Assembly (NCBI RefSeq): GCF_002160815.1
Contig: NZ_NFLH01000001.1
Span: 1 to 64,000 of the forward strand
Reading direction: 5' to 3'
DNA length: 64,000 nucleotides
Source of the DNA: Massilimicrobiota sp. An134
Lineage (GTDB): Bacteria; Bacillota_I; Bacilli_A; Erysipelotrichales; Coprobacillaceae
Part shown: one piece after another, positions 1 through 64,000 of the stretch
Numbering within the stretch: the stretch's first letter is position 1
Layout of the letters: each line of letters starts with the position of its first letter
Notes under the pieces: model-generated
The model's database searches: none
The model's input: the letters and a program-made list of their open reading frames with translations, nothing else
Told to the model about the DNA's origin: nothing
Translations under genes and position numbers: made by a program

Positions 1-38
1 ATGAAATAGGCGAAGTCTAGAAGACCTCGCCCCTTCCC

Positions 39-72
39 GAACCGTACGGGCACCTTTCAATGCATACGGCTC
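39..72 (-). ncRNA. Group II intron domain V
   Basis: On the minus strand the 34 bases run from GAGCCGUAUGC to GUACGGUUC and fold as the short, highly conserved catalytic hairpin of group II introns. The length is exactly the usual 34 nt. Domain VI follows at about 36-3, with paired arms GGCGAGGUCU and AGACUUCGCC. The ORF stop codon (80-82) lies seven bases upstream of domain V. This is the strongest single piece of evidence that the reverse transcriptase belongs to a group II intron and not to a retron or DGR. Confidence 0.9.
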
Positions 73-79
73 TCCATTT

Positions 80-736
80 CTAAATGAGTTTTCGTTTTGT
101 CATTTGATTGTATTCTAAAAGGTTTTGACTAACCTTTATAAAACATTCTCTGCATAAGCATATCTGCCTACGGTTTATTCTTATCATTTCTTTGATGATA
201 TGAGAATAAGGCATATGCAGTGAACTTATCCTTTTTCTATGAAACATGACATGATGTTGTGGATTGCCACATATGTAACAGTTTCTTTTGAGAGGATTCG
301 TATCTCTATATCTGTATTCCACGTCCTGCTTGATTCTACGAAGCCACTGTGGGAAGAATGTTTTATCACGTTTGAATGAAGGATATAAAGCTAATCTGAT
401 TGTTTTAGCTTCTCCCTTGTCATTCATATACGAATAAATCAGTTGTGTATGATGTTTCTTAAAGACTTTCTTTATTGAAATATCACATTTACGTGCAATC
501 GTATAGGCAATGGAATATTGAATGATGTACTGGATTCTATGCATGTCATAGTAGTTCCTGCAGCCCTGATTATTGTTGACCAGACCCCTGAGAACCTGAT
601 TACCATAGGTAATGATGTCTTCTATGGGTTTGCATAATAATCGTTTTATGGAAGCAGGATTTCCAGATGCATCACACATTCCGTTGTCATGCAGTTTGCG
701 TATGAGTTTTTGTTTGTCAATGAAGATGTCAATGTT
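80..736 (-). CDS. Group II intron maturase, C-terminal part (X/thumb, DNA-binding and degenerate HNH endonuclease)
   Basis: This frame continues the reverse transcriptase after a +1 shift (codons AAC AUU GAC onward). It contains the maturase features RGLVNN...NYYDMHR and SIAYTIARK, then a Cys/His endonuclease-like tail (CYICG, HHVMFHRKR, CLCREC). The tail has the two Cys pairs of the En domain, but the HNH core looks degenerate. The same frame is open further upstream (to about 880), but that part is an antiframe reading of the RT and has no ribosome site. I therefore treat 736-80 as the second half of one protein and not as a separate gene. Confidence 0.75.
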   Translation of the reverse strand, partial: NIDIFIDKQKLIRKLHDNGMCDASGNPASIKRLLCKPIEDIITYGNQVLRGLVNNNQGCRNYYDMHRIQYIIQYSIAYTIARKCDISIKKVFKKHHTQLIYSYMNDKGEAKTIRLALYPSFKRDKTFFPQWLRRIKQDVEYRYRDTNPLKRNCYICGNPQHHVMFHRKRISSLHMPYSHIIKEMIRINRRQICLCRECFIKVSQNLLEYNQMTKRKLI

Positions 737-1820
737 AGGGAAATCTCCTGCTGATGAGATATCCAAGAAAGTGTGCCTTTTCATTTTTTGCATGTGTGAT
801 AAGGGTCTTTTCTTCGCTGAGCCTGAGATGAAGTTCATCTTCAAGGAATTGTTTAATTTCCTGTTTGAGCTGTTGAGCATACGCTCTTGAAGAAATGGTT
901 CCTATCAAGAAATCATCGGCATAGCGTACGTAATGTACCCTACGAAATGAAGAATCAAAGTTATCAACAGATGATGTTGACTTCAGTTCTTTTCTTAGTC
1001 TTTTGATTTCCTTGACATCGTGCACTGATATCGCTTTGTTAAGCTGATATTTTAGCCTGGCATATTCAGGATTCTGTCTGCGATGTTTTCCCATCGTATC
1101 GCGTTCGATAACTTCTTCCATGAATCTGTCCAGCTTATCCAGATAGATATTTGCAAGAATCGGACTGGCACAGGAACCCTGTGCATTGCCTTGTTTCGTT
1201 GAATGGAATTTGTGTTCCATGTCAAAATATCCAGCCTTAAGCAGTTTATTGATGAGGCGAATAAAGCGTTCATCATGAATTCTCTCACGAAGGATGGATT
1301 CTAGAATACGATGGTCGATTTCGTCAAAACATGCAGAGATGTCACCCTCAATGAACCAGACCGTAGAGCGCCAGGTTTCAACTTGAGCCAACGCACTATG
1401 TACACTGCGATTGGGACGGAAGCCATGGGAAAGGTTTGAGAATGTAGGTTCATAGATACATTCGAGTATGATGTGAACGCATTCCTGTACCAGCTTGTCC
1501 TTTCCATTGGGAAAGCTAAGCTTACGCATTTTCCCATTCTTCTTGGGGATGTAAGTAATTCTGTTGGGCTGGGGCTGATAGCTTTCATCTCTAAAGGATG
1601 AAATCAATTCATCAATCCACTCCTCACAGAAACCATGAAGAGATGTTCCATCACTGCCAGCAGTTTCAGCACCATCATTGGATTTGATACTGTTGTAGGC
1701 AATGTAGTAGAAATCTCTATCGTATAAAAGGCGATAGACATCCTTGTTGATGTAACAGTGATTCTGGCTGTTACGGGAACGAAAACCTTCTAGTTTCGTT
1801 AAAAGTTTTTGATGACTCAT
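735..1820 (-). CDS. ltrA-like: Group II intron reverse transcriptase/maturase, N-terminal part (RT domain)
   Basis: This 361-residue frame carries the finger-palm RT domain, with the catalytic YADD box at residues 300-303 and the RT7-like FLGYLIS just before the stop. ATG at 1820 is preferred over an in-frame TTG at 1829, because the AAAGGAG ribosome site abuts the TTG but sits nine bases from the ATG. The frame ends at UAA 737-735, where the codons are UUU CCC UAA. The thumb (X) and endonuclease domains continue in the +1 frame from 736. Family members are single proteins of about 570-600 residues, and the two frames together give about 579. It is therefore either a broken gene or one that uses +1 frameshifting at the proline codon. 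Confidence 0.85.
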   Translation of the reverse strand: MSHQKLLTKLEGFRSRNSQNHCYINKDVYRLLYDRDFYYIAYNSIKSNDGAETAGSDGTSLHGFCEEWIDELISSFRDESYQPQPNRITYIPKKNGKMRKLSFPNGKDKLVQECVHIILECIYEPTFSNLSHGFRPNRSVHSALAQVETWRSTVWFIEGDISACFDEIDHRILESILRERIHDERFIRLINKLLKAGYFDMEHKFHSTKQGNAQGSCASPILANIYLDKLDRFMEEVIERDTMGKHRRQNPEYARLKYQLNKAISVHDVKEIKRLRKELKSTSSVDNFDSSFRRVHYVRYADDFLIGTISSRAYAQQLKQEIKQFLEDELHLRLSEEKTLITHAKNEKAHFLGYLISRRFP

Positions 1821-2347
1821 TCGGGTCAACTCCTTTCAAAAATAGAAATTAGAAACTGTCTCCTTTCACCATGTATTATCCATTACAGATAATCGTTGGG
1901 CTACTGTAGAGACTCTCTACCCGTGATGGTTAGAATAAAGAAAAACCAGAGCACTAGGGTATATCACGGTAACGCTTAATATAGTCACTCCATACTTAGG
2001 TATCCAATTGGTCTTTTAGGTTGATGATGTCAACTGTGCTAAACGGCCTGCTTATATTCAATCCCTTGAATATTGAATATACTGTTTAGAGACAGGAGTG
2101 GTTACCTGAATGTCTTCCTAAAACCACAAGACTTGGATTCAGCTCTGGAAGCTTTACCATATATGGCCTAGCTAGCCAGGCCACTCGTTCATAGAGAACT
2201 AATCCTGGCTTTACCGACATGCTTTGGTCCCCGTCGGGTTATCCCCTAAAGGTAAGTCGGTTGCTTTACATCGCAATGCAGGAGCGATGATTTCAAAAGA
2301 AATATATATTAAGCGCAAGAACGTGCGCACCAAAAGGAGGAAACCAT

Positions 2348-3043
2348 ATGATAGCAGTTGTTGGAGCTATGGAAGAAGAAGTTGCTGAAATAAAAAAGTA
2401 TATGGATATAACTTCTATGCAGGCAATTCATGGATATACTTTTTATGAAGGTACAATAGCGAATACAAAAGTTGTTGTTGCACAAGGTGGTATTGGAAAA
2501 GTGAATGCAGCTATTTCAACCACTTTGTTATTAACAAATTATGATATTGATTTTCTTATTAATGTAGGTTCTGCTGGTGGACTTTCTTTATCACAAAATG
2601 TTGGTGATGTTGTTATTTCAACAGGGGTTCTCCATCATGATGTTGATGTAACTGCTTTTCAACGTGAACTTGGTGAAGTGCCTGGTATGCCACGTATCTT
2701 TGAACCAGACAAAAAAGCTTTAAAACTGGTTGAAAATATTTTAAAAGATCTTCATCTGTCGTATCATATGGGGCTTATTGTTTCAGGAGATCAATTTATT
2801 TGTCGTGATGATCAGGTTAGTCAGATTAAAAAGAATTTTCCTGATGCAATATGTGCTGAAATGGAAGCTGCATCTATTGCACAGGTTTGTCATGTTTTTC
2901 AAGTTCCATTTATTATCACAAGATCTCTAAGTGATATCTATCAAAAAGGTGAAAATCATGTGCAATTTGATGAATATTTAAAACAAGCTAGCCAAGCTTC
3001 TGCAAAAATGTGTTATCATCTTATTTCTATATTATCGCAATAA
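2348..3043 (+). CDS. mtnN: 5'-methylthioadenosine/S-adenosylhomocysteine nucleosidase
   Basis: The enzyme cleaves methylthioadenosine and S-adenosylhomocysteine to adenine plus the thioribose or ribosyl-homocysteine, in the cytosol, as part of methionine salvage and AI-2 precursor formation. The 231 residues match the usual length of about 230. The start GAMEEEV, the purine-binding GSAGGL, the CAEMEAASIA block with the ribose-binding Glu, and the RSLSD block with the catalytic Asp are all present. The start at 2348 has AAAAGGAGG seven bases upstream. An antisense group II intron ends immediately before that ribosome site, so any native promoter lies beyond the intron or inside it. Confidence 0.95.
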   Translation: MIAVVGAMEEEVAEIKKYMDITSMQAIHGYTFYEGTIANTKVVVAQGGIGKVNAAISTTLLLTNYDIDFLINVGSAGGLSLSQNVGDVVISTGVLHHDVDVTAFQRELGEVPGMPRIFEPDKKALKLVENILKDLHLSYHMGLIVSGDQFICRDDQVSQIKKNFPDAICAEMEAASIAQVCHVFQVPFIITRSLSDIYQKGENHVQFDEYLKQASQASAKMCYHLISILSQ

Positions 3044-3079
3044 CACTTGTTATTGCTTTTTTATATAAGGAGGATCTCT

Positions 3080-5413
3080 ATGAAAAAAATTGAATTATTG
3101 GCTCCTGCTGGCGACAAAGAATCTTTAATTGCTGCAGTACAAAATGGTGCGGATGCTATATATTTAGGTGGAACTTTATTTAGTGCACGTGCTTTTGCAA
3201 AAAATTTTGATGATGAACAACTACAATGGGCAATACAATACGCTCATTTATATGATGTCAAAATCTATGTTACTGTAAATACGTTATTTAAAGATGCAGA
3301 GATAGATGCTTTGATTTCATATTTGGATAAATTATATGAATTTCAAGTAGATGCCCTGATTATCCAAGACGTTGGATTATTTGATATTGTCAGAACTTTA
3401 TATCCTGATTTTGAAATTCATATGAGTACACAATCTTCTATTATGAATCACTATGGTGTCAATTACTTTGAAAAATGTGGTGCATCACGTGTTGTATTAG
3501 CACGTGAAAATACATTAGAAGATATTCAATCTATTTGCCAAAATACATCTATAGAGATTGAAGTTTTTGTTCATGGAGCTATGTGCGTGTGCTATTCTGG
3601 ACAATGTTTAATGAGCAGTATGATTGGAAAAAGAAGTGGAAATAGGGGACAGTGCGCCCAACCATGTCGTTTGCCATATCAATTATTAAAGGATGATCAA
3701 GTTTTACCTGAAAAATATCCTTTTATTCTATCACCAAAGGATATGATGACAATAGAACATGTTGGTGATCTTATTGAAGCAGGTGTTTCTTCATTGAAAA
3801 TAGAAGGACGTATGAAAAGGCCAGAATATGTTGCCAGCGTTACACGTGCATATCGCCAAGCAATTGATGCCTTTTATGAACATAAAAAAATTGATTTACA
3901 GCCCCTTATTCATGATATGAAGGCGATGTTTAATCGCAATTATACTTTAGGTTATTTAAAACATGATACTCATCTTGTAGATGGTGACTATTCTGGACAT
4001 AGGGGTAGTATTATTGGTGAAGTTTTGTATTATCATAAAAAGCAAAAAAGAGTGGGGATTCGTTTAAAAGATACACTCATGCAAGGTGATAGCATTGTTT
4101 TTGAAAATATTGATAAAGGAAGACCAGTCAATAAAATCTATCATCAAAAAAAATTAGTGAATAAAGCTTATTCAAATGATGTGATTGAAATAGAATTTGA
4201 TTATTATGTTGATCGAGGATTGGTTAGAAAAACACTTGATACAAATGTTGTTGAAAAAATGCAACAGACATATCAAAAATCACCACGAAAAGTCTCAATA
4301 TCTATGGAGTTTGAAGCCCATATATATCAAAGAGCAAGACTTATTCTTAAGAAAGAAAATTTAAAAGTAACAGTTGAATCACAACAGGAAGTTCAATTAG
4401 CTCATAATACGCCTCTTGAAAAACAGAGAATCAACCAGCAGTTATCAAAACTGGGATCTACACCATTTATAGCAGAGCATATACAGATAAACATAGATGA
4501 AGGTATTTCAATGCCTATTAGAGATATTAATGAGATGCGTAGACATGCAACAGATATGTTGATTGAAAAATTATCTCATCAAAAAATACATCATCATAGT
4601 CGGCAAAAAATGTCTACATATAGCCAAAAAAGCACTTCTCAAGCACCTCAATTTTATATTCTTGTTCATTCCATAGAACAATTAAAAACAGTCATTCAAT
4701 ATCCTTTTGATACAATTATTTATCCTTATCAGGAAAGGATAGAAAAAGCTTATGAAATTTGTCAAAAACATCAAAAGAAAATGATTATGATGACATCTCC
4801 TGTTATGAAAGATGATGATATTGAAGATGTATTATCATCACAGATTTATTCGCAAATAGATACAATATTGGTAAATGATTATGGTGCATATATGGCTTTC
4901 CAAGATAAAAAACTGGTTGTGGGTCAGGGCTTAAATATTTATAATTCGTATGCTGCACATCATTATCATCAACCATATTTGGTTTCTCTAGAAATGTCAG
5001 CAACTGAAATTAAACATTTGCAGGTTGATTTAACACATTGTCTTGTTCAAATCTTTGGTAAAACAACAAATATGATTAGCGAATATTGTCCAATTACTCA
5101 ATATTATTTTGGATATCAAAATAAGCATTGTCAAATGTGTAAACAAGGTCATTTTGCCTTGAGAGATCGAAAAAATGAGAAATTTGATATAATGGTTGAT
5201 AATAAATGTCGTATGCACTTATTAAATGCACATACACTTTTTTATGATCAATTTAAACAATTACCAGTTGGTGGATTCCTTATTGCGTTCACTAACGAAG
5301 ATCAACAACAAGTTCAAATGGTGATGGATGATTTTATGCAGATGATCTATAACCAACAAAAGAGCCATATTCGACAGAAAATAAAAGTAACTTCAGGATA
5401 TTTCAAAGAATAA
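3080..5413 (+). CDS. U32-family peptidase/RlhA-like protein with DUF3656-type domain
   Basis: This 777-residue protein opens with KIELLAPAGDKESL, typical of U32 proteins. The family signature lies at about residues 160-195 (EVFVHGAMC, YSGQC, then GNRGQCAQPCR) with its conserved cysteines. A central DUF3656-like region follows at about 400-500, and a C-terminal half holds another CxxC (HCQMC). Characterised relatives such as RlhA and TrhP act in RNA hydroxylation, so RNA modification is more likely than proteolysis; this is family inference. The ATG at 3080 with AAGGAGG is chosen over an upstream in-frame start that lies almost at the mtnN stop. The 36-bp gap suggests co-transcription with mtnN. 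Confidence 0.88.
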   Translation: MKKIELLAPAGDKESLIAAVQNGADAIYLGGTLFSARAFAKNFDDEQLQWAIQYAHLYDVKIYVTVNTLFKDAEIDALISYLDKLYEFQVDALIIQDVGLFDIVRTLYPDFEIHMSTQSSIMNHYGVNYFEKCGASRVVLARENTLEDIQSICQNTSIEIEVFVHGAMCVCYSGQCLMSSMIGKRSGNRGQCAQPCRLPYQLLKDDQVLPEKYPFILSPKDMMTIEHVGDLIEAGVSSLKIEGRMKRPEYVASVTRAYRQAIDAFYEHKKIDLQPLIHDMKAMFNRNYTLGYLKHDTHLVDGDYSGHRGSIIGEVLYYHKKQKRVGIRLKDTLMQGDSIVFENIDKGRPVNKIYHQKKLVNKAYSNDVIEIEFDYYVDRGLVRKTLDTNVVEKMQQTYQKSPRKVSISMEFEAHIYQRARLILKKENLKVTVESQQEVQLAHNTPLEKQRINQQLSKLGSTPFIAEHIQINIDEGISMPIRDINEMRRHATDMLIEKLSHQKIHHHSRQKMSTYSQKSTSQAPQFYILVHSIEQLKTVIQYPFDTIIYPYQERIEKAYEICQKHQKKMIMMTSPVMKDDDIEDVLSSQIYSQIDTILVNDYGAYMAFQDKKLVVGQGLNIYNSYAAHHYHQPYLVSLEMSATEIKHLQVDLTHCLVQIFGKTTNMISEYCPITQYYFGYQNKHCQMCKQGHFALRDRKNEKFDIMVDNKCRMHLLNAHTLFYDQFKQLPVGGFLIAFTNEDQQQVQMVMDDFMQMIYNQQKSHIRQKIKVTSGYFKE

Positions 5414-5468
5414 TGTTGAATCATCAATATTTATGTCTTTCACAAAAAAAGTTTTTTCATATTCTAAA

Positions 5469-5497
5469 TTGCGATTGTTTTTCATTCATGATATAAT
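5469..5497 (+). promoter_or_regulatory. Sigma-A type promoter of the XRE regulator gene
   Basis: TTGCGA at 5469-5474 and TATAAT at 5492-5497 are separated by 17 bases. They lie just upstream of the GGAGGTGA ribosome site of the next gene. The match to the housekeeping consensus is good, and no other gene fits between. Confidence 0.75.
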
Positions 5498-5517
5498 ATT
5501 ATTATGGAGGTGACCTT

Positions 5518-5859
5518 ATGGCAATAGATATGGATTTAGCTAAAAGACTGAAGGTTTATCGTAATTTTAAACACCTTACTCAAAAAGAAGTTGCTTCTCA
5601 TCTTAATGTTCCCCATTCTGCTATTTCAGATATTGAAAATGGTAAAAGAGATGTGACAGTTAGTGAATTAAAAATTCTTTCACATCTTTATGGACGTAGT
5701 GTTGAAGAAATTATGAGTGGTAAAAAATACGATTATTATAATATTGCAAATATTGCACGTCTATTAACAGAATTGCCAGATGATGATTTAAAAGAAGTTA
5801 TGTTTATTATTGAATATAAACGTAAAAGAGTTGAAGAAAAAAATAAAAACAACCAATAA
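5518..5859 (+). CDS. Small XRE-family (HTH_3) transcriptional regulator
   Basis: The 113-residue protein has an N-terminal helix-turn-helix (LAKRLKVYRNFKHLTQKEVA, then HSAISDIENGKRDVTVSEL) of the lambda-Cro/XRE type. The C-terminal 50 residues are acidic-basic and helical with no recognised domain. It has its own promoter and strong ribosome site, and shares a bidirectional terminator with the convergent phosphodiesterase gene. It lies on the host side of the integrase with another host gene in between, so it is probably a chromosomal regulator and not the prophage repressor. Its target is unknown. Confidence 0.85.
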   Translation: MAIDMDLAKRLKVYRNFKHLTQKEVASHLNVPHSAISDIENGKRDVTVSELKILSHLYGRSVEEIMSGKKYDYYNIANIARLLTELPDDDLKEVMFIIEYKRKRVEEKNKNNQ

Positions 5860-5861
5860 AA

Positions 5862-5895
5862 AAGAAATTAGTTACAGAAGCTAATTTCTTTTTTT
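5862..5895. terminator. Bidirectional rho-independent terminator between convergent genes
   Basis: A perfect 10-bp stem (AAGAAATTAG at 5862-5871 with CTAATTTCTT at 5881-5890) with a 9-base loop has T-runs on both strands. It can end the regulator gene on the plus strand and the phosphodiesterase gene on the minus strand. Confidence 0.85.
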
Positions 5896-6433
5896 ATTTT
5901 AACAGTGTTTTAAATTCTTCTAATAATTCAAGTCCTTCATCTAATATATCCTGATTACAAATCTCATCTGTTTGACAATGATGAAATTCAACTTGGATAT
6001 CATTGTTATCACGAATATCAATAAGAGCATATGTTCCATATCCATAACTTCCTCGATTCATCATCAAACTTCCTGGATTAACAAAAAGAATGTTTTGATG
6101 TTTTTGGATCGTTGGAACATGTGTATGACCATGTAAACAAAGATAACAATTTTCTTTTTGACAAAGCTGTATTAATTGATCATATCCATAATAAACTCCA
6201 TAATATTGTCCATGTGTAACACAGATATGTTGAAATGTTTTATAGATAGGGAAGGGTGCATCATCATGGTTTCCCTTAACAACAATATCAAATAATTGTA
6301 TATATGGATCATCAACAGGTAAAGATGAATCACCACAATGAATCATATAATCAACATGAAAACGATAGTGAGTTACCACACGCTGTAAATAATTTTCGTA
6401 AAGATGACTATCGCTGACAACTAATAATTTCAT
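5894..6433 (-). CDS. YfcE/MJ0936-type metallophosphoesterase
   Basis: The 179-residue protein shows every metal-binding block of small calcineurin-like phosphoesterases in order: VVSDSH near the N-terminus, HCGDSS, VKGNHDD, CVTHGQ and LHGHTHVP, followed by NPGS. Relatives cleave phosphodiesters, and some hydrolyse cyclic dinucleotides or generic diesters; the real substrate cannot be read here. ATG at 6433 is preferred to the in-frame TTG at 6442 because of the spacing to AAAAGAG. The gene reads towards the regulator gene. Its 5' side faces the prophage, so the prophage has inserted just upstream of it. Confidence 0.9.
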   Translation of the reverse strand: MKLLVVSDSHLYENYLQRVVTHYRFHVDYMIHCGDSSLPVDDPYIQLFDIVVKGNHDDAPFPIYKTFQHICVTHGQYYGVYYGYDQLIQLCQKENCYLCLHGHTHVPTIQKHQNILFVNPGSLMMNRGSYGYGTYALIDIRDNNDIQVEFHHCQTDEICNQDILDEGLELLEEFKTLLK

Positions 6434-6442
6434 TTCAATCAA

Positions 6443-6619
6443 CTCTTTTCTTATATTATTCTATCATATTTCAATTATAAATTCATAATTATATTGATAG
6501 AATCAACCGATTTTCTCAAATAGAATACATCTGAGGCCTTTAGTGCGTATTTACAACGTTTTAAATAAGTAATAATCACTTATTTTCATTTGGTAAGTAA
6601 CAAATAAGTAACAAAGATA
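6443..6619. other. Left prophage junction region with repeated TAAGTAA motifs (attL candidate)
   Basis: This gene-free stretch separates the last host gene from the integrase and must contain the left attachment site; the exact core cannot be defined without the right end. TAAGTAA occurs at 6566-6572, 6594-6600 and 6605-6611, the last two followed by C. An inverted repeat AAATAAGT...ACTTATTT spans 6563-6584. Such short repeats near attP are often arm-type integrase or excisionase sites, which is inference here. Confidence 0.45.
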
Positions 6620-7636
6620 TTAATCAATTTTAATTTTCTTTATTTGTTGGATTAGAAAATCGGTAGATTCCTTTATATATAAATCTTCAGTTATGTCATT
6701 TGTAGAATGCCCGAGGATTTTTTTAATAGTTCTATGATCAATTCCTGATTCTTTTGCTAATGTAGCAAACGTATTTCTCGTATCATGCATTGTATGGTTC
6801 ATATTTAAAGAATTCATGTATTTTTGAAATTTCGGTTGAATACTATTATATTTCGTACTATCAAGATATTTTATAACTTCTTTAATAAAGGGTTTAATAT
6901 AAGGGTGTATAGGTATTATTCTATTTTTACCACTTTTAGTCTTTAATCCGCATACTAAATAATCGTCAGTTAATTTATCTATTTTTAATAACTCACTGGC
7001 TCGACAACCTGTTAGAATATACGCAAGTACGACTTTAGAAAAGAAGTCTTTTTGATCTATTAAGTATCTTATTTCTTCTCTAGAAAAAGGATAATGTATA
7101 GTTTTACGTTCATTGTTATCTGTAGTTATATCAATATACATTGAAAAATCATCATCTTTTGGAATCCATTGGTGTATAATAGCATATTTAAATGCGGTTC
7201 CAACTGCAATTTTACATTTGCCTAAAGTCACTTGAGTTTTTCCTTGTTTCTTTAAATTATCAAATGCTTTTTGCAATCGTGTTAAATTCAATTCTTTGAT
7301 ATCTACATCAACAATTTCAGACAATAAACTATAACACCATTTTTTAGCGTCATACCATGATTTTGATTTTCTGTTTTTATCTCTTTCAATAATACAGTTA
7401 ATACATTCGCCTAGAGTATGTACTTCATTAACTGTTTCATACGATTCTTGCATTTCCTTGGAACTGTTATATTTAGCTAGATGTTTCAATGCATCTAAAC
7501 GATTGGAAAAAGTTCCTATGCATTTTTGTTTTTGTCTACCTTCATCATCAAATCCTATTGTTACTTTAACCACCCACGGTTTTCGTCTTTTACCTTTTAG
7601 TTTTGTTACTGTACCAAATCCGTTGGGATTTTTCAC
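6620..7636 (-). CDS. int: Tyrosine-type site-specific integrase
   Basis: The 338-residue phage integrase has an N-terminal arm-binding region (residues 1-60, GFGTVTKLKG, WVVKV), a core-binding helical domain, and a catalytic domain with R212 (TGCRASELL), H284-x-x-R287 (HDTRNTFATLA), H310 (LGHS) and the nucleophile Y320 (EDLYIKES). It would integrate and, with an excisionase, excise the prophage. The GTG start at 7636 has GGAGGTG upstream. It is transcribed leftward towards the host junction, away from the rest of the phage genes. Position and orientation make it the outermost prophage gene on this side. Confidence 0.95.
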   Translation of the reverse strand: MKNPNGFGTVTKLKGKRRKPWVVKVTIGFDDEGRQKQKCIGTFSNRLDALKHLAKYNSSKEMQESYETVNEVHTLGECINCIIERDKNRKSKSWYDAKKWCYSLLSEIVDVDIKELNLTRLQKAFDNLKKQGKTQVTLGKCKIAVGTAFKYAIIHQWIPKDDDFSMYIDITTDNNERKTIHYPFSREEIRYLIDQKDFFSKVVLAYILTGCRASELLKIDKLTDDYLVCGLKTKSGKNRIIPIHPYIKPFIKEVIKYLDSTKYNSIQPKFQKYMNSLNMNHTMHDTRNTFATLAKESGIDHRTIKKILGHSTNDITEDLYIKESTDFLIQQIKKIKID

Positions 7637-7758
7637 ACTTTCACCTCCAATCTCATTATATACTATAACATCAGCTCATTGTTAAATTTTTATCATTATT
7701 TTTTCTTATAATGATTTATGCACCGGTGTTAAAGTATATAGGAGGTTGGAATATTTTA

Positions 7759-7950
7759 ATGATAAATAATAAATTGACATTAAGTGTTAAAGAAGCATCG
7801 AGGATTTCTGGATTACCAAAGTCTTTTATAAGAAAACAAGTAGAAAATGGCGTAATTCCAAAATGTTATTCTATTAATCATAAATATAGAAGAGTATTTG
7901 TTATATTTAGAAGACCGTTTTTGGAATGGTTAAAAGAAATTAGGTCATAA
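7759..7950 (+). CDS. Excisionase-like small HTH protein
   Basis: The 63-residue protein reads LSVKEASRISGLPKSFIRKQ then NHKYRRVFVIFRRPFLEWL, the MerR-like winged helix layout of Xis/excisionase family proteins. It is the first rightward gene after the integrase, a common place for an excisionase. The ATG at 7759 follows AGGAGG by about 12 bases. An alternative in-frame start upstream lacks a ribosome site. A DNA-bending role in excision is inferred from family and position. Confidence 0.7.
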   Translation: MINNKLTLSVKEASRISGLPKSFIRKQVENGVIPKCYSINHKYRRVFVIFRRPFLEWLKEIRS

Positions 7951-7954
7951 TCGT

Positions 7955-8392
7955 ATGGGTAAAAGATATTCATATGGAGAGAGGCTAAAAATTGAATATT
8001 TTAAATGTAGAATTAAAGAGCTCAATTATTTAAAATATGAAGTTAGAATTATTCAAGAAGAAATAGATGAAATAACATACTCAATTAATAAATCTAATAC
8101 ATCTATAATTTATATTTCGAATGATCAAACAAATATTAATAGTCAAAATGAAAAGTGGAATAAACTTATAGATAAAAAAGATCAACTATTGCGAAAGTTG
8201 GAATTTTTCAATAAAGAGATAAGATATATTAATAATATATTGGATTCTTTAGCACCAATAACAAGAGATATGGTTATTGATTTATTTATTGAGAAATATA
8301 CATCAGAGAAAGTGAAGGATAAATATTTTGTTTCAAATCCCTATCAAGCTATTAATGATGAATTGCGTTATTTGGATATTGATAAATTTTAA
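7955..8392 (+). CDS. Possible sigma-like/DUF1492-type phage regulator
   Basis: The 145-residue protein starts four bases after the preceding stop. Residues 1-95 are charged and likely coiled coil. The last 50 residues (SLAPITRDMVIDLFIEKYTS, then NPYQAINDELRYLDI) look like a compact helix-turn-helix. The layout resembles short phage late-transcription regulators of the ArpU/DUF1492 type, which contain a sigma region 4-like HTH, but I do not see a decisive motif. If real, it is a candidate factor for the repeated promoter-like elements that begin 70 bases downstream. Confidence 0.45.
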   Translation: MGKRYSYGERLKIEYFKCRIKELNYLKYEVRIIQEEIDEITYSINKSNTSIIYISNDQTNINSQNEKWNKLIDKKDQLLRKLEFFNKEIRYINNILDSLAPITRDMVIDLFIEKYTSEKVKDKYFVSNPYQAINDELRYLDIDKF

Positions 8393-8458
8393 TCATATTT
8401 GAGTGTTATTATGGTAATGTGGAAATAAAAAAACCCAAAATAAATGAGTTCTTTAGAG

Positions 8459-8485
8459 TACGCACGCTTTACAAGTTATATTATG
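8459..8485 (+). promoter_or_regulatory. 27-bp repeated promoter-like element, copy 1
   Basis: This is the first of 12 good copies of a two-part element: a 15-base box of type NACGCRTAAAWTACA, then a 12-base part ending in TATTATG. All copies have exactly the same internal length of 27. This copy reads TACGCACGCTTTACA then a part ending TATATTATG. AAAGGAGG follows directly and the next start codon is 18 bases away. The end resembles a -10 hexamer (TATTAT), but no sigma-A -35 lies at the right distance. I infer a promoter for a phage-specific factor. Confidence 0.7.
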
Positions 8486-8503
8486 AAAGGAGGTTGTTTA
8501 CAT

Positions 8504-8731
8504 ATGACAAAAGAAGAATCAAAAATCTTTTTAGATAATATACTTCTTATGCTTGAAGATGTAAAGAAAGTCTATAATCAGAAAAAAACTGAAGCTATGG
8601 ATAAGTCTTTGCAATACGAAGAGCGAAGAAAAGTATACGCTATCAAAGAAAGAACTGTTGATGATTTGATTTACTCAATTAAATGTAAACAAAAAGAAAT
8701 CAACAATTTGTTTGAAGAAGAGTCAGAATAA
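8504..8731 (+). CDS. Small charged helical phage protein, unknown
   Basis: The 75-residue, lysine/glutamate-rich protein (MTKEESKIFLDNILLMLEDV...) is predicted all helical and ends in EEESE. The ATG at 8504 has AAAGGAGG at a good distance; an earlier in-frame ATG overlaps the ribosome site. It is the first cassette of the left arm: repeated element upstream, and a terminator whose 5' arm encodes the last residues. No function is recognised. Confidence 0.7.
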   Translation: MTKEESKIFLDNILLMLEDVKKVYNQKKTEAMDKSLQYEERRKVYAIKERTVDDLIYSIKCKQKEINNLFEEESE

Positions 8732-8752
8732 TTAGACTCTTCTTTTTTTTTT
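8717..8752 (+). terminator. Terminator overlapping the stop codon, GAGTC/GACTC type
   Basis: GAAGAGTC at 8717-8724 pairs with GACTCTTC at 8735-8742, followed by ten T. The 5' arm encodes the C-terminal Glu-Ser of the preceding gene and the stop codon lies in the loop. Confidence 0.85.
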
Positions 8753-8756
8753 GGAC

Positions 8757-8933
8757 TTAACGATTGACAACTTTATCAATGATATCTGTAAAGATATTTA
8801 TAGAACTTTTTCTATCAGATAAAGCATCATCAAGACTTTCGTCACCATAGACTTCCATGACTTGATCGATAGTCCAATCATCACCAATGTCTTTCATTTC
8901 TTCAATGAATAAATTCGCTTCTTTTTTGTTCAT
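8757..8933 (-). CDS. Leftward small phage protein (58 aa), candidate lysogen-expressed gene
   Basis: On the minus strand an ATG at 8933 with AAGGAGG nine bases upstream opens a 58-residue acidic protein (MNKKEANLFIEEMKDIGDDW...) that ends at TAA 8757. No homologue is recognised; it is predicted helical. Apart from the integrase it is the only clearly supported leftward gene of the prophage, and it has a housekeeping-type promoter. Divergent from it lies copy 2 of the repeated element. These features fit a gene expressed in the lysogen, such as a regulator or immunity factor, which is inference. Confidence 0.7.
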   Translation of the reverse strand: MNKKEANLFIEEMKDIGDDWTIDQVMEVYGDESLDDALSDRKSSINIFTDIIDKVVNR

Positions 8934-8956
8934 ATATAACTCCTCCTTACTCTTTC

Positions 8957-8984
8957 ATTATATAAAAGTTATTTTAAAATTCAA
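8957..8984 (-). promoter_or_regulatory. Sigma-A type leftward promoter
   Basis: On the minus strand TTGAAT (8984-8979) and TATAAT (8962-8957) are 16 bases apart, and lie about 24 bases upstream of the leftward gene start. This is one of the few canonical promoters visible inside the prophage. Confidence 0.65.
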
Positions 8985-9009
8985 GTAAATTATATATCAA
9001 AATAAAATT

Positions 9010-9036
9010 TGCGCGTAGAAAACATATTCCTTTATG
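9010..9036 (+). promoter_or_regulatory. 27-bp repeated element, copy 2
   Basis: The box reads TGCGCGTAGAAAACA, then 12 bases ending CTTTATG, with AAAG directly after. It stands 18 bases before the start of the 53-residue membrane protein and divergent from the leftward sigma-A promoter. Confidence 0.65.
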
Positions 9037-9054
9037 AAAGAGAGGAGAATAATT

Positions 9055-9216
9055 ATGTTAGAAACAATGTTTGGAATTATATTAGTAATGGGATTTGGAG
9101 CATTCATATTACTATGTGGAATTGGAGTAATATTGTTAGGAGATTTAATATTCAAAACGAATTCAGGAAGAAGACTTATTAGAGAATGGTTTGAGATTAA
9201 ACCTAAATCTAACTAG
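9055..9216 (+). CDS. Small membrane protein, unknown
   Basis: The 53-residue protein has a long hydrophobic segment (about residues 5-33) followed by a basic tail (GRRLIREWFEIKPKSN), suggesting one membrane span with the C-terminus inside. The ATG at 9055 follows AGAGGAG. It is a single-gene cassette with a repeated element upstream and a short terminator at the stop codon. It is not recognised beyond that. Confidence 0.7.
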   Translation: MLETMFGIILVMGFGAFILLCGIGVILLGDLIFKTNSGRRLIREWFEIKPKSN

Positions 9217-9230
9217 GTCTTTTTTTCTTT
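9201..9230 (+). terminator. Short terminator overlapping the stop codon
   Basis: ACCTA (9201-9205) pairs with TAGGT (9214-9218) and is followed by a T-rich run. The stem is only five base pairs, so strength is uncertain, but the placement over the stop codon copies the other cassettes. Confidence 0.55.
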
Positions 9231-9256
9231 TCGCATAAAAAACATACTATATTATG
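9230..9256 (+). promoter_or_regulatory. 27-bp repeated element, copy 3
   Basis: The box reads TTCGCATAAAAAACA, then 12 bases ending TATATTATG. It begins inside the T-run of the preceding terminator and stands 29 bases before the 87-residue gene, with a separate AAGGAGG in between. Confidence 0.7.
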
Positions 9257-9285
9257 AAAGAATAATTTATAAGGAGGAAATTAAG

Positions 9286-9549
9286 ATGAATGAAATTTTA
9301 CTAGAATCAAGACATGGAGCTGATTTATTAGAAGCGTATAAGGAATTAATGAACGACATGAGTGAAGTTATAACATTAAATGACTTGAAAGATATGGATA
9401 GTCAAGATGTTAAACTCTTGCATGATTTGATTAAATTCATGGACGTTGCTATGCAATCAACTATATTTGTGATTGAGACCGTAAGATCTATTGATCGAAG
9501 CCAAGATAAATTATTATCAGAGGTAAGAGAGTTAAAAGCAAAATTATAA
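9286..9549 (+). CDS. Small helical phage protein, unknown
   Basis: The 87-residue soluble, acidic, probably helical protein (MNEILLESRHGADLLEAYKE...) has a clear AAGGAGG ribosome site and no recognised domain. It is flanked by the repeated element and a terminator, like its neighbours. No membrane segment is evident, which sets it apart from most cassettes here. Confidence 0.7.
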   Translation: MNEILLESRHGADLLEAYKELMNDMSEVITLNDLKDMDSQDVKLLHDLIKFMDVAMQSTIFVIETVRSIDRSQDKLLSEVRELKAKL

Positions 9550-9570
9550 GAGCTTTGACTCTTTTTCTTT
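9528..9570 (+). terminator. Terminator overlapping the stop codon
   Basis: AGAGTTAAAAGC (9528-9539) pairs imperfectly with GCTTTGACTCT (9552-9562), followed by T-rich sequence that merges into the next repeated element. Confidence 0.7.
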
Positions 9571-9596
9571 TCGTATATTTTACAAACACTATTATG
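9570..9596 (+). promoter_or_regulatory. 27-bp repeated element, copy 4
   Basis: The box reads TTCGTATATTTTACA, then 12 bases ending CTATTATG, then AAAGGAG. The next start codon is 16 bases on. The third box position pair is CGT instead of CGC. Confidence 0.68.
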
Positions 9597-9612
9597 AAAG
9601 GAGAGATTATTT

Positions 9613-9813
9613 ATGAATGAAGAATTGAAAGCTAATTTAAAGAATTTGTATTATGAAAACAAACAAAAAATACTAGGAGTCACATCAATAGCAGCAATAG
9701 CTTTAGTGAGCTATAAGACTGGTATATGGAGAGGACGAGCAGAAGGTATTAGAATTGGAAATAGGTATTTAATACAAATGGCAGAACAAATTAGCAAGGT
9801 TGAGTCTAAATAA
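9613..9813 (+). CDS. Small single-span membrane protein, unknown
   Basis: The 66-residue protein has a hydrophobic stretch at about residues 20-34 (ILGVTSIAAIALVSY) between a charged N-terminus and an amphipathic C-terminus ending in ESK. The ribosome site is AAAGGAG within the tail of the repeated element. It is a cassette gene with a terminator over its stop codon. The function is unknown. Confidence 0.7.
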   Translation: MNEELKANLKNLYYENKQKILGVTSIAAIALVSYKTGIWRGRAEGIRIGNRYLIQMAEQISKVESK

Positions 9814-9831
9814 GGCTCTTCTTTTTTCTTT
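9802..9831 (+). terminator. Terminator overlapping the stop codon, GAGTC type
   Basis: GAGTC (9802-9806) pairs with GGCTC (9814-9818, one G-U pair), with T-rich sequence after. The 5' arm encodes Glu-Ser of the protein end. Confidence 0.65.
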
Positions 9832-9898
9832 TGCCATATTAGTAATCCAAAAAAATCCCGTGGTGAAAATTTGAAAAAATCAAAGGAGGTTTATATTT

Positions 9899-10126
9899 AT
9901 GTCATTAACAATTATTTGGGTTCTTATTAGTCTTATGTCACTAGCAGTAGGTATTTTAATTGGTGCTATATTGTATGAGAATAACAGGAAAATGCGCTCA
10001 ATCGGTGTACTTAATGTTATTGATACAAGTGAAGGCATTCAGATGGCTTTAGCACTTGATAGTGAGGTTAAAGAGTTCGTCAATAAAGAATATGTTATAT
10101 TGCAAGTACGAAACAGAAAGGCTTAA
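9899..10126 (+). CDS. Small N-terminally anchored membrane protein, unknown
   Basis: The 75-residue protein opens with an uncleaved-looking hydrophobic segment (about residues 3-26, then YENNRKMR as a positive stop), followed by a 45-residue soluble part. CAAAGGAGG precedes the ATG. Unlike its neighbours it has no good copy of the repeated element upstream, so it may be read through from the preceding cassette. Its stop codon overlaps the first bases of the next element. Confidence 0.68.
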   Translation: MSLTIIWVLISLMSLAVGILIGAILYENNRKMRSIGVLNVIDTSEGIQMALALDSEVKEFVNKEYVILQVRNRKA

Positions 10127-10151
10127 CGCTATATTTACACACCATATTATG
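10125..10151 (+). promoter_or_regulatory. 27-bp repeated element, copy 5
   Basis: The box reads AACGCTATATTTACA, then 12 bases ending ATATTATG, then AAAGGAG. The start codon of the next gene is 17 bases away. The element overlaps the preceding TAA stop. Confidence 0.68.
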
Positions 10152-10168
10152 AAAGGAGAATTATATTT

Positions 10169-10474
10169 ATGAAGAAAAGTCAAAAGAAATTGCTAATTCA
10201 GGAGAATCAAAAATTATTAGAAAGTTTAGATCAATTAGATCCACAATCTGAAGATTATCAGGTAACGGTATCAAGAATTAAAGACATTCAAACGATTGTT
10301 GACAGCGATAAAACAGTTGATAAAGTTGTTGACTGGAGTTTGAAAGCCGGACAGATCATTTTACCGTTAACTGTTAGTGCAGGATTGTTCTTAATTGGTT
10401 TAAAATTTGAAGAAAATGATTCGCTTGCTTCGGCATTAAACAGAACGATTCTAGGTAAAGTAATCAAATTTTAA
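10169..10474 (+). CDS. Small membrane protein with central helix, unknown
   Basis: The 101-residue protein has a helical charged N-terminal half and a hydrophobic segment at about 64-83 (GQIILPLTVSAGLFLIGLKF). It ends FEENDSLASALNRTILGKVI. The C-terminal part recalls phage small membrane proteins with a segment before a KxF/EE turn. The function is unknown. A terminator follows. Confidence 0.7.
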   Translation: MKKSQKKLLIQENQKLLESLDQLDPQSEDYQVTVSRIKDIQTIVDSDKTVDKVVDWSLKAGQIILPLTVSAGLFLIGLKFEENDSLASALNRTILGKVIKF

Positions 10475-10480
10475 GTAAGG

Positions 10481-10512
10481 GAGCCTATCAAAGGCTCTTT
10501 TATTTTTTTTTT
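10481..10512 (+). terminator. Rho-independent terminator
   Basis: GAGCC (10481-10485) pairs with GGCTC (10493-10497), followed by a long T-rich run. It closes the preceding cassette, and the next gene's ribosome site follows directly. Confidence 0.75.
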
Positions 10513-10533
10513 ATATAGAAAGAGGTGAGATAT

Positions 10534-10719
10534 ATGTTGAGATTGAGGTACTGGTCTAAGAAATTAAAAGCTAAACGTATTGAGTATAAATACAAAAAGC
10601 TTCTTCATAAGCGAGGAATGGCATTATATATTGGGGACTATGAAGCTGAAAAATACTTTAAGATTCAAATAGATGAATTGCGTTTTAAATATAAAGATTT
10701 TTTTCAAGGTGATATTTGA
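10534..10719 (+). CDS. Small basic phage protein, unknown
   Basis: The 61-residue protein is very basic (LRLRYWSKKLKAKRIEYKYKK at the start) and probably helical, which fits nucleic-acid or membrane-surface contact. The ATG at 10534 lies behind AGAGGTGA; an upstream in-frame codon overlaps that site. It overlaps the next gene by one base (TGATG), so the two are translationally coupled. Confidence 0.6.
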   Translation: MLRLRYWSKKLKAKRIEYKYKKLLHKRGMALYIGDYEAEKYFKIQIDELRFKYKDFFQGDI

Positions 10720-11078
10720 TGAGATACCATTACGAAAAACCTAAATATTTTAGAGCTGCTTATGGTAAGACTTATAAACAAAACAACCCGGTATTTCATC
10801 AATGTACTTTATATTTAATTAATTCCAAAGGTTTGGGAGTTATTCAACAACGTTATAATCCCATTAATAAAACAACTTGGTGGACGGAGATAGATCCTTG
10901 GCTGGTAGATGAGTTATATTTACATCCCAAGTTTAAAGAGTTCTTTGATAAACGTTCTAAAGATTGTAAGGACGGTTGTTATCCAGTTGTTACAATACGT
11001 CAAATTATGTGGGCTTTGAAAATGAAACCACTTAAACGTGAAAGATGGGAAACATGCTTCGATAGAAGAGAAGTGTAA
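10719..11078 (+). CDS. Conserved-looking phage protein, unknown
   Basis: The 119-residue soluble protein is rich in aromatic residues (HYEKPKYFRAAYGKTYKQNN, TTWWTEIDPWLVDELYLHP). It has Cys residues at KDCKDGCYP and a basic end. The composition suggests a compact globular fold, but I recognise no domain. The start overlaps the stop of the preceding gene. The next repeated element begins at its stop. Confidence 0.65.
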   Translation: MRYHYEKPKYFRAAYGKTYKQNNPVFHQCTLYLINSKGLGVIQQRYNPINKTTWWTEIDPWLVDELYLHPKFKEFFDKRSKDCKDGCYPVVTIRQIMWALKMKPLKRERWETCFDRREV

Positions 11079-11079
11079 G

Positions 11080-11106
11080 TACGCATAAATTACAAGTTAT
11101 ATTACG
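11080..11106 (+). promoter_or_regulatory. 27-bp repeated element, copy 6
   Basis: The box reads TACGCATAAATTACA, very close to consensus, then 12 bases ending TATATTACG (one change from TATTATG), then AAAGAGAGG. The start of the 27-codon gene is 18 bases away. Confidence 0.7.
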
Positions 11107-11124
11107 AAAGAGAGGTAATTTATT

Positions 11125-11208
11125 ATGTATGAAACTTTATTTATTTTAATGGGATTTATTGCATTTACAGGTTCAGTATTGGTTTATGGATTTTTTAAAG
11201 ATGAGTAA
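11125..11208 (+). CDS. Tiny membrane protein (27 aa)
   Basis: ATG at 11125 follows AGAGAGG and opens MYETLFILMGFIAFTGSVLV, ending YGFFKDE. This is one hydrophobic helix with a short charged tail. It is supported by the upstream repeated element at the standard distance and by a small hairpin (GAGT...ACTC) across the stop codon. The function is unknown. Such micro-proteins are easily missed. Confidence 0.65.
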   Translation: MYETLFILMGFIAFTGSVLVYGFFKDE

Positions 11209-11229
11209 ACTAATACTCTTACCTTTTCT

Positions 11230-11256
11230 TTCGCATAAAATACATGGTCTTCTATG
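11230..11256 (+). promoter_or_regulatory. 27-bp repeated element, copy 7
   Basis: The box reads TTCGCATAAAATACA, at or near consensus, then 12 bases ending TTCTATG, then AAAAGGAGG. The next start is 18 bases away. Confidence 0.7.
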
Positions 11257-11274
11257 AAAAGGAGGACGTATATT

Positions 11275-11442
11275 ATGATAATAACAACTATATTAGTTAT
11301 GGTAATCGGAATACTTATATTTGGAGGAATCTTACTTCTAGGAGTAGGAGGAGGATTAGTGACAATACTAGCATCTGACTTAATCGTAGCAGCAGGTATT
11401 ATATTCTTAGTAGTACGTTGGATTAAAAACAGAAAGAAGTAG
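11275..11442 (+). CDS. Small two-span membrane protein, unknown
   Basis: The 55-residue protein is nearly all hydrophobic with glycine-rich turns (ILIFGGILLLGVGGGL) and a basic end (RWIKNRKK), giving two likely membrane spans. ATG at 11275 is chosen over an in-frame ATG inside the repeated element, because the ribosome site lies between them. Holin-like size and shape are noted, but the early position argues against a lysis role. Confidence 0.65.
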   Translation: MIITTILVMVIGILIFGGILLLGVGGGLVTILASDLIVAAGIIFLVVRWIKNRKK

Positions 11443-11471
11443 GATCATTTGAAGATTCTATTTCTTTTTTC
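11440..11471 (+). terminator. Terminator overlapping the stop codon
   Basis: TAGGATC (11440-11446) pairs with GATTCTA (11454-11460, one G-U), followed by T-rich sequence; the stop codon is in the 5' arm. Confidence 0.7.
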
Positions 11472-11476
11472 CTTTT

Positions 11477-11503
11477 CACGCAAGCCAAACAATGTCTATT
11501 ATG
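11477..11503 (+). promoter_or_regulatory. 27-bp repeated element, copy 8
   Basis: The box reads CACGCAAGCCAAACA, then 12 bases ending CTATTATG, then AGAGGAG. It is a diverged copy, with spacing preserved. The next start is 16 bases away. Confidence 0.6.
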
Positions 11504-11519
11504 AGAGGAGATGAAATTA

Positions 11520-11675
11520 ATGAATTCGAAATTAATGAAATTTATTGGAGTTGGTTTAGCTATTGCTGGATTTGCAATCACACAAGTTCAGAAAGCTATT
11601 GAATCAAAAGAACAGGAAGCATTAATTGATGAAAAAGTTAAGGAGCAACTTGCTCAGATGAAGGAGTCTAAATAA
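11520..11675 (+). CDS. Small single-span membrane protein (51 aa)
   Basis: ATG at 11520, nine bases after GAGAGGAG, opens a protein with a short hydrophobic helix (KFIGVGLAIAGFAITQ) followed by a charged helix (EALIDEKVKEQLAQMKESK). An in-frame ATG at 11511 abuts the ribosome site and is less likely. It ends in ESK, encoded by the 5' arm of the terminator, like several other cassettes. No function is recognised. Confidence 0.65.
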   Translation: MNSKLMKFIGVGLAIAGFAITQVQKAIESKEQEALIDEKVKEQLAQMKESK

Positions 11676-11693
11676 TGGACTCTTTTGTTTTTA
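11663..11693 (+). terminator. Terminator overlapping the stop codon, GAGTC/GACTC type
   Basis: GAGTC (11664-11668) pairs with GACTC (11678-11682), with a T-rich run after. The stop codon lies in the loop. Confidence 0.75.
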
Positions 11694-11727
11694 ATTTATA
11701 TTTATCGAACGAGAGGAGAATGTTGAA

Positions 11728-12564
11728 ATGAAATTTGATGTTAAAGAATTAATTCAAGTAGGAACTAAAGTAATGAAAAAACATAGTCCAGAAATCTTAA
11801 CTGGTGTAGGTATTGTCGGAATGGCCACAACAGTCGTATTGACTATTAATGGTACAGTTAAAGCATTAGATTTATTGGAAGAAGAAAAGAGAGAAAGAAC
11901 TTCTAAATATTTCAATGAAGAAGATATTGATAAGGAATGGAAAAATACTCCTTTGACAAAAAGAGAAGTGTTTGCAATCTGTTGGAAACCTTATATTCCA
12001 GCGGTTATTACATTTTTAGGTGCTACAGGTTGTCTAATTGGGTCAAATTCAGTTAATTTGAAACGAACAGCAGCCTTTACAACTGCCTATAAAGTTATGG
12101 AAACATCTTATAAAGAATATAAGGATAAAGTTGAAGAATTAATTCCAGCAAAGAAAAAGAAAGAAATTAAAGATAGTATTGCCGAAGATCATGTAAGTAA
12201 ATATCAGCCAAATGCTACACAAGTGATTATCACGGATAAAGGTAATACACTATGTCAAGAGTCAGTATCAGGTCAATATTTTAGATCTGATGCAAATATT
12301 TTAAAAGCTGCCCAAAATGCAATTAATGAGAAACTTTTAGCTCACGATTATGTATCTTTGAATGAATTATATGTCGAATTAGGTATTGAGCCAACAACAG
12401 TAGGTAATGCAATTGGTTGGGAAATCAATAAAGTAAGAAATGAAGTCGGAAGTAATCTTATTCAAATCGACTGGAGTGCTCAAATGGCTAAAGATAACCA
12501 ACCATGCCTCTATATTCAATACAATATAGAGCCTACTTACGGGTTTGATCAATATGGGTATTGA
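11728..12564 (+). CDS. DUF6353-like phage membrane protein, paralogue A
   Basis: The 278-residue protein begins with an amphipathic helix and SPEILTGVGIVGMATTVVLT, a first membrane segment (about 27-45). A charged helix follows, then a second hydrophobic segment (about 88-108, PAVITFLGATGCLIGSN) and AAFTTAYKVMETSYKEYKDK. The C-terminal half is soluble and ends with a helix-turn region (SLNELYVELGIEPTTVGNAI). Two further genes in this window share this plan. The name DUF6353 is from memory of similar phage proteins, and the role is unknown. It follows directly on a terminator. Confidence 0.7.
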   Translation: MKFDVKELIQVGTKVMKKHSPEILTGVGIVGMATTVVLTINGTVKALDLLEEEKRERTSKYFNEEDIDKEWKNTPLTKREVFAICWKPYIPAVITFLGATGCLIGSNSVNLKRTAAFTTAYKVMETSYKEYKDKVEELIPAKKKKEIKDSIAEDHVSKYQPNATQVIITDKGNTLCQESVSGQYFRSDANILKAAQNAINEKLLAHDYVSLNELYVELGIEPTTVGNAIGWEINKVRNEVGSNLIQIDWSAQMAKDNQPCLYIQYNIEPTYGFDQYGY

Positions 12565-12578
12565 AGCTACTTTGATGG

Positions 12579-12605
12579 TACGCGTAAAATACATGAACTA
12601 TTATG
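12579..12605 (+). promoter_or_regulatory. 27-bp repeated element, copy 9
   Basis: The box reads TACGCGTAAAATACA, the consensus form, then 12 bases ending CTATTATG, then AAAG. The ribosome site AAAGGAGG is displaced downstream and the start codon is 25 bases away. Confidence 0.72.
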
Positions 12606-12630
12606 AAAGAAATTAAAGGAGGAATTTAAG

Positions 12631-12912
12631 ATGAAAAACACAGAAAAATTAAATCAAGAGGAAGTAGTAGTTGAAGAAACTGAAATGACTAAAGAAGGAG
12701 GTTTAGACAAAGTGAAAGAAGCTGCTAAAAAATATGGTAAGAGAATAGCTATTGGAGCTGGAATCTTAGCTATGGGAATTGGAGCATTCGCATTAGGTCG
12801 AAGATCAAAATCTGAAGACTATCAGTTGGAAGATGAAGAATCTGAACTTGATTATGTTGAAGGTGTTGAATCTAATGACGAAATTAATGATTTAATGGAA
12901 GAGTCTAACTAA
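12631..12912 (+). CDS. Small single-span membrane protein with acidic tails
   Basis: The 93-residue protein has an acidic N-terminus, one membrane helix at about 39-57 (IAIGAGILAMGIGAFALG) with flanking basic residues, and a strongly acidic C-terminal tail ending MEESN. It is a cassette gene with the element upstream and a GAGTC/GACTC terminator at the end. The function is unknown. Confidence 0.7.
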   Translation: MKNTEKLNQEEVVVEETEMTKEGGLDKVKEAAKKYGKRIAIGAGILAMGIGAFALGRRSKSEDYQLEDEESELDYVEGVESNDEINDLMEESN

Positions 12913-12931
12913 GCTTGGACTCTTTTTATTT
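12899..12931 (+). terminator. Terminator overlapping the stop codon, GAGTC/GACTC type
   Basis: AAGAGTC (12899-12905) pairs with GACTCTT (12918-12924) and runs into T-rich sequence. The following TTCGCATT may be a truncated copy of the repeated element (12930-12956), but it lacks the fixed-length second half. Confidence 0.75.
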
Positions 12932-12965
12932 CGCATTGATGAGTAAGAAAAGGAGGAACAAAATT

Positions 12966-13598
12966 ATGGAACAATACCCATCAAATTCGCACAAGACAAG
13001 AGAGAAAGAATTAAATCGCGAACCACTAAAATTGCCAGAGAAGAAGATGCAAAAAGCAACATTGAAAGGAGCAGTACGTACGAAAAAGAAAAGTACAGCA
13101 CGTAAGCTTTTAGACACATTTGTTGTAGAAGATTCTCGAACAATTAAGGATTATGTTCTCAATGATGTATTAAAACCAGCAATAAGAGATGCTATCGAAG
13201 ATATTGTAACAAATGGTATTCATATTTTATTGAGAGGTGAGCCACAAAAAGGAAGTCGAAGAAAAACACCTGGTTCAACTGTATCATATCAAAAATATTA
13301 TGATGGAAGAGACTCTTATAGAAGAGATTATAGAAAACCAACATATCAACAAGCTTTTGATTATGATGATGTTATCTTAGAAAACCGTGGCGATGCAGAG
13401 TATATTTTAGATCAAATGTATGATGCAATAAAAGCTTATAAGATCGTTACTGTAGCCGATTTATGCGAATTATTAGGTATTTCAGCACCTTATACAGCTA
13501 ATAAATATGGTTGGACTGATTTGAATAATGCAAGAATTGAAAGAGTGAGAGGAGGATATCTATTGGTGTTCCCAAAAGCATTCCCAATAGATGATTAA
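12966..13598 (+). CDS. Conserved phage protein with basic N-terminus, unknown
   Basis: The 210-residue protein has a basic, disordered N-terminus (to about residue 45) and a helical block VVEDSRTIKDYVLNDVLKPA. A Tyr/Arg/Asp-rich linker follows (about 110-140). The conserved C-terminal part includes VTVADLCELLGISAPYTANK, which looks like a helix-turn segment, and ends FPKAFPIDD. I have the impression of a widespread Bacillota phage family of unknown function near replication genes. ATG at 12966 has AAAAGGAGG. Confidence 0.7.
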   Translation: MEQYPSNSHKTREKELNREPLKLPEKKMQKATLKGAVRTKKKSTARKLLDTFVVEDSRTIKDYVLNDVLKPAIRDAIEDIVTNGIHILLRGEPQKGSRRKTPGSTVSYQKYYDGRDSYRRDYRKPTYQQAFDYDDVILENRGDAEYILDQMYDAIKAYKIVTVADLCELLGISAPYTANKYGWTDLNNARIERVRGGYLLVFPKAFPIDD

Positions 13599-13601
13599 AG
13601 A

Positions 13602-13916
13602 ATGAGTTTAGTAATGTTAAACGATGATTTAAAAGAAGAAATTACAAGAGCTTCTATATTAAATGAAGCTGAGAAATGTGTATGTGGTCAAAGAGAGCAG
13701 GATTATGGAAGTCCTGAAGATAACTTTAAAACTATTGCTTCTCTTTGGACTTCATATAAAGGTGTTGAATTTACACCTGTAGATGTATCTATGATGATGG
13801 CTTTATTAAAGATTGCTAGAATCTCAACTGGTACAGCTACAAAAGATAGTTTTGTTGATTTGGCTGGTTATGCAGCATGTGGTGGAGAGATTAAATTTAA
13901 GGAGGAAAACAAATAA
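13602..13916 (+). CDS. DUF6378-type (MazG-like) phage protein
   Basis: The 104-residue protein contains AEKCVCGQREQDYGSPEDNF, then SMMMALLKIARISTG and DLAGYAACG, the pattern of small DUF6378-like proteins. These resemble all-alpha NTP pyrophosphohydrolase helices. A nucleotide-pool or regulatory role is plausible but not shown. It starts three bases after the preceding stop without a strong ribosome site, so translational coupling is likely, and its stop overlaps the next start. Confidence 0.65.
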   Translation: MSLVMLNDDLKEEITRASILNEAEKCVCGQREQDYGSPEDNFKTIASLWTSYKGVEFTPVDVSMMMALLKIARISTGTATKDSFVDLAGYAACGGEIKFKEENK

Positions 13917-14842
13917 TGATTGAAAAAGTATCAAGAAATTTTAATAAATTTGGTTTAAAAGTAAGAAAAGCAAGCCCTGAAATTTTAATTGTAGCTGGAG
14001 CTGTTGGTGTTGTAGCTTCAGCAGTTATGGCTTGTAAGGCAACACTTAAATTAGACGAGGTTTTAGAAGAACCAAAAGAAAAAATTGAAAAGATTCATGA
14101 ATGCTTAAATAATGAAGTATTTATGAGTTCAAGCACATATACTGAAGAAGATGGAAAGAAAGATTTATTAACAGTATATGTGCAAGGCGGAATACAAGTT
14201 GCTAAATTATATGCACCATCAGTTATTTTAGGAACTTTATCATTAGGAGCTATTTTAACTTCTCATCATATTTTAAGAAGTCGAAACATTGCTTTAGCTG
14301 CCGCATATGCAACTATTGAAAGAGGATTTAAAGACTATCGCGGACGTGTTGTTGAAAGATTCGGTAAACGTGTTGATTATGAATTGAAAAATAACATTAA
14401 AGCGATGGAAATTGAGAAAGTTGAAACAGATGAAGAAGGTAATGAAAAAGTTATTAAAGAATCTCAAGATGTCGTTCAAGCTCCATCAGAAAAATATTCA
14501 GAATATGCAAGATTCTTTGCTGTAGGGAATCCTAATTGGCAGAAAGATGCATCATTAAACTTATCTTTCTTAAGACAGCAGGAGAAATATATGAATGACC
14601 TTTTACGTTCTAGAGGTCACGTGTTTTTAAATGAGGTTTATGATTGTTTAGGTATTCCAAGAACAAAAGCTGGTCAAATCGTTGGATGGGTATATTCAAA
14701 AGATAATCCTGTAGGTGATAATTATATCGATTTCGGTATTTATGATGTTTATAAACCAGCAATTGCCGACTTTGTTAATGGATACGAAAGAAGTATCTTA
14801 CTTGATTTTAATCCAGATGGGAATATTTGGGAACTTATTTGA
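13916..14842 (+). CDS. DUF6353-like phage membrane protein, paralogue B
   Basis: The 308-residue protein repeats the plan of the 11728 gene: KVRKASPEILIVAGAVGVVAS as first membrane segment (about 20-38), a charged helix, a second hydrophobic segment (about 98-118), IALAAAYATIERGFKDYRGR, and a soluble C-terminal half with FLNEVYDCLGIPRTKAGQIV. The start overlaps the stop of the MazG-like gene (TAATG), with AAGGAGG upstream. Membrane topology with both termini inside is likely. The role is unknown. Confidence 0.72.
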   Translation: MIEKVSRNFNKFGLKVRKASPEILIVAGAVGVVASAVMACKATLKLDEVLEEPKEKIEKIHECLNNEVFMSSSTYTEEDGKKDLLTVYVQGGIQVAKLYAPSVILGTLSLGAILTSHHILRSRNIALAAAYATIERGFKDYRGRVVERFGKRVDYELKNNIKAMEIEKVETDEEGNEKVIKESQDVVQAPSEKYSEYARFFAVGNPNWQKDASLNLSFLRQQEKYMNDLLRSRGHVFLNEVYDCLGIPRTKAGQIVGWVYSKDNPVGDNYIDFGIYDVYKPAIADFVNGYERSILLDFNPDGNIWELI

Positions 14843-14917
14843 ATGATTGATGGATTATCTGGATTTGGTTCTGGAGATCCTTATCAGGATGAACTAGACT
14901 ACTATCATCTTTTATAG
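14843..14917 (+). CDS. Possible 24-aa peptide directly after paralogue B
   Basis: An ATG immediately follows the preceding stop (TGA ATG) and opens MIDGLSGFGSGDPYQDELDY, ending YHLL. No ribosome site of its own is visible, so it would depend on coupled re-initiation. Its 3' end forms the left arm of the following terminator. I list it as tentative. Confidence 0.3.
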   Translation: MIDGLSGFGSGDPYQDELDYYHLL

Positions 14918-14943
14918 TTGATGGTGGTCTATTTTTATTTTTT
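14895..14943 (+). terminator. Strong rho-independent terminator
   Basis: TAGACTACTATC (14895-14906) pairs with GATGGTGGTCTA (14920-14931) through Watson-Crick and G-U pairs and is followed by a long T-rich run. Confidence 0.8.
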
Positions 14944-14957
14944 AGGAGGTATGTAAA

Positions 14958-15563
14958 ATGAATCGTGGATTTTTAGCATTCACGTCTTTCCTAGTTGGTG
15001 GTGCTGTAGGGGCATTTATTACTTGGAAAGCTATAGATAAGTATTATGCAGATCTAGCAGAAGAAGAAATTCAGTCAGTTAAAGAAAGATATTACGGAGA
15101 AGAAAAAAACTCATATCAAGAAGAATCAAATGATAAAGAACATAAACACGAACAATATCCAAATAAGACTAATGATATTCATGAATACGCAAAGCTTTTA
15201 TCTAAAGAACAATATGTAGATTATCAGAAAAATGACACAGAATCATTAGATGAAGAAGATGACGATACTTATGATATTTATGTCATTTCGCCTGATGAAT
15301 ACGGAGATAAAGTTGGTACCGAGGAATGGAATGATTGGGAATTAGAAGGGTTAGTTTATTTCCAAGATGGAGTTCTTTGTGATGAAAGAGATAACCCAAT
15401 TCAAGAAGTTGAGTTAACTGTAGGTAGAGATTGGGTAACTAAGTTTGGATATTATGGTGATGAAGATGTTGTACATGTGCGTAATGAAGGTCTAAAAACT
15501 GACTATGAAATCGTAAAAGATTATAGAAACTATAGAGATATTGTTGAAGATCGAGGTGCTTAA
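14958..15563 (+). CDS. Membrane-anchored acidic phage protein, unknown
   Basis: The 201-residue protein has an N-terminal membrane segment (about 4-26, FLAFTSFLVGGAVGAFITW) and an acidic disordered linker (to about 105). A compact C-terminal domain contains YVISPDEYGD, GLVYFQDGVLCDERDNP, VGRDWVTKFG and DVVHVRNEGLKTDYEI. I recall similar phage proteins next to replication genes, but none has an assigned role. The ribosome site AGGAGG lies directly behind the preceding terminator. Confidence 0.7.
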   Translation: MNRGFLAFTSFLVGGAVGAFITWKAIDKYYADLAEEEIQSVKERYYGEEKNSYQEESNDKEHKHEQYPNKTNDIHEYAKLLSKEQYVDYQKNDTESLDEEDDDTYDIYVISPDEYGDKVGTEEWNDWELEGLVYFQDGVLCDERDNPIQEVELTVGRDWVTKFGYYGDEDVVHVRNEGLKTDYEIVKDYRNYRDIVEDRGA

Positions 15564-15565
15564 AA

Positions 15566-16105
15566 GTGAATAGAATAGCAGATGAATATTTCGAATGGAT
15601 GGTCGAAATGGTATCTGATGAAACATATCTATCCTATCGAAAGCTGCTATGCTATTTGCATGATATAGAATTTATTTATATTTTGCCCATGGATGGCAAT
15701 AGAGCACAAGATGGTATAGATTTCAGATATCGTTTCGGTTATGAAAATGGATATTCTAGAGATCAAATTAAAAAATATTTAGATGTAAGACCTTGTAGCA
15801 TATTTGAAATGATGGTTGCTTTAGCATTTGATGCTGAGGAACATATCATGGATGATGACAGTTATGGTAATAGAACAGGGCAATGGTTCTGGACCATGGT
15901 TGTGAGTCTTGGGCTTGGTCGTATGGATGACACTCATTTCAATAAACGTTATGTTGATCAGATTATTGATGATTTCTTAAATAGAAATTATGAGTCAAAT
16001 GGAAAAGGTGGTTTATTTACTGTTCAGAATCCGCCGATGGATATGAGAGATGCTGAAATTTGGTATCAATTTATGTGGTATCTCAATGAAATATTAGAAA
16101 TTTAA
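15566..16105 (+). CDS. Conserved phage protein, unknown
   Basis: The 179-residue soluble protein is rich in Asp, Trp and Met (ENGYSRDQIKKYLDVRPCSI, DDSYGNRTGQWFWTM, NPPMDMRDAEIWYQFMWYLN). It starts with GTG at 15566 behind GAGGTG, three bases after the preceding stop, so it belongs to the same operon. It stands directly before the replication polyprotein. I recognise a recurrent family in Bacillota phages but no function. Confidence 0.68.
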   Translation: MNRIADEYFEWMVEMVSDETYLSYRKLLCYLHDIEFIYILPMDGNRAQDGIDFRYRFGYENGYSRDQIKKYLDVRPCSIFEMMVALAFDAEEHIMDDDSYGNRTGQWFWTMVVSLGLGRMDDTHFNKRYVDQIIDDFLNRNYESNGKGGLFTVQNPPMDMRDAEIWYQFMWYLNEILEI

Positions 16106-16119
16106 GAAAGGAGATATTT

Positions 16120-19100
16120 ATGGCTGATTTTTTCATAATAACCCATCGTAAGAAGAAACGTGGCGGTCCTACAGAAATTTATCCAAAATTTATAATTTGT
16201 AAAAGTTCGGATCTTATGATTCGAGGAGGAGATTTTTATGCTGTATGGTTGGAAGATCGTGGATTCTGGTCGACTGATGAACAAGATGCGATTCGATTGA
16301 TAGATAATGCAATAGAGGAAGAACTTAGACATTATAAAGGGTTAAATGTAAATGAAGAAGTGATTCCTAAGTATTTATGGGATGCCAGCAGTGGAATGAT
16401 CGATGTTTGGCATAAGTATTGTCAGAAGCAAATGCGAGAAAATTATCACATGCTTGATGAAAAACTTATATTTTCAAATGATGGTACAAACAAGAAAGAT
16501 TATGCGAGTAAAAGATTGAATTACCCTTTAGTTGAAGGTGATATTTCAGCTTATGATAAAATTATTTCAACTTTATATTCTGAAGAAGAAAGACATAAAA
16601 TTGAATGGGCTATTGGAGCCATTGTGTCTGGCGAATCAAAGACATTACAGAAATTCATGGTGTTCTATGGTTCGGCAGGTACGGGTAAATCAACAATCAT
16701 TAATATTATTCAAAAATTATTTGAAGGATATTATGCAATATTTGACGCTAAAGCATTGGGTTCAGCCAGTGCTTCTTTTGCGTTAGAACCATTTCGTACA
16801 AATCCACTTGTAGCTATTCAACATGATGGCGATTTATCTAAAATTGAAGATAATACAAGATTAAATAGTTTGGTTTCACATGAAGAGATGACCATTAATG
16901 AAAAATTTAAAGCAACATATACCAATAAGTTTAAAGCTTTCTTGATTATGGGGACGAATAAACCTGTCAAAATTACTGATGCAAAGTCCGGACTTATCAG
17001 ACGTTTGATAGATGTTATTCCATCTGGAAATAAGATACCTTTAAACGAATACAATGACCTCATTGAAAAGGTTGATTTTGAATTGGGAGCCATTGCGTAT
17101 CACTGTCTTCAGGTATATGTATCCGATCCTCATATATATGATGATTACGTTCCGGTTCTCATGTTAGGGGCAACAAATGATTTCTATAACTTTGTGGAAG
17201 ATTCTTATTATGTATTTAAAGATGCTGAGATCATTACAGCCAAGCAAGCATGGGCCATGTATAAAGAATATTGTGAGGATGCCAATGTTAAATATCTTCA
17301 AACACGAAAAGCATTTGTTAATGAATTGAGAAATTACTTTGAAGAATATCACGAACATTATGAAGGTGTGAATACGAGAGGTGTTTTTAAAGGATTTCTT
17401 GCTGATAAGTTTCATCAGGTCACAAGTAAAAAGATAGAGGAACCTAATCAATCATCAACATGGCTTATATTTAAGGAACAACCATCCATATTTGATCAAT
17501 CTTGTTCTCATTGGATTGCTCAATATGCTACATCCAAAGGAACACCAAGAAAAAAATGGGATAATGTTACCACAACTTTATCGGATTTGGATACTCATAA
17601 ATTGCATTATGTCAAAATGCCTGATGGTCAGGAAAATCATATTGTTATTGATTTTGATATTCCAGATGAAGATGGTAACAAATGTCTAGAGAGGAACTTA
17701 GAAGCTGCATCCAAATTTCCACCAACATATGCGGAATTAAGTAAAAGTGGTGCAGGAATTCATCTCCATTATATCTATAATGGGGATCCAGCAAGGTTAA
17801 GTCGTGTATTTGGCGATCATATTGAAATCAAAGTATTTACAGGTAAAAGTTCACTGCGAAGACAATTAACCAAATGTAATGACTTGCCTATTGCTGTTAT
17901 TAGCTCAGGTTTACCAGTGAAAGGAGTTGGTAAAGTGGTTAATTTTGACGCTATAAAAAGCGAAAAGGCATTGAAAACAATGATTAAAAAGAATCTTAAT
18001 AAAGAGTATCATCCTGGTACAAAGCCAAGTGTCGATTTTATATTTAAGATTCTAGAAGATGCTTATGAAAGCGGACTCAAGTACGATGTAACGGATTTGA
18101 GAAATGCAGTCCTAGGATTTGCAGCCAACAGTACACATCAAGCAGATTATTGTATTAAGTTGGTCAATAAGATGAAGTTTAAATCAGAAGAACCATCTGA
18201 ACAAATTGTTAATGATGATCAACCTATCGTATTCTACGATGTTGAGGTATTTCCAAACTTATTTTTAGTCAATTGGAAGTATCAAGGACCTGATAAACAG
18301 ATGGTCCGAATGATTAATCCTAGACCAGAAGAAATTGAAGACCTTTTAAAATTCAGATTAGTTGGATTCAACTGTCGTAGATACGATAATCATATTTTAT
18401 ATGCAAGATATATGGGATATACAAATGAACAATTATTTAATCTATCCCAAAGAATCATTGTGGAAAAGGATCGTGATGCGTTCTTTGGAGAAGCGTATAA
18501 CATATCTTATACGGATATTTATGATTATGCCGCAAAGAAACAATCCTTAAAGAAATGGGAAATCGAATTAGGCATTCATCATCAGGAATTAGGATTACCT
18601 TGGGATCAGCCTGTTCCTGAAGAGAAATGGGTACAAGTTGCTGAATATTGCGACAATGATGTTTACGCAACTGAAGCTGTATGGAATGCAACACAAGGAG
18701 ATTTCTTAGCAAGACAGATTTTGGCAGATTTAGCTGATGGTTCAGTTAATGATACAACAAATAGTTTAACTACCAAAATTATATTTGGAAAAGAACGTAA
18801 TCCTCAAAAAGAATTTAATTATCGTGACTTAGGAGAAGTTTGTAATGATGATTATATTCCAGATGGTTTTGATGAATACACGAGATTCAATAAAAAAGGT
18901 CAACCTGTATTCCCTGGATATGAATTTGAGGCAGGTAAATCAACCTATCGAGGAGAAAAGATTGGCGAAGGTGGTCGAGTGTATGCAGAGCCTGGTATGT
19001 ATGGAATGGTTGCATTATTAGATGTTGCATCAATGCATCCAACAAGCGCAATTATGGAAGAATTGTTTGGTAAATATACAAAACGATTCAAGGATATTAA

Positions 19101-20235
19101 GGATGCTCGTGTTTATATTAAGCATGAAGATTGGGATAGCCTGAAACATATTCTGGATGGTAAGTTAATGCCTTACGTTAAGAAAATTCAAGACGGATTA
19201 TTGAAAGCTAAATCATTAGCTCAGGCATTGAAGATTGCTATTAACTCCGTATACGGATTAACAAGTGCTAGCTTCATGAATGCATTTAGAGATTCGCGAA
19301 ACATTGATAACATCGTAGCAAAACGTGGAGCATTGTTTATGGAAAACTTAAGACATGAAGTTGAAAAGAGAGGATTTATTGTTGCTCATATTAAGACTGA
19401 TTCGATCAAGATTCCTGATGCAACACTGGAAATCATTCAATTTGTTATGGAATATGGAAAGATGTATGGCTATGACTTTGAACACGAGGCTACTTATGAA
19501 CGTATGTGTTTAGTTAATGATGCAGTTTATATTGCTAAATTTGCAGATGCTGAAACTTGTGAGAAACTTTATGGCTATGCTCCAGGTGAATGCGTTGAAG
19601 ATGGGGGTAAATGGACTGCAACAGGAACTCAATTTCAAGTTCCATATGTGTTCAAGAAATTATTCAGTAAAGAAGATATTACTTTCGATGATTTGTGTGA
19701 AACAAAATCAGTATCTAAAGGTACTTTATATTTGGATATGAACGAGGATCTTCCAGATGTTAGTGAACTTGAAGAGGTTAAGCAATACAGGATCAAACGT
19801 CCTGATTGGACTATGGTTGGTATTGAATCTTCTAAAAAAGCAGACAGATTATTGCTGAAGTATAAAGATATTTCAGATGAGGAACTTGATACTGAAATTG
19901 CTAAGGGCCACAACCATGTCTTTGTAGGACGAGTGGGGCAGTTCTGTCCTATTAAACCTGGATATAATGGCGGTTTATTATATCGCGAACAAGATGGCAA
20001 ATATTATGCGGCAGCTGGCACAAAAGGTTATAGATGGCTTGAATCAGAAGTTGTCAAGAATTTAAATAATGACTCAATGATAGATAAAAGCTATTATGAT
20101 CACTTGGTTGATGAAGCAGCTGAATCCATTAGTTTCTATGGTGATTTAGAATGGTTTATTTCTGATGATCCATATCAACTACCTAATTATGAAGAAGGGA
20201 AGCCTGTATATTTAGACTTTGGTAGTAAATCATGA
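16120..20235 (+). CDS. Fused replication protein: SF3/D5-type helicase, AEP-type primase and family B DNA polymerase
   Basis: The 1371-residue protein appears to carry the replisome enzymes in one chain. Residues about 140-350 hold a D5/P4-type superfamily 3 helicase (P-loop GSAGTGKST 184-192, then AIQHDGDLS and LIMGTNKPVKI). Residues about 480-640 look like an archaeo-eukaryotic primase: D511-F-D513, SKSGAGIH with H548, and IEIK with K571. From 700 on is a family B polymerase. It has exonuclease motifs DVE (D707, E709), GFNCRRYDNHIL and YCDNDVY; motif A DVASMHPTS from D968; motif B K1038IAINSVYG; and motif C KTDS (D1094). ATG at 16120 follows AAAGGAG. The next gene overlaps by four bases. 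The three-way order is unusual, and the domain borders are read by eye. Confidence 0.88.
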   Translation: MADFFIITHRKKKRGGPTEIYPKFIICKSSDLMIRGGDFYAVWLEDRGFWSTDEQDAIRLIDNAIEEELRHYKGLNVNEEVIPKYLWDASSGMIDVWHKYCQKQMRENYHMLDEKLIFSNDGTNKKDYASKRLNYPLVEGDISAYDKIISTLYSEEERHKIEWAIGAIVSGESKTLQKFMVFYGSAGTGKSTIINIIQKLFEGYYAIFDAKALGSASASFALEPFRTNPLVAIQHDGDLSKIEDNTRLNSLVSHEEMTINEKFKATYTNKFKAFLIMGTNKPVKITDAKSGLIRRLIDVIPSGNKIPLNEYNDLIEKVDFELGAIAYHCLQVYVSDPHIYDDYVPVLMLGATNDFYNFVEDSYYVFKDAEIITAKQAWAMYKEYCEDANVKYLQTRKAFVNELRNYFEEYHEHYEGVNTRGVFKGFLADKFHQVTSKKIEEPNQSSTWLIFKEQPSIFDQSCSHWIAQYATSKGTPRKKWDNVTTTLSDLDTHKLHYVKMPDGQENHIVIDFDIPDEDGNKCLERNLEAASKFPPTYAELSKSGAGIHLHYIYNGDPARLSRVFGDHIEIKVFTGKSSLRRQLTKCNDLPIAVISSGLPVKGVGKVVNFDAIKSEKALKTMIKKNLNKEYHPGTKPSVDFIFKILEDAYESGLKYDVTDLRNAVLGFAANSTHQADYCIKLVNKMKFKSEEPSEQIVNDDQPIVFYDVEVFPNLFLVNWKYQGPDKQMVRMINPRPEEIEDLLKFRLVGFNCRRYDNHILYARYMGYTNEQLFNLSQRIIVEKDRDAFFGEAYNISYTDIYDYAAKKQSLKKWEIELGIHHQELGLPWDQPVPEEKWVQVAEYCDNDVYATEAVWNATQGDFLARQILADLADGSVNDTTNSLTTKIIFGKERNPQKEFNYRDLGEVCNDDYIPDGFDEYTRFNKKGQPVFPGYEFEAGKSTYRGEKIGEGGRVYAEPGMYGMVALLDVASMHPTSAIMEELFGKYTKRFKDIKDARVYIKHEDWDSLKHILDGKLMPYVKKIQDGLLKAKSLAQALKIAINSVYGLTSASFMNAFRDSRNIDNIVAKRGALFMENLRHEVEKRGFIVAHIKTDSIKIPDATLEIIQFVMEYGKMYGYDFEHEATYERMCLVNDAVYIAKFADAETCEKLYGYAPGECVEDGGKWTATGTQFQVPYVFKKLFSKEDITFDDLCETKSVSKGTLYLDMNEDLPDVSELEEVKQYRIKRPDWTMVGIESSKKADRLLLKYKDISDEELDTEIAKGHNHVFVGRVGQFCPIKPGYNGGLLYREQDGKYYAAAGTKGYRWLESEVVKNLNNDSMIDKSYYDHLVDEAAESISFYGDLEWFISDDPYQLPNYEEGKPVYLDFGSKS

Positions 20236-20429
20236 ATGAAATTCAAAGATATTTAGAAAGAGCTGAAGTAAAAGTTTATAAAGATTTAAAAACTGGTGAA
20301 TTGATATTTGAAAGTAGAAATAGTGAATCTCCTCTAACAATGGATGAAAAGAGAGAGATTTCGCTTTTTTATGCTATTCAAAATCTACAACCGGTTAAAT
20401 TTAAAAACAATTTCAAAGGAGATAAATAA
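20232..20429 (+). CDS. Small phage protein in the replication operon, unknown
   Basis: The 65-residue acidic-basic protein (MNEIQRYLERAEVKVYKDLK...) overlaps the polymerase stop by four bases (ATGA), so it is translationally coupled. Its C-terminal codons supply the AAAGGAG ribosome site of the ssDNA-binding gene. No domain is recognised. Confidence 0.65.
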   Translation: MNEIQRYLERAEVKVYKDLKTGELIFESRNSESPLTMDEKREISLFYAIQNLQPVKFKNNFKGDK

Positions 20430-20430
20430 G

Positions 20431-20883
20431 ATGAATAGACAAGTAGATAACATTATTGTAGAAAATGCACATATTATTTGGAAGAATTTTGCAGGAGAAC
20501 CAGGACCTTATAATCGTTCTGGTGATAGAAGTTTTACAGTCGTATTTGAGGATCCTCAAATAGCTCAGGAATTATTGGCTATTGGTTGGAATGTAAGAAT
20601 GAAAGAGCCTAAAGAAGAAGGTGATATTCCATTCTACACATTACAGGTCGCTGTTAAATATGATTTCTATCCACCAAATGTATTCTTAGTAAATGGTAAA
20701 AAGAAAGAATTATTGGATGAAGAATCTATTAAATGTTTGGATTATGCAAGAATTGAGAATGCAGATGTTGTTATTAGACCTTATTGTTGGGAAGCTCAAG
20801 GTAAAGAAGGCATTAAAGCATATCTAAAAACTGGATATTTTACAATTGAGGAGGACCCATTCGCTTATAAATACGATGATTAA
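20431..20883 (+). CDS. Phage single-stranded DNA-binding protein (OB-fold-like family)
   Basis: The 150-residue protein has the pattern IIVENAHIIWKNFAGEPG, YNRSGDRSFTVVF, GWNVRM, FYTLQVAVKYDFYPPNVFLV and RPYCWEAQGKEGIKAYLK, ending in an acidic tail (FTIEEDPFAYKYDD). This fits the OB-fold-like ssDNA-binding proteins common in Bacillota phages, including the acidic C-terminus typical of SSBs. It lies directly behind the replication polyprotein. ATG at 20431 is chosen by the AAAGGAG site; a longer in-frame version would start inside the preceding gene. Confidence 0.75.
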   Translation: MNRQVDNIIVENAHIIWKNFAGEPGPYNRSGDRSFTVVFEDPQIAQELLAIGWNVRMKEPKEEGDIPFYTLQVAVKYDFYPPNVFLVNGKKKELLDEESIKCLDYARIENADVVIRPYCWEAQGKEGIKAYLKTGYFTIEEDPFAYKYDD

Positions 20884-20906
20884 AAAAATAAGAGAGGATG
20901 AATATT

Positions 20907-21689
20907 ATGAGATATTCAAGAACAAATGCCTATATATTCTTAAAAAGAAATAGCAATATCATAATGACTGGAGTTAGCATTGTAGGATTTATAGTTACAT
21001 CAGTAAGCCTAGTGAAAGCAACATCAAAAGCAACATTAGCTATAGATCAGCTCCAAGATGAAAAAGATGAAATTGATATTTATGATAAAGCAAAGTTGGT
21101 TTGGAAATACTATAAATTCCCTATATTTACAGGAACTGTCACATTAGCAGTCATGTTATCTAATGGAGTTCTGAATCAGCAAAGACAAACTCAATTATTA
21201 AGTGCTTATGCTTTATTAGATCAAGGATATAAACAATATAGAGATAAATTGAAAGAGATATATGGTGAAGAATGCCACGAACGAATCATGAATGAAATTG
21301 CTATCGAACAAGCTGAAGATGTGTCGATTACAGCAGAATGTTTAACAAGCAATTGCGATTTAGGATCATATTCGATTTCACCTCAAATGTTATTTTATGA
21401 TTCTTTTTCTAAAAGATATTTCCAATCAACCATCGAACAAGTTATTCAAGCAGAGTATCATTTGAATAGAAATTTTGTACTTGGCGGATATGTGACTTTA
21501 AATCAATTCTATGAATTTTTAGGCATAGCTCAATTAAAAGAAACTGAAGAATTGGGTTGGGCCATTGAAGATGAATTTTATTGGATTGATTTCAATCATT
21601 CTAAGAAGGTTGTAAATGATGAAGAATGTATTGTTATTGATTATGTTCTTTATCCTAGTCTTGCATGGAGTACGTACGAATATATGTAA
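20907..21689 (+). CDS. DUF6353-like phage membrane protein, paralogue C
   Basis: The 260-residue protein is the third gene with this plan: RNSNIIMTGVSIVGFIVTSVSL as first membrane segment (about 13-33), a helix, a second hydrophobic segment (about 72-92, FPIFTGTVTLAVMLSNGVL), SAYALLDQGYKQYRDKLKEI, and a soluble C-terminal half with TLNQFYEFLGIAQLKETEEL. Its place behind the ssDNA-binding gene links the family to replication by position only. ATG at 20907 gives better spacing to AGAGG than the in-frame ATG at 20898. Confidence 0.7.
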   Translation: MRYSRTNAYIFLKRNSNIIMTGVSIVGFIVTSVSLVKATSKATLAIDQLQDEKDEIDIYDKAKLVWKYYKFPIFTGTVTLAVMLSNGVLNQQRQTQLLSAYALLDQGYKQYRDKLKEIYGEECHERIMNEIAIEQAEDVSITAECLTSNCDLGSYSISPQMLFYDSFSKRYFQSTIEQVIQAEYHLNRNFVLGGYVTLNQFYEFLGIAQLKETEELGWAIEDEFYWIDFNHSKKVVNDEECIVIDYVLYPSLAWSTYEYM

Positions 21690-21704
21690 TATAAAATAAA
21701 ATAT

Positions 21705-21735
21705 AAGCCTGTCCTATATTTGGATGGGCTTTATT
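21705..21735 (+). terminator. Rho-independent terminator after the replication operon
   Basis: AAGCC(TG)TCC (21705-21714) pairs with GGA(TG)GGCTT (21722-21732), with a short T/A-rich run after. Confidence 0.75.
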
Positions 21736-21756
21736 ATAAATGAAAGGAGAAGATTT

Positions 21757-22071
21757 ATGGGTCGATTAGATGCTACTATAACAATAGAACCTCAATTGAG
21801 ATTATGTGAGGTTCATTTTAGATATAATGTACAACAAAAAGAATATTTAGGGCTTAAAGATAAAGATGTCATTGGATATTTTCATGGTTGGGGTCGATGG
21901 GAGAATGATCAAGGTTATACTGCCATATTCGGTATTGTTGAATTAGAGAACGGTAATGTGGTTACAGCTAGACCAGAACAAATTCATTTTATAGATGAAA
22001 TCAATATGGATCTAGAACATACAGCAAAAACTTATAGAGAACATTTTATGAAGAAAGGTGAAGAAAAATGA
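21757..22071 (+). CDS. Small phage protein, first of a tandem related pair
   Basis: The 104-residue protein contains FHGWGRWENDQGYTAIFGIV then ELENGNVVTARPEQIHFIDE. The following gene shares this second block (YGIVEFPDGSVKRISPTNIKF), so the two are diverged tandem copies of a beta-rich small domain. The ATG is set by AAAGGAGAAG upstream. The function is unknown. Confidence 0.65.
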   Translation: MGRLDATITIEPQLRLCEVHFRYNVQQKEYLGLKDKDVIGYFHGWGRWENDQGYTAIFGIVELENGNVVTARPEQIHFIDEINMDLEHTAKTYREHFMKKGEEK

Positions 22072-22343
22072 GTTTTGAAACAAGAGATTGTATCGTTAAT
22101 AATCAATTTTGTATATTGCATTGTTGGGAGCAATGGTCGGATGTAGTAGCGCCAAGTCCAATGATTGGAGGACATCCAGGCGGTCAGATGTCGATGATTT
22201 ATGGAATAGTAGAATTTCCGGACGGTAGTGTTAAAAGAATAAGTCCAACAAATATAAAATTCTGTGATGAAAAGCATGCTGATTTATATATGGCGAATGA
22301 TCATTTTCAGAGAAAAGTAGAAAGTGAGGTATCTGAAAAATGA
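22068..22343 (+). CDS. Small phage protein, second of a tandem related pair
   Basis: The 91-residue protein reads LHCWEQWSDVVAPSPMIGGH, PGGQMSMIYGIVEFPDG and IKFCDEKHADLY. I recall this as a common small phage family with no known role. It overlaps the preceding stop by four bases and is overlapped by the next start, so it sits in a tightly coupled operon. Confidence 0.68.
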   Translation: MSFETRDCIVNNQFCILHCWEQWSDVVAPSPMIGGHPGGQMSMIYGIVEFPDGSVKRISPTNIKFCDEKHADLYMANDHFQRKVESEVSEK

Positions 22344-22861
22344 GTTTAGAATATGATAATTATTTAATGCAACATAGAAATGGGGTTAATAAAAGTCTTG
22401 AGTGGCTACAAAAGAATTGTTCTTATTTATTTGAGAATATTGAATTTAATGCTTTAGAAATTCAATTATCTCATGATAAATCAAAGAATGATCCTGAAGA
22501 ATACGAAGCTTATGATGCATATTTTTACGGGGGAAATAGATCATATCAAGTCGTTCAAGATTACAAACGTGCTTGGTTACGCCATATTCATCATAATCCG
22601 CATCATTGGCAATATTGGGTTTTAATCAATGATGACGAAGGCACCGAATGCATAGAAATGCCTATGCAATATATAATTGAAATGATTTGTGATTGGTGGT
22701 CATTTAGTTGGGTTAGTGGTAATTTATATGAAATTTTTAATTGGTATGATAACCATAAGGATCAAATCAAATTGCATGATGACACTCTTTATGCTGTGGA
22801 ATCTATTTTAGATGATATTAAGAATAAATTAGATGCGGAAAGTGACGCGAATGAGTCTTAA
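22340..22861 (+). CDS. DUF5662-type phage protein (HD-like)
   Basis: The 173-residue protein has histidine-rich motifs in the DUF5662 pattern: LSHDKSKNDPEEYEAYDAYF, then RAWLRHIHHNPHHWQYWVLI and MICDWWSFSW. The His/Asp arrangement resembles an HD-type metal site, so a phosphohydrolase activity is possible but not established. It overlaps the preceding gene by four bases and the following helicase gene by eleven. Confidence 0.75.
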   Translation: MSLEYDNYLMQHRNGVNKSLEWLQKNCSYLFENIEFNALEIQLSHDKSKNDPEEYEAYDAYFYGGNRSYQVVQDYKRAWLRHIHHNPHHWQYWVLINDDEGTECIEMPMQYIIEMICDWWSFSWVSGNLYEIFNWYDNHKDQIKLHDDTLYAVESILDDIKNKLDAESDANES

Positions 22862-24089
22862 ATTATATCCTCATCAACTCAAAGCCATTAAAAATTGTAA
22901 AAATGGTTGTATTTTAAATGGTGGTACAGGTAGTGGTAAATCCTTAACAGCACTTGGTTACTATTATATTCGTAATGGTGGTTCTTGGGATTATTTGAAT
23001 GGCGGTGACTATAAACGACTTGCTAAGCCTAAAGATATATATATTATCACAACAGCTGCAAAAAGAGATAAACATGAATGGGATGGAGAACTATCTCATT
23101 TTTATTTATCTAGATATAAAGATGTGAATATTTATCTCGATTTAAATGTTATTGTTGACAGTTGGAACAACATTCAAAAGTATATTGGCGTTAAGAATAG
23201 CTTCTTTATATTTGATGAACAAAGAGTTGTAGGTTCTGGAACATGGGTGAAATCATTCCTTAAAATTACTAAATTTAATGAATGGATTTTATTGACTGCT
23301 ACGCCAGGAGATCGATGGACTGATTATATTCCAGTCTTTATAGCAAATGGTTTCTATCGTAATAAAACAGAATTCATTAATGAACATGTTATATATTCAA
23401 GATTTGTAGATTATCCAAAGATTGATAAGTATATTAATGAGCATAGACTTATTCGATTGAGAGATAAAATATTAATAGATATGGAATTTGATAGAGATAC
23501 GATTCAGCATCATATAAATGTTGTTGTAAAGTATGATATTCCTCTTTATAGAGATACCATGAGAGATCGTTGGAATCCTTATGAGAATAAACCTATCGAA
23601 CAAGCGGCTGAGTTGTGCTATACGCTTAGACGAATCGTAAATAGCGATGAATCACGAATAGAAGCTTTGTTAGATTTGGTTTTAGAACATCCTAAAAGCA
23701 TTATATTTTATAACTTTGATTATGAGTTGATGATATTGAGATCTTTATTTGATAAGTTTCATGATGATGGAGTATTTGAAGTAGCTGAATATAATGGTCA
23801 TAAGCATCAACCCGTACCTGAATCTACATCGTGGGTATATTTAGTTCAATATACAGCTGGATGTGAAGGTTGGAATTGCGTGAAAACTGATACAATTATA
23901 TTTTACAGTCAGAATTATTCATACAAGGTTATGACACAAGCAGCAGGACGAATAGACCGTTTGAATACAGCTTTTAAAGATTTATATTATTATCACTTGA
24001 AATCCAAAAGTGGTATTGATTTAGCTATATCTAGAGCTATTAAAAACAAGAAAAAATTTAATGAAAGAAAGTTTGTTGGGTATGACTAG
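22851..24089 (+). CDS. SF2 (DEAD/DEAH-type, SNF2-like) DNA helicase
   Basis: The 412-residue protein has a Q-like start (LYPHQLKAI), Walker A GGTGSGKS (24-31), Walker B FDEQ near residue 120, motif III LLTATPG, and a second RecA-like domain with AGCEGWNC and QAAGRIDRLNT (motifs V and VI). It is therefore an ATP-dependent phage helicase, probably for replication or recombination of the phage genome. ATG at 22851 lies inside the end of the preceding gene. An in-frame ATG at 22833 is possible but has no ribosome site. Confidence 0.85.
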   Translation: MSLKLYPHQLKAIKNCKNGCILNGGTGSGKSLTALGYYYIRNGGSWDYLNGGDYKRLAKPKDIYIITTAAKRDKHEWDGELSHFYLSRYKDVNIYLDLNVIVDSWNNIQKYIGVKNSFFIFDEQRVVGSGTWVKSFLKITKFNEWILLTATPGDRWTDYIPVFIANGFYRNKTEFINEHVIYSRFVDYPKIDKYINEHRLIRLRDKILIDMEFDRDTIQHHINVVVKYDIPLYRDTMRDRWNPYENKPIEQAAELCYTLRRIVNSDESRIEALLDLVLEHPKSIIFYNFDYELMILRSLFDKFHDDGVFEVAEYNGHKHQPVPESTSWVYLVQYTAGCEGWNCVKTDTIIFYSQNYSYKVMTQAAGRIDRLNTAFKDLYYYHLKSKSGIDLAISRAIKNKKKFNERKFVGYD

Positions 24090-24115
24090 AATAAGTAGTA
24101 TTCTCATTTTTTATA

Positions 24116-24124
24116 TGATATAAT
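24116..24124 (+). promoter_or_regulatory. Extended -10 promoter of the lipoprotein gene
   Basis: TGATATAAT at 24116-24124 is an extended -10 (TGN before TATAAT) about 36 bases before the lipoprotein start. No good -35 is seen, as is usual for extended -10 promoters. Confidence 0.6.
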
Positions 24125-24160
24125 TTTTATACAATATAACGAAGGGAATGGAAGGTTATT

Positions 24161-24601
24161 ATGAAGAAATTAAAATTATTATTAGCTGCTTTTATGGTAT
24201 TTGGATTGGTAGGATGTTCGAGCGGTTCTTCTGATACTCAAACTAAAGAAAATCAAGCTAAAGAAAATGAAGTTACAGAAAATAAATCCGAAGATATTCA
24301 ATATGCAAGTATGTTACCTAATGAGAAAGAGTATTTCAAAAATGGAGAAATCACTACTATCGATGCTGACGGCGGTAAACAATATGCTTTCAGAGTTGAA
24401 AATTATCAAGATGGTGAATATGAAGCATATATAGAAAAATGTAAAGAGATGGGTTTTAATACAGATGTCAATGAAGGCAAAAATGATGGTGGTAAATGGT
24501 TCAATGCGTATACGTCAGATAAAGAATATTACCTTTCAGTTATGCTAGGGAATGAAATAGAAGCAATCGATATTAGCTGTAAAACGGCAACCAAAAAATG
24601 A
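24161..24601 (+). CDS. Secreted lipoprotein (DUF6591-like), candidate lysogenic conversion gene
   Basis: The 146-residue protein starts MKKLKLLLAAFMVFGLVG and has a lipobox (LVGC, Cys at about 19), so it should be lipidated and surface-anchored. A Glu/Lys/Asn-rich spacer follows, then a domain with YASMLPNEKEYFKNGEIT and FRVENYQDGEYEAYIEKCKE, similar to DUF6591 proteins as I recall them. It has its own extended -10 promoter and terminator inside the early region, the usual layout of a moron expressed from the prophage. The role may be superinfection exclusion or host interaction; this is inference. Confidence 0.78.
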   Translation: MKKLKLLLAAFMVFGLVGCSSGSSDTQTKENQAKENEVTENKSEDIQYASMLPNEKEYFKNGEITTIDADGGKQYAFRVENYQDGEYEAYIEKCKEMGFNTDVNEGKNDGGKWFNAYTSDKEYYLSVMLGNEIEAIDISCKTATKK

Positions 24602-24612
24602 TTATAACTACA

Positions 24613-24646
24613 AAGAGAATGCTAAAAACGGTATTCTCTTTTTTAT
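24613..24646 (+). terminator. Rho-independent terminator of the lipoprotein gene
   Basis: AAGAGAAT (24613-24620) pairs with ATTCTCTT (24633-24640), followed by six T. Confidence 0.85.
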
Positions 24647-24675
24647 TTATGTGAAATAGAAAGGAGATTTGTTAA

Positions 24676-24864
24676 ATGGGATTAGAACAAATTGCAGTAG
24701 CATTTTTCATATCATCATTATTGATGCTGTGCGCATTTCTATTCTCTAAATTTATTGATTTTATAGGGGATGATGAAATTGGATATTTTGCAACTTTATT
24801 GATAACATGTATAGGTTTAGGTCTTTGCCTAACTTATATTTTATATATGAATGGAATGGTGTGA
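24676..24864 (+). CDS. Small two-span membrane protein, unknown
   Basis: The 62-residue protein has two hydrophobic helices (about 4-28 and 36-58) around an acidic loop (IDFIGDDEIG). AAAGGAG precedes the ATG. It stands between the lipoprotein cassette and the tRNA-like gene. The function is unknown. Confidence 0.65.
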   Translation: MGLEQIAVAFFISSLLMLCAFLFSKFIDFIGDDEIGYFATLLITCIGLGLCLTYILYMNGMV

Positions 24865-24877
24865 AACGGTTTGTAAG

Positions 24878-24904
24878 TACGCGTAATTTACACATTATAT
24901 TATG
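24878..24904 (+). promoter_or_regulatory. 27-bp repeated element, copy 10, directly before the tRNA-like gene
   Basis: The box reads TACGCGTAATTTACA, then 12 bases ending TATATTATG. Here the element precedes no ribosome site but a tRNA-like sequence whose acceptor stem starts four bases later. This copy is the best argument that the element acts in transcription and not in translation. Confidence 0.72.
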
Positions 24905-24907
24905 GAG

Positions 24908-24981
24908 AGATAGATAGCTCAGTGGGGGGAGAGCACTACTAATTATTAGTAGGGACATCAGTTCAAATCTGATTCTGTTTC
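24908..24981 (+). tRNA. tRNA-like gene with UUA in the anticodon position (ochre-suppressor-like or degenerate)
   Basis: A full cloverleaf can be drawn. The acceptor is AGATAGA with TCTGTTT; the D stem is GCTC/GAGC with a 10-base loop containing a G-run. The anticodon stem is CTACT/AGTAG around the loop AATTATT. The variable region is GGAC, and the T stem ATCAG/CTGAT closes the canonical loop TTCAAAT. The triplet at 34-36 would be UUA, reading the stop codon UAA. Position 33 is A instead of the near-universal U and position 37 is U. The anticodon arm can close to a 7-bp stem with a three-base loop, and the acceptor pairing can extend beyond the discriminator. CCA is not encoded and a T-run follows. 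It may be a suppressor, a decoy or a decayed tRNA. Confidence 0.6.
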
Positions 24982-25006
24982 TCTTTTTATTTTTAGTTTT
25001 GTAGAC

Positions 25007-25033
25007 CTATCTATATTTACACACAGCGATATT
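25007..25033 (+). promoter_or_regulatory. Degenerate copy of the 27-bp element
   Basis: CTATCTATATTTACA followed by 12 bases ending GCGATATT resembles copy 5 (box half CTATATTTACACAC) but lacks the CGC and the final TATTATG. It precedes the small gene at 25058. I treat it as a decayed or weak copy. Confidence 0.35.
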
Positions 25034-25057
25034 TAGAAAATGAAAGGAGAGATGGAT

Positions 25058-25228
25058 GTGAAAGATAAGGTAAGCAAATTAAAAGTAAAGAAGATGAAAG
25101 AGTTAATTGACTTGTATGAGCAAGTTGAGAATGTAAAACCTAAATCTTCAAGATTAATTGTAGAAAATCATATTGAAAAATTGGAGGAAGAATTAGTTCA
25201 AATTTTGGAAGGAGTAGATGAAAGATGA
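25058..25228 (+). CDS. Small helical phage protein, unknown
   Basis: The 56-residue charged, probably coiled-coil protein (KDKVSKLKVKKMKELIDLYE...) starts with GTG at 25058, eight bases after GGAG; an in-frame ATG at 25052 is too close to the ribosome site. It overlaps the next start by four bases. No domain is recognised. Confidence 0.6.
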   Translation: MKDKVSKLKVKKMKELIDLYEQVENVKPKSSRLIVENHIEKLEEELVQILEGVDER

Positions 25229-25485
25229 TTGAGAATATATTCATGTTCATACTTGGCTTTATTCTAATAAGTATAACATTGCTCATATTCATCAGAATGA
25301 AGTGCTATACTAATACGTTTCATGAGATATGCTATATGGAATTAGATAAAGAAAAAATGTTAGAAACAAATGGAAAGTGCAAGGGTCTAGCAGGTGGAGA
25401 TAGACATTCTAATTATTTAAGTTATGAATGTATTGACTGCCCTTATTTTAATGAAGAAATTTGGAATCGTATGGAGGGAAAATAA
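25225..25485 (+). CDS. Small membrane-anchored cysteine-containing protein
   Basis: The 86-residue protein has an N-terminal membrane helix (about 3-25, IFMFILGFILISITLLIFI). The tail contains MKCY, EICYM, GKCKGL and ECIDCPYF, a set of cysteines that could bind a metal. The start overlaps the preceding stop (ATGA). The function is unknown. Confidence 0.62.
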   Translation: MIENIFMFILGFILISITLLIFIRMKCYTNTFHEICYMELDKEKMLETNGKCKGLAGGDRHSNYLSYECIDCPYFNEEIWNRMEGK

Positions 25486-25754
25486 TGAAAAAGACTTGTA
25501 AATGTAAGTTAGATGAACTTCATTGTTGTGAAGCATTTGTTAATGTGGCTATGAATAATGATTTGAATTTAACAACAGAACAAATTGAAAATGTTCCTAT
25601 ATATAACGAAGAAAGAAAAGTTATCGGTAAACTCACAGATGCTGATGAGGATAATATTTATGGAATTGTATATAGCGTTCGTAATTTATATCCTGACAAT
25701 AGAGAAAATAAAACTATCTCATTTGAAATTTTGAAAGGAGAAGATGAAAAATGA
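25485..25754 (+). CDS. Small phage protein with N-terminal cysteines, unknown
   Basis: The 89-residue protein starts MKKTCKCKLDELHCCEAFVN, with four cysteines in the first 15 residues, and continues with a beta-rich acidic domain (IYNEERKVIGKLTDADED). ATG at 25485 follows GGAGG in the end of the preceding gene and overlaps its stop by one base. The function is unknown. Confidence 0.62.
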   Translation: MKKTCKCKLDELHCCEAFVNVAMNNDLNLTTEQIENVPIYNEERKVIGKLTDADEDNIYGIVYSVRNLYPDNRENKTISFEILKGEDEK

Positions 25755-26269
25755 TTGAACTACATAAACTAAATAACGGAGATATTACAGTAAGTGTTGA
25801 TGTTCCTAAATATACTGATGGTATGGAACCAGGAGTTTTAGATATTCAAACATATAAAACTAGAAAAAATCTAGAATTAGAAGCAACAGAACAATGGTTT
25901 GCATGTGTAGAGTTGATTGTAGAAGAAAATGGCAAACTTATTCTTATGGTTATTCCTAAACTTCCTATTGAAAATCTTTTGTTTGGTGAAATAGAATATC
26001 GAAGATGTCTTATAAGCGAAAGTTATACATATGGATATGATAATGGAAAAATATATTTCGATTCGAATAAAAGTCATATTAAATTGGGTAAAGCTCATAT
26101 GAATGTTAGAAATTTAAATTGCGACCCTAAAGGTGGCTTTTCAGAATATAAAGAGTGTTATTACATGAAAGCTATTATTCATGAACCAGTCTATGATATG
26201 ACATTAGATGAGATTGAAAAGAAGCTTGGTAAGAAAATTAGAATTATCAATAACGATAAAGATAAATAA
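25751..26269 (+). CDS. Phage protein of 172 aa, unknown
   Basis: This soluble, beta-rich protein (MIELHKLNNGDITVSVDVPK...) carries internal motifs GEIEYRRCLISESYTYGYDNG and a C-terminal helix VYDMTLDEIEKKLGKKIRI. The last segment resembles a conserved phage tail motif in which a short protein ends with MTLDEIEKKLGyKI. The start overlaps the preceding stop by four bases. No enzymatic motif is seen. Confidence 0.6.
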   Translation: MIELHKLNNGDITVSVDVPKYTDGMEPGVLDIQTYKTRKNLELEATEQWFACVELIVEENGKLILMVIPKLPIENLLFGEIEYRRCLISESYTYGYDNGKIYFDSNKSHIKLGKAHMNVRNLNCDPKGGFSEYKECYYMKAIIHEPVYDMTLDEIEKKLGKKIRIINNDKDK

Positions 26270-26294
26270 ATTAATAACAGAAAGGAGAAGAATA

Positions 26295-26708
26295 ATGAAA
26301 AAATTATTTGTAAGCTGTCCTATGAATGGACGAACAAAAGAACAAATTCTTAAATCTATGAAAATAGGTAGAGCGATTGCCGAATCATATTTTAATGAGG
26401 AATTGTTAGTTATCAATACTTGGATTGAGGATGAGCTACCTGAATATATTAAAAACGAAAGATTATGGTATTTAGCAAAGTCTTTAGAGTTTTTAGCTGA
26501 AGCAGATTATAGCATTACAATTGGTAACTATGGAAGATATATTGATAGATTTAAATCTTGTCATATAGAGGAAGACATTATTTCAGAAATGGATATTCCG
26601 CATTACGAGGTTGATTTAAGAGCTATAGCGCCAGATTTATTTAATGATGGTGCTGAAGAGAAGAAGAGAAGATATTTAGGAAGTCTGATAAAGAAAGGAG
26701 AAGAATGA
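26295..26708 (+). CDS. Nucleoside 2-deoxyribosyltransferase-like protein (DUF4406)
   Basis: The 137-residue protein starts KKLFVSCPMNGRTKEQI and contains LWYLAKSLEFLAEADYSITI and a helical C-terminus. This is the DUF4406/nucleoside deoxyribosyltransferase-like fold, whose members act on nucleosides or nucleotides. The central catalytic Asp/Glu pattern is not complete enough to claim activity. ATG at 26295 is set by AAAGGAG; an upstream in-frame start lies inside the preceding gene. Confidence 0.7.
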   Translation: MKKLFVSCPMNGRTKEQILKSMKIGRAIAESYFNEELLVINTWIEDELPEYIKNERLWYLAKSLEFLAEADYSITIGNYGRYIDRFKSCHIEEDIISEMDIPHYEVDLRAIAPDLFNDGAEEKKRRYLGSLIKKGEE

Positions 26709-26998
26709 TGGGTGAATTATATATTAAAACTGAATGTAAACGTTGCAATCATGAATGTGTATGTAATAGAAAGAGTGACTTTGAAACCCTTTGCGAATTA
26801 GCAACGAATCTTCATCATCCTAGCGATGAACGAATAAATCTTAAGGATTATTATGAAGCAAAGGTAGAAGTAAGTTGTCCTTATTTTATGGTTAACTATA
26901 TTACATCAACAAAGCCAGTACATAAGGCATTTAAACCATATCAAGATGAAGCAGTTGAAGAAGTAAAACGTTATGAAGGGAGTTTGAAGAAAGGATGA
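26705..26998 (+). CDS. Small cysteine-containing phage protein, unknown
   Basis: The 97-residue protein contains TECKRCNHECVCNRKSDF, a possible zinc-binding Cys cluster, and CPYFMVNYITSTKP. The start overlaps the preceding stop and its own stop overlaps the next start, so it belongs to a tight operon. The function is unknown. Confidence 0.6.
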   Translation: MMGELYIKTECKRCNHECVCNRKSDFETLCELATNLHHPSDERINLKDYYEAKVEVSCPYFMVNYITSTKPVHKAFKPYQDEAVEEVKRYEGSLKKG

Positions 26999-27357
26999 AA
27001 AATTTAGAGAAAATATTGGATTGTACGAATGTGAATCACGACAAAACTCATATTTGTAAATATGCTTATGGATTGAAACACGAACGCGATTGTATAGGTA
27101 TTAGTTGTATAAAATGTGAATTTAAAAGTGCAATAAATATACTTGAATATTTAAATAAAGAATATAAGAAACCTATTAAAATGAGTAGTTTTGAGTATGA
27201 TGTGCTTGATAGTTTTTTAAATACACGTACCGATCATGTTTCTGATTACACATTTGGCGACTTTGATTTTTTTAAAATTTTAAAGAATAAAGGATATTAT
27301 AAAAACGTTGATCCAAATTTAACACTTAGAGAAATTTATGAAAGAGCTGGTGATTAG
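26995..27357 (+). CDS. Phage protein of 120 aa, unknown
   Basis: The N-terminal half has four cysteines (LDCTNVNHDKTHICKYAYG, CIGISCIKCEF) and the C-terminal half a helical block (KKPIKMSSFEYDVLDSFLNT, FFKILKNKGYYKNVDP). I recall the second half from other Bacillota phages, without a role. It is coupled to its neighbours by overlapping start and stop codons. Confidence 0.6.
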   Translation: MKNLEKILDCTNVNHDKTHICKYAYGLKHERDCIGISCIKCEFKSAINILEYLNKEYKKPIKMSSFEYDVLDSFLNTRTDHVSDYTFGDFDFFKILKNKGYYKNVDPNLTLREIYERAGD

Positions 27358-27359
27358 TG

Positions 27360-28166
27360 ATGATTAAATTTGAAAAGACTGAAGTAGTAGGTTGGGAAGC
27401 AGCCATTAGAGGAATGAGGAATCCTATGAATAGTTGGGATAAGAGCGATAGTGGGTATTGTGAGACACATGGACCTGATCATTGTTTAACTTGTCCATAT
27501 CATTATAATTGTGATGCTAGCGAGGGTTCTATCCAAACTAATTATATTATCGGTCCGAACGATGTAGATCTTATGAAACGATTGAGAAATGCCGGTACAG
27601 ACCATCGTAAATTCATGAGAATGATTGTCGTGTATGTTGATATTACAGCTCCGCTATATTGGTGGAAAGAGTTCGATACATATAAAGTTGGAACAGTTGC
27701 TAATTCATGTAGCACGATGCACAAGATTCACGCTAAAGAGTTTACTATAGATGATTTCTCATGTGAGCATCTCGATGGTGTTTCAAGAGACATGTTTATG
27801 CAAAATGATAATAATCAACCATATTTCTTCTGCTCATTTGAAGACATGCTCTATATTCAAATAGAGGCTTTGAATCAGGCTAGAAAGTTATATCTCGAAA
27901 CCAAAGACAAAAAATACTGGTTGCAGATGATTCAGTTATTACCTAGTTCTTATAATCAAAAGAGAACAGTCATGATGAGTTATGAAGTGTTGGCTAATCA
28001 ATATGGGTCTCGTAAATTTCATCCATTAGATGAATGGAAAGAACATGATTATCTATCAAAAGAAGATCTTTCATATGAAAACACATTTCAAAAACATGCT
28101 GGTTTCTGTGATTGGATTAGAACTCTACCATATTCTGAATTGATTACTGGTAAGGAAGGAGAATAG
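27360..28166 (+). CDS. ThyX-like (flavin-dependent thymidylate synthase fold) protein with altered signature
   Basis: The 268-residue protein follows the ThyX plan: HRKFMRMIVVYVDITAPLYW, WKEFDTYKVGTVANSCSTMH in place of the RHRxxSxNxxSxR signature, and LLPSSYNQKRTVMMSYEVLA then SRKFHPLDEW for the second conserved block. Genuine ThyX proteins convert dUMP to dTMP with FADH2 and methylene-THF. Here the RHR triad appears as TYK and the serine nucleophile region differs. It could be a modified-pyrimidine enzyme or a non-catalytic relative. The region shares an operon with other nucleotide-related genes. ATG at 27360 is preferred to an overlapping GTG. Confidence 0.7.
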   Translation: MIKFEKTEVVGWEAAIRGMRNPMNSWDKSDSGYCETHGPDHCLTCPYHYNCDASEGSIQTNYIIGPNDVDLMKRLRNAGTDHRKFMRMIVVYVDITAPLYWWKEFDTYKVGTVANSCSTMHKIHAKEFTIDDFSCEHLDGVSRDMFMQNDNNQPYFFCSFEDMLYIQIEALNQARKLYLETKDKKYWLQMIQLLPSSYNQKRTVMMSYEVLANQYGSRKFHPLDEWKEHDYLSKEDLSYENTFQKHAGFCDWIRTLPYSELITGKEGE

Positions 28167-28168
28167 AT

Positions 28169-28555
28169 ATGAAATTGAAAGATTTATTTAACAAGAAACC
28201 TAAAAATGATAGAGAAATTGTTAAGGCTTTTTACAATGAGTACAGACGCATACCAAGAGTAGAAGAATTTAAAGCACTTGGAGGTCATATGCGAAGTGTT
28301 CAAAATACTTATGGCTCATATCAAAAATTTCTAAAGAGTCTTGGATTGCCATGTATTGTCACTAAAGCTGAGTCATTTGAGCTTATACATATTAGAAGAA
28401 ATAAAGTTGTCATGGTTGGTACTCGTAAAGACATAAGAGAATATTTAGGAGTAAGTAAAGATGTGGTGAATAGAGCTATACAAAAAAATAAACCAATTTT
28501 AGAAACTTATATCGCAGTCAAGAAACCTTTTAAAAAGGTAAGTACGCAAAAATAA
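28169..28555 (+). CDS. Phage DNA-binding-like protein with homing-endonuclease-associated repeat
   Basis: The 128-residue protein has IVKAFYNEYRRIPRVEEFKA then LGGHMRSVQNTYGSYQKFLK, a pattern seen in HNH-associated helix repeats. A C-terminal NUMOD1-like segment follows (VVMVGTRKDIREYLGVSKDV). No nuclease residues are present. DNA binding is likely and function unknown. Its last codons contain the start of the next repeated element. Confidence 0.6.
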   Translation: MKLKDLFNKKPKNDREIVKAFYNEYRRIPRVEEFKALGGHMRSVQNTYGSYQKFLKSLGLPCIVTKAESFELIHIRRNKVVMVGTRKDIREYLGVSKDVVNRAIQKNKPILETYIAVKKPFKKVSTQK

Positions 28556-28569
28556 CACGTTCCTTAATG
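28543..28569 (+). promoter_or_regulatory. 27-bp repeated element, copy 11
   Basis: The box reads TACGCAAAAATAACA, then 12 bases ending CTTAATG, then AAAGGAG. It overlaps the last codons and stop of the preceding gene. The start of the 28-codon gene is 15 bases away. Confidence 0.65.
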
Positions 28570-28584
28570 AAAGGAGTGGAATTT

Positions 28585-28671
28585 ATGAAAAAAGTAATGT
28601 GGTTTTTAGGAGGATTTGCATTAGGTTATATAGTAGATTTGCTGTTTTTCAATAAAGAGGAGTCTGAGTAA
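28585..28671 (+). CDS. Tiny membrane protein (28 aa)
   Basis: ATG at 28585 after AAAGGAG opens MKKVMWFLGGFALGYIVDLL, ending FFNKEESE: one membrane helix and an acidic tail. It has the full cassette layout, with the repeated element upstream and a GAGTC-type terminator whose 5' arm encodes the Glu-Ser end. The function is unknown. Confidence 0.65.
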   Translation: MKKVMWFLGGFALGYIVDLLFFNKEESE

Positions 28672-28698
28672 CATTAGGCTCTTCTTTTTATTTTTAAA
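28660..28698 (+). terminator. Terminator overlapping the stop codon, GAGTC type
   Basis: GAGTCT (28660-28665) pairs with AGGCTC (28676-28681, one G-U), followed by a T-rich run. Confidence 0.7.
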
Positions 28699-28716
28699 GA
28701 AAGAGAGGAATAAGAA

Positions 28717-29043
28717 ATGAAAACGAGTAGATTAAATTTAACAGTTAAAGAATTAAAATTTTTATTAAAAGATGTACCAGATGATTATCCAGTTATCATA
28801 CCATGTTGTGATCCAGAAGATGCGGATAACATTTTGGGATTTAGATATGTAAGAAAAGTTGGTATTTTACATGATGAATCAAATTTTGTTGATGACCCTG
28901 ATGCTTTTTATTTAGGATCAGCCACTTCTATTGATGGAAATAACACTAAATCTATTCAAAAACAATTAGATGAGTCTGGTTATACAACTACGATTAAAGC
29001 AAAAGAGACAAGTATCATTATTGTTAAGGAAAGAGAGGAATAG
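28717..29043 (+). CDS. Small conserved-looking phage protein, unknown
   Basis: The 108-residue protein starts LTVKELKFLLKDVPDDYPVI and continues CCDPEDADNILGFRYVRKVG, a pattern I know from small phage proteins of unknown role. It is soluble, acidic and mixed alpha/beta. AAAGAGAGG precedes the ATG. It begins an operon that runs to about 33251. Confidence 0.65.
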   Translation: MKTSRLNLTVKELKFLLKDVPDDYPVIIPCCDPEDADNILGFRYVRKVGILHDESNFVDDPDAFYLGSATSIDGNNTKSIQKQLDESGYTTTIKAKETSIIIVKEREE

Positions 29044-29046
29044 ACA

Positions 29047-29451
29047 ATGGGGTTAGTAACGGCAAATGAATTAAGTATTAATGATGAAAGACAATGGACT
29101 TTGGTAGATGATTCTCATCCTATATTTAATAGATGGGAACATGAAACAGCATCTGGTGAAAGTTATCAGGAGTGCTTCTTTAAATACGAAGATCCTAATA
29201 AACAAAACTTATTATTTAAGGATAATCCTTATCTAAAGAGAATGACCGATTTAGAGATCTATAAGAAAGACGCAGCCGATGAGTTAGAAATGACTCCGGC
29301 TGTTTTTGGTAGAAAATTAATTGGAGATCCTAGATACGATCCATTCACAAAAGAAGAACTAAGAAAACTCAATAAACTCTTAATGTTTGAAGATTATGGT
29401 GATAAGGATGTTAGAGTCGAAATCAATCCTGAATTATGGGGTGATAATTGA
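29047..29451 (+). CDS. Phage protein of 134 aa, unknown
   Basis: The soluble protein has HPIFNRWEHETASGESYQEC and a helical C-terminal half (MTDLEIYKKDAADELEMTPA, FGRKLIGDPRYDPFTKEELR). It starts three bases after the preceding stop and overlaps the next start by one base. No domain is recognised. Confidence 0.6.
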   Translation: MGLVTANELSINDERQWTLVDDSHPIFNRWEHETASGESYQECFFKYEDPNKQNLLFKDNPYLKRMTDLEIYKKDAADELEMTPAVFGRKLIGDPRYDPFTKEELRKLNKLLMFEDYGDKDVRVEINPELWGDN

Positions 29452-29795
29452 TGGAAGCAGAAAAGCTTACGGAGTTTGTGGTGAAAGCTACAGCTGATTG
29501 TATGGAGAAATGTTATAAGAAGCAAAGAGATATGAGGGACAATCTTATACTTAAAGAGTTAAAACCATATGGAATTAATGCTCTGAATATTGGTGAGTAT
29601 GCTTCTATAGGTCGTTTAACGTTAATTAAACATAAAGATAAGGGTTGTAGTAGTACAGTCTATACTCACTTTTATCTAGATAAAGAAGAGATATTTGTAA
29701 TTAAAGAAACCTACGAAATGACTGTTAAAGATGGTAAGTATGGTGTTAAGTATCGTATTGGTGTAGTATCAAGAAAAGGAGAGGGTGCGAAATGA
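29451..29795 (+). CDS. Phage protein of 114 aa, unknown
   Basis: The mixed alpha/beta protein (MEAEKLTEFVVKATADCMEK, INALNIGEYASIGRLTLIKH) has no recognised domain. ATG at 29451 shares one base with the preceding stop, and GGGGTGAT lies upstream. The next gene overlaps by four bases. Confidence 0.6.
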   Translation: MEAEKLTEFVVKATADCMEKCYKKQRDMRDNLILKELKPYGINALNIGEYASIGRLTLIKHKDKGCSSTVYTHFYLDKEEIFVIKETYEMTVKDGKYGVKYRIGVVSRKGEGAK

Positions 29796-30097
29796 CAAAG
29801 AATACTTTTACAGAAGAACAGAAATTAGAAATTATGCGTACATTGGCTGAGATTTCTATATTAGGTCCAAAATTTATAGAAAAACCTTTTATCGAATCAG
29901 CAACAGATCAATTGATTGAATTTCGTAAAGAATGTTTGTTAAATCTTATTAATCATCTAGCCGAATGTATGTTTGATGAAAATGAAATGCAAGACTTGAT
30001 AGCTATTATTGAATCTAGCACTGATCAATCATTGGCTGATTATAAAAATTTTATGGAATCTAAATTACATCAAATAATAAATGGAGGTGATAAATAA
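29792..30097 (+). CDS. Phage protein of 101 aa, helical, unknown
   Basis: The acidic helical protein (FTEEQKLEIMRTLAEISILG...) is coupled to its neighbours through overlapping start and stop codons on both sides. No motif is recognised. Confidence 0.6.
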   Translation: MTKNTFTEEQKLEIMRTLAEISILGPKFIEKPFIESATDQLIEFRKECLLNLINHLAECMFDENEMQDLIAIIESSTDQSLADYKNFMESKLHQIINGGDK

Positions 30098-30264
30098 TGC
30101 CTTATTATGATGAGGAATATAAAGAAGTTAGATTTGATATTTATTGTAGTCAATGCGTTAGAGAAAAAGAACCTGAGAGTGATGATAAATGCCATGAATG
30201 TTTAAGCAATCCTCTCAACTTATATTCTGAGAAACCAATTAATTTTAAAGAAAAGGAGAAGTAA
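30097..30264 (+). CDS. Small zinc-ribbon-like protein (55 aa)
   Basis: ATG at 30097 overlaps the preceding stop and follows GGAGGTGA. The protein contains CSQC and CHEC about 14 residues apart, a likely zinc knuckle, in an otherwise acidic, aromatic sequence (MPYYDEEYKEVRFDIYCSQC). The function is unknown. Confidence 0.6.
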   Translation: MPYYDEEYKEVRFDIYCSQCVREKEPESDDKCHECLSNPLNLYSEKPINFKEKEK

Positions 30265-30267
30265 ACT

Positions 30268-30429
30268 ATGTTATTTATATTAGGACTTATTGTATCATTA
30301 TTTTTAAGTTTTTTAATCGTTACATTATTAATTTATTTAATTTGTATATGTTTTGGTCTAACTTTTTCTTTACCAATAGCCATAGGTGTTTGGCTAGTTA
30401 TATTACTTATTAAATTAGTTCTAGATTAG
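30268..30429 (+). CDS. Tiny two-span membrane protein (53 aa)
   Basis: ATG at 30268 after AAAGGAGAAG opens a protein that is almost entirely Leu/Ile/Val/Phe (MLFILGLIVSLFLSFLIVTL...), with two likely membrane spans and an acidic last residue. It lies inside the operon. The function is unknown. Confidence 0.58.
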   Translation: MLFILGLIVSLFLSFLIVTLLIYLICICFGLTFSLPIAIGVWLVILLIKLVLD

Positions 30430-30444
30430 AAAGGAGAAGTAATT

Positions 30445-30708
30445 ATGATAATGCTTATCGAATGGTGTGCCGACAACGGATTCGAAGTGGTTTTTACTCC
30501 AGGCGTGTCTTCTTATAGTAGATTTGTGAGGGTGGCTTTTTATCACTATGGAGGAAAACCATTATGTGATTTTAAGATTGTTAGACTGCTGGATTTAGAT
30601 ATGTTACGTAAATCTGTAATAGATGAAGTATGTGCATTTGATGAACTAATTAGTAATGTTGATAGTGAATGGAAGAAATATTTGAAAGAGAGCGAAGGAG
30701 AAAAATAG
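30445..30708 (+). CDS. Small phage protein, unknown
   Basis: The 87-residue protein (LIEWCADNGFEVVFTPGVSS, FKIVRLLDLDMLRKSVIDEV) is soluble, mixed alpha/beta. AAAGGAG lies 12 bases before the ATG. No domain is recognised. Confidence 0.58.
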   Translation: MIMLIEWCADNGFEVVFTPGVSSYSRFVRVAFYHYGGKPLCDFKIVRLLDLDMLRKSVIDEVCAFDELISNVDSEWKKYLKESEGEK

Positions 30709-30709
30709 G

Positions 30710-30928
30710 ATGGAATTAGTTTTTGCCTTGTTAATTTTATTACTGATGGTAGGTCTTATATATTTTCTTGTATGGCTTGTTTTGTCAATTATAGGATTAC
30801 TTATATTTGGAGTAGTTGCCCCATGGTATTTAGTATTATTAGCCATGGGTTTTTTATTTATGCTTTTGGAGATGTATGAACAAAAATTAGGAATGTATCA
30901 TGATGATATTACGAGTAGAAAAAAATGA
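30710..30928 (+). CDS. Small two-span membrane protein, unknown
   Basis: The 72-residue protein has two long hydrophobic stretches (about 2-32 and 34-56) and a charged tail (EQKLGMYHDDITSRKK). The ribosome site GAAGGAG lies in the end of the preceding gene. The function is unknown. Confidence 0.58.
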   Translation: MELVFALLILLLMVGLIYFLVWLVLSIIGLLIFGVVAPWYLVLLAMGFLFMLLEMYEQKLGMYHDDITSRKK

Positions 30929-30945
30929 AAGCGAGGAAAAAAGAT

Positions 30946-31248
30946 ATGGAAAGTAAACCAATTTATGAATACATAGGACAACCAGCGTTATTAGAACAAC
31001 TAGGAGAAGAAGCTTGTGAATTAGGACAGGCTTCTTTAAAAATGGCTAGATATATAAGAAGCGAAAATCCTACGCCTAAAACAGCATTTGATGTGACTAA
31101 GGATTTAGTTGAAGAAGTTTCTGATGTTTTAGTTTGTATTGAAGAATTGAAAGCAGCCGGTTTTATAAATGATAAAACTATTAATGCAATGAAAGAAATT
31201 AAGCGTACAAGATGGTATGAAAGATTAGGAGGAAATGAAAATGTATAG
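30946..31248 (+). CDS. MazG-like nucleotide pyrophosphohydrolase-type protein
   Basis: The 100-residue all-helical protein contains QLGEEACELGQASLKMARYI and DLVEEVSDVLVCIEEL, matching the EExxE and ExxD metal-binding helices of MazG-like enzymes. These hydrolyse (d)NTPs and house-clean the nucleotide pool. The start at 30946 is chosen for its GCGAGG site; an in-frame ATG at 30925 has none. Confidence 0.72.
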   Translation: MESKPIYEYIGQPALLEQLGEEACELGQASLKMARYIRSENPTPKTAFDVTKDLVEEVSDVLVCIEELKAAGFINDKTINAMKEIKRTRWYERLGGNENV

Positions 31249-31546
31249 TACAAATACAAAACCATATAAACCTTATAGTGGGAGAAATTATAAACCCAAT
31301 CAAAGATATAGTGAGACAGGATATCAAAGAGAATATGAAGGATATAAACCTAAAGATAAAAGATACTCTATTCAAATTAAATTTAGAAGATCTGAAAATA
31401 AAATGAAATTTATTTGTACGGATTATATTCATAATGAAAATTCTAGAGATTGGAAGTTTAAAGGAACTGATATTCCGAATAGCTATATTTTATGTGTGAA
31501 TGGCTGTGAAATTGAATATGTAATGATTGATATTTATAAGGAATGA
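31241..31546 (+). CDS. Small phage protein with Tyr/Pro/Lys-rich N-terminus, unknown
   Basis: The 101-residue protein begins with a low-complexity stretch (YKPYSGRNYKPNQRYSETGY), followed by a small beta-rich domain (YSIQIKFRRSENKMKFICTD, SYILCVNGCEIEYVMIDIYK). ATG at 31241 is eight bases after AGGAGG; one at 31235 is too close. It overlaps the MazG-like stop. Confidence 0.55.
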   Translation: MYSTNTKPYKPYSGRNYKPNQRYSETGYQREYEGYKPKDKRYSIQIKFRRSENKMKFICTDYIHNENSRDWKFKGTDIPNSYILCVNGCEIEYVMIDIYKE

Positions 31547-31600
31547 TATATTCTTTATGAGAGTAAAAAGATTACATAAAGAAAAGGGAGAAGAATAGTT

Positions 31601-31807
31601 ATGGAAAAATTTAATTATGATGTCCGTGTTTATTTAAAGGACGACGATAAAGTATATTTATCATGTGATCAGATCAGCTACAATCAAATTGAAAATGTTT
31701 ATGTATTTGTAGATGGAAAAGATGCTTATAATATATATTTTGAGAGATATCATATTGCAAGAGAAAATGTTGCCAGCATGGTTGTAATAAAAAACAAATC
31801 TGAATAA
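31601..31807 (+). CDS. Small phage protein, unknown
   Basis: The 68-residue beta-rich acidic protein (FNYDVRVYLKDDDKVYLSCD...) has AAGGGAGAAG before the ATG. It resembles the short domain of the preceding gene in length and beta pattern only. No function is recognised. Confidence 0.55.
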   Translation: MEKFNYDVRVYLKDDDKVYLSCDQISYNQIENVYVFVDGKDAYNIYFERYHIARENVASMVVIKNKSE

Positions 31808-31824
31808 AGAAAGGAGAAATAGAG

Positions 31825-32784
31825 ATGAAATTAAAAGATTTGATTAATAAAGAAATGGGAATAGATATAAAAGCAAGATATAGATTATTGTTGGTTTGTG
31901 AAAAAAGAGACTTTGCTAGGAATTGTTGGAATATTAGAGCATCAGTAAAGAATCTTTTATATCGTGGCGTATATGAAGTATATAAAAATGATGATTCTAT
32001 GGCTATATTTGAAACTTCAGATGGATTAAAAGTAACATTAATTACTTATGATTGTGTTAATGATATGCCTGAAAAAGATGTATTTAGTTTATTCATTAAC
32101 GAATCGGATTTATATAAGTTATTATCTGGTATAAGTCCGCTTGATTTTGATGATTCATTGAAAAAGATCATTGGAACATCAAGAAAAAGATCTGGAAGTT
32201 TAATGGTAAGCGGTGTTTTGGGAGAAGCACATCGAAATATGATAAAGAAAGAAGTAAATAGTTTATTTGGAATAAAAGTAATGGAGGAAGAACGTATGGA
32301 AAATGATAGAAATTTAATTGTTTATAAAAGTGAAGAAGAAATGGCTAAAGAATTTATTAATTTTGGGAAGAGATATGGTGATCATGGTTTTTTACCTATG
32401 AATTATGCAGCTATTAGTGTGACTACAGTTAATCAAGATCAAAAACCTCGTTTAGATTTAGGCATTAAGAATGTTATATTTAATGATCCTGCTACAATTA
32501 TCCTATGGAATGATGGAACGAAAACAGTTGTGAAAGCTCAGGGTGATGATGTCTATGATCCAGAGAAAGGTTTAACTATGGCAATTGTTAAGAAGCTATT
32601 AGGTAATCAAGGGAATTATTATAATGAATTAAAGAAATGGTTACCTAAAGAAGAGAAAGTAGAGTTTGGAGTTACTTTTGCTGAAGCTCTTCGCCAAACT
32701 ATAAAAAGATTTAATGAAACAATGGGAAAATCGGCATTATCAGAAGACGAAGAAAAGGTGAATAGAGATGCGTCAAAATTTTAA
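31825..32784 (+). CDS. Phage protein of 319 aa with conserved C-terminal domain, unknown
   Basis: The first 150 residues are unfamiliar. The C-terminal third contains IKNVIFNDPATIILWNDGTK then VYDPEKGLTMAIVKKLLGNQ and a KKWLP block. I know this domain from many Bacillota phages, where it has no assigned activity. ATG at 31825 follows AAAGGAGAA. An internal ATG at about 32296, after GGAGG, could give the C-terminal domain alone. Confidence 0.65.
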   Translation: MKLKDLINKEMGIDIKARYRLLLVCEKRDFARNCWNIRASVKNLLYRGVYEVYKNDDSMAIFETSDGLKVTLITYDCVNDMPEKDVFSLFINESDLYKLLSGISPLDFDDSLKKIIGTSRKRSGSLMVSGVLGEAHRNMIKKEVNSLFGIKVMEEERMENDRNLIVYKSEEEMAKEFINFGKRYGDHGFLPMNYAAISVTTVNQDQKPRLDLGIKNVIFNDPATIILWNDGTKTVVKAQGDDVYDPEKGLTMAIVKKLLGNQGNYYNELKKWLPKEEKVEFGVTFAEALRQTIKRFNETMGKSALSEDEEKVNRDASKF

Positions 32785-33058
32785 AACGATTGAGAAGCTA
32801 TCTGAAGAAGTAGCTTCTTATTTATGTTATTGGCATCTTCATAGAATTCCAACATGTAAGGAGGTTAGAGCAGTAATGGAGAGGTTAGGTTTAGTAAAAA
32901 CTATTAATAATGCGAGTCCGGTGTTTGCTAGACAGGCTCCTAAAGTTTATCAAGATGTTTATTTATATTTCTTAACTAGATATAACAGAGCTTTTAAAAC
33001 TTATTTGCATATTTGTGGTAATCATATGCCGATGAAATATATGGAAAAGACTAGGTGA
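32768..33058 (+). CDS. Small basic phage protein, unknown
   Basis: The 96-residue helical protein (FKTIEKLSEEVASYLCYWHL, RIPTCKEVRAVMERLGLVKT) contains the RIPT/RIPR type turn also seen in the 28169 gene, which suggests a related DNA-binding helix repeat. It overlaps the preceding gene by 17 bases. Confidence 0.55.
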   Translation: MRQNFKTIEKLSEEVASYLCYWHLHRIPTCKEVRAVMERLGLVKTINNASPVFARQAPKVYQDVYLYFLTRYNRAFKTYLHICGNHMPMKYMEKTR

Positions 33059-33065
33059 ATGATAA

Positions 33066-33251
33066 ATGCCAAAAAGAAAAATGTATGGAGTGTACAATAA
33101 AGATGGGGTTCCTATATTTTGTGGAACCTCTCGTGAGTGTGCTGCTTATTTAGGAATTAAGTATGACTCTTTTAGAAAGCAAGTTTGGCGTACTAAAAAG
33201 GGTCGTAAGTATGTGAGAGATCACAGTATTTACTATGAGTATAAAGAATAA
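33066..33251 (+). CDS. Small HTH/NUMOD-like protein (61 aa)
   Basis: The basic protein (YGVYNKDGVPIFCGTSRECA, AYLGIKYDSFRKQVWRTKKG) has the layout of small phage proteins where a short beta hairpin precedes a helix-turn-helix. DNA binding is likely. It starts seven bases after the preceding stop. Confidence 0.58.
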   Translation: MPKRKMYGVYNKDGVPIFCGTSRECAAYLGIKYDSFRKQVWRTKKGRKYVRDHSIYYEYKE

Positions 33252-33368
33252 AAAGTTTGGAATATTTTCAAAGGAGGAATAGTAAGTTATATAATTCAGA
33301 CAAATTCAATTTGAAAGAATTAGAGACGAGAAAGTTTAGGAAACTAACGAAATAAAAGGAGAAAGATT

Positions 33369-34022
33369 ATGAAAAGAAAACTTATTAATTATATTTGTAC
33401 TGTAGCCATGATGGTTGCAGGGATATTGAGTTGGGATGTGTCGATGGTTTATGCAATTGATGATTCTAATGCACGAGAGATCAAGTTTGAAGGGGGAAAT
33501 ATTAAACCTGATTTTAATAATTTATATTGGGATATTCACAATCATATCAATGTTACTGAAGAAGAAAAACATGAAGAAATGGTTATTGAGTATAAAGAAA
33601 AATTAGCTGAAGAAGCAAGACGTAAGAAGGAACGTGAAGAAAGAGAACGAGCACTTCTTAAATCAATGGGTTTAAAAAGTACAAACTGCATTGAGTTTAA
33701 GATTTATAAAGCTTGTGAGAGATATCATGTTCCTTTTTCTATTGTATTGGCTATAGCACGACTTGAAACTGGGTGGTTCACATCAGATGCTTATTTGTAT
33801 CGTAATAATCCTGGTGGGTTAAGTCGTAATGAAATACCTTTATCTTTTAGCAGTAAAGACGTTGGGGTTGATAGATTTGTGAAGAATTTGAAAGAAAATT
33901 ATTTTGATGAGGGTTTAGATACACCTTATGAAATTGGTCAGAAATATTGTCCTGTTAATCCTGATTGGGCTAGTATGGTTTCTCGATTAATGGAGTATCC
34001 TGTTGATTATAAGTATAACTGA
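33369..34022 (+). CDS. Secreted lysozyme/glucosaminidase-like protein
   Basis: The 217-residue protein has a signal peptide (basic start, hydrophobic core CTVAMMVAGIL, cleavage likely after MVYA) and a charged coiled segment (about 60-98). The C-terminal domain contains ACERYHVPFSIVLAIARLET, GWFTSDAYLYRNNPGGL and GVDRFVKNLKENYF, typical of lysozyme-fold glucosaminidases/transglycosylases with a likely catalytic Glu in RLETGW. It is far from the tail and lysis genes and could modify the host wall early or in the lysogen. AAAGGAG precedes the ATG. Confidence 0.75.
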   Translation: MKRKLINYICTVAMMVAGILSWDVSMVYAIDDSNAREIKFEGGNIKPDFNNLYWDIHNHINVTEEEKHEEMVIEYKEKLAEEARRKKEREERERALLKSMGLKSTNCIEFKIYKACERYHVPFSIVLAIARLETGWFTSDAYLYRNNPGGLSRNEIPLSFSSKDVGVDRFVKNLKENYFDEGLDTPYEIGQKYCPVNPDWASMVSRLMEYPVDYKYN

Positions 34023-34136
34023 TTCGGTTACGAATTGCATGGAATGGAATGACGAGTGATTCCGTAAGGAATTGCATGATTGTAGATATGGATGATATGA
34101 AGCTGGTACGGACGTGGGGATGAAAGGAGTGGAAGT

Positions 34137-34403
34137 ATGCCGAGAAAGAAACCAGTAGGAAGACCTAAGAAAGAAGATTATTATAAGAAAAGTGATGTAA
34201 TTCACATTCGTCTAACACATGATGAAAAATTAGAATTGAATTGGATAGCTCAAATAACCAGACATTCCAGAGCGGAATTAATAAGAATGGGATTGGAATT
34301 AGTAAAATTGAGATATCAATTATCAATGAGAAAACAAAATTTCGATGAAATCATGGAAAATGATATAGGAAAACCTGTAAAAAATACTGATGATGGTAAA
34401 TAA
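34137..34403 (+). CDS. Ribbon-helix-helix-like DNA-binding protein
   Basis: The 88-residue protein starts with an AT-hook-like PRKKPVGRPKK, then DVIHIRLTHDEKLELNWIAQ and HSRAELIRMGLELV, the strand-helix-helix pattern of CopG/Arc-type repressors. AAAGGAGTGG precedes the ATG. It stands immediately before a 300-bp AT-rich gene-free stretch that could hold its operator, and is a candidate phage regulator. Confidence 0.68.
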   Translation: MPRKKPVGRPKKEDYYKKSDVIHIRLTHDEKLELNWIAQITRHSRAELIRMGLELVKLRYQLSMRKQNFDEIMENDIGKPVKNTDDGK

Positions 34404-34710
34404 TTTTTCACATTTTTTATAAAAAATCATATAAAAAACAACCTAAAATATTTTATGTGATACAAAAAATATCAAATAATTTATGTGTCACGAAAATTAT
34501 TAACGATTAAAAAAGTTGAAAATTTTCAATAAAAATGGTCAAAAAAGGGCTATTTTTAGCTGTTTTTGGGCTATTTTTGCAAAAAAAAATTTTTTTTAAT
34601 AAAAACTCTTTTATATATTAATTATTTATAATACGCGATAAATAATATTTGTACCACAATAAATATTTAACATCTAAAAACGATTTAAAAAGGGGTGAAA
34701 AAAATTTTTT
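34404..34710. other. AT-rich non-coding region with phased T-tracts, candidate origin or control region
   Basis: No gene is seen in this 307-base stretch. GCTATTTTT (34549), GCTGTTTTT (34559) and GCTATTTTT (34570) are followed by an A9-T8 tract at 34581-34597. The tracts recur every 10-11 bases, one helical turn, so intrinsic bending is expected. GGGCTATTTTT occurs twice, 21 bases apart. Two related sequences TTATGTGATAC and TTATGTGTCAC lie at about 34454 and 34481. It could be a replication origin or a promoter region for the small downstream gene; the sequence alone does not decide. Confidence 0.4.
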
Positions 34711-34941
34711 ATGATGTATATATTTTTTAACATTATCACAGTTATATTGTTATGGGTCTGGTATCAGCAAAATGATATCAGATTTTTAATTTGTTCTGCT
34801 TTGTTTGCAATAGCTGCTTCAATAGGATCTGTAGCTTTTAATATTTTTAGAGCTAGTAAACAAACTAAGACAAATCTTAATATCAGCGCTAGTGATAATA
34901 TTGACACACTTATAAATGCTATCAAGAAGACAAATAAATAA
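34711..34941 (+). CDS. Small two-span membrane protein, unknown
   Basis: The 76-residue protein has two hydrophobic segments (about 3-20 and 24-48) and a polar tail rich in Asn/Ser/Thr (TKTNLNISASDNIDTLINAI). GGGGTGA lies about 14 bases before the ATG. It is isolated between the AT-rich region and copy 12 of the repeated element. Confidence 0.58.
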   Translation: MMYIFFNIITVILLWVWYQQNDIRFLICSALFAIAASIGSVAFNIFRASKQTKTNLNISASDNIDTLINAIKKTNK

Positions 34942-34955
34942 AACATAATTTAGGG

Positions 34956-34982
34956 CACGCGTGAAAAACATGCCCTGTTATG
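34956..34982 (+). promoter_or_regulatory. 27-bp repeated element, copy 12, followed by a terminator
   Basis: The box reads CACGCGTGAAAAACA, then 12 bases ending TGTTATG. Uniquely, the element is embedded in an inverted repeat (GGGCA at 34953-34957 with TGCCC at 34971-34975) and is followed within ten bases by a terminator hairpin. Any transcript from it would be only about 30-40 nt, unless it reads through into the nuclease genes. Confidence 0.6.
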
Positions 34983-34988
34983 AAGAGA

Positions 34989-35020
34989 AAAGAGAATTTA
35001 CGTTCTCTTTCATTTTTTAT
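34989..35020 (+). terminator. Terminator hairpin directly behind copy 12
   Basis: AAAGAGAA (34989-34996) pairs with TTCTCTTT (35003-35010), then CATTTTTT. It separates the element from the nuclease gene and may act as an attenuator. Confidence 0.65.
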
Positions 35021-35040
35021 GAAAGGAGAAACAATGACTT

Positions 35041-35337
35041 ATGGGTAAACTGGAACGAGACTTTCAACGTCAATTTAAAAAAGAACTTCAAAACAGATTT
35101 GAAGGATGTATTGTTACGAAGCTTGATTCGAGCTTGATTCAAGGAATTCCTGATCTTTTAGTTTTGTATAAAGATCGTTGGGCAGTTCTTGAAATGAAGA
35201 GAAGCGCTAATGCAACTCATAGACCAAATCAAGATTACTATGTTGGTCTTATGAATGATATGTCATTCTCACGATTTGTTTATCCTGAAAACAAGGATGA
35301 AGTTTTGGATGACTTGACTCGTTTCTTTCAGCCATAA
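35041..35337 (+). CDS. VRR-NUC-type nuclease
   Basis: The 98-residue protein shows the small PD-(D/E)XK VRR-NUC pattern: LERDFQRQFKKELQ, GIPDLLVLYKDRWAVLEMK with the catalytic Asp and Glu-x-Lys, and RPNQDYYVGLM. In phages such nucleases act in replication or recombination and are often encoded next to helicases. AAAGGAG lies 13 bases before the ATG. A four-codon overlapping reading (35034) uses the same ribosome site. Confidence 0.78.
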   Translation: MGKLERDFQRQFKKELQNRFEGCIVTKLDSSLIQGIPDLLVLYKDRWAVLEMKRSANATHRPNQDYYVGLMNDMSFSRFVYPENKDEVLDDLTRFFQP

Positions 35338-35357
35338 GTACAAGGAGGTAACGCGAT

Positions 35358-35921
35358 TTGAAATTTATATTTAACAATCATAATAACCTCAAAGGTTTAC
35401 ATGCTTATTTAGGAGCAAGTAAATATCACTGGCTAAATTATGATCCAGATAAGTTGGCTGCGACTTATCGAAATCATATGGCAAAAATGAGAGGAACAAG
35501 ACTACATGAATTAGCAGCAGAACTCATTACTTTAGGAGTTAAACTTCCTAGATCAAATAAAACTTTAAACATGTATGTGAATGACGCAATTGGATATCGA
35601 ATGACTCCAGAACAACTTTTATTTTATTCTGAAAACTGTTTTGGAACAGCCGATGCAATTTGTTTTAGAAACAATTTATTGCGTATTCACGATTTGAAAA
35701 CTGGTGTTGGGCCAACTCATATGGAGCAGCTATTAATTTATGCAGCTCTTTTTTGTTTGGAATACAATATCAAACCAGGTTCTATAGAATTCGAATTAAG
35801 AATTTATCAGAATGATGAAATCTTGGTTGCGAATCCAACAGCTGAAGATATTTTACCAATCATGGATAAAATTATTTCTTCAGATAACATTATTAAAAAA
35901 ATAAGACAAGAGGAGGAGTAG
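35358..35921 (+). CDS. PD-(D/E)XK (RecB/Cas4-like) nuclease
   Basis: The 187-residue protein contains RGTRLHELAAELI, CFGTADAICFRNNLLRIHDL and KTGVGPTHMEQLLIYAALFC, i.e. the helix His, GTxDA Asp, DLKTG and QLxxYA motifs of RecB-type exonucleases. It starts with TTG at 35358, nine bases behind AAGGAGG. It lies between the VRR-NUC gene and the RNA-polymerase-like gene, and probably processes phage DNA ends. Confidence 0.78.
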   Translation: MKFIFNNHNNLKGLHAYLGASKYHWLNYDPDKLAATYRNHMAKMRGTRLHELAAELITLGVKLPRSNKTLNMYVNDAIGYRMTPEQLLFYSENCFGTADAICFRNNLLRIHDLKTGVGPTHMEQLLIYAALFCLEYNIKPGSIEFELRIYQNDEILVANPTAEDILPIMDKIISSDNIIKKIRQEEE

Positions 35922-35924
35922 GCT

Positions 35925-38690
35925 ATGGGGTATGTAGACAAGCCATCAATAGAACAAGTGGCTTTCGAATACTTTGGTGAAGTAAATGATGAGTTTTTAG
36001 AGCACTATGGTATTAAAAGACGTTCTGGACGATATCCTTGGGGTAGTGGCGAAGATCCATATCAACATAGTGGCGATTTTCTTTCTCGTGTTGAACAGTA
36101 TAAAAAGCAAGGCCTTAAAGATAACGAAATAGCTAAAGCTATGGGTATGACTTCTACTACTTATAGAGCTATGACTGGTATAGCAAATGATGAGAGACGA
36201 AGCTTATTAGTCGATAGAGCAAAGAGTTTAAGAGCTGATGGATTATCATTAAATGAAATAGCCAAAGAGATGGGCTATAAAAATGATTCATCAGTTAGAG
36301 CTTTATTAAATGTTGATTCTGAAATAAGAATGAATCAAGCTAAAAACGCAGCCGATCTTATTCGAAAGAGTATCGAAGAAAAAGGAATGATTGACGTCGG
36401 TAAAGGTGTTGATATTCAGTTAGGTATCTCTAAAGAGAAATTGGATCAGGCTTTGCTAATGCTTGAAATCGAAGGATATCCTGTTTATGGAGGTCGTGTT
36501 GAACAGGCAACGAATCCTGGTAAGAAAACAACTATCAAAGTTATTTGTCCAAAAGGAACGGAGCATAAAGATATATTTAGTTATGATATTCATAGTATTG
36601 ATGATTATGTATCCTATGATAAAGGTGAAACTTTTAAACCATCATTTGCTTATCCAAAAAGTATGGATTCCAAACGTTTGGCTATTCGTTATGCCGAAGA
36701 TGGAGGAATTAAGAAAGATGGAATTATTGAAATTCGTAGAGGAGTTCCTGATTTATCTTTAGGCGAATCGCATTATGCTCAGGTTCGTATATTAGTTGAT
36801 GGTAAAAAGTACATAAAAGGAATGGCCATATATTCTGACGATTTACCAGATGGTGTTGATGTTATGTTTAATACTAACAAAAGAAAAGATGTTCCTAAAC
36901 TTGAAGTATTAAAAGACATTAAAACCGACGATCCAATGAATCCATTCGGTTCAACAATTAAAGAACATGGTGGACAACATTATTATAAGGATAAGAATGG
37001 TAAGGAACAGTTATCACTTATCAACAAGACTAGAGAAGAAGGAGATTGGCTCAAATGGAGCAATACTTTATCTTCTCAGTTTTTATCTAAGCAGCCACTA
37101 AAATTAGCTAAGAAACAATTAGATTTAGCTAAAGAAGATAAACAAATGCAGTTTGAAGATATTATGGCTTTGAATAATCCAACTGTAAAGAGAAAACTTC
37201 TTCTAGATTTTGCTGATGAATGTGACTCGGCAGCCGTTAAATTAAGAGGAGCGGCTTTACCTAGACAAAAGTATCATGTCATTATTCCTGTTACAACATT
37301 AAAAGATAATGAAGTATATGCACCAAACTATAAGAATGGCGAAAAAGTTTGTTTAGTTCGTTATCCTCATGGTGGAACATTTGAAATACCAGAGCTTGTT
37401 GTAAATAACAAACATAAAGATGCTAGAAAAATCTTAGGTACCACAACAACTGATGCTATAGGAATTAATAGCCATGTTGCAGAAAGACTTTCTGGAGCTG
37501 ATTTCGATGGCGATACTGTTATGGTTATACCACAAGGTAAAGGAGTTAAGATAAAAACAACTCCACCTTTGAAAGGTCTTGAAGGATTCGATCCAAAGCT
37601 TCAGTATGGAACAAAAAAAGTCGGAAACGATTACTACAATGAACGTGGTGAGAAGATTAAAACCATGTCTAAGAAATTAACCCAAACTGAAATGGGTAAA
37701 GTATCTAATTTAATCACTGACATGACATTAAAGAATGCTACTGAAGATGAGTTGGCAAGAGCTGTTCGCCATTCAATGGTAGTCATAGATGCTGAAAAAC
37801 ATAAGTTGGACTATAGATCTAGTGCTAAAGACAATGCTATAGAAGAATTAAAGAAGAAGTATCAAGAAGGTGGCGCTTCTACTATTATCTCTAGAGCTAA
37901 AGGTACGACTTCCGTAGATAAACGTCAAGGTTCTCCAACTATAGACCCTGAGACAGGAAAACTTAAATGGAAAACTGCTGATGATTTATACTATGAGACT
38001 ACTAAAGTTAATAAGAGAACCGGGGAGGTCACTACAACTACAAAGAAAAGACAGCAAAAGATTACAAATATGGATTATGTAGAAGATGCCTATGACCTAG
38101 TATCAAAAGCGAATACTCCAATGGAAAGATATTATGCTGAATATGCTAATTCAATGAAGAGACTAGCTAATGAGGCTCGTAAAGCCAGTCTAAATGTAGG
38201 AAAAGTTCAACGTTCTTCTTCTGCTGCAAAGACTTATGCTGCTGAAGTGAAATCTTTAGATGAAAAGCTAATGAAGGCGGAGGCTAATAAACCTAGGGAG
38301 AGGATGGCACAAATTCAGACCACTCTTGAAGTGAATGCTAAGATTCAGGCTAATCCAGATATGGATAAGAGTGCTATCAAAAAAGCTAAACAACAGGCTC
38401 TTAGCAGACATAGAGAGGCCCTTGGAGCTAGGAGAGAGCCAGTAGAAGTAAGTGAAAGAGAATGGGAAGCTATTCAGGCTGGTGCTATAAGTGACAATAA
38501 ATTAACTAGAATTCTTAAGAATGCTGACATGGATGTGATTAGACAGTATGCAACACCTAAAACGTATACAACAATCACCCCAGCTAAGGCTAATAAGATT
38601 AAAGCCCTTAAAGCAAGTGGCTACACAACTGCTGAAATAGCAGAACGTTTAGGAGTTTCTACTTCAACAGTACAAAAGTATATGAATTGA
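35925..38690 (+). CDS. RNA-polymerase-like protein with DFDGD signature and HTH segments
   Basis: The 921-residue protein contains SGADFDGDTVMVIP (D526, D528, D530), the metal-binding signature of two-barrel RNA polymerases as found in beta' and in single-chain phage enzymes such as YonO. It is preceded by a barrel-like stretch (KVCLVRYPHGGTFEIPELVV). A possible first barrel lies at about 270-345. N-terminal HTH repeats (GLKDNEIAKAMGMTSTTYRA, GLSLNEIAKEMGYKNDSSVR) and a C-terminal one (ASGYTTAEIAERLGVSTSTV) suggest DNA binding. The N-terminus has EHYGIKRRSGRYPWGSG, like a tag on two later phage proteins. Polymerase activity is inferred from the motif. Confidence 0.72.
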   Translation: MGYVDKPSIEQVAFEYFGEVNDEFLEHYGIKRRSGRYPWGSGEDPYQHSGDFLSRVEQYKKQGLKDNEIAKAMGMTSTTYRAMTGIANDERRSLLVDRAKSLRADGLSLNEIAKEMGYKNDSSVRALLNVDSEIRMNQAKNAADLIRKSIEEKGMIDVGKGVDIQLGISKEKLDQALLMLEIEGYPVYGGRVEQATNPGKKTTIKVICPKGTEHKDIFSYDIHSIDDYVSYDKGETFKPSFAYPKSMDSKRLAIRYAEDGGIKKDGIIEIRRGVPDLSLGESHYAQVRILVDGKKYIKGMAIYSDDLPDGVDVMFNTNKRKDVPKLEVLKDIKTDDPMNPFGSTIKEHGGQHYYKDKNGKEQLSLINKTREEGDWLKWSNTLSSQFLSKQPLKLAKKQLDLAKEDKQMQFEDIMALNNPTVKRKLLLDFADECDSAAVKLRGAALPRQKYHVIIPVTTLKDNEVYAPNYKNGEKVCLVRYPHGGTFEIPELVVNNKHKDARKILGTTTTDAIGINSHVAERLSGADFDGDTVMVIPQGKGVKIKTTPPLKGLEGFDPKLQYGTKKVGNDYYNERGEKIKTMSKKLTQTEMGKVSNLITDMTLKNATEDELARAVRHSMVVIDAEKHKLDYRSSAKDNAIEELKKKYQEGGASTIISRAKGTTSVDKRQGSPTIDPETGKLKWKTADDLYYETTKVNKRTGEVTTTTKKRQQKITNMDYVEDAYDLVSKANTPMERYYAEYANSMKRLANEARKASLNVGKVQRSSSAAKTYAAEVKSLDEKLMKAEANKPRERMAQIQTTLEVNAKIQANPDMDKSAIKKAKQQALSRHREALGARREPVEVSEREWEAIQAGAISDNKLTRILKNADMDVIRQYATPKTYTTITPAKANKIKALKASGYTTAEIAERLGVSTSTVQKYMN

Positions 38691-38706
38691 AAGGAGTGAG
38701 CAATGA

Positions 38707-38946
38707 ATGTCTAGAACAGTAATGTTAACAACTATTGACAATCCGTTTGATCCTTACACAGACTTTGACAATTGGTTAGCTTATGATACTGAAAAACACT
38801 ACAATACTTGTGGTCTTTTGGCTAGAATTGCTAACACTTCTGATGCATTGTCTGATGAAGAAAACGTGATTGAAATTGAATCAGCAATTGACGACTTTCT
38901 TAGTCTTGACTTAACAAATACATTTAAGAAACTTGTTTATGATTAA
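38707..38946 (+). CDS. Small phage protein preceding the packaging genes
   Basis: The 79-residue acidic protein (TTIDNPFDPYTDFDNWLAYD, TCGLLARIANTSDALSDEEN) is a type I know from the same position, just before the terminase genes, in many Bacillota phages; its role is unknown. The ATG lies 11 bases after AAGGAG. An overlapping ATG at 38703 gives only three codons. Confidence 0.68.
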   Translation: MSRTVMLTTIDNPFDPYTDFDNWLAYDTEKHYNTCGLLARIANTSDALSDEENVIEIESAIDDFLSLDLTNTFKKLVYD

Positions 38947-39040
38947 TGTTTTGTTTATCAACTAAAAAGTCTTTAAATGTTTTTAATAAAAGTTTATTAA
39001 TGTTTATGTTTTATCATTATCATTCATTAATAAAAATTAA

Positions 39041-39118
39041 TTTATTATTTAAGAGTTTGATTGAATAAATAAAATTATTTTATTATTTAAGAGTTTGATT
39101 GAATAAATAAAATTATTT
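39041..39118. repeat. Tandem repeat, two copies, 38-bp period
   Basis: TTTATTATTTAAGAGTTTGA and the following bases to 39080 recur exactly at 39079-39118. The repeat is non-coding and AT-rich. Confidence 0.9.
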
Positions 39119-39318
39119 CTTTTGTCATATGTAAACAACTTTATTGATAAATTTTACCTACATTTATCTCTATTATAAACATGGAAATTTATTTATCAGT
39201 CATACCCTTGAATATATAGAAAGGCGTGGGGAGGGGTCTCAAACAAGTGCACCCCCTCTCTCATCGCGCGCCTCTTCGATTTTTCTCCGGAGGATATTTT
39301 TGGAGAAACAATTCTATA

Positions 39319-39339
39319 TTTTTACGACACTTTAAGCGG
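39319..39339 (-). repeat. Left copy of a perfect 21-bp inverted repeat
   Basis: Read on the minus strand this is CCGCTTAAAGTGTCG followed by TAAAAA, identical to 39668-39688 on the plus strand. TATAGAAT follows it directly on the minus strand, so it could be a leftward promoter or operator. Confidence 0.85.
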
Positions 39340-39667
39340 CCTACGAGACCTTTTCTGACATTAAAATTGATATTTAGACATTTTTGGTATTGTTCATGGT
39401 ATATCCCCACAGATTTTGTTCTCAATTCCTCTCATAAGATTCAATCTAATGGACATTTATTAATGTTTGCCGTTTCTTTTGCTACTTAAAATCATTGTTT
39501 TTTATATTCTATTTTCTAACTTGTTTTATTTTTTAGATGTAACATTAATTTTGAAAGTTATCTCTGCATTACTCCTTTCATGCAAAGATAAAATATTTAC
39601 AGCTTGTATGTGATCATCCTATTTATTGATAAAAGTTATTTCCACACATAATTTAAGGTTTCGCAGT

Positions 39668-39688
39668 CCGCTTAAAGTGTCGTAAAAA
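39668..39688 (+). repeat. Right copy of a perfect 21-bp inverted repeat
   Basis: CCGCTTAAAGTGTCG followed by TAAAAA precedes GGTATTAATAC and the ribosome site of the small terminase gene. The core CGCTTAAA resembles CGCRTAAA of the 27-bp early element, but the spacing to the -10-like part differs. It is a candidate late promoter or operator. Confidence 0.85.
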
Positions 39689-39728
39689 GGTATTAATACT
39701 ACCTTAAAAGTATAGAGAAAGGAGTAGC

Positions 39729-40088
39729 ATGGTGGCTAAAAGCAATAAGCAAAGTTCTCAAAAGGAACCAAAAAGTTTTAGACCTGCTTTAACTCCTGAA
39801 GGTCAAGAAAACCGAATGATCTCTTTAGCTATGGATTTAGCTGAAAAACAGTTAAGAGAAGGCACCGCCTCTGCTCAAGTCCAGGTTCACTTTCTGAAAT
39901 TAGGTACTGAGAAAGCTCGATTAGAAAGAACAAAGCTTGAAAGAGAGATAGAGTTAATGAAGGCTAAACGAGAACAGATAGAATCAGCTCAACGTTCGGA
40001 AGAGTTATTCGAAAGAGCTATTGCTGCTATGAAACAGTATAGTGGTAATGGCACCAATGAAGAAATGGAGGATGACGAGTATGTATAG
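39729..40088 (+). CDS. terS: Terminase small subunit-like protein
   Basis: The 119-residue protein (SFRPALTPEGQENRMISLAM, REGTASAQVQVHFLKLGTEK, LEREIELMKAKREQIESAQR) is the helical, coiled-coil type small terminase candidate found before HNH and large terminase genes in Bacillota phages. It would recognise the packaging site, perhaps in the region just upstream. AAAGGAG precedes the ATG. Its stop overlaps the HNH gene. Confidence 0.7.
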   Translation: MVAKSNKQSSQKEPKSFRPALTPEGQENRMISLAMDLAEKQLREGTASAQVQVHFLKLGTEKARLERTKLEREIELMKAKREQIESAQRSEELFERAIAAMKQYSGNGTNEEMEDDEYV

Positions 40089-40497
40089 ATGCTATTCAGA
40101 ACTTATGAAAATCCAGACTTTTGAAGAACGTTTTAAGTATTTAAAAGTTAGAGGTTCAGGTGTTGGTAAAGACACCTTTGGTGCTCATAGATATTTGAAC
40201 CAAGCTTTATATCAATCAAAAGAATGGAGAGATTTTAGAAGAAAGATTATTGTTCGTGATATGGGGTGCGACTTAGGTTGTGAAGGTCATGAAATTTACA
40301 AAGGCGCTATTATACATCACATCAACCCATTAACTATTGATGATGTGATTAATAGAAGTCCTAAAATTTTTGATCCTGAGAATGTTATCACTGTAACACA
40401 CAATACTCATCTGGCTATTCACTATAGTGACGAATCAATTCTTCTAACAGCTCCGAAAGAAAGGAAAAAGAATGATACTTGTCCTTGGCGACAGTAA
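40081..40497 (+). CDS. HNH endonuclease of the packaging module
   Basis: The 138-residue protein has WRDFRRKIIVRDMGCDLG, then AIIHHINPLTIDDV and NVITVTHNTHLAIHY, the HNH nuclease pattern. In cos phages an HNH protein next to the terminase is needed for genome end formation, so the neighbourhood supports a cos mechanism. ATG at 40081 lies eight bases after GGAGG inside the end of the small subunit gene; longer in-frame starts have no ribosome site. Confidence 0.8.
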   Translation: MYRCYSELMKIQTFEERFKYLKVRGSGVGKDTFGAHRYLNQALYQSKEWRDFRRKIIVRDMGCDLGCEGHEIYKGAIIHHINPLTIDDVINRSPKIFDPENVITVTHNTHLAIHYSDESILLTAPKERKKNDTCPWRQ

Positions 40498-40516
40498 TTG
40501 AGAAGGGAGGATAAAT

Positions 40517-40906
40517 ATGAGTGATACAACAAATGATAATGTTAACACTAATGAGAGTATATTGCTTTCTATTAAGAAACTGTTAGGAATAACCCCTGAG
40601 TATACTATCTTTGATACTGACATTATCATACATATCAACAGTGTATTCACAATTCTTAACCAATTAGGAATAGGACCTGACGAAGGTTATGTAATCACTG
40701 GTGCTAATGAAACTTGGGATGATTATGTTCCAAAAGAATCAAGAGTGAGGATTGAGTCTTTGAAAACATTCATCTATATTAAAGTGAAATTAGTATTTGA
40801 TCCACCTCTAAGCTCTGTCGCTGTACAAAACCTAAAAGATACTGCCGCTGAATACGAATGGCGACTCACTAACTATGAGCGTAAAGATTCAGCTGCTCAA
40901 GAATAG
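40517..40906 (+). CDS. gp6-like head-tail connector protein
   Basis: The 129-residue protein (SILLSIKKLLGITPEYTIFD, DIIIHINSVFTILNQLGIGP, LKTFIYIKVKLVFDPPLSS, then EYEWRL) matches the gp6-like connector adaptor family that sits below the portal. It is unusual only in standing before the large terminase, an order I know from related phages. GGGAGG precedes the ATG. Confidence 0.75.
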   Translation: MSDTTNDNVNTNESILLSIKKLLGITPEYTIFDTDIIIHINSVFTILNQLGIGPDEGYVITGANETWDDYVPKESRVRIESLKTFIYIKVKLVFDPPLSSVAVQNLKDTAAEYEWRLTNYERKDSAAQE

Positions 40907-40920
40907 GGGTGAAAATCAAA

Positions 40921-41370
40921 ATGGAGAATTCACTATACCATCATGGTGTCAAAGGTATGAAGTGGGGCGTTCGTAGAACCCCAGCTCAGTTAGGACATAA
41001 AACAACTTCTAGTAAAAAGAAGAAAACTGGTTTGTTTAGTAAATCGAAACAAGAAACTAAAAAGAAAACTGTAGTCAAATCAACTGAACATACTGAACAA
41101 AAACCTAAAAAGAAATCTGTTAAAGAAATGACTGATCAGGAGTTAAACGCTTCTATCAATCGAATGAGATTAGAACAACAGTATGCTCAATTAACACCTA
41201 AGAAAGCATCTTTAGGTAAACGCTTTGTCAATAGCGCTATCAATGATGTATTAGTTCCAGGTATAAGAGAAGGAGCTAAAAACATGGTTGCTGATCAAAC
41301 TAGAAAAAGGGGAAATGATTTCGTCAACGATATGTTTGAAGCTATGACTAATCAGAAAAAGAAAAAGTAA
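40921..41370 (+). CDS. Basic phage protein with N-terminal GMKWG motif
   Basis: The 149-residue protein begins MENSLYHHGVKGMKWGVRR, a motif widely seen at the ends of phage head-module proteins. A long Lys-rich disordered stretch follows, then a helical C-terminal part (MTDQELNASINRMRLEQQYA). The motif recurs in the 43145 gene and in a related form in the RNA-polymerase-like protein. A virion-targeting role is possible but unproven. ATG at 40921 is preferred to an overlapping GTG at 40909 in the ribosome site. Confidence 0.68.
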   Translation: MENSLYHHGVKGMKWGVRRTPAQLGHKTTSSKKKKTGLFSKSKQETKKKTVVKSTEHTEQKPKKKSVKEMTDQELNASINRMRLEQQYAQLTPKKASLGKRFVNSAINDVLVPGIREGAKNMVADQTRKRGNDFVNDMFEAMTNQKKKK

Positions 41371-41384
41371 AGGTGATCTAAATT

Positions 41385-43133
41385 ATGGCTTTGTCAAATA
41401 CAGCCGTCCCAAAATATTACGGCTTATTTCGCGATGCCGTAATTAGAGGCGACATACCAGTTAATAAAGAGATCTCTATGGAGATGAATCGTATAGATGA
41501 TCTTATAGCTAATCCTGGAATCTACTATGATGACCAAGCAGTAGAAGGATGGATAGCTTATTGTGAAAATGAAATGACTTTGACCGATGGATCGGACTTA
41601 AGATTACTCGATTCGTTTAAACTCTGGGGTGAGCAAATCTTTGGTTGGTATTACTTTGTAGAACGAAGTATTTACGAACCGAATCCAGATGGACATGGAG
41701 GAAGGTATGTTAAGAGGTCAATCAAGAAACGATTGATCAACAAACAATACTTAATAGTTGCTCGTGGTGCTGCAAAATCCATGTATGCATCATGCATTCA
41801 AAGTTATTACCTTAATGTAGATACTTCTACAACTCATCAGATAACTACAGCACCTACAATGAAATTGGCGGAGGAAGTTATGTCCCCAATAGCTACTGCC
41901 ATAACCAGAGCAAGAGGTCCATTGTTTCAATTCCTCACCGATGGATCTATTCACAATACTACTGGAAGCATGGCTACTAGACAATTGCTGGGATCAACCA
42001 AGAAAGGTATTCAAAATTTCTTAACCGGATCTCTATTAGAAGTCAGACCTTTGAGTATTAACAAACTCCAAGGGTTGCGATGCAAAGTGGCAACTGTGGA
42101 TGAATGGTTGTCTGGGGATCTGAGAGAAGATCCAATAGGGGCAATCGAGCAGGGAGCTTCTAAACTTGATGATTACTTGATTGTAGCTACAAGTTCTGAA
42201 GGTACCGTTCGTAACGGTAGTGGTGACACAATCAAAATGGAGTTAATGGACATTCTCAAAGGAGAATATATTAACCCTCATGTTTCTATTTGGTATTACA
42301 GACTCGATTCTATAGATGAAGTTGCGTATCCTGATATGTGGATTAAAGCTAATCCAAACTTAGGTAAGACTGTAACTTATGAAGTCTATCAGAACGATGT
42401 TGAAAGAGCTGAAAAGGCTCCGGCTGCTAGAAACGATATTTTAGCAAAACGTTTCGGTATTCCGTTAGAAGGTTATACTTACTTCTTTACTTATGAAGAA
42501 ACCCTTCCAATGAAAAGAAAACGTGACTTTTGGCAAATGCCATGTTCAATGGGAGCAGACCTTTCACAAGGTGATGACTTCTGTGCATTTACATTCCTAT
42601 TTCCATTATCAAATGGTTCTTTTGGTGTAAAAACCAGAAACTATATAACAACTAAAACTTTAATGGAGCTACCTACGGCAATGAGAGCTAAGTATGACAC
42701 TTTTATCGCTGAAGGTAGCTTAATTGTTTTAGAAGGAGTCGTTCTCAACATGATGGAAGTCTATGACGATTTAGACAATTACATCATGAACTTTCAGTAT
42801 GATGTCCGCTCATTTGGGTATGACCCGTATGGAGCACAGGCATTTGTAGAAAGATGGGAGAGAGAGAACAGTCCTTATGGAGTTGTTAAAGTTATACAGG
42901 GTGCTAGAACTGAGTCAGTTCCTTTAGGAGAGATTAAGAAACTTTCAGAAGAGCGTATGCTTCTTTTTGATGAAGATCTTATGTCATTTGCTATGGGAAA
43001 CTGTATAACTTTGGAAGATACAAATGGGAATAGAAAGTTATTTAAGAAAAGACGTGAGCAAAAGATTGATGCTGTTGCTGCTTTATTGGATGCTTACGTT
43101 GCTTACAAAGAAAACATTGAATCGTTTGAGTAG
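41385..43133 (+). CDS. terL: Terminase large subunit
   Basis: The 582-residue packaging motor has an ATPase domain with Walker A-like VARGAAKS (about 125-132) and Walker B ATVDEW (about 236-241). The nuclease domain has GADLSQGDD (Asp about 391), SFGYDPYGAQAF and KIDAVAALLDA. It pumps DNA into the prohead and cuts it. The class resembles HK97/Terminase_1-like large subunits. The ATG at 41385 has AAAGGTGAT upstream. Confidence 0.93.
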   Translation: MALSNTAVPKYYGLFRDAVIRGDIPVNKEISMEMNRIDDLIANPGIYYDDQAVEGWIAYCENEMTLTDGSDLRLLDSFKLWGEQIFGWYYFVERSIYEPNPDGHGGRYVKRSIKKRLINKQYLIVARGAAKSMYASCIQSYYLNVDTSTTHQITTAPTMKLAEEVMSPIATAITRARGPLFQFLTDGSIHNTTGSMATRQLLGSTKKGIQNFLTGSLLEVRPLSINKLQGLRCKVATVDEWLSGDLREDPIGAIEQGASKLDDYLIVATSSEGTVRNGSGDTIKMELMDILKGEYINPHVSIWYYRLDSIDEVAYPDMWIKANPNLGKTVTYEVYQNDVERAEKAPAARNDILAKRFGIPLEGYTYFFTYEETLPMKRKRDFWQMPCSMGADLSQGDDFCAFTFLFPLSNGSFGVKTRNYITTKTLMELPTAMRAKYDTFIAEGSLIVLEGVVLNMMEVYDDLDNYIMNFQYDVRSFGYDPYGAQAFVERWERENSPYGVVKVIQGARTESVPLGEIKKLSEERMLLFDEDLMSFAMGNCITLEDTNGNRKLFKKRREQKIDAVAALLDAYVAYKENIESFE

Positions 43134-43144
43134 GAGGATGAATT

Positions 43145-43543
43145 ATGGATGAACAAGAGTTATACCATTATGGTGTCCTCGGAATGAAGTGGGGAGTTAG
43201 AAGAAATCCCTCAAAAGCTTATGGAAAAGCTGAAAAGAAGCGACAAAAGCTTCAATCAAAAGCAGCTTCTATGCATAGAAAAGCTGATACAAAAGCTTAT
43301 ATAGCTTCCGGTAAGATATCACGTTCTAAAACAAAGAAGCAACTTAAAAAGAATAGCAAAAAATTAAATCAAGCTTTACAGCTTAATTTCAAGTCAGAAC
43401 GACTTCAAAGAAAAGCGATAAAGTGGGAAAAGCAAATGGATAAAGTCTTTAAAGATTACGAAATAAATCGTATCGAACAGAAGACTATTTTAAAAGGTAA
43501 GAAATTTACTTATGAACTTACAAGAAAGAAGAGTCAAAGATAA
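43145..43543 (+). CDS. Basic phage protein with N-terminal GMKWG motif, second copy
   Basis: The 132-residue, very basic protein starts MDEQELYHYGVLGMKWGVRR, almost the same as the 40921 protein, followed by lysine-rich helices (KKRQKLQSKAASMHRKADTK). It lies between large terminase and portal. The shared tag and the placement suggest an internal head protein or packaged DNA-binding protein, which is inference. Confidence 0.68.
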   Translation: MDEQELYHYGVLGMKWGVRRNPSKAYGKAEKKRQKLQSKAASMHRKADTKAYIASGKISRSKTKKQLKKNSKKLNQALQLNFKSERLQRKAIKWEKQMDKVFKDYEINRIEQKTILKGKKFTYELTRKKSQR

Positions 43544-43558
43544 GGAGGGAAATTCAAA

Positions 43559-44827
43559 ATGGAGTTATCAATTCCATCTAGGTTAAAACATGCCTGGAAT
43601 GCTTTCCAAATGAATAGGAACCCTACTTATACAAATAACTATTATGGTTCAAGTTCTTCAACAAGACCTGACCGAATGCGATTCAGTAGAGGTAATGAAA
43701 GATCTATAGTTACTTCTATTTACAATCGTATCGCTTTGGATGTTTCTCAGTTATCTTTCGAACATGTTCAGTTGGATAAAGATGGGAGATACTCGGAAAC
43801 AAAAACCACAGGACTTAATACTTGCTTGACATTAGAAGCAAACCTTGATCAAACATCACGTGCCTTCTTCCAAGATGCATCGCTTTCAATGTTTGATGAG
43901 GGATCTATAGCATTAGTTCCAATTGATACAAATTTGGATCCTAACATAACAGGCGGTTATGATATTGAGTCAATTAGAGTTGGTCAAATTTTAACCTGGT
44001 ATCCAAAACATATTAAGGTTCGTCTTTATAACGAACAGACCGGTATTAAGGAAGATCGAATCATTCCTAAAAGTATTGCTGCAATCATTGAGAATCCGTT
44101 CTATACGGTGATGAATCAATCAAACTCAACTATGCAGCGATTAATTAGAAAACTAAGTTTGCTAGATGCAATCGACGAACAAAGCGCATCTGGAAAATTA
44201 GATTTGATTATTCAGCTTCCTTATACAGTTAAATCAAACTTACGTAAACAACAAGCGGAAGAAAGACGAAAGGCTGTTGAAGATCAATTATATGACAGTA
44301 AGTATGGTATTGCTTACATCGATTCAACTGAACGAGTTATTCAATTAAATCGTCCGGTTGAAAACAATTTGATGAGCCAAATTGAGTATCTGCAAAATCT
44401 CTTGTATAGCCAATTAGGGATTACTCAATCTATTCTAGATGGATCAGCAGATGATAAGACAATGCTCAATTATTATAATCGAATAGTTGAACCTATTGCT
44501 GCTGCTTTTGTTGATGAAATGAGAAGAAAGTTCCTAACTAAGACTGCCCGAACTCAAGGTCAGTCTATTATGTTCTTTAGAGATCCATTTAAGCTAGTTC
44601 CGGTTAGTGAATTAGCTGAAATTTCAGATAAATTAACTCGTAATGAAATTGCTTCTTCGAATGAAATGAGACAAACAATTGGATGGAAACCATCTAAAGA
44701 TCCGAAAGCCGATGAGTTGAGAAATAAGAATTTGAATCAACCCGAATCAGAGCTTCAAAAGGATCAGACGAGCCAAGATCTGAAAGGGATCGAAGATAAA
44801 GATAAGGAGGAAATTCAAAATGGATAA
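43559..44827 (+). CDS. Portal protein (HK97 type)
   Basis: The 422-residue protein has the phage portal pattern: RFSRGNERSIVTSIYNRIAL near the start, a beta-rich wing, and the stem region LLYSQLGITQSILDGSADDK then YYNRIVEPIAAAFVDEMRRK. Its C-terminus is an acidic, disordered tail. It forms the dodecameric ring through which DNA enters. The end overlaps the capsid fusion gene by eight bases. GGAGGG precedes the ATG. Confidence 0.88.
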   Translation: MELSIPSRLKHAWNAFQMNRNPTYTNNYYGSSSSTRPDRMRFSRGNERSIVTSIYNRIALDVSQLSFEHVQLDKDGRYSETKTTGLNTCLTLEANLDQTSRAFFQDASLSMFDEGSIALVPIDTNLDPNITGGYDIESIRVGQILTWYPKHIKVRLYNEQTGIKEDRIIPKSIAAIIENPFYTVMNQSNSTMQRLIRKLSLLDAIDEQSASGKLDLIIQLPYTVKSNLRKQQAEERRKAVEDQLYDSKYGIAYIDSTERVIQLNRPVENNLMSQIEYLQNLLYSQLGITQSILDGSADDKTMLNYYNRIVEPIAAAFVDEMRRKFLTKTARTQGQSIMFFRDPFKLVPVSELAEISDKLTRNEIASSNEMRQTIGWKPSKDPKADELRNKNLNQPESELQKDQTSQDLKGIEDKDKEEIQNG

Positions 44828-46679
44828 AAACAACTATGATTGTTCCGGTTGGGCTACAGTTAATGATGTCCTTTGTGCTGATGGAAGAACTATCCGTAGA
44901 GATGCTTTCAAAGCCAACAATGGACAAGTTGTTCCTGTAGTTTGGAATCACAAACATGGTGAAGTTTCCAATGTTCTAGGCCATGCTTTGTTAGAAAATC
45001 GACCTGAAGGTGTTTATACATATGTATCTTTTAACGATACAGTTGGTGGTCGTACAGCTAAGCAATTAGTTGAACATGGAGATATTAGAGCGTTTTCCAT
45101 CTTTGCGAATTCATTAAAGCAGAATGGAAATGATGTTATTCACGGTAATATTCGTGAAGTTAGTCTTGTTCTTGCGGGTGCAAACCCAAAAGCTTATATA
45201 GATAACGTAATAGCTCATGGACAAGAATCAGAAGAAGAAGCTTATATTCTTACGGCAATTGATACTGAAATTGTTTGTCATGCTGAAGAACCTAAAGAAT
45301 CATCTGAAAGTAAAAAGACAGAAAGCGATACTAAGAAAGATGAAACCGAAGGATCTAAAGATGAAGATAACGCAGTACAAGATCCACAAGAATTATTTGA
45401 TTCTTTAACTGATGATCAAAAGACTCTTGTTTATGCATTAGTAGGAGCCGCTTTAGAAAGTGAAGATCCTGATGCAGAAGACAACACTGACAACTCAGAA
45501 GGAGGAAAAGAAGAAATGAAACACAACTTATTTGAAGAAGGTGCTGAAGTAGTGCAAGACAATTTTATCGCTCATTCTGATCAAATGGCGATTCTTGCTA
45601 ATGCTAAAAATAAATCAGTAGGTACTTTCAGAAATGCTTTAGAAGATTATGTTGCTTCTAAATCTATGAGCGTTGATGGAGAACAATTGGCTCATGGTAT
45701 TGATTCTATTGATACATTGTTCCCAGACTTCAAAGACATTAAACCAGGAGCTCCAGATATTATTTCTAGAGACCAAACTTGGATTGCTGCTGTAATGCAG
45801 AAAGTTGGTAAAACACCATTCAGCCGTATCAGAACTCGTCAAGCTGATATTCGTGATAAACAGATTAGAGCTTACGGATATAAGAAATCAGCTAAAAAGA
45901 AAGATATGGCTAACATTAAACTGTTAAAGAGAACTACTGACCCACAAACAGTTTATGTTAAAGACAAATTAGACAGAGATGACATTGTTGATATCGTTGA
46001 TTTCGATGTAGTTGAATACTTATATGGAATCATGAGAATGAATCTTAACGAAGAGTTAGCAATGGCTATCATGGTTGGCGATGGACGTGAAGAAGGAGAC
46101 GAAGATAAAATCGACGAAACTCACATTAGACCAATCTGGAAAGATGATGAGTTATATACTATTCATACTGATGTTGATATTGCTGGTATGAAGAAATCAT
46201 TACAAGGAACTAATACTTCTGCTAACTTCGGTGATAACTATGTTTATGCAGAAGCTATTATTCAATCAGCGTTATATGCTCGTGAACAATACAAAGGAAG
46301 CGGAAGCTTAGATTTCTATTGTGCTCCACATGTATTAAATATGATGTTATTAGCTCGTGACTTAAATGGTCGTAGAATTTATGATTCTGTTTCTGACTTA
46401 GCTACAGCTTTAAATGTTAATTCTATCCAAACTGCTGAACAATTTGATGGTTTAGTAAGAGAAGCTGCTGGATCTAAAAAGAAGAAATTATTAGGTTTAT
46501 TTGTAAACTTGGCAGATTACAATGTTGGTGCTACTAAAGGTGGAGAAATCACTAGATTTAACCAATTCGACATTGACTTCAACCAAGAAAAATACTTGAT
46601 TGAAACTCGTGTATCTGGAGCATTAACTAGACCTTATTCAGCTATCGCTTTGGAAGAAGATGTAACTGGAACTTTTTAG
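44820..46679 (+). CDS. Prohead protease-scaffold-major capsid fusion (HK97 type)
   Basis: The 619-residue protein fuses three head functions. Residues 1-150 are an S78-type prohead protease (WNHKH with H44/H46, IRAFSIFAN with S93, REVSLVLAGANP). Residues about 150-232 are an acidic scaffold-like linker. Residues 233-619 are an HK97-fold capsid protein ending SGALTRPYSAIALEED. An internal ATG at 45516, ten bases after GGAGG and in frame (M233), can make the capsid part alone. The gene ends at TAG 46677-46679, where a -1 frameshift can extend it. It overlaps the portal gene by eight bases. Confidence 0.88.
   Translation: MDKNNYDCSGWATVNDVLCADGRTIRRDAFKANNGQVVPVVWNHKHGEVSNVLGHALLENRPEGVYTYVSFNDTVGGRTAKQLVEHGDIRAFSIFANSLKQNGNDVIHGNIREVSLVLAGANPKAYIDNVIAHGQESEEEAYILTAIDTEIVCHAEEPKESSESKKTESDTKKDETEGSKDEDNAVQDPQELFDSLTDDQKTLVYALVGAALESEDPDAEDNTDNSEGGKEEMKHNLFEEGAEVVQDNFIAHSDQMAILANAKNKSVGTFRNALEDYVASKSMSVDGEQLAHGIDSIDTLFPDFKDIKPGAPDIISRDQTWIAAVMQKVGKTPFSRIRTRQADIRDKQIRAYGYKKSAKKKDMANIKLLKRTTDPQTVYVKDKLDRDDIVDIVDFDVVEYLYGIMRMNLNEELAMAIMVGDGREEGDEDKIDETHIRPIWKDDELYTIHTDVDIAGMKKSLQGTNTSANFGDNYVYAEAIIQSALYAREQYKGSGSLDFYCAPHVLNMMLLARDLNGRRIYDSVSDLATALNVNSIQTAEQFDGLVREAAGSKKKKLLGLFVNLADYNVGATKGGEITRFNQFDIDFNQEKYLIETRVSGALTRPYSAIALEEDVTGTF
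45501..45518 (+). promoter_or_regulatory. Internal ribosome binding site and start for the capsid part
   Basis: GGAGG (45501-45505) stands ten bases before an in-frame ATG (45516) exactly where the acidic linker ends and the capsid part begins (MKHNLFEEGAEVV). It could give unfused major capsid protein in the excess a head needs. Confidence 0.6.
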
Positions 46680-46713
46680 TAGACACCCTCGTTTCTCCTG
46701 TTGATGAGGGTGT
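46673..46713 (+). promoter_or_regulatory. Candidate -1 frameshift signal at the capsid stop codon
   Basis: The capsid frame ends ACT TTT TAG. A Phe-tRNA on TTT (46674-46676) can slip one base back to an identical TTT (46673-46675), after which the frame reads TTA GTA GAC onward without a stop. An 8-bp stem follows: ACACCCTC (46683-46690) with GAGGGTGT (46706-46713), no T-run behind it. The 3-nt spacer to the stem is shorter than usual for -1 sites. Confidence 0.65.
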
Positions 46714-47077
46714 TGATCTTTTAGGTAAGAATGCCGAAGATTTACAAACAGGTGTTAAAGTGCTTTCTAATAATCGTATAGTAGGTACATTAAAATATGT
46801 AACTGGTTATACAGGATTCAGTTCTGTTTCTGAAGAACAATCTGGAAATTATTTGGCAATTAAATTCGACACTAATGTTGAAGAACCAGATTCTATTACT
46901 GTTGAACTTGTTGGAGGAACTAAAGGTCCTGTCGAATTAGATGAAGACCGCATGTTTGTTGGTAGAATTAAAGATAAGACTATCAAGACTATTAAAGTCA
47001 CAACAACAGTAGATGAACAAGAGTATGTTGAAAACTACGACATCTCAAGATTAGTTCTAACTCCAGCAAGTGAGTAA
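46676..47077 (+). CDS. Ig-like decoration/head-fibre domain, probably made as a frameshift extension of the capsid protein
   Basis: From the -1 frame at 46676 the reading is open to 47077 and encodes LVDTLVSPVDEGVDLLGKNA, EDLQTGVKVL, NNRIVGTLKYVTGYTGFSS and EQSGNYLAIKFDTN, then a beta-rich domain. Similar sequences (xLGKNxxDLQTGV...GTLKYVTGYTGFS) occur, as I recall, as separate head decoration proteins in other phages. Here there is no in-frame ATG/TTG and no ribosome site before GTG 46760, which already lies inside the conserved part. So fusion by frameshifting from the capsid gene is the best reading. Confidence 0.65.
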   Translation, partial: LVDTLVSPVDEGVDLLGKNAEDLQTGVKVLSNNRIVGTLKYVTGYTGFSSVSEEQSGNYLAIKFDTNVEEPDSITVELVGGTKGPVELDEDRMFVGRIKDKTIKTIKVTTTVDEQEYVENYDISRLVLTPASE

Positions 47078-47091
47078 GGAGATAATTCAAA

Positions 47092-47415
47092 ATGGCGAAA
47101 TATTATGGAACTGTTGGGTTTGCTGAAACTCAATTAGATGACTATGGTGTATGGAAAGAAACTATAGTTGAGAAATCGTATTATGGAGAACTTGTTAATC
47201 CTATGTATGGTAAGCATGTCGCAACTCAAGAGTTGAATGACAATGTGATTATCTCGAATGTTATAAGCATCCTAGCAGATCCATACGCTAATGAGCATTT
47301 CTCCACAATACGTTATTTAGAATACATGGGTGTAAAGTGGAAAGTTACAAGTGTTGAAGTATCATTTCCTAGACTTATATTAACAACTGGAGAAGTCTAT
47401 AATGCCGATATTTAA
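47092..47415 (+). CDS. Putative head-closure/minor capsid protein
   Basis: The 107-residue beta-rich protein (GTVGFAETQLDDYGVWKETI, SYYGELVNPMYGK, STIRYLEYMGVKWKVTSVEV) is of the type found just after the capsid in Bacillota siphoviruses, usually assigned as head closure or head-tail adaptor. AAGGAGAT precedes the ATG. The assignment rests mainly on position and size. Confidence 0.58.
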   Translation: MAKYYGTVGFAETQLDDYGVWKETIVEKSYYGELVNPMYGKHVATQELNDNVIISNVISILADPYANEHFSTIRYLEYMGVKWKVTSVEVSFPRLILTTGEVYNADI

Positions 47416-47713
47416 TAGAGAAACTTTGCATAAGATTCTTAAAGAAATTATCGGAAATGATAATGTATATTTTCAACCACCTGAATCTGCCAAACTAAAA
47501 TACCCATGTATCATATATTCTAGAGATGACATTCTTAATGAATATGGAAACAACACAGTATACAACCAATACTGTGCTTTTTTAATTACAGTCATTGATC
47601 ATGACCCTGATAGTGAGATTGTTTACAAAGTTTCACAGTTGCCTATGTGTAATTTTGATAGACATTTCACTTCCGATGGTCTTAATCATGACACCTTTAC
47701 ACTTTATATTTAA
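47402..47713 (+). CDS. Putative tail terminator/tail completion protein
   Basis: The 103-residue protein (LHKILKEIIGNDNVYFQPPE, KLKYPCIIYSRDDILNEYGN, CAFLITVIDHDPDSEI) has the pattern of minor tail or tail terminator proteins that cap the tube at the head side. It overlaps the preceding gene by 14 bases and stands directly before the tail tube gene, as expected. Confidence 0.65.
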   Translation: MPIFNRETLHKILKEIIGNDNVYFQPPESAKLKYPCIIYSRDDILNEYGNNTVYNQYCAFLITVIDHDPDSEIVYKVSQLPMCNFDRHFTSDGLNHDTFTLYI

Positions 47714-47728
47714 AAGGAGGATTTTAAA

Positions 47729-48523
47729 ATGCTATTAAAATGGGATCAAACTGGTGAACGTTTGTACGAAACTGGTATTGATAGAGGTGTTATCTATCCT
47801 CAATCAGAAGCCGGTGATTACCCAATGGGTGAAGCATGGAATGGGTTAACTTCTGTTACCGAAAGCCCTTCTGGTGCTGAGCCTACTGCTTTGTATGCTA
47901 ACAATGGTAAGTATGTTAACTTGATTTCAGCAGAAGAATTTGCTGCAACAATTGGTGCTTATACTTTTCCTGATGCATTTGCCGCATGTAATGGTTTAAT
48001 GGAATTAGCGCCAGGTGTATTTGCTGGGCAACAAACCCGTACACCATTCGGTATGACTTATAGAACATTGATTGGTAACGATATTCAAAAAGAAGCATAT
48101 GGATATAAATTGCATTTCGTTTATGGTGCATTAGCAGCTCCATCTGAATCTGCTTATAACACTATCAATGATTCACCAGAAGCTTCTGAAATGTCTTGGG
48201 AAGTATCTACAACACCTGTAGATGTTCCTGGTGGAAAACCATCTGCTACAATTGTCGTTGATTCTACAAAAGCAACACCAACGCAATTAAAGGCATTAGA
48301 AGATATTATTTATGGTAAAGATTATGAATTAACTACAACTCAACCTGAAGATTGGGCAGAAAATTATGCTCAATACTTTGAAAAGTCTGGTTCTGAGTTT
48401 ACTGCTGTATCAGGAAGTGGAGTTGCTCCATCTTGGGCGGAAAACAAATACTATACTGGTAAAGTTGATGCAAGATTACCTTTACCAACTGAAATTGCAA
48501 CTATCATGGCTTCTGAAGACTAA
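47729..48523 (+). CDS. Major tail tube protein
   Basis: The 264-residue protein (MLLKWDQTGERLYETGIDRG, WNGLTSVTESPSGAEPTALY, EEFAATIGAYTFPDAFAACN) matches the tail tube family of Bacillota siphoviruses, with a C-terminal extra domain (about 165-264). AAAGGAGG precedes the ATG, and a terminator follows, separating head/tube genes from chaperone genes. Confidence 0.82.
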   Translation: MLLKWDQTGERLYETGIDRGVIYPQSEAGDYPMGEAWNGLTSVTESPSGAEPTALYANNGKYVNLISAEEFAATIGAYTFPDAFAACNGLMELAPGVFAGQQTRTPFGMTYRTLIGNDIQKEAYGYKLHFVYGALAAPSESAYNTINDSPEASEMSWEVSTTPVDVPGGKPSATIVVDSTKATPTQLKALEDIIYGKDYELTTTQPEDWAENYAQYFEKSGSEFTAVSGSGVAPSWAENKYYTGKVDARLPLPTEIATIMASED

Positions 48524-48553
48524 GCTTGATTGTATAAAAATTATTTTGGAGAA

Positions 48554-48591
48554 AAGAAGACTTGTTATAAGCAATGAGTCTTCTTTTTTTT
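48554..48591 (+). terminator. Rho-independent terminator after the tail tube gene
   Basis: AAGAAGACT (48554-48562) pairs perfectly with AGTCTTCTT (48577-48585), followed by a long T-run. High expression of the tube gene relative to later genes is the usual reason for such a site. Confidence 0.85.
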
Positions 48592-48621
48592 ATTGTCAAA
48601 AAACTGAAAGGAGAACTTAAT

Positions 48622-49065
48622 ATGTTAAAAATTACTGAAACTTATGTTGATTTTAATGGTGTAGAAAGAAAAGAGGATTTTTATTTCAATCTTACTCAGG
48701 CAGAACTTATGGATATGGAACTTGGGTTGGATGGAAGTATGATTGGGAGCATGTCAAGTGTTCTAAAGAAAATCGTCGCTGCTAAAGATACAAGATCAAT
48801 CATGAAAATCTTTAAACAGCTCGTTTCCAAAGCATACGGTGTGAAAACTGAAGATGGTAAACGTTTCGTTAAAAATGATGAAGTGAGAGCTGCTTTCGAA
48901 CAACACCCTGCATACTCACAAATTTACATGAGATTAGCTACTAATGATAAAGAAGCATCAGATTTTGTTCTTGGAATTCTTCCAAAAGATATTTCTGATA
49001 AAGTGCAAAAAGAAGATTTGAAAGCTTTCATGGATAATGATCAAAAAGCTATTGAACAAAACTAA
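48622..49065 (+). CDS. Tail assembly chaperone (first)
   Basis: The 147-residue helical protein (YVDFNGVERKEDFYFNLTQA, ELMDMELGLDGSMIGSMSSV, KQLVSKAYGVKTEDGKRFVK) is the typical tail assembly chaperone gpG counterpart placed between tube and tape measure. ATG at 48622 follows AAAGGAG. No frameshift site of the gpG-gpGT type is obvious at its end; the next gene has its own start. Confidence 0.78.
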   Translation: MLKITETYVDFNGVERKEDFYFNLTQAELMDMELGLDGSMIGSMSSVLKKIVAAKDTRSIMKIFKQLVSKAYGVKTEDGKRFVKNDEVRAAFEQHPAYSQIYMRLATNDKEASDFVLGILPKDISDKVQKEDLKAFMDNDQKAIEQN

Positions 49066-49078
49066 AGAAGGATGACTT

Positions 49079-49621
49079 ATGCTTGAAGTTGTTATACCGG
49101 CTCAGGAAACATTTAATGATGCAACTCAAACTTTTGATTATACAAAAGAAGTAACGTTGCAATTAGAGCATTCTTTAATTTCAATTTCAAAATGGGAAGC
49201 TAAATGGCACACCCCATTCCTAGATGGTAAACCGAAAACTACTGAACAGCAGATAGATTATATACGATGTATGACACTAAATAGGCACATCAATTCAAAA
49301 GTCTATGGGTTCCTTACTCAAGAGAATCTACAAGCCATTTTTAACTATATAGAAAACCCAATGACTGCTACAACATTTAAAAAATTACCACATCAGAGAA
49401 AGACCGGAGAAATTCAAACATCCGAAACTATTTATTATGCAATGATCGCATGTCAAATACCATTTGAGTGTCAGCGCTGGCATTTGAATAGATTGCTCAC
49501 TTTAATAGAGGTTTGCGGCCGTAAGAATGCACCTAAAAAGAAGATGAGTAGTAAAGAAATCATGTCGCAACAAGTAGCTTTAAATGCTGCTCGTAGAAAG
49601 AAATTAAACTCTAAAGGTTAG
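49079..49621 (+). CDS. Tail assembly chaperone-like protein (second)
   Basis: The 180-residue protein (LISISKWEAKWHTPFLDGKP, YIRCMTLNRHINSKVYGFLT, IACQIPFECQRWHLNRLLTL) corresponds to the second chaperone gene before the tape measure in Bacillota siphoviruses. It starts 13 bases after the first one with AAGGATG. It probably binds the tape measure protein during tail assembly. Confidence 0.7.
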   Translation: MLEVVIPAQETFNDATQTFDYTKEVTLQLEHSLISISKWEAKWHTPFLDGKPKTTEQQIDYIRCMTLNRHINSKVYGFLTQENLQAIFNYIENPMTATTFKKLPHQRKTGEIQTSETIYYAMIACQIPFECQRWHLNRLLTLIEVCGRKNAPKKKMSSKEIMSQQVALNAARRKKLNSKG

Positions 49622-49634
49622 GAGGAATTTTATT

Positions 49635-50669
49635 ATGGATTTAAGAAAGTGTCTTTTAACTAAAAATAACTGCTATAAAGCAGGTAAGAAAATCACAGTA
49701 AAAGGGGTTATGTGGCATTCGACAGGAGCCAATAATCCTAATTTAAAACGTTATGTACAACCAGATGATGGAAAATTAGGAAACAATCCCAACAACAATG
49801 ACTGGAATAGAGCTTTACCAGATGGAAGAGAGGTTTGTGTTCATGCGTTTATTGGAAAAGATAAGAATGGTAAAGTATGTACTTATCAGACATTACCTTG
49901 GAATTATCGTGGATGGCATTGTGGAGGAAGTGGAAATGACAAATACATTGGATTTGAGATTTGTGAAGATGACTTAAAAGATAAAGATTATTTTAATGCT
50001 GTATACAAAGAGGCTGTCGAATTGACAGCTTTTTTATGTAAAGAAAATGGACTAAATCCTAAAGGAGAAAACGTCATTATCTGTCACCAAGATGGTCATA
50101 AATTAGGAATCGCTTCTAATCATAGTGATGTTTACCATTGGTTTAATAAGTTCGGTAAAGACATGGACGATGTAAGAAATGATGTAGCAAAAGCTATGGG
50201 TCAAACTTCATCTTCTAGCACAGCATCTAAACCTTCAACTTCTACTTCTTCATCAAGCTATTATAAAGCATTTAACAGCACTTCTATCGTTGATGGATTG
50301 AAATCTATTGGCGTTGATTCATCAATGACTAATCGTAAGAAGATTGCCGCTGCTAATGGAATCTCTAATTACTCAGGAGATTACGATGACAACGTTAAGC
50401 TTCTCGAATTAGCTAAGAAAGGTAAGTTGAAGAAACCTGGAAGTTCCACTTCTACAACTACTAAACCTACAACTTCATCTACTCAATATTATAAAAAGTT
50501 TAAATCAACTTCTATCGTTGATGGATTGAAATCTATTGGCGTTGATTCTTCCATGAATAATCGTAAGAAGATTGCTAAAGCCAATGGTATTTCTAACTAT
50601 GATGGAGATTATTCAGATAATGTTTATCTATTAGAGCTAGCTTCACAAGGTAAATTGAAGAAAGCTTAA
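49635..50669 (+). CDS. N-acetylmuramoyl-L-alanine amidase (endolysin) with two C-terminal repeats
   Basis: The 344-residue protein has an Amidase_2/PGRP domain (VMWHSTGANNPNLKRY, GFEICEDD, VIICHQDGH...SDVYHWF) with the zinc ligands. A Ser/Thr linker leads to two near-identical repeats of about 60 residues (TSIVDGLKSIGVDSS, NRKKIAAANGISNYSGDYDD), probably cell-wall binding. It cleaves the amide bond in peptidoglycan. It sits inside the tail module between chaperones and tape measure, not in a lysis cassette. No holin is visible beside it. Confidence 0.85.
   Translation: MDLRKCLLTKNNCYKAGKKITVKGVMWHSTGANNPNLKRYVQPDDGKLGNNPNNNDWNRALPDGREVCVHAFIGKDKNGKVCTYQTLPWNYRGWHCGGSGNDKYIGFEICEDDLKDKDYFNAVYKEAVELTAFLCKENGLNPKGENVIICHQDGHKLGIASNHSDVYHWFNKFGKDMDDVRNDVAKAMGQTSSSSTASKPSTSTSSSSYYKAFNSTSIVDGLKSIGVDSSMTNRKKIAAANGISNYSGDYDDNVKLLELAKKGKLKKPGSSTSTTTKPTTSSTQYYKKFKSTSIVDGLKSIGVDSSMNNRKKIAKANGISNYDGDYSDNVYLLELASQGKLKKA
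50280..50548 (+). repeat. 41-bp exact direct repeat inside the amidase gene
   Basis: The 41 bases at 50280-50320 recur exactly at 50508-50548 (offset 228 bp, 76 codons), encoding TSIVDGLKSIGVDS in each of the two binding repeats. The identity at DNA level suggests a recent duplication or gene conversion. Confidence 0.9.
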
Positions 50670-50689
50670 TTTTTTTTGAGGAAATTCAC

Positions 50690-51067
50690 ATGATTACTTT
50701 TAAATCAAGAGGGAATTGGGATATCACAACTCGTTTCTTAGAAAGAGCTAAAAAAGGAATCAATATCAGATCTCTTGATAAATACGGTAGGCAAGGGGTT
50801 GCTGCTTTACGTTCGGCAACTCCTGTTGATACCGGATTGACTTCTCAATCTTGGTATTACCAAGTTACTCAAAAGAAAGGACTTGTTGAAATCGTCTTTC
50901 TTAATTCAAATGTTCAAAATGGAATTCCAATTGCTATTATTCTGCAATATGGTCATGGAACAAGAAATGGAGGATATGTTCAAGGACGTGATTATATCAA
51001 TCCTGCAATCCAACCTATCTTTGACAAAATTGTAGAAGATGCTTGGAGGGAGGTGACTAGAGGATGA
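50690..51067 (+). CDS. HK97 gp10-like tail component/connector
   Basis: The 125-residue protein (GRQGVAALRSATPVDTGLTS, SWYYQVTQKKG, IPIAIILQYGHGTRNGGYVQ, RDYINPAI) matches the HK97 gp10-like family. Such genes normally follow the head-closure gene; here it stands behind the endolysin and directly before the tape measure, whose start it overlaps. GAGG lies before the ATG. Confidence 0.72.
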   Translation: MITFKSRGNWDITTRFLERAKKGINIRSLDKYGRQGVAALRSATPVDTGLTSQSWYYQVTQKKGLVEIVFLNSNVQNGIPIAIILQYGHGTRNGGYVQGRDYINPAIQPIFDKIVEDAWREVTRG

Positions 51068-54000
51068 GTAAAACAATTGATGAAAGAGTCGTCTCCATGC
51101 AGTTTGACAATCGAAATTTTGAGAATAATGTCAAAACTACAATCGGAACTCTAGATCGTTTAAAAGAAAAATTAAAATTTCCAGGAGCTAATAAAGCTCT
51201 TGATAACATTTCTAAGTCTGCTAGTAAAGTTAATATGAATGGTCTTAACAGTGCTGTTGATACTGTACAAGCTCGATTTTCAGCATTAGATGTTATTGGC
51301 GTGACTGCTTTAGCAAACATCGCTAACCAAGCAGTTAATACTGGTAAACGCATGATCAGTGCATTAACACTCGACCCTATCATGTCTGGTTTTCAAGAGT
51401 ATGAAACACAGATTAATGCTGTTCAGACTATTTTAGCAAACACCCAACATAAAGGTAGTACGCTTGAAGATGTCAATAAGGCATTGGATGAATTGAACAA
51501 GTATGCCGATCAAACAATTTACAACTTTACTGAAATGACAAGAAATATTGGTACATTTACCGCAGCCGGTGTTGATCTGGATATGGCAGTAAGTTCAATT
51601 AAAGGTATTGCAAACTTAGCGGCTGTATCGGGTTCAAACGCACAACAAGCATCGACAGCCATGTATCAGCTTTCTCAAGCGATTGCTGCTGGTAAAGTAC
51701 AATTAATGGACTGGAACTCAGTAGTCAACGCTGGTATGGGTGGTGAGTTATTCCAGAATGCCTTAAAGAGAACGGCAGAACACTTTGGTTATAATGTTGA
51801 CGGAATGATCAAAAAGTATGGTTCATTTAGAGAATCATTGACTAGAGGTGGATGGTTGACAACAGAAGTCTTAACCGAAACCTTAACGCAATTATCAGGC
51901 GCTTATACTGAAGCCGATTTGATTGCTCAAGGATATTCAGAGAAACAAGCAAAAGAAATTGCTGAGTTGGCTCAAACAGCCGTTGATTCAGCTACAAAGG
52001 TTAAAACATTTACACAGTTATTTGATACTTTGAAAGAAGCTGCTCAATCAGGATGGACTCAAACATGGGAATATATTATTGGTGACTTTGAACAGGCTAG
52101 AGAATTACTTACAGGTATTTCTGAAACTGTTGGAGGCTGGATTAATGCTATGTCTGATGCCCGTAATGCTATTATTGGAGGAGCTTTTGATTCTGCTTGG
52201 TCTCAATTGGAAGAGAAGATTAATGCGGCTGGAGTATCAACTGAAAAATTCCAGAAAGAACTTGCAAATGTTGCAAAATCTCATGGAAAATCATTAGATC
52301 AAATGATCGAGAAAGAAGGTTCTTTATCGGCTGTTATAGAAAAGGGTCTTATTTCTAAAGAATTAGTTGTGGAAACTCTTAAAAATATAGCTGGAATAAA
52401 TAAAGAAACTTCCAAATCTACAGAAGATATGACTGCCAAACTTAAGAAATTCCAAAAGGTGGTCAATGACGTTTGGCGTGGGGATTATAAGAATGTAGAT
52501 ACTGGACGTATAGAGGCTCTTAAGAAAGCTGGATATGATTACGCTGAAGTACAAAAGTTAGTTAATAAAACTGTCGATGGACATAAATTAACACTTGAAG
52601 ATTTATCAGATGCTCAATTAAAAGCTGTTGGTTATACTAATGAAGAAGTTGAAGCTATTCGAAAATTAGCTGAAGAAGCTGAGAAAGCTGGGACTCCTTT
52701 AAACAGTTTAATTGAACGATTAAATAAACCATCGGGTAGAGAGTTATTCTGGGATTCGTTAGCAAACATGGCTCAACCTATTATCACTATATTTAAGGCA
52801 ATAGGTGCTGCTTGGAACGACGCATTTCCATCAGATGGTGGAGCTGGTCTTTATAGTTTTCTAGAAACATTCCATGCTTTTACAGAACATCTAGTTATTG
52901 GTGATAGAGAAGCTGAGAACTTAACAAGAACATTGAAAGGTTTATTTGCAATCCTTGATATGGTAAGTTGGGTTGCTGGTGGATCATTTAAAATTGCCTT
53001 TACTATAGCTTCTAAAGTAGCTAGTACATTATGGCAAGCTTTAGGTTTAGGTAATGCAACGATTCTTGAAATTACTGCAACGATTGGCGATGCTATTGTT
53101 GCTGTTCGAGATTGGATAGAGGAACATAGTTTATTAGGTAATGCTATTGAATTTGTTGTTCCTTTAATTGTAAATTTAGGTAAAGCTATTGCGGCACTTA
53201 TTGATTATGCATTAGGTTTACCAGATGTACAAAAAGGATTTGAAGATTTTCTTAATATCTTCAAAACTATAGGTGATTATATCTATAGTAACTTTGGTGA
53301 ATCTATAGATGCTGTCATCGAGTTCTTTGATACTTTAACAAGCATTAATGATTTCGAACCGAAAGATTTGCTTAAAGGAATAGAGAAACTTGGAGTAGCC
53401 ATTCAAGAGAATTTTGCTAATGTTGATCTTTCTACAATTGGACAAAACGTCATTGATGGTCTTGTTAATGGTCTTCAAACAGGGGCCAATGCGGTATGGA
53501 CTGCTATTACGACTGTTGCTGAAACATTGGTAAATGCTGCTAAGAATTATTTAGGAATTCATTCACCATCTACGGTCTTTATGGAGATCGGACAGTACAT
53601 TATGGAAGGACTTAGCATGGGACTTCAAAATGGATTGTCCTTATTAAGTCAAGGAGCTAAAGGTATTGTTGATATTATCATGGATATTTTTAGTGGAATT
53701 AACTTCGGAGACGTATTTGTCTTAGGTTCTTTAGGAAGCGCTGTATTCTTCTTAAATAAGATTACAAATATTTTAGATAAGTTTGCTTCTCCATTTGAAG
53801 GATTTTCAAAAGTTTTAGACGGACTTGGAGATGTTCTAGGTAGTGTTTCTAAGAATATTGATCAAAGAACTAAGAATCTTAAATCAGAATATTTACTCAA
53901 CTTAGCAAAGGCTATTGGTATACTGGCACTTTCATTGGTCGCATTAGCAACTGTTGATATTGGTAAGCTATGGAATGCTGTAGCTGTTGTTACAGTTCTT

Positions 54001-57000
54001 GGTGCTGGATTAATGGCTTTAATGAAGGTCAGTGAGAAAGTAAGCGGTCCTGCTGGTAAATTTGAATTTGCTAAGCTTGGAACTCTCATGTTAGCTATGT
54101 CAGCTTCAATGTTAATCATGTCATTTGCTTTAAAGAAATTAGCAGGTGTTGATTTTGCTTCAGGAATGGGGGCAGTATTAGAATTATCGCTTCTTATGGC
54201 GGCCATGGCTGGAGTCATGATTGCTTTTGGGGTATTTGTGAAAGCAGATGCCGCTGGAAGTATCGATAAAGCAGGAAAGATGTTCCTAAAATTATCTGTA
54301 AGTTTAGGAATCTTAGCATTAGTTATTAAATTAATTGGAACTATGTCAGTTGGAGATATTGTCAAAGGTATAGCGGTATTAGGTGCTTGTGGATTGTTAT
54401 TTGCAGCTATGTCTGTATTATCGTTAGTATCTTTCAACGCGGATAAAGCTGGTAAGATGTTTACTAAAATGGCCGTTGCTATTGGTATATTAGCATTAGT
54501 CATGAAACTTATTGGAACTCTATCTGCTGGTGATATTTCTAAAGGATTAGCTGTCATTACAGCTTGTAGCATTCTATTTGAAAGACTTATAGCAGTGTCA
54601 TTACTTGCTGGAGAAAATGCAGATAAAGCCGGAAAGATGTTACTTAAGATGTCCATAGCTATTGGTATATTAGCTTTGACTATTAAACTTATAGCTACAA
54701 TAGATACGAATGATGTAATTAAAGGTGGAGCTGTCATCGCAGCTTCAGCAGTATTATTCAAATCTTTGGTAGAAGTATCAAAATCAGCTGGAGATAATGC
54801 TTCAAAGGCCGGATCAATGATTCTTAAAATGTCTGCTGCTATCGGCATCCTCGCTTTAACTATTAGACTTATTGCGGGACTATCAGGTGGGGATATTGTT
54901 AAAGGTATTGCTGTTATTGCTTCTTGTGAATTGTTATTTGCTGCTATCGTTAAAGTATCGCAATATGCTGGTAAGAATGCTTCCGCTGCTGGTAATATGC
55001 TTATGAAAATGTCAGTAGGTATTGGCGTTTTAGCAGTTGCAATCAAAGTCTTAGCAGGTGTTTCTGTAGGTGATATTGTTAAAGGAACTCTTGCTATATC
55101 TTCGTTGATGGGTGTTATGACACTCATGATTAGAATATCTAAATCAGCTGGAGCAAATGCTGATAAAGCAGGAACTATGCTAATGAAAATGACTGTTCCG
55201 TTAATCGCTATTGCTGGTATTATCACGCTATTAAGTTTCTTGGATACTAAGAAAGTTATAGTTGCTACAGGTGCTTTAAGTGCCGTTATGGGTATGTTTA
55301 CACTCATGACAAAAGTTCTTGGATCACTAAATGGAGTTAAAGGAACAACAGGACCATTAATTCTCATGACTGTTGTTGTCGGTATGCTGGGTGGAATCTT
55401 AGCTGTATTGCAAGGATTACCTGTTGAATCAACACTAGCAAATGCTGCGGCACTATCAACTTTACTGTTGGCTCTATCCGTTTCAATGACGCTTATTAGT
55501 AAAATTGGAGCAGTATCACCAATGGCTATAGTTGCTATGGGTGCTCTAACATTGATTGTTGGATTAATTGGTGGCGTTTTATATTTACTTCAAGATATGA
55601 ATGTAGATGCCGCTATTCCATTAGCTACATCATTATCAACTTTATTGTTAGCTATGACTGGAGCGTTAGCAGTATTGACAGTAATCGGTTTAATGGGTCC
55701 ATCATCATTTATTGGCATTGGATCACTGTTAACTCTAATTACATCCTTAGGTGTTGTTATGGGTGCTATTGGAGCATTAACAACATATTTTCCTCAACTT
55801 GAAGAATTCTTAAATAAAGGCATTGGAATTCTCCAAGCTATCGGCGAAGGTTTAGGTTCATTCGTAGGTGGTATTGTTAATGGAGTTTTAACAGCTGCTA
55901 CAGAAGGACTTCCTGATGTTGGTACTAAACTTTCAGGTTTTATGGAAAACTTAAAACCGTTTATTGAAGGTGCTAATACGATAGATCCTAAGATGGCTGA
56001 AGGAACAAAAGCTTTAGCTCAAGCTATTCTTTATATTACTGGAGCAAATTTATTAGACAAGATTACCGAATTCTTAACAGGTAGTGATTCATTAGCCGAA
56101 TTTGGTGAAAAATTAGTTCCATTTGGTAGAGCTATGGTTGAATATTCTAATGTTGTAGCCGGAATTGATACAGAAGTTGTTGAAAAATCAGCTGCTGCGG
56201 GTCAGGCTTTAACAAAATTGGCCGAAAGTGTTCCTAATACTGGTGGACTCGTATCATTCTTTACAGGTGATAATACTCTAGATGTATGGGGGCCTCAATT
56301 AGTAGTATTTGGCGAATCACTTGCTAAGTATTCAGAAAAAGTGGCTGGAGTCAATGCCGAAGCAATTACTGCATCAGCGACTGCCGCCGATGGACTAGTA
56401 CAATTAGCTCAAAAGCTTCCTAATACAGGAGGACTCATGGCTTTTATTATGGGCGATAACGATATGGGTGAATTTGGTACTAACTTAGTTCAATTTGGTA
56501 CAGGATTAATGTTATATTCTATGATGGCTTCAACTATTAACCCTGATGCTATTAATAATTCCGTAAAAGCTGCTGACGCATTAGTTTCTCTTTCTAAAAA
56601 GATTGACGAAGCTAGTAGTGGTGGATTTTGGGATTGGCTATTCGGCGGAGGGGACGACATTTCAGACTTTGGACTTAAACTTATTCCATTTGGTGAAGGT
56701 CTGAAAAAATATTCTGAAAAAGTGGCTGGAATTAGTGTTGAAAATGTTAACAACTCTGTGACTGTTGCAAATGCTTTATCTAAAATGGTTAGAAATATGG
56801 ATGGTATTAATACAGAAGCTGCCTTCAGTTTCAAAGCTGCTATTGATGCTCTAGCTAAGACAAATGTTCAAGGTTTCTTAGAAGCATTCGGACAAAGTTC
56901 AAAGAAATTTATAGATTCGGGTATTGGTGCAATCAATGGATTTATTAAAGGTCTAAAATCAGGTCAAAAAGATGTTAATTCTACAATGTCAACTATTGCT

Positions 57001-57798
57001 AAAGGTGCTGTTGATGCTCTGACTAAGAACAAGAGTAATTTCAATAGCGCTGGCGAGAAACTTATTAAAGAACTTAATAAGGGAATGGATTCTAGCAAGA
57101 GAGATTCAATGAAAGCTGCTGAGAAAATAGCCAAGGATGCTGCTGAAGGAGCCAAAGCTGCGTATGATAACTTTAAAACTGCTGGTAAGTATGTGGTTCA
57201 AGGTTTCGCTGCTGGTATTAGTGCAAATACATATTTAGCTTCTGCTATGGCTAGAGCTATGGCTAGAGCCGCTGATGAGGCTGCTAGAAAACAATTAGAT
57301 GAACGTTCACCATCAAAAGTATTTTACAGTATAGGTGATTACGCAGGTCAAGGTTTCGTTAATGCGTTATCTGATTATGTAGATATTTCTTACCGCTCAG
57401 GTAGAGATATGGCTAGTAGTGCTTCTGATGGATTAAATGCTGCTATTGCAACTATCGGTAAAGCATTTGATATTGATACTGATATTCAACCAACTATCAG
57501 TCCAGTTTTAGATTTATCTAATGTAAGATCCGGAGTTAGATCTATCAATGGTTTATTTGGGTCTGAACAGACTATTAGTGCTGTTGGTCGTATCAGAGCA
57601 CTGAGTGGATCTATTAACCTAAATCAAAATGGAGATAATAATGATATAGTGCATGCTATTAAAGATCTTAAGAAATCAATTAGAAATTCAGTAGGAGACA
57701 CATATATAGTTGACGGTATTACTTATGATGACAGAAGTAATGTTGCAGATGCGGTTAAGACTATAATTAAAGTAGCTAATATAGAAAGGAGGAAATAA
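51064..57798 (+). CDS. Tail tape measure protein
   Basis: The 2244-residue protein is the largest in the window. It starts with a coiled-coil region and the tape measure domain (FQEYETQINAVQTILANTQH, GVDLDMAVSSIKGIANLAAV). At about 900-1550 it has long alternating hydrophobic segments, including about six related units of roughly 55 residues (KAGKMLLKMSIAIGILALTI and variants). It closes with soluble helical repeats and a conserved end (LDERSPSKVFYSIGDYAG). By the usual 0.15 nm per residue rule the tail would be near 330 nm. It overlaps the preceding gene by four bases. Confidence 0.9.
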   Translation: MSKTIDERVVSMQFDNRNFENNVKTTIGTLDRLKEKLKFPGANKALDNISKSASKVNMNGLNSAVDTVQARFSALDVIGVTALANIANQAVNTGKRMISALTLDPIMSGFQEYETQINAVQTILANTQHKGSTLEDVNKALDELNKYADQTIYNFTEMTRNIGTFTAAGVDLDMAVSSIKGIANLAAVSGSNAQQASTAMYQLSQAIAAGKVQLMDWNSVVNAGMGGELFQNALKRTAEHFGYNVDGMIKKYGSFRESLTRGGWLTTEVLTETLTQLSGAYTEADLIAQGYSEKQAKEIAELAQTAVDSATKVKTFTQLFDTLKEAAQSGWTQTWEYIIGDFEQARELLTGISETVGGWINAMSDARNAIIGGAFDSAWSQLEEKINAAGVSTEKFQKELANVAKSHGKSLDQMIEKEGSLSAVIEKGLISKELVVETLKNIAGINKETSKSTEDMTAKLKKFQKVVNDVWRGDYKNVDTGRIEALKKAGYDYAEVQKLVNKTVDGHKLTLEDLSDAQLKAVGYTNEEVEAIRKLAEEAEKAGTPLNSLIERLNKPSGRELFWDSLANMAQPIITIFKAIGAAWNDAFPSDGGAGLYSFLETFHAFTEHLVIGDREAENLTRTLKGLFAILDMVSWVAGGSFKIAFTIASKVASTLWQALGLGNATILEITATIGDAIVAVRDWIEEHSLLGNAIEFVVPLIVNLGKAIAALIDYALGLPDVQKGFEDFLNIFKTIGDYIYSNFGESIDAVIEFFDTLTSINDFEPKDLLKGIEKLGVAIQENFANVDLSTIGQNVIDGLVNGLQTGANAVWTAITTVAETLVNAAKNYLGIHSPSTVFMEIGQYIMEGLSMGLQNGLSLLSQGAKGIVDIIMDIFSGINFGDVFVLGSLGSAVFFLNKITNILDKFASPFEGFSKVLDGLGDVLGSVSKNIDQRTKNLKSEYLLNLAKAIGILALSLVALATVDIGKLWNAVAVVTVLGAGLMALMKVSEKVSGPAGKFEFAKLGTLMLAMSASMLIMSFALKKLAGVDFASGMGAVLELSLLMAAMAGVMIAFGVFVKADAAGSIDKAGKMFLKLSVSLGILALVIKLIGTMSVGDIVKGIAVLGACGLLFAAMSVLSLVSFNADKAGKMFTKMAVAIGILALVMKLIGTLSAGDISKGLAVITACSILFERLIAVSLLAGENADKAGKMLLKMSIAIGILALTIKLIATIDTNDVIKGGAVIAASAVLFKSLVEVSKSAGDNASKAGSMILKMSAAIGILALTIRLIAGLSGGDIVKGIAVIASCELLFAAIVKVSQYAGKNASAAGNMLMKMSVGIGVLAVAIKVLAGVSVGDIVKGTLAISSLMGVMTLMIRISKSAGANADKAGTMLMKMTVPLIAIAGIITLLSFLDTKKVIVATGALSAVMGMFTLMTKVLGSLNGVKGTTGPLILMTVVVGMLGGILAVLQGLPVESTLANAAALSTLLLALSVSMTLISKIGAVSPMAIVAMGALTLIVGLIGGVLYLLQDMNVDAAIPLATSLSTLLLAMTGALAVLTVIGLMGPSSFIGIGSLLTLITSLGVVMGAIGALTTYFPQLEEFLNKGIGILQAIGEGLGSFVGGIVNGVLTAATEGLPDVGTKLSGFMENLKPFIEGANTIDPKMAEGTKALAQAILYITGANLLDKITEFLTGSDSLAEFGEKLVPFGRAMVEYSNVVAGIDTEVVEKSAAAGQALTKLAESVPNTGGLVSFFTGDNTLDVWGPQLVVFGESLAKYSEKVAGVNAEAITASATAADGLVQLAQKLPNTGGLMAFIMGDNDMGEFGTNLVQFGTGLMLYSMMASTINPDAINNSVKAADALVSLSKKIDEASSGGFWDWLFGGGDDISDFGLKLIPFGEGLKKYSEKVAGISVENVNNSVTVANALSKMVRNMDGINTEAAFSFKAAIDALAKTNVQGFLEAFGQSSKKFIDSGIGAINGFIKGLKSGQKDVNSTMSTIAKGAVDALTKNKSNFNSAGEKLIKELNKGMDSSKRDSMKAAEKIAKDAAEGAKAAYDNFKTAGKYVVQGFAAGISANTYLASAMARAMARAADEAARKQLDERSPSKVFYSIGDYAGQGFVNALSDYVDISYRSGRDMASSASDGLNAAIATIGKAFDIDTDIQPTISPVLDLSNVRSGVRSINGLFGSEQTISAVGRIRALSGSINLNQNGDNNDIVHAIKDLKKSIRNSVGDTYIVDGITYDDRSNVADAVKTIIKVANIERRK

Positions 57799-57800
57799 GA

Positions 57801-60353
57801 ATGGCTTATGTAACAAATCTTTCGATAGAAAAACAAAGTGAAACTAGCAATACGTATTTCTCTAGTTGGGATTTCGACGAAGATTCAAAGAATGTTACTA
57901 TACCGACTGGTGTAATTAAAAAAGGCGATTTAGTAATGATTAAAGGAACTGCTACACAATGGTATAACGGAACATTAATAGAGTCTTGGGTAAGAAGTCA
58001 TAGATGGTATGTTACTAACATAGAAGGACGAAAAGTAACATTAGGCAAAAACTCAACTGGAACTAATACTCTAAACGTAGCAATCAGCATTGGAAATATA
58101 GTTAAAGCTGGTTACGGAGATAGTGTAGTTGCAAGTTCAACTTTGGATCATTATTCAATTAAATGGTCTTATAGTACAGGCGATGGTATATGGTTTGTTG
58201 GAACTGAAACAACCACACCTGCTAGTGTTAGACAGTCAACTTATACTCCTCCTGAAAATGCTTTAAGTATAAAGATTAGCGTAGTACCAGTTGCTAAAAA
58301 ACATAAAGTAAACGGGAAAGACACTTATTATTGGACAGGAACGCAACGATATGCCACTCATTTATTACTAACAGATCCACCAAAAGTTCCTCCAGTACCA
58401 ACAATAGAATTAAATGGATTAAAGCTTACTGTAAAAGTTGAAAATATAACTGACCCTAGAACTGATAAAATAGAGTTCACAGTTTATGACGGAATAAGAA
58501 GAATCAAAACCGCTAAAGGAAATGTTAATACAGCAAGATCCATATATTCGACTAATGTTGCTGCTGGTGGAGAATATAGGGTTCGAATAAGAGCTATCAA
58601 TATATATGGAAAATTTGAATCTTATAGTGATTGGACTGATTATTCAGAAAGCTTAACTACAAGGCCTAGGATGCCAAAAGGTTTTACTATACTAAGAGCT
58701 GATTCTAAAACTTCTATATATTTGAAATGGGAAGTAGTAAATAATGCAACAACATATGATATAGAATATACAACAGAAAAGAGATTTTTCGGTAGTTCTG
58801 ATGGGACTACCATTATTTCTAGTGTTGATAAAAATTACTATATTAAAACAGGACTAGAACCTGGTTATGAATATTTCTTTAGAATTCGAGCTGTAAATGA
58901 TAAAGGAAGTTCTGGCTGGTCACCTATTAGTTCAGTTATTATAGGTGAAAACCCAAATCCTCCAACTACCTGGTCTTCTTCTACAACGTTGGTAGTTGGC
59001 GAAACTGTAATATTATATTGGATTCATAATTCTAAAGATGAATCACATATGAAAAATGCAGAAATAGAAATGTATGTAGATAGCGTTAAAGAAACACATA
59101 CTAAAGAGGGAACTATTGGAGATGACGAAGAGGAAACGACATATTCTTATACTATCAGCAATACTTCAAAATTTACTGAAGGTACTAAAATAGAATGGCG
59201 TGTTAGAACATCAGGTATTACAAATGAATACAGTGAATGGTCAATCATGAGAAATATTGATGTTTACGCACCACCAACTTTGTCTATTCATGTTACAGAT
59301 ACAGCTGGTAATGCTGAATACGAACTTGCATCTTACCCTATATATGTTGACTGTGAATCATTTCCTAAGAACCAGAATCCTATTGGTTATTATTTATCAG
59401 TTATATCTAACGAAGCTTATAGTTTTACAGATGCATTTGGAAAATCTAAATATATTAATGAAGGTGACGAAATATATTCAAAATACTTCGATATTACAAC
59501 AGAAACTATGAGTGCTACTTTAACACCAAGTGATATAGATTTAGTAGCAGAGATTAGTTATAAAGTAGTTTGTAAAGTTTCTATGGACTCCGGATTAACA
59601 GCCGAGGCATCTTCGGATTTTAAAGTCCAAATATACGGAATGTCTTATGAACCAGATGCTGAAATATCGTTTGATAGAGAAACATTAACAACATATATAA
59701 AACCATACTGTCTAGATATTAATGGTTCTTTAATTGAAAATATGTCCTTATCAGTCTATAGAAGAGAATTTGATGGAACATATTTAGAAATTGCTAGCGA
59801 TTTAAATAATACTGATGGAAGCATAGTGATTGATCCCCACCCATCCTTAGATTATGCAAGATATAGGATAATTGGAATTGACAACACTACAGGTGTAATT
59901 ACTCCTTATGATTGTCCTGCATATCCTGTAAATGAGTCATCTGTAATTATACAGTGGGATGAAGAATGGAGTACCTTCGATACAACAAATGAAGATGTTA
60001 TAGAAAATCCACCATTTACGACTTCTTTACTAAAGCTACCTTATAACATTGATATTTCAGATAATAGAGCGGTTGATGTGTCTTTAGTTAAATATATCGG
60101 TCGTAAACATCCGGTATCATATTATGGTACACAGTTAGGCGAAACATCAACTTGGAATATGGAAATTCCTAAAACTGATGTAGACACTTTATATAACATT
60201 AGACGACTTTCTATTTGGACCGGTGATGTATATGTAAGGGAACCGTCAGGAAGTGGATATTGGGCTAATATATCAGTTTCCTTTAGCCAAAAACATAAAG
60301 ACTTAACGATCCCTATAACTTTAGATGTTACAAGGGTTGAAGGAGGAATTTAA
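57801..60353 (+). CDS. Tail protein with fibronectin type III-like domains (distal tail/baseplate region)
   Basis: The 850-residue protein has an N-terminal beta domain (about 1-195). Several fibronectin-III-like repeats follow at about 195-500 (PRMPKGFTILRADSKTSIYL, GLEPGYEYFFRIRAVNDKGS, GWSPIS). The C-terminal part is a tail-tip-like domain (DISDNRAVDVSLVKYIGRKH, PVSYYGTQLGETSTWNMEIP). It is the first gene after the tape measure, the place of distal tail proteins. The C-terminal end probably belongs to that family, and the repeats may aid binding to the cell surface. AAAGGAGG precedes the ATG. Confidence 0.75.
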   Translation: MAYVTNLSIEKQSETSNTYFSSWDFDEDSKNVTIPTGVIKKGDLVMIKGTATQWYNGTLIESWVRSHRWYVTNIEGRKVTLGKNSTGTNTLNVAISIGNIVKAGYGDSVVASSTLDHYSIKWSYSTGDGIWFVGTETTTPASVRQSTYTPPENALSIKISVVPVAKKHKVNGKDTYYWTGTQRYATHLLLTDPPKVPPVPTIELNGLKLTVKVENITDPRTDKIEFTVYDGIRRIKTAKGNVNTARSIYSTNVAAGGEYRVRIRAINIYGKFESYSDWTDYSESLTTRPRMPKGFTILRADSKTSIYLKWEVVNNATTYDIEYTTEKRFFGSSDGTTIISSVDKNYYIKTGLEPGYEYFFRIRAVNDKGSSGWSPISSVIIGENPNPPTTWSSSTTLVVGETVILYWIHNSKDESHMKNAEIEMYVDSVKETHTKEGTIGDDEEETTYSYTISNTSKFTEGTKIEWRVRTSGITNEYSEWSIMRNIDVYAPPTLSIHVTDTAGNAEYELASYPIYVDCESFPKNQNPIGYYLSVISNEAYSFTDAFGKSKYINEGDEIYSKYFDITTETMSATLTPSDIDLVAEISYKVVCKVSMDSGLTAEASSDFKVQIYGMSYEPDAEISFDRETLTTYIKPYCLDINGSLIENMSLSVYRREFDGTYLEIASDLNNTDGSIVIDPHPSLDYARYRIIGIDNTTGVITPYDCPAYPVNESSVIIQWDEEWSTFDTTNEDVIENPPFTTSLLKLPYNIDISDNRAVDVSLVKYIGRKHPVSYYGTQLGETSTWNMEIPKTDVDTLYNIRRLSIWTGDVYVREPSGSGYWANISVSFSQKHKDLTIPITLDVTRVEGGI

Positions 60354-60354
60354 A

Positions 60355-61413
60355 ATGATTGATTGGACTTCTTCAATGAACCAAACATTTGAATATTACA
60401 TTGTTGATCCATCTACTTGGAAGGATAAAAACCGTGTCAAAAATGTTAGATCATGTTCTATTAGTAGAGAAACAGATAGTGATACATTAGGTTCTGCAAC
60501 TTTCGATGTAGTTGAATCATTAGGTGAATGTTATATTCGAACATATTTGATAGCAACTCAAGATAAAGAAACGGCTAAGATTCCACTTGGTACTCATATA
60601 GTGCAAACGCCTTCTAAATCTTTTGATGGTAAGCTATCAACAACAAGTCTAGATGCATTTACCCCTTTGATTGAATTAAAAGAAAATCGTCCAAGTCTTG
60701 GATATTTCATAGCTAAAAATTCAAATATTATGGATATGGGATATAGATTATGTGTAGAGAATATGAGGGCCCCAGTAGTTAAAACGCCCTCTTCTCTAAC
60801 TTTAAATAGCGATTTCGTATCTAACACTGATGACACTTGGATAACTTTTATATCGGATCTTATAGCAAATGCAAAATATAGCTTAGCATTAGATGAAATG
60901 GGGCGAGTTTTATTTTCTCCTATACAAGAACTAGACTCTTTACAACCAGTATGGACTTATAACGATGATAACAGTTCTATATTACTTCCTGAGATATCTA
61001 TGAATCATGACTTATATGGAATGCCTAATGTCGTTGAGGTTATATATTCCGATGGCTATGGAAGTCGTTATGCTAAAGCGGTTAACGATGATCCGAATAG
61101 TCCTTTGTCCACTATAAATCGTGGAAGGGTGATTACACAAAGAATAACTAATCCAAGTTTTACGGGAATACCGACAGACAAGCAACTAGAAGAATATGCT
61201 GAGCAATCGTTAAAAGAGTTTTCTTCGGTAGAATACACTATTTCATATTCTCATGGATATTGTCCAGTACGAGTAGGGGATTGTGTTCGATTAAATTATA
61301 AAAGAGCTGGTTTTACTAATATTAAAGCTAAAGTTATAAGTCAAAATATCAAATGTGAGTCCGGTGTTACAGTAAGCGAAAGAGCTATATTTACAAGAAG
61401 ATTATGGGGGTGA
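60355..61413 (+). CDS. Tail hub/baseplate protein (Gp37-like)
   Basis: The 352-residue protein (FEYYIVDPSTWKDKNRVKNV, SCSISRETDSDTLGSATFDV, TWITFISDLIANAKYSLALD, YSHGYCPVRVGDCVRLNYKR) has the pattern of siphovirus tail hub proteins found between the distal tail and fibre genes. The C-terminal peptidase domain of larger homologues is absent. ATG at 60355 is set by AAGGAGGAA, with the longer in-frame version lying inside the preceding gene. Confidence 0.7.
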   Translation: MIDWTSSMNQTFEYYIVDPSTWKDKNRVKNVRSCSISRETDSDTLGSATFDVVESLGECYIRTYLIATQDKETAKIPLGTHIVQTPSKSFDGKLSTTSLDAFTPLIELKENRPSLGYFIAKNSNIMDMGYRLCVENMRAPVVKTPSSLTLNSDFVSNTDDTWITFISDLIANAKYSLALDEMGRVLFSPIQELDSLQPVWTYNDDNSSILLPEISMNHDLYGMPNVVEVIYSDGYGSRYAKAVNDDPNSPLSTINRGRVITQRITNPSFTGIPTDKQLEEYAEQSLKEFSSVEYTISYSHGYCPVRVGDCVRLNYKRAGFTNIKAKVISQNIKCESGVTVSERAIFTRRLWG

Positions 61414-61419
61414 TAAGAA

Positions 61420-64000
<2,581 letters not shown>

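What the first reader, a model, noticed from the sequence alone, without database searches (positions are those of the whole stretch)
35925..38690. Phage RNA-polymerase-like protein with the DFDGD signature
SGADFDGDTVMVIP after a barrel-like stretch is the signature of two-barrel RNA polymerases. The single-chain size (921), extra HTH segments at both ends and the lack of other polymerase subunits point to the divergent YonO/phage branch. Its place between the early and late blocks and the existence of phage-specific promoter-like repeats suggest a dedicated transcription system.
Basis: partly seen in the sequence, partly recalled or inferred. Interest (0 to 1): 0.82.

Follow-up and report, generated by a model that had tools for sequence, protein, structure and literature searches.

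The report
Phage RNA polymerase and its promoters
This integrated bacterial virus encodes its own one-piece RNA polymerase, and comparing hundreds of related viruses reveals the short DNA start signal that the enzyme most likely reads, which turns a poorly labelled gene family into a directly testable transcription system.

Summary
The ORF and its SGADFDGDTVMVIP signature are real. It is a full-length member of PHROG 4291, a family annotated 'RNA-dependent RNA polymerase' or 'HTH protein' in about 250 Gram-positive phages. The AlphaFold model matches single-chain two-barrel polymerases (QDE-1, RDR2, P23-45 gp64). The three aspartates and two lysines (K298, K319) are invariant. It is not detectably a YonO by sequence.

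The dedicated transcription system is strongly supported. A 29-bp element (CGCGAAAAWWACA-N4-CTWTWATGA) occurs 12 times in the window, always on the + strand, upstream of early genes, a tRNA and the operon holding the polymerase. Relatives infecting Firmicutes and Actinobacteria carry it too. Starting from the element alone, 47 of 54 large viral contigs encode the polymerase (about 0.5% of phage records do); the other 7 look like fragments. tRNA 5' ends, +1-anchored hairpins and Shine-Dalgarno positions all put the transcription start at the G ending TATG, too close for a sigma-A -10 box.

[quoted passage not shown] Virion delivery (about 0.5) is suggested by an N-terminal tag resembling head-protein motifs and by homologue 1706 orf75, deposited as 'structural protein'. 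No biochemistry was found for this family.

The parts
35925..38690 (+). Single-chain two-barrel RNA polymerase, 921 aa (PHROG 4291)
   Evidence: ORF; PHROG 4291 E=0; AlphaFold model pLDDT 80 matching QDE-1/RDR2/P23-45 gp64
35997..36050 (+). N-terminal disordered, conserved tag LEHYGIKRRSGRYPWGSG (residues 25-42); begins like the head-region protein motif LxHHGVKGMKWGVRR
   Evidence: invariant H27, G29, S34, G35, R36, G40, G42; pLDDT<50 for residues 1-45; same-phage comparison
36078..36314 (+). N-terminal helix-turn-helix-like segments (residues 52-130)
   Evidence: PHROG HTH match 52-85; helices in the model
36651..36929 (+). Second double-psi barrel (DPBB-B, residues 243-335) with invariant K298 (36816-36818) and K319 (36879-36881)
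   Evidence: invariant in 35 of 35; domain model matches RDR2 and designed DPBB proteins, weak Z up to 4.5
37251..37541 (+). Catalytic double-psi barrel (DPBB-A, residues 443-539) with DFDGD at 37500-37514
   Evidence: Z 10.7 over 81 residues to an isolated DPBB domain 7dg9; invariant aspartates
38577..38687 (+). C-terminal helix-turn-helix (residues 885-921)
   Evidence: Pfam HTH_23 1.6e-9 and Sigma70_r4_2 1.1e-7
35358..35921 (+). Cas4-like exonuclease, same operon
   Evidence: PHROG 3953 2.5e-82; conserved neighbour in 8 of 8 phages
35041..35337 (+). VRR-Nuc-like endonuclease, same operon
   Evidence: PHROG 93; conserved in 8 of 8 phages
38707..38946 (+). 79-aa protein always directly downstream of the polymerase (PHROG 4303), possible partner
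   Evidence: PHROG 4303 6.2e-29; conserved in 8 of 8 phages
34958..34986 (+). Promoter element upstream of the nuclease-exonuclease-polymerase operon; proposed +1 = 34982
   Evidence: 33.3 bits; 157 of 162 related polymerase genes have one upstream
34982..35018 (+). Promoter-proximal hairpin followed by a T-run, starting at the proposed +1
   Evidence: 105 of 157 relatives start pairing exactly at this G
8461..8489 (+). Promoter element
   Evidence: 34.1 bits; G 19 nt before the start codon
9012..9040 (+). Promoter element
   Evidence: 33.9 bits
9232..9260 (+). Promoter element
   Evidence: 37.3 bits
9572..9600 (+). Promoter element
   Evidence: 29.5 bits
10127..10155 (+). Promoter element
   Evidence: 29.9 bits
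11082..11110 (+). Promoter element
   Evidence: 35.7 bits
11232..11260 (+). Promoter element
   Evidence: 33.4 bits
11479..11507 (+). Promoter element
   Evidence: 28.9 bits
12581..12609 (+). Promoter element
   Evidence: 36.1 bits
24880..24908 (+). Promoter element directly in front of a tRNA gene
   Evidence: 30.8 bits; tRNA 24907-24983, Rfam tRNA 24908-24981
28545..28573 (+). Promoter element in front of a short ORF
   Evidence: 32.6 bits; sequence

Best explanation
The protein is a single-chain, two-barrel, DNA-dependent RNA polymerase. It starts transcription at a compact phage promoter of about 25 bp: CGC at -24 to -22, ACA at -14 to -12, CTWTWAT at -7 to -1, then +1 G followed by purines. 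Its terminal helix-turn-helix segments are natural candidates for reading the upstream boxes. In this phage it would drive the early genes, each as its own small transcription unit, a tRNA, and the operon that encodes the polymerase itself (positive feedback through a promoter-proximal hairpin). Shown by computation: the fold, the invariant active-site residues, the element, its tie to polymerase-bearing phages, and the predicted start site. Inferred: that this polymerase rather than another factor reads the element, and that the template is DNA. Weaker inference (about 0.5, not part of the confidence given here): the enzyme is packaged in the virion through its N-terminal tag and injected, which would solve the problem of who makes the first polymerase.
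For: Fold: model residues 243-758 match QDE-1 (Z 14.7), RDR2 (14.6), P74-26 gp62 and P23-45 gp64 RNAPs (11.7, 11.5); residues 443-537 match an isolated DPBB domain (Z 10.7); DPBB-B tested alone gives weak but mostly DPBB matches. D526/D528/D530, K298 and K319 invariant in 35 of 35. Element: 12 sites of 28.9-37.3 bits, all on +, next best 10.5; present in nearly all relatives, including Faecalibacterium phage Oengus (14 sites), Arthrobacter Mudcat (7), Rhodococcus ReqiPepy6 (16), Gordonia Secretariat (11) and Microbacterium Count (13), all on +, with 0-1 hits in reversed sequence. 157 of 162 polymerase genes have it upstream. Motif-first test: 47 of 54 contigs over 40 kb encode PHROG 4291 against 251 of 50,697 records, odds ratio about 1350; the other 7 lack the adjacent exonuclease, and the two I read also lack late-gene matches. 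Start site: 12 of 13 tRNAs near an element begin 1-8 nt after the G, 11 of them within 5; 105 of 157 operon hairpins begin exactly at the G, MFE -13.6 against -6.3 shuffled; window early genes start 17-30 nt after the G, usually with the Shine-Dalgarno directly behind it. Where the polymerase has diverged (37-38% identity), the element has too, with ACA-N4-CTATA kept: P078 8 copies, 1706 11 copies, none on -. No sigma factor or other transcription factor was recognised among the genes shared by 8 of 8 phages.
Against: No biochemistry or transcriptome for this family in what I could read. The phages share about a dozen non-structural core genes, so the element-polymerase tie is confounded by common descent, and the motif-first contigs are not phylogenetically independent. 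TATAATG in actinophages also resembles a sigma-A -10 box. ReqiPepy6's tRNA (8 nt after the G) fits either start. The virion claim rests on a depositor's label for 1706 orf75 and a short-motif resemblance. DPBB-B alone gives only weak Z. Some shared early genes are of unknown function and could include an unrecognised factor.
Confidence: 0.82

Rival explanations
1. Host RNA polymerase with sigma-A reads TATAAT as a -10 box, helped by a phage activator that binds the CGC...ACA boxes (like T4 MotA). The phage polymerase does something else.
For: TATAAT/TATTAT matches the -10 consensus; no -35 box, as in activator-dependent promoters.
Against: Sigma-A starts about 7 nt after the hexamer, which would cut 11 of 13 tRNAs, remove the 5' arm of the operon hairpin and cut the Shine-Dalgarno of most window early genes. 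No conserved activator was recognised in the shared gene set. The element is kept in hosts of two phyla. Sigma-70-like sites are not enriched in the element region (33 found, 33.6 expected).
Confidence: 0.08
2. The protein is a late-gene polymerase like YonO; the early elements are read by another factor, or the late genes are reached by read-through from the element before its own operon across the genome end.
For: YonO transcribes SPbeta late genes (PMC5467207); the polymerase operon lies next to the genome end that abuts the late genes.
Against: Most elements are at early genes and none lies inside the window's late block; the tie of element to polymerase is strong. Read-through to late genes is not excluded and is compatible with the best explanation.
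Confidence: 0.07
3. It is a true RNA-dependent RNA polymerase, as public annotation says.
For: Closest solved folds are eukaryotic cellular RdRPs; weak Pfam RdRP match.
Against: The Pfam match is below the curated cut-off (18.2 against 23.8 bits). Terminal HTH segments and a tied DNA element point to DNA. QDE-1 itself also copies DNA (PMC2950127, abstract). No RNA-silencing partner was seen among the annotated proteins.
Confidence: 0.02
4. The element is an operator for a lysogeny repressor, like the stoperators of cluster A mycobacteriophages.
For: Repeated, oriented and intergenic; the window is a temperate prophage (integrase at 6620-7636).
Against: Present in phages described as lytic without repressor or integrase, such as Count (PMC7302621); the motif is asymmetric; it fixes the RNA 5' end.
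Confidence: 0.01

Closest known systems
PHROG 4291 proteins (for example ReqiPepy6 gp106, Mudcat gp94, Oengus 'putative RNA polymerase', Lactococcus 1706 orf75)
   Same: Full-length homologues, 37-51% identity in named phages, same neighbours, same element or a variant of it upstream
   Different: This copy is from an integrated prophage of an unnamed low-GC host; function untested in any member that I could read about
YonO of Bacillus phage SPbeta
   Same: Single chain of about 100 kDa with a DxDGD motif, phage-encoded; TSS reported upstream of an unannotated non-coding RNA
   Different: No detectable sequence similarity beyond the motif, other PHROG (8308), DNDGD, transcribes late genes, promoter sequence undetermined, no 29-bp element found
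P23-45 gp64 (non-virion) and gp96 (virion) RNA polymerases
   Same: Single-chain phage two-barrel fold (Z 11.5 to gp64); phage-specific promoter motifs; polymerase-motif co-occurrence was also used there as evidence (PMC10770324)
   Different: From a Thermus phage, solved gp64 chain only about 593 residues, other promoter sequences, vRNAP fused to the tape measure protein
QDE-1 and plant RDR2
   Same: Closest solved fold over residues 243-758
   Different: Eukaryotic RNA-silencing enzymes; no phage promoter
T7/SP6 RNA polymerases and promoters
   Same: Works alike: compact promoter ending at +1 G followed by purines, initiation next to an AT-rich box
   Different: Unrelated polymerase fold (from knowledge of the families)

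Membership tests
Two-barrel RNA polymerases | DxDxD motif in a double-psi beta barrel | tested here: met
   D526/D528/D530 invariant; residues 443-537 match an isolated DPBB, Z 10.7
Two-barrel RNA polymerases | Second DPBB with two conserved basic residues | tested here: met
   K298 and K319 invariant in 35 of 35; whole-model alignment to QDE-1/RDR2 spans the region; isolated domain matches DPBB folds, but with weak Z up to 4.5
Two-barrel RNA polymerases | Template-directed RNA synthesis | not testable with these tools
   needs purified protein
PHROG 4291 | Full-length profile match | tested here: met
   E=0, 1233 bits, residues 20-920
YonO family (PHROG 8308) | Sequence homology to YonO | tested here: not met
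   hhalign probability 0.2; YonO hits PHROG 8308 and not 4291
YonO family (PHROG 8308) | Transcribes late genes from one promoter | tested here: inconclusive
   elements lie at early genes and at the polymerase operon; read-through to late genes not excluded
Eukaryotic cellular RdRP (Pfam RdRP) | Pfam RdRP above curated cut-off | tested here: not met
   18.2 bits against 23.8
Multi-subunit RNA polymerase | Separate beta and beta' chains plus other subunits | tested here: not met
   both barrels in one 921-aa chain; no other subunit among the proteins annotated
Virion RNA polymerases | Protein present in virions | tested here: inconclusive
   only a depositor label on 1706 orf75 and an N-terminal tag resembling head-region proteins

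The most novel reading that the evidence does not exclude
A virion-carried, QDE-1-like single-chain RNA polymerase whose disordered N-terminal peptide is a head-targeting tag shared with capsid-region proteins. It is injected with the DNA and reads a T7-like 25-bp promoter code conserved in hundreds of Firmicutes and Actinobacteria phages, giving them host-independent early transcription.
Probability: 0.45. Interest if true: 0.85.

Novelty: new variant of a known kind. Interest (0 to 1): 0.74.

Why it matters
Promoters of single-chain two-barrel polymerases are hardly known; the YonO authors left theirs undetermined (PMC5467207). Here the promoter, its start nucleotide and an attenuator-like hairpin are deduced from sequence for a family found in about 250 phage records and many gut prophages, most of them labelled 'HTH protein' or 'RNA-dependent RNA polymerase'. 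It gives a one-tube test of a new transcription system, a possible minimal T7-like expression tool for Gram-positive bacteria, and a second polymerase fold that seems to have converged on the T7 promoter plan.

Tried and rejected
YonO membership by profile comparison: no signal. Sequence search against solved structures: no polymerase hit; fold search was needed. A stricter motif scan with GAAAGGAG: 0 hits, pattern too narrow. N-terminal tag as a PHROG domain of its own: only a weak link to PHROG 11022, E 0.34. SPbeta as a control for the element: no convincing site, as expected for a different family. Apparent counter-examples (element without polymerase): two contigs read over their whole length, G050 with 14 sites and G072 with 29, carry the lineage's DNA polymerase but no exonuclease and no late-gene matches, so they look like fragments. 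The 42 other genomes of the host's family: no copy. Search for an earlier description of the element: none in the Arthrobacter, Gordonia, Microbacterium and Rhodococcus papers looked into; the library holds open-licence papers only, so absence is not proof. Automatic alignment of the hairpins (A2) was too gappy for a covariation count, so I used per-sequence folding instead. The paper on phage 1706 (Garneau 2008) could not be read; that its 'structural protein' label comes from mass spectrometry is my assumption, prompted by early-region orf62 and orf71 bearing the same label.

Full report
WHAT IS THERE. The ORF at 35925-38690 (+) codes for 921 aa with SGADFDGDTVMVIP at residues 523-536. It matches PHROG 4291, 'RNA-dependent RNA polymerase', over its whole length (E=0). 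tblastn finds it in 251 of 50,697 phage records (Arthrobacter, Gordonia, Streptomyces, Lactococcus, Microbacterium, Rhodococcus, Faecalibacterium and others), labelled mostly 'helix-turn-helix protein' or 'RNA-dependent RNA polymerase'. A scan of bacterial genomes finds 138 loci, the best 80 mostly in Clostridia. The window is a temperate prophage: integrase at 6620-7636 on the minus strand. The viral contig held for it begins at window position 6620, inferred from the coordinates of L001.

FOLD AND ACTIVE SITE. A model built on 35 relatives has mean pLDDT 80, with residues 1-45 disordered. Residues 243-758 align with QDE-1 (Z 14.7), RDR2 (14.6) and the phage P74-26/P23-45 enzymes (11.7, 11.5); residues 443-537 alone match an isolated double-psi barrel (Z 10.7). 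The second barrel region modelled alone (pLDDT 84) gives weak matches (Z up to 4.5), but the list is dominated by DPBB folds, with RDR2 first. D526, D528, D530, K298 and K319 are invariant. That these lysines are the counterparts of the two catalytic lysines of the second barrel is inferred from position. YonO shows no sequence similarity to the family profile.

THE ELEMENT. Repeats in the early region align without gaps into a 29-bp element. A weight matrix finds 12 sites at 28.9-37.3 bits, all on the + strand, and nothing else above 10.5 bits in the 64 kb. The same approach finds the element in nearly all relatives. The consensus of 587 sites is CGC (G/A) AAAAWW ACA N4 CTWTWAT G A, with C, G, C, C(-13), A(-12), T(-4), T(-1) and G(+1) at 97% or more (these frequencies lean on the seed sites, since a matrix selected them). 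Lactococcus phages P078 and 1706, whose polymerases are most diverged (37-38%), have their own variants that keep ACA-N4-CTATA (8 and 11 copies, none on the minus strand).

TIE TO THE POLYMERASE. Of 162 polymerase genes with at least 1.5 kb upstream, 157 have the element within 2.6 kb, median 945 bp before the N-terminal His codon, that is, before the VRR-Nuc/exonuclease/polymerase operon. In the other direction, scans for the motif alone gave 54 contigs over 40 kb outside the first set; 47 encode PHROG 4291. The 7 others lack the adjacent exonuclease too; two that I read have 14 and 29 sites and no late-gene matches, so they look truncated. The background rate is 251 of 50,697, odds ratio about 1350. 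Caveat: related contigs are not independent, and the phages share other core genes; none of those recognised is a transcription factor.

WHERE TRANSCRIPTION STARTS. Three features agree. (i) Thirteen tRNA genes lie downstream of an element; 12 begin 1-8 nt after the G of TATG, 11 of them within 5 nt. A sigma-A promoter would start about 6 nt after that G and cut those 11. (ii) The element before the polymerase operon is followed by a hairpin and a T-run; in 105 of 157 cases pairing begins exactly at the G, in 139 within 5 nt; mean MFE over 50 nt is -13.6 against -6.3 for shuffles. (iii) In the window the early start codons lie 17-30 nt after the G, and in most cases the Shine-Dalgarno follows it directly. 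So +1 is the G or next to it.

HOW IT WORKS. Most likely the polymerase binds the CGC and ACA boxes, one helical turn apart, perhaps with its terminal HTH segments, melts CTWTWAT and starts at G. Early genes are separate units, with terminator-like hairpins enriched between them (7 found, 1.5 expected). The polymerase operon carries the same promoter, so there is positive feedback, perhaps damped by the hairpin. The late block has no element; late genes may be reached by read-through, because in linear relatives the polymerase gene is next to the genome end that joins the late genes, or be served by host polymerase.

WHO COMES FIRST. If the polymerase drives its own operon, the first copies must come from elsewhere. 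Virion delivery would solve this. Leads: homologue 1706 orf75 is deposited as 'structural protein', as are two early-region ORFs of that phage; the disordered N-terminus carries an invariant motif whose start (LxHYGV) matches the LxHHGVKGMKWGVRR motif of proteins encoded around the terminase and head genes in the same phages (DUF7211). This is a lead, not a test.

VERDICT. A real member of a known but, as far as I could read, untested polymerase family, with a newly deduced promoter system: new variant of a known kind.

Noticed in passing
window 24907-24983; L050:5092, L056:2935, L168, L185, L212, L232, L245: tRNA genes sit directly behind the element, and many have odd anticodon loops (ARAGORN gives 2- or 4-base anticodons) or a stop anticodon (window: tta). 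They could be decoys or suppressors rather than ordinary tRNAs.
   Followed up: partly
window 38707-38946: A 79-aa protein (PHROG 4303) directly follows the polymerase in 8 of 8 phages; possible subunit or regulator.
   Followed up: partly
window 38947-39728: About 780 bp without a convincing gene, with 59-nt inverted arms (39294-39352 / 39655-39713). Its flanking genes are the last and first genes of linear actinophage genomes, so it is probably the cos or packaging region.
   Followed up: partly
window 40909-41370 and 43145-43543: Two proteins near the terminase and portal genes carry the short HHGVKGMKWGVRR-type motif (DUF7211) of unknown function.
   Followed up: partly
window 11728-12564, 13916-14842, 20898-21689: Three paralogous proteins (PHROG 2152; the first two also hit Pfam DUF6353), with relatives in most or all of the phages compared; function unknown.
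   Followed up: no
window 735-1829 (-): Reverse transcriptase (RVT_1) in the flank outside the prophage.
   Followed up: no
window 54259-55195: Tandem 180-nt repeats inside the gene at 51064-57798, which matches tape measure proteins of relatives.
   Followed up: no
window 62769-62903: Collagen-like 9-nt repeat region, probably a tail fibre.
   Followed up: no
   Followed up: no
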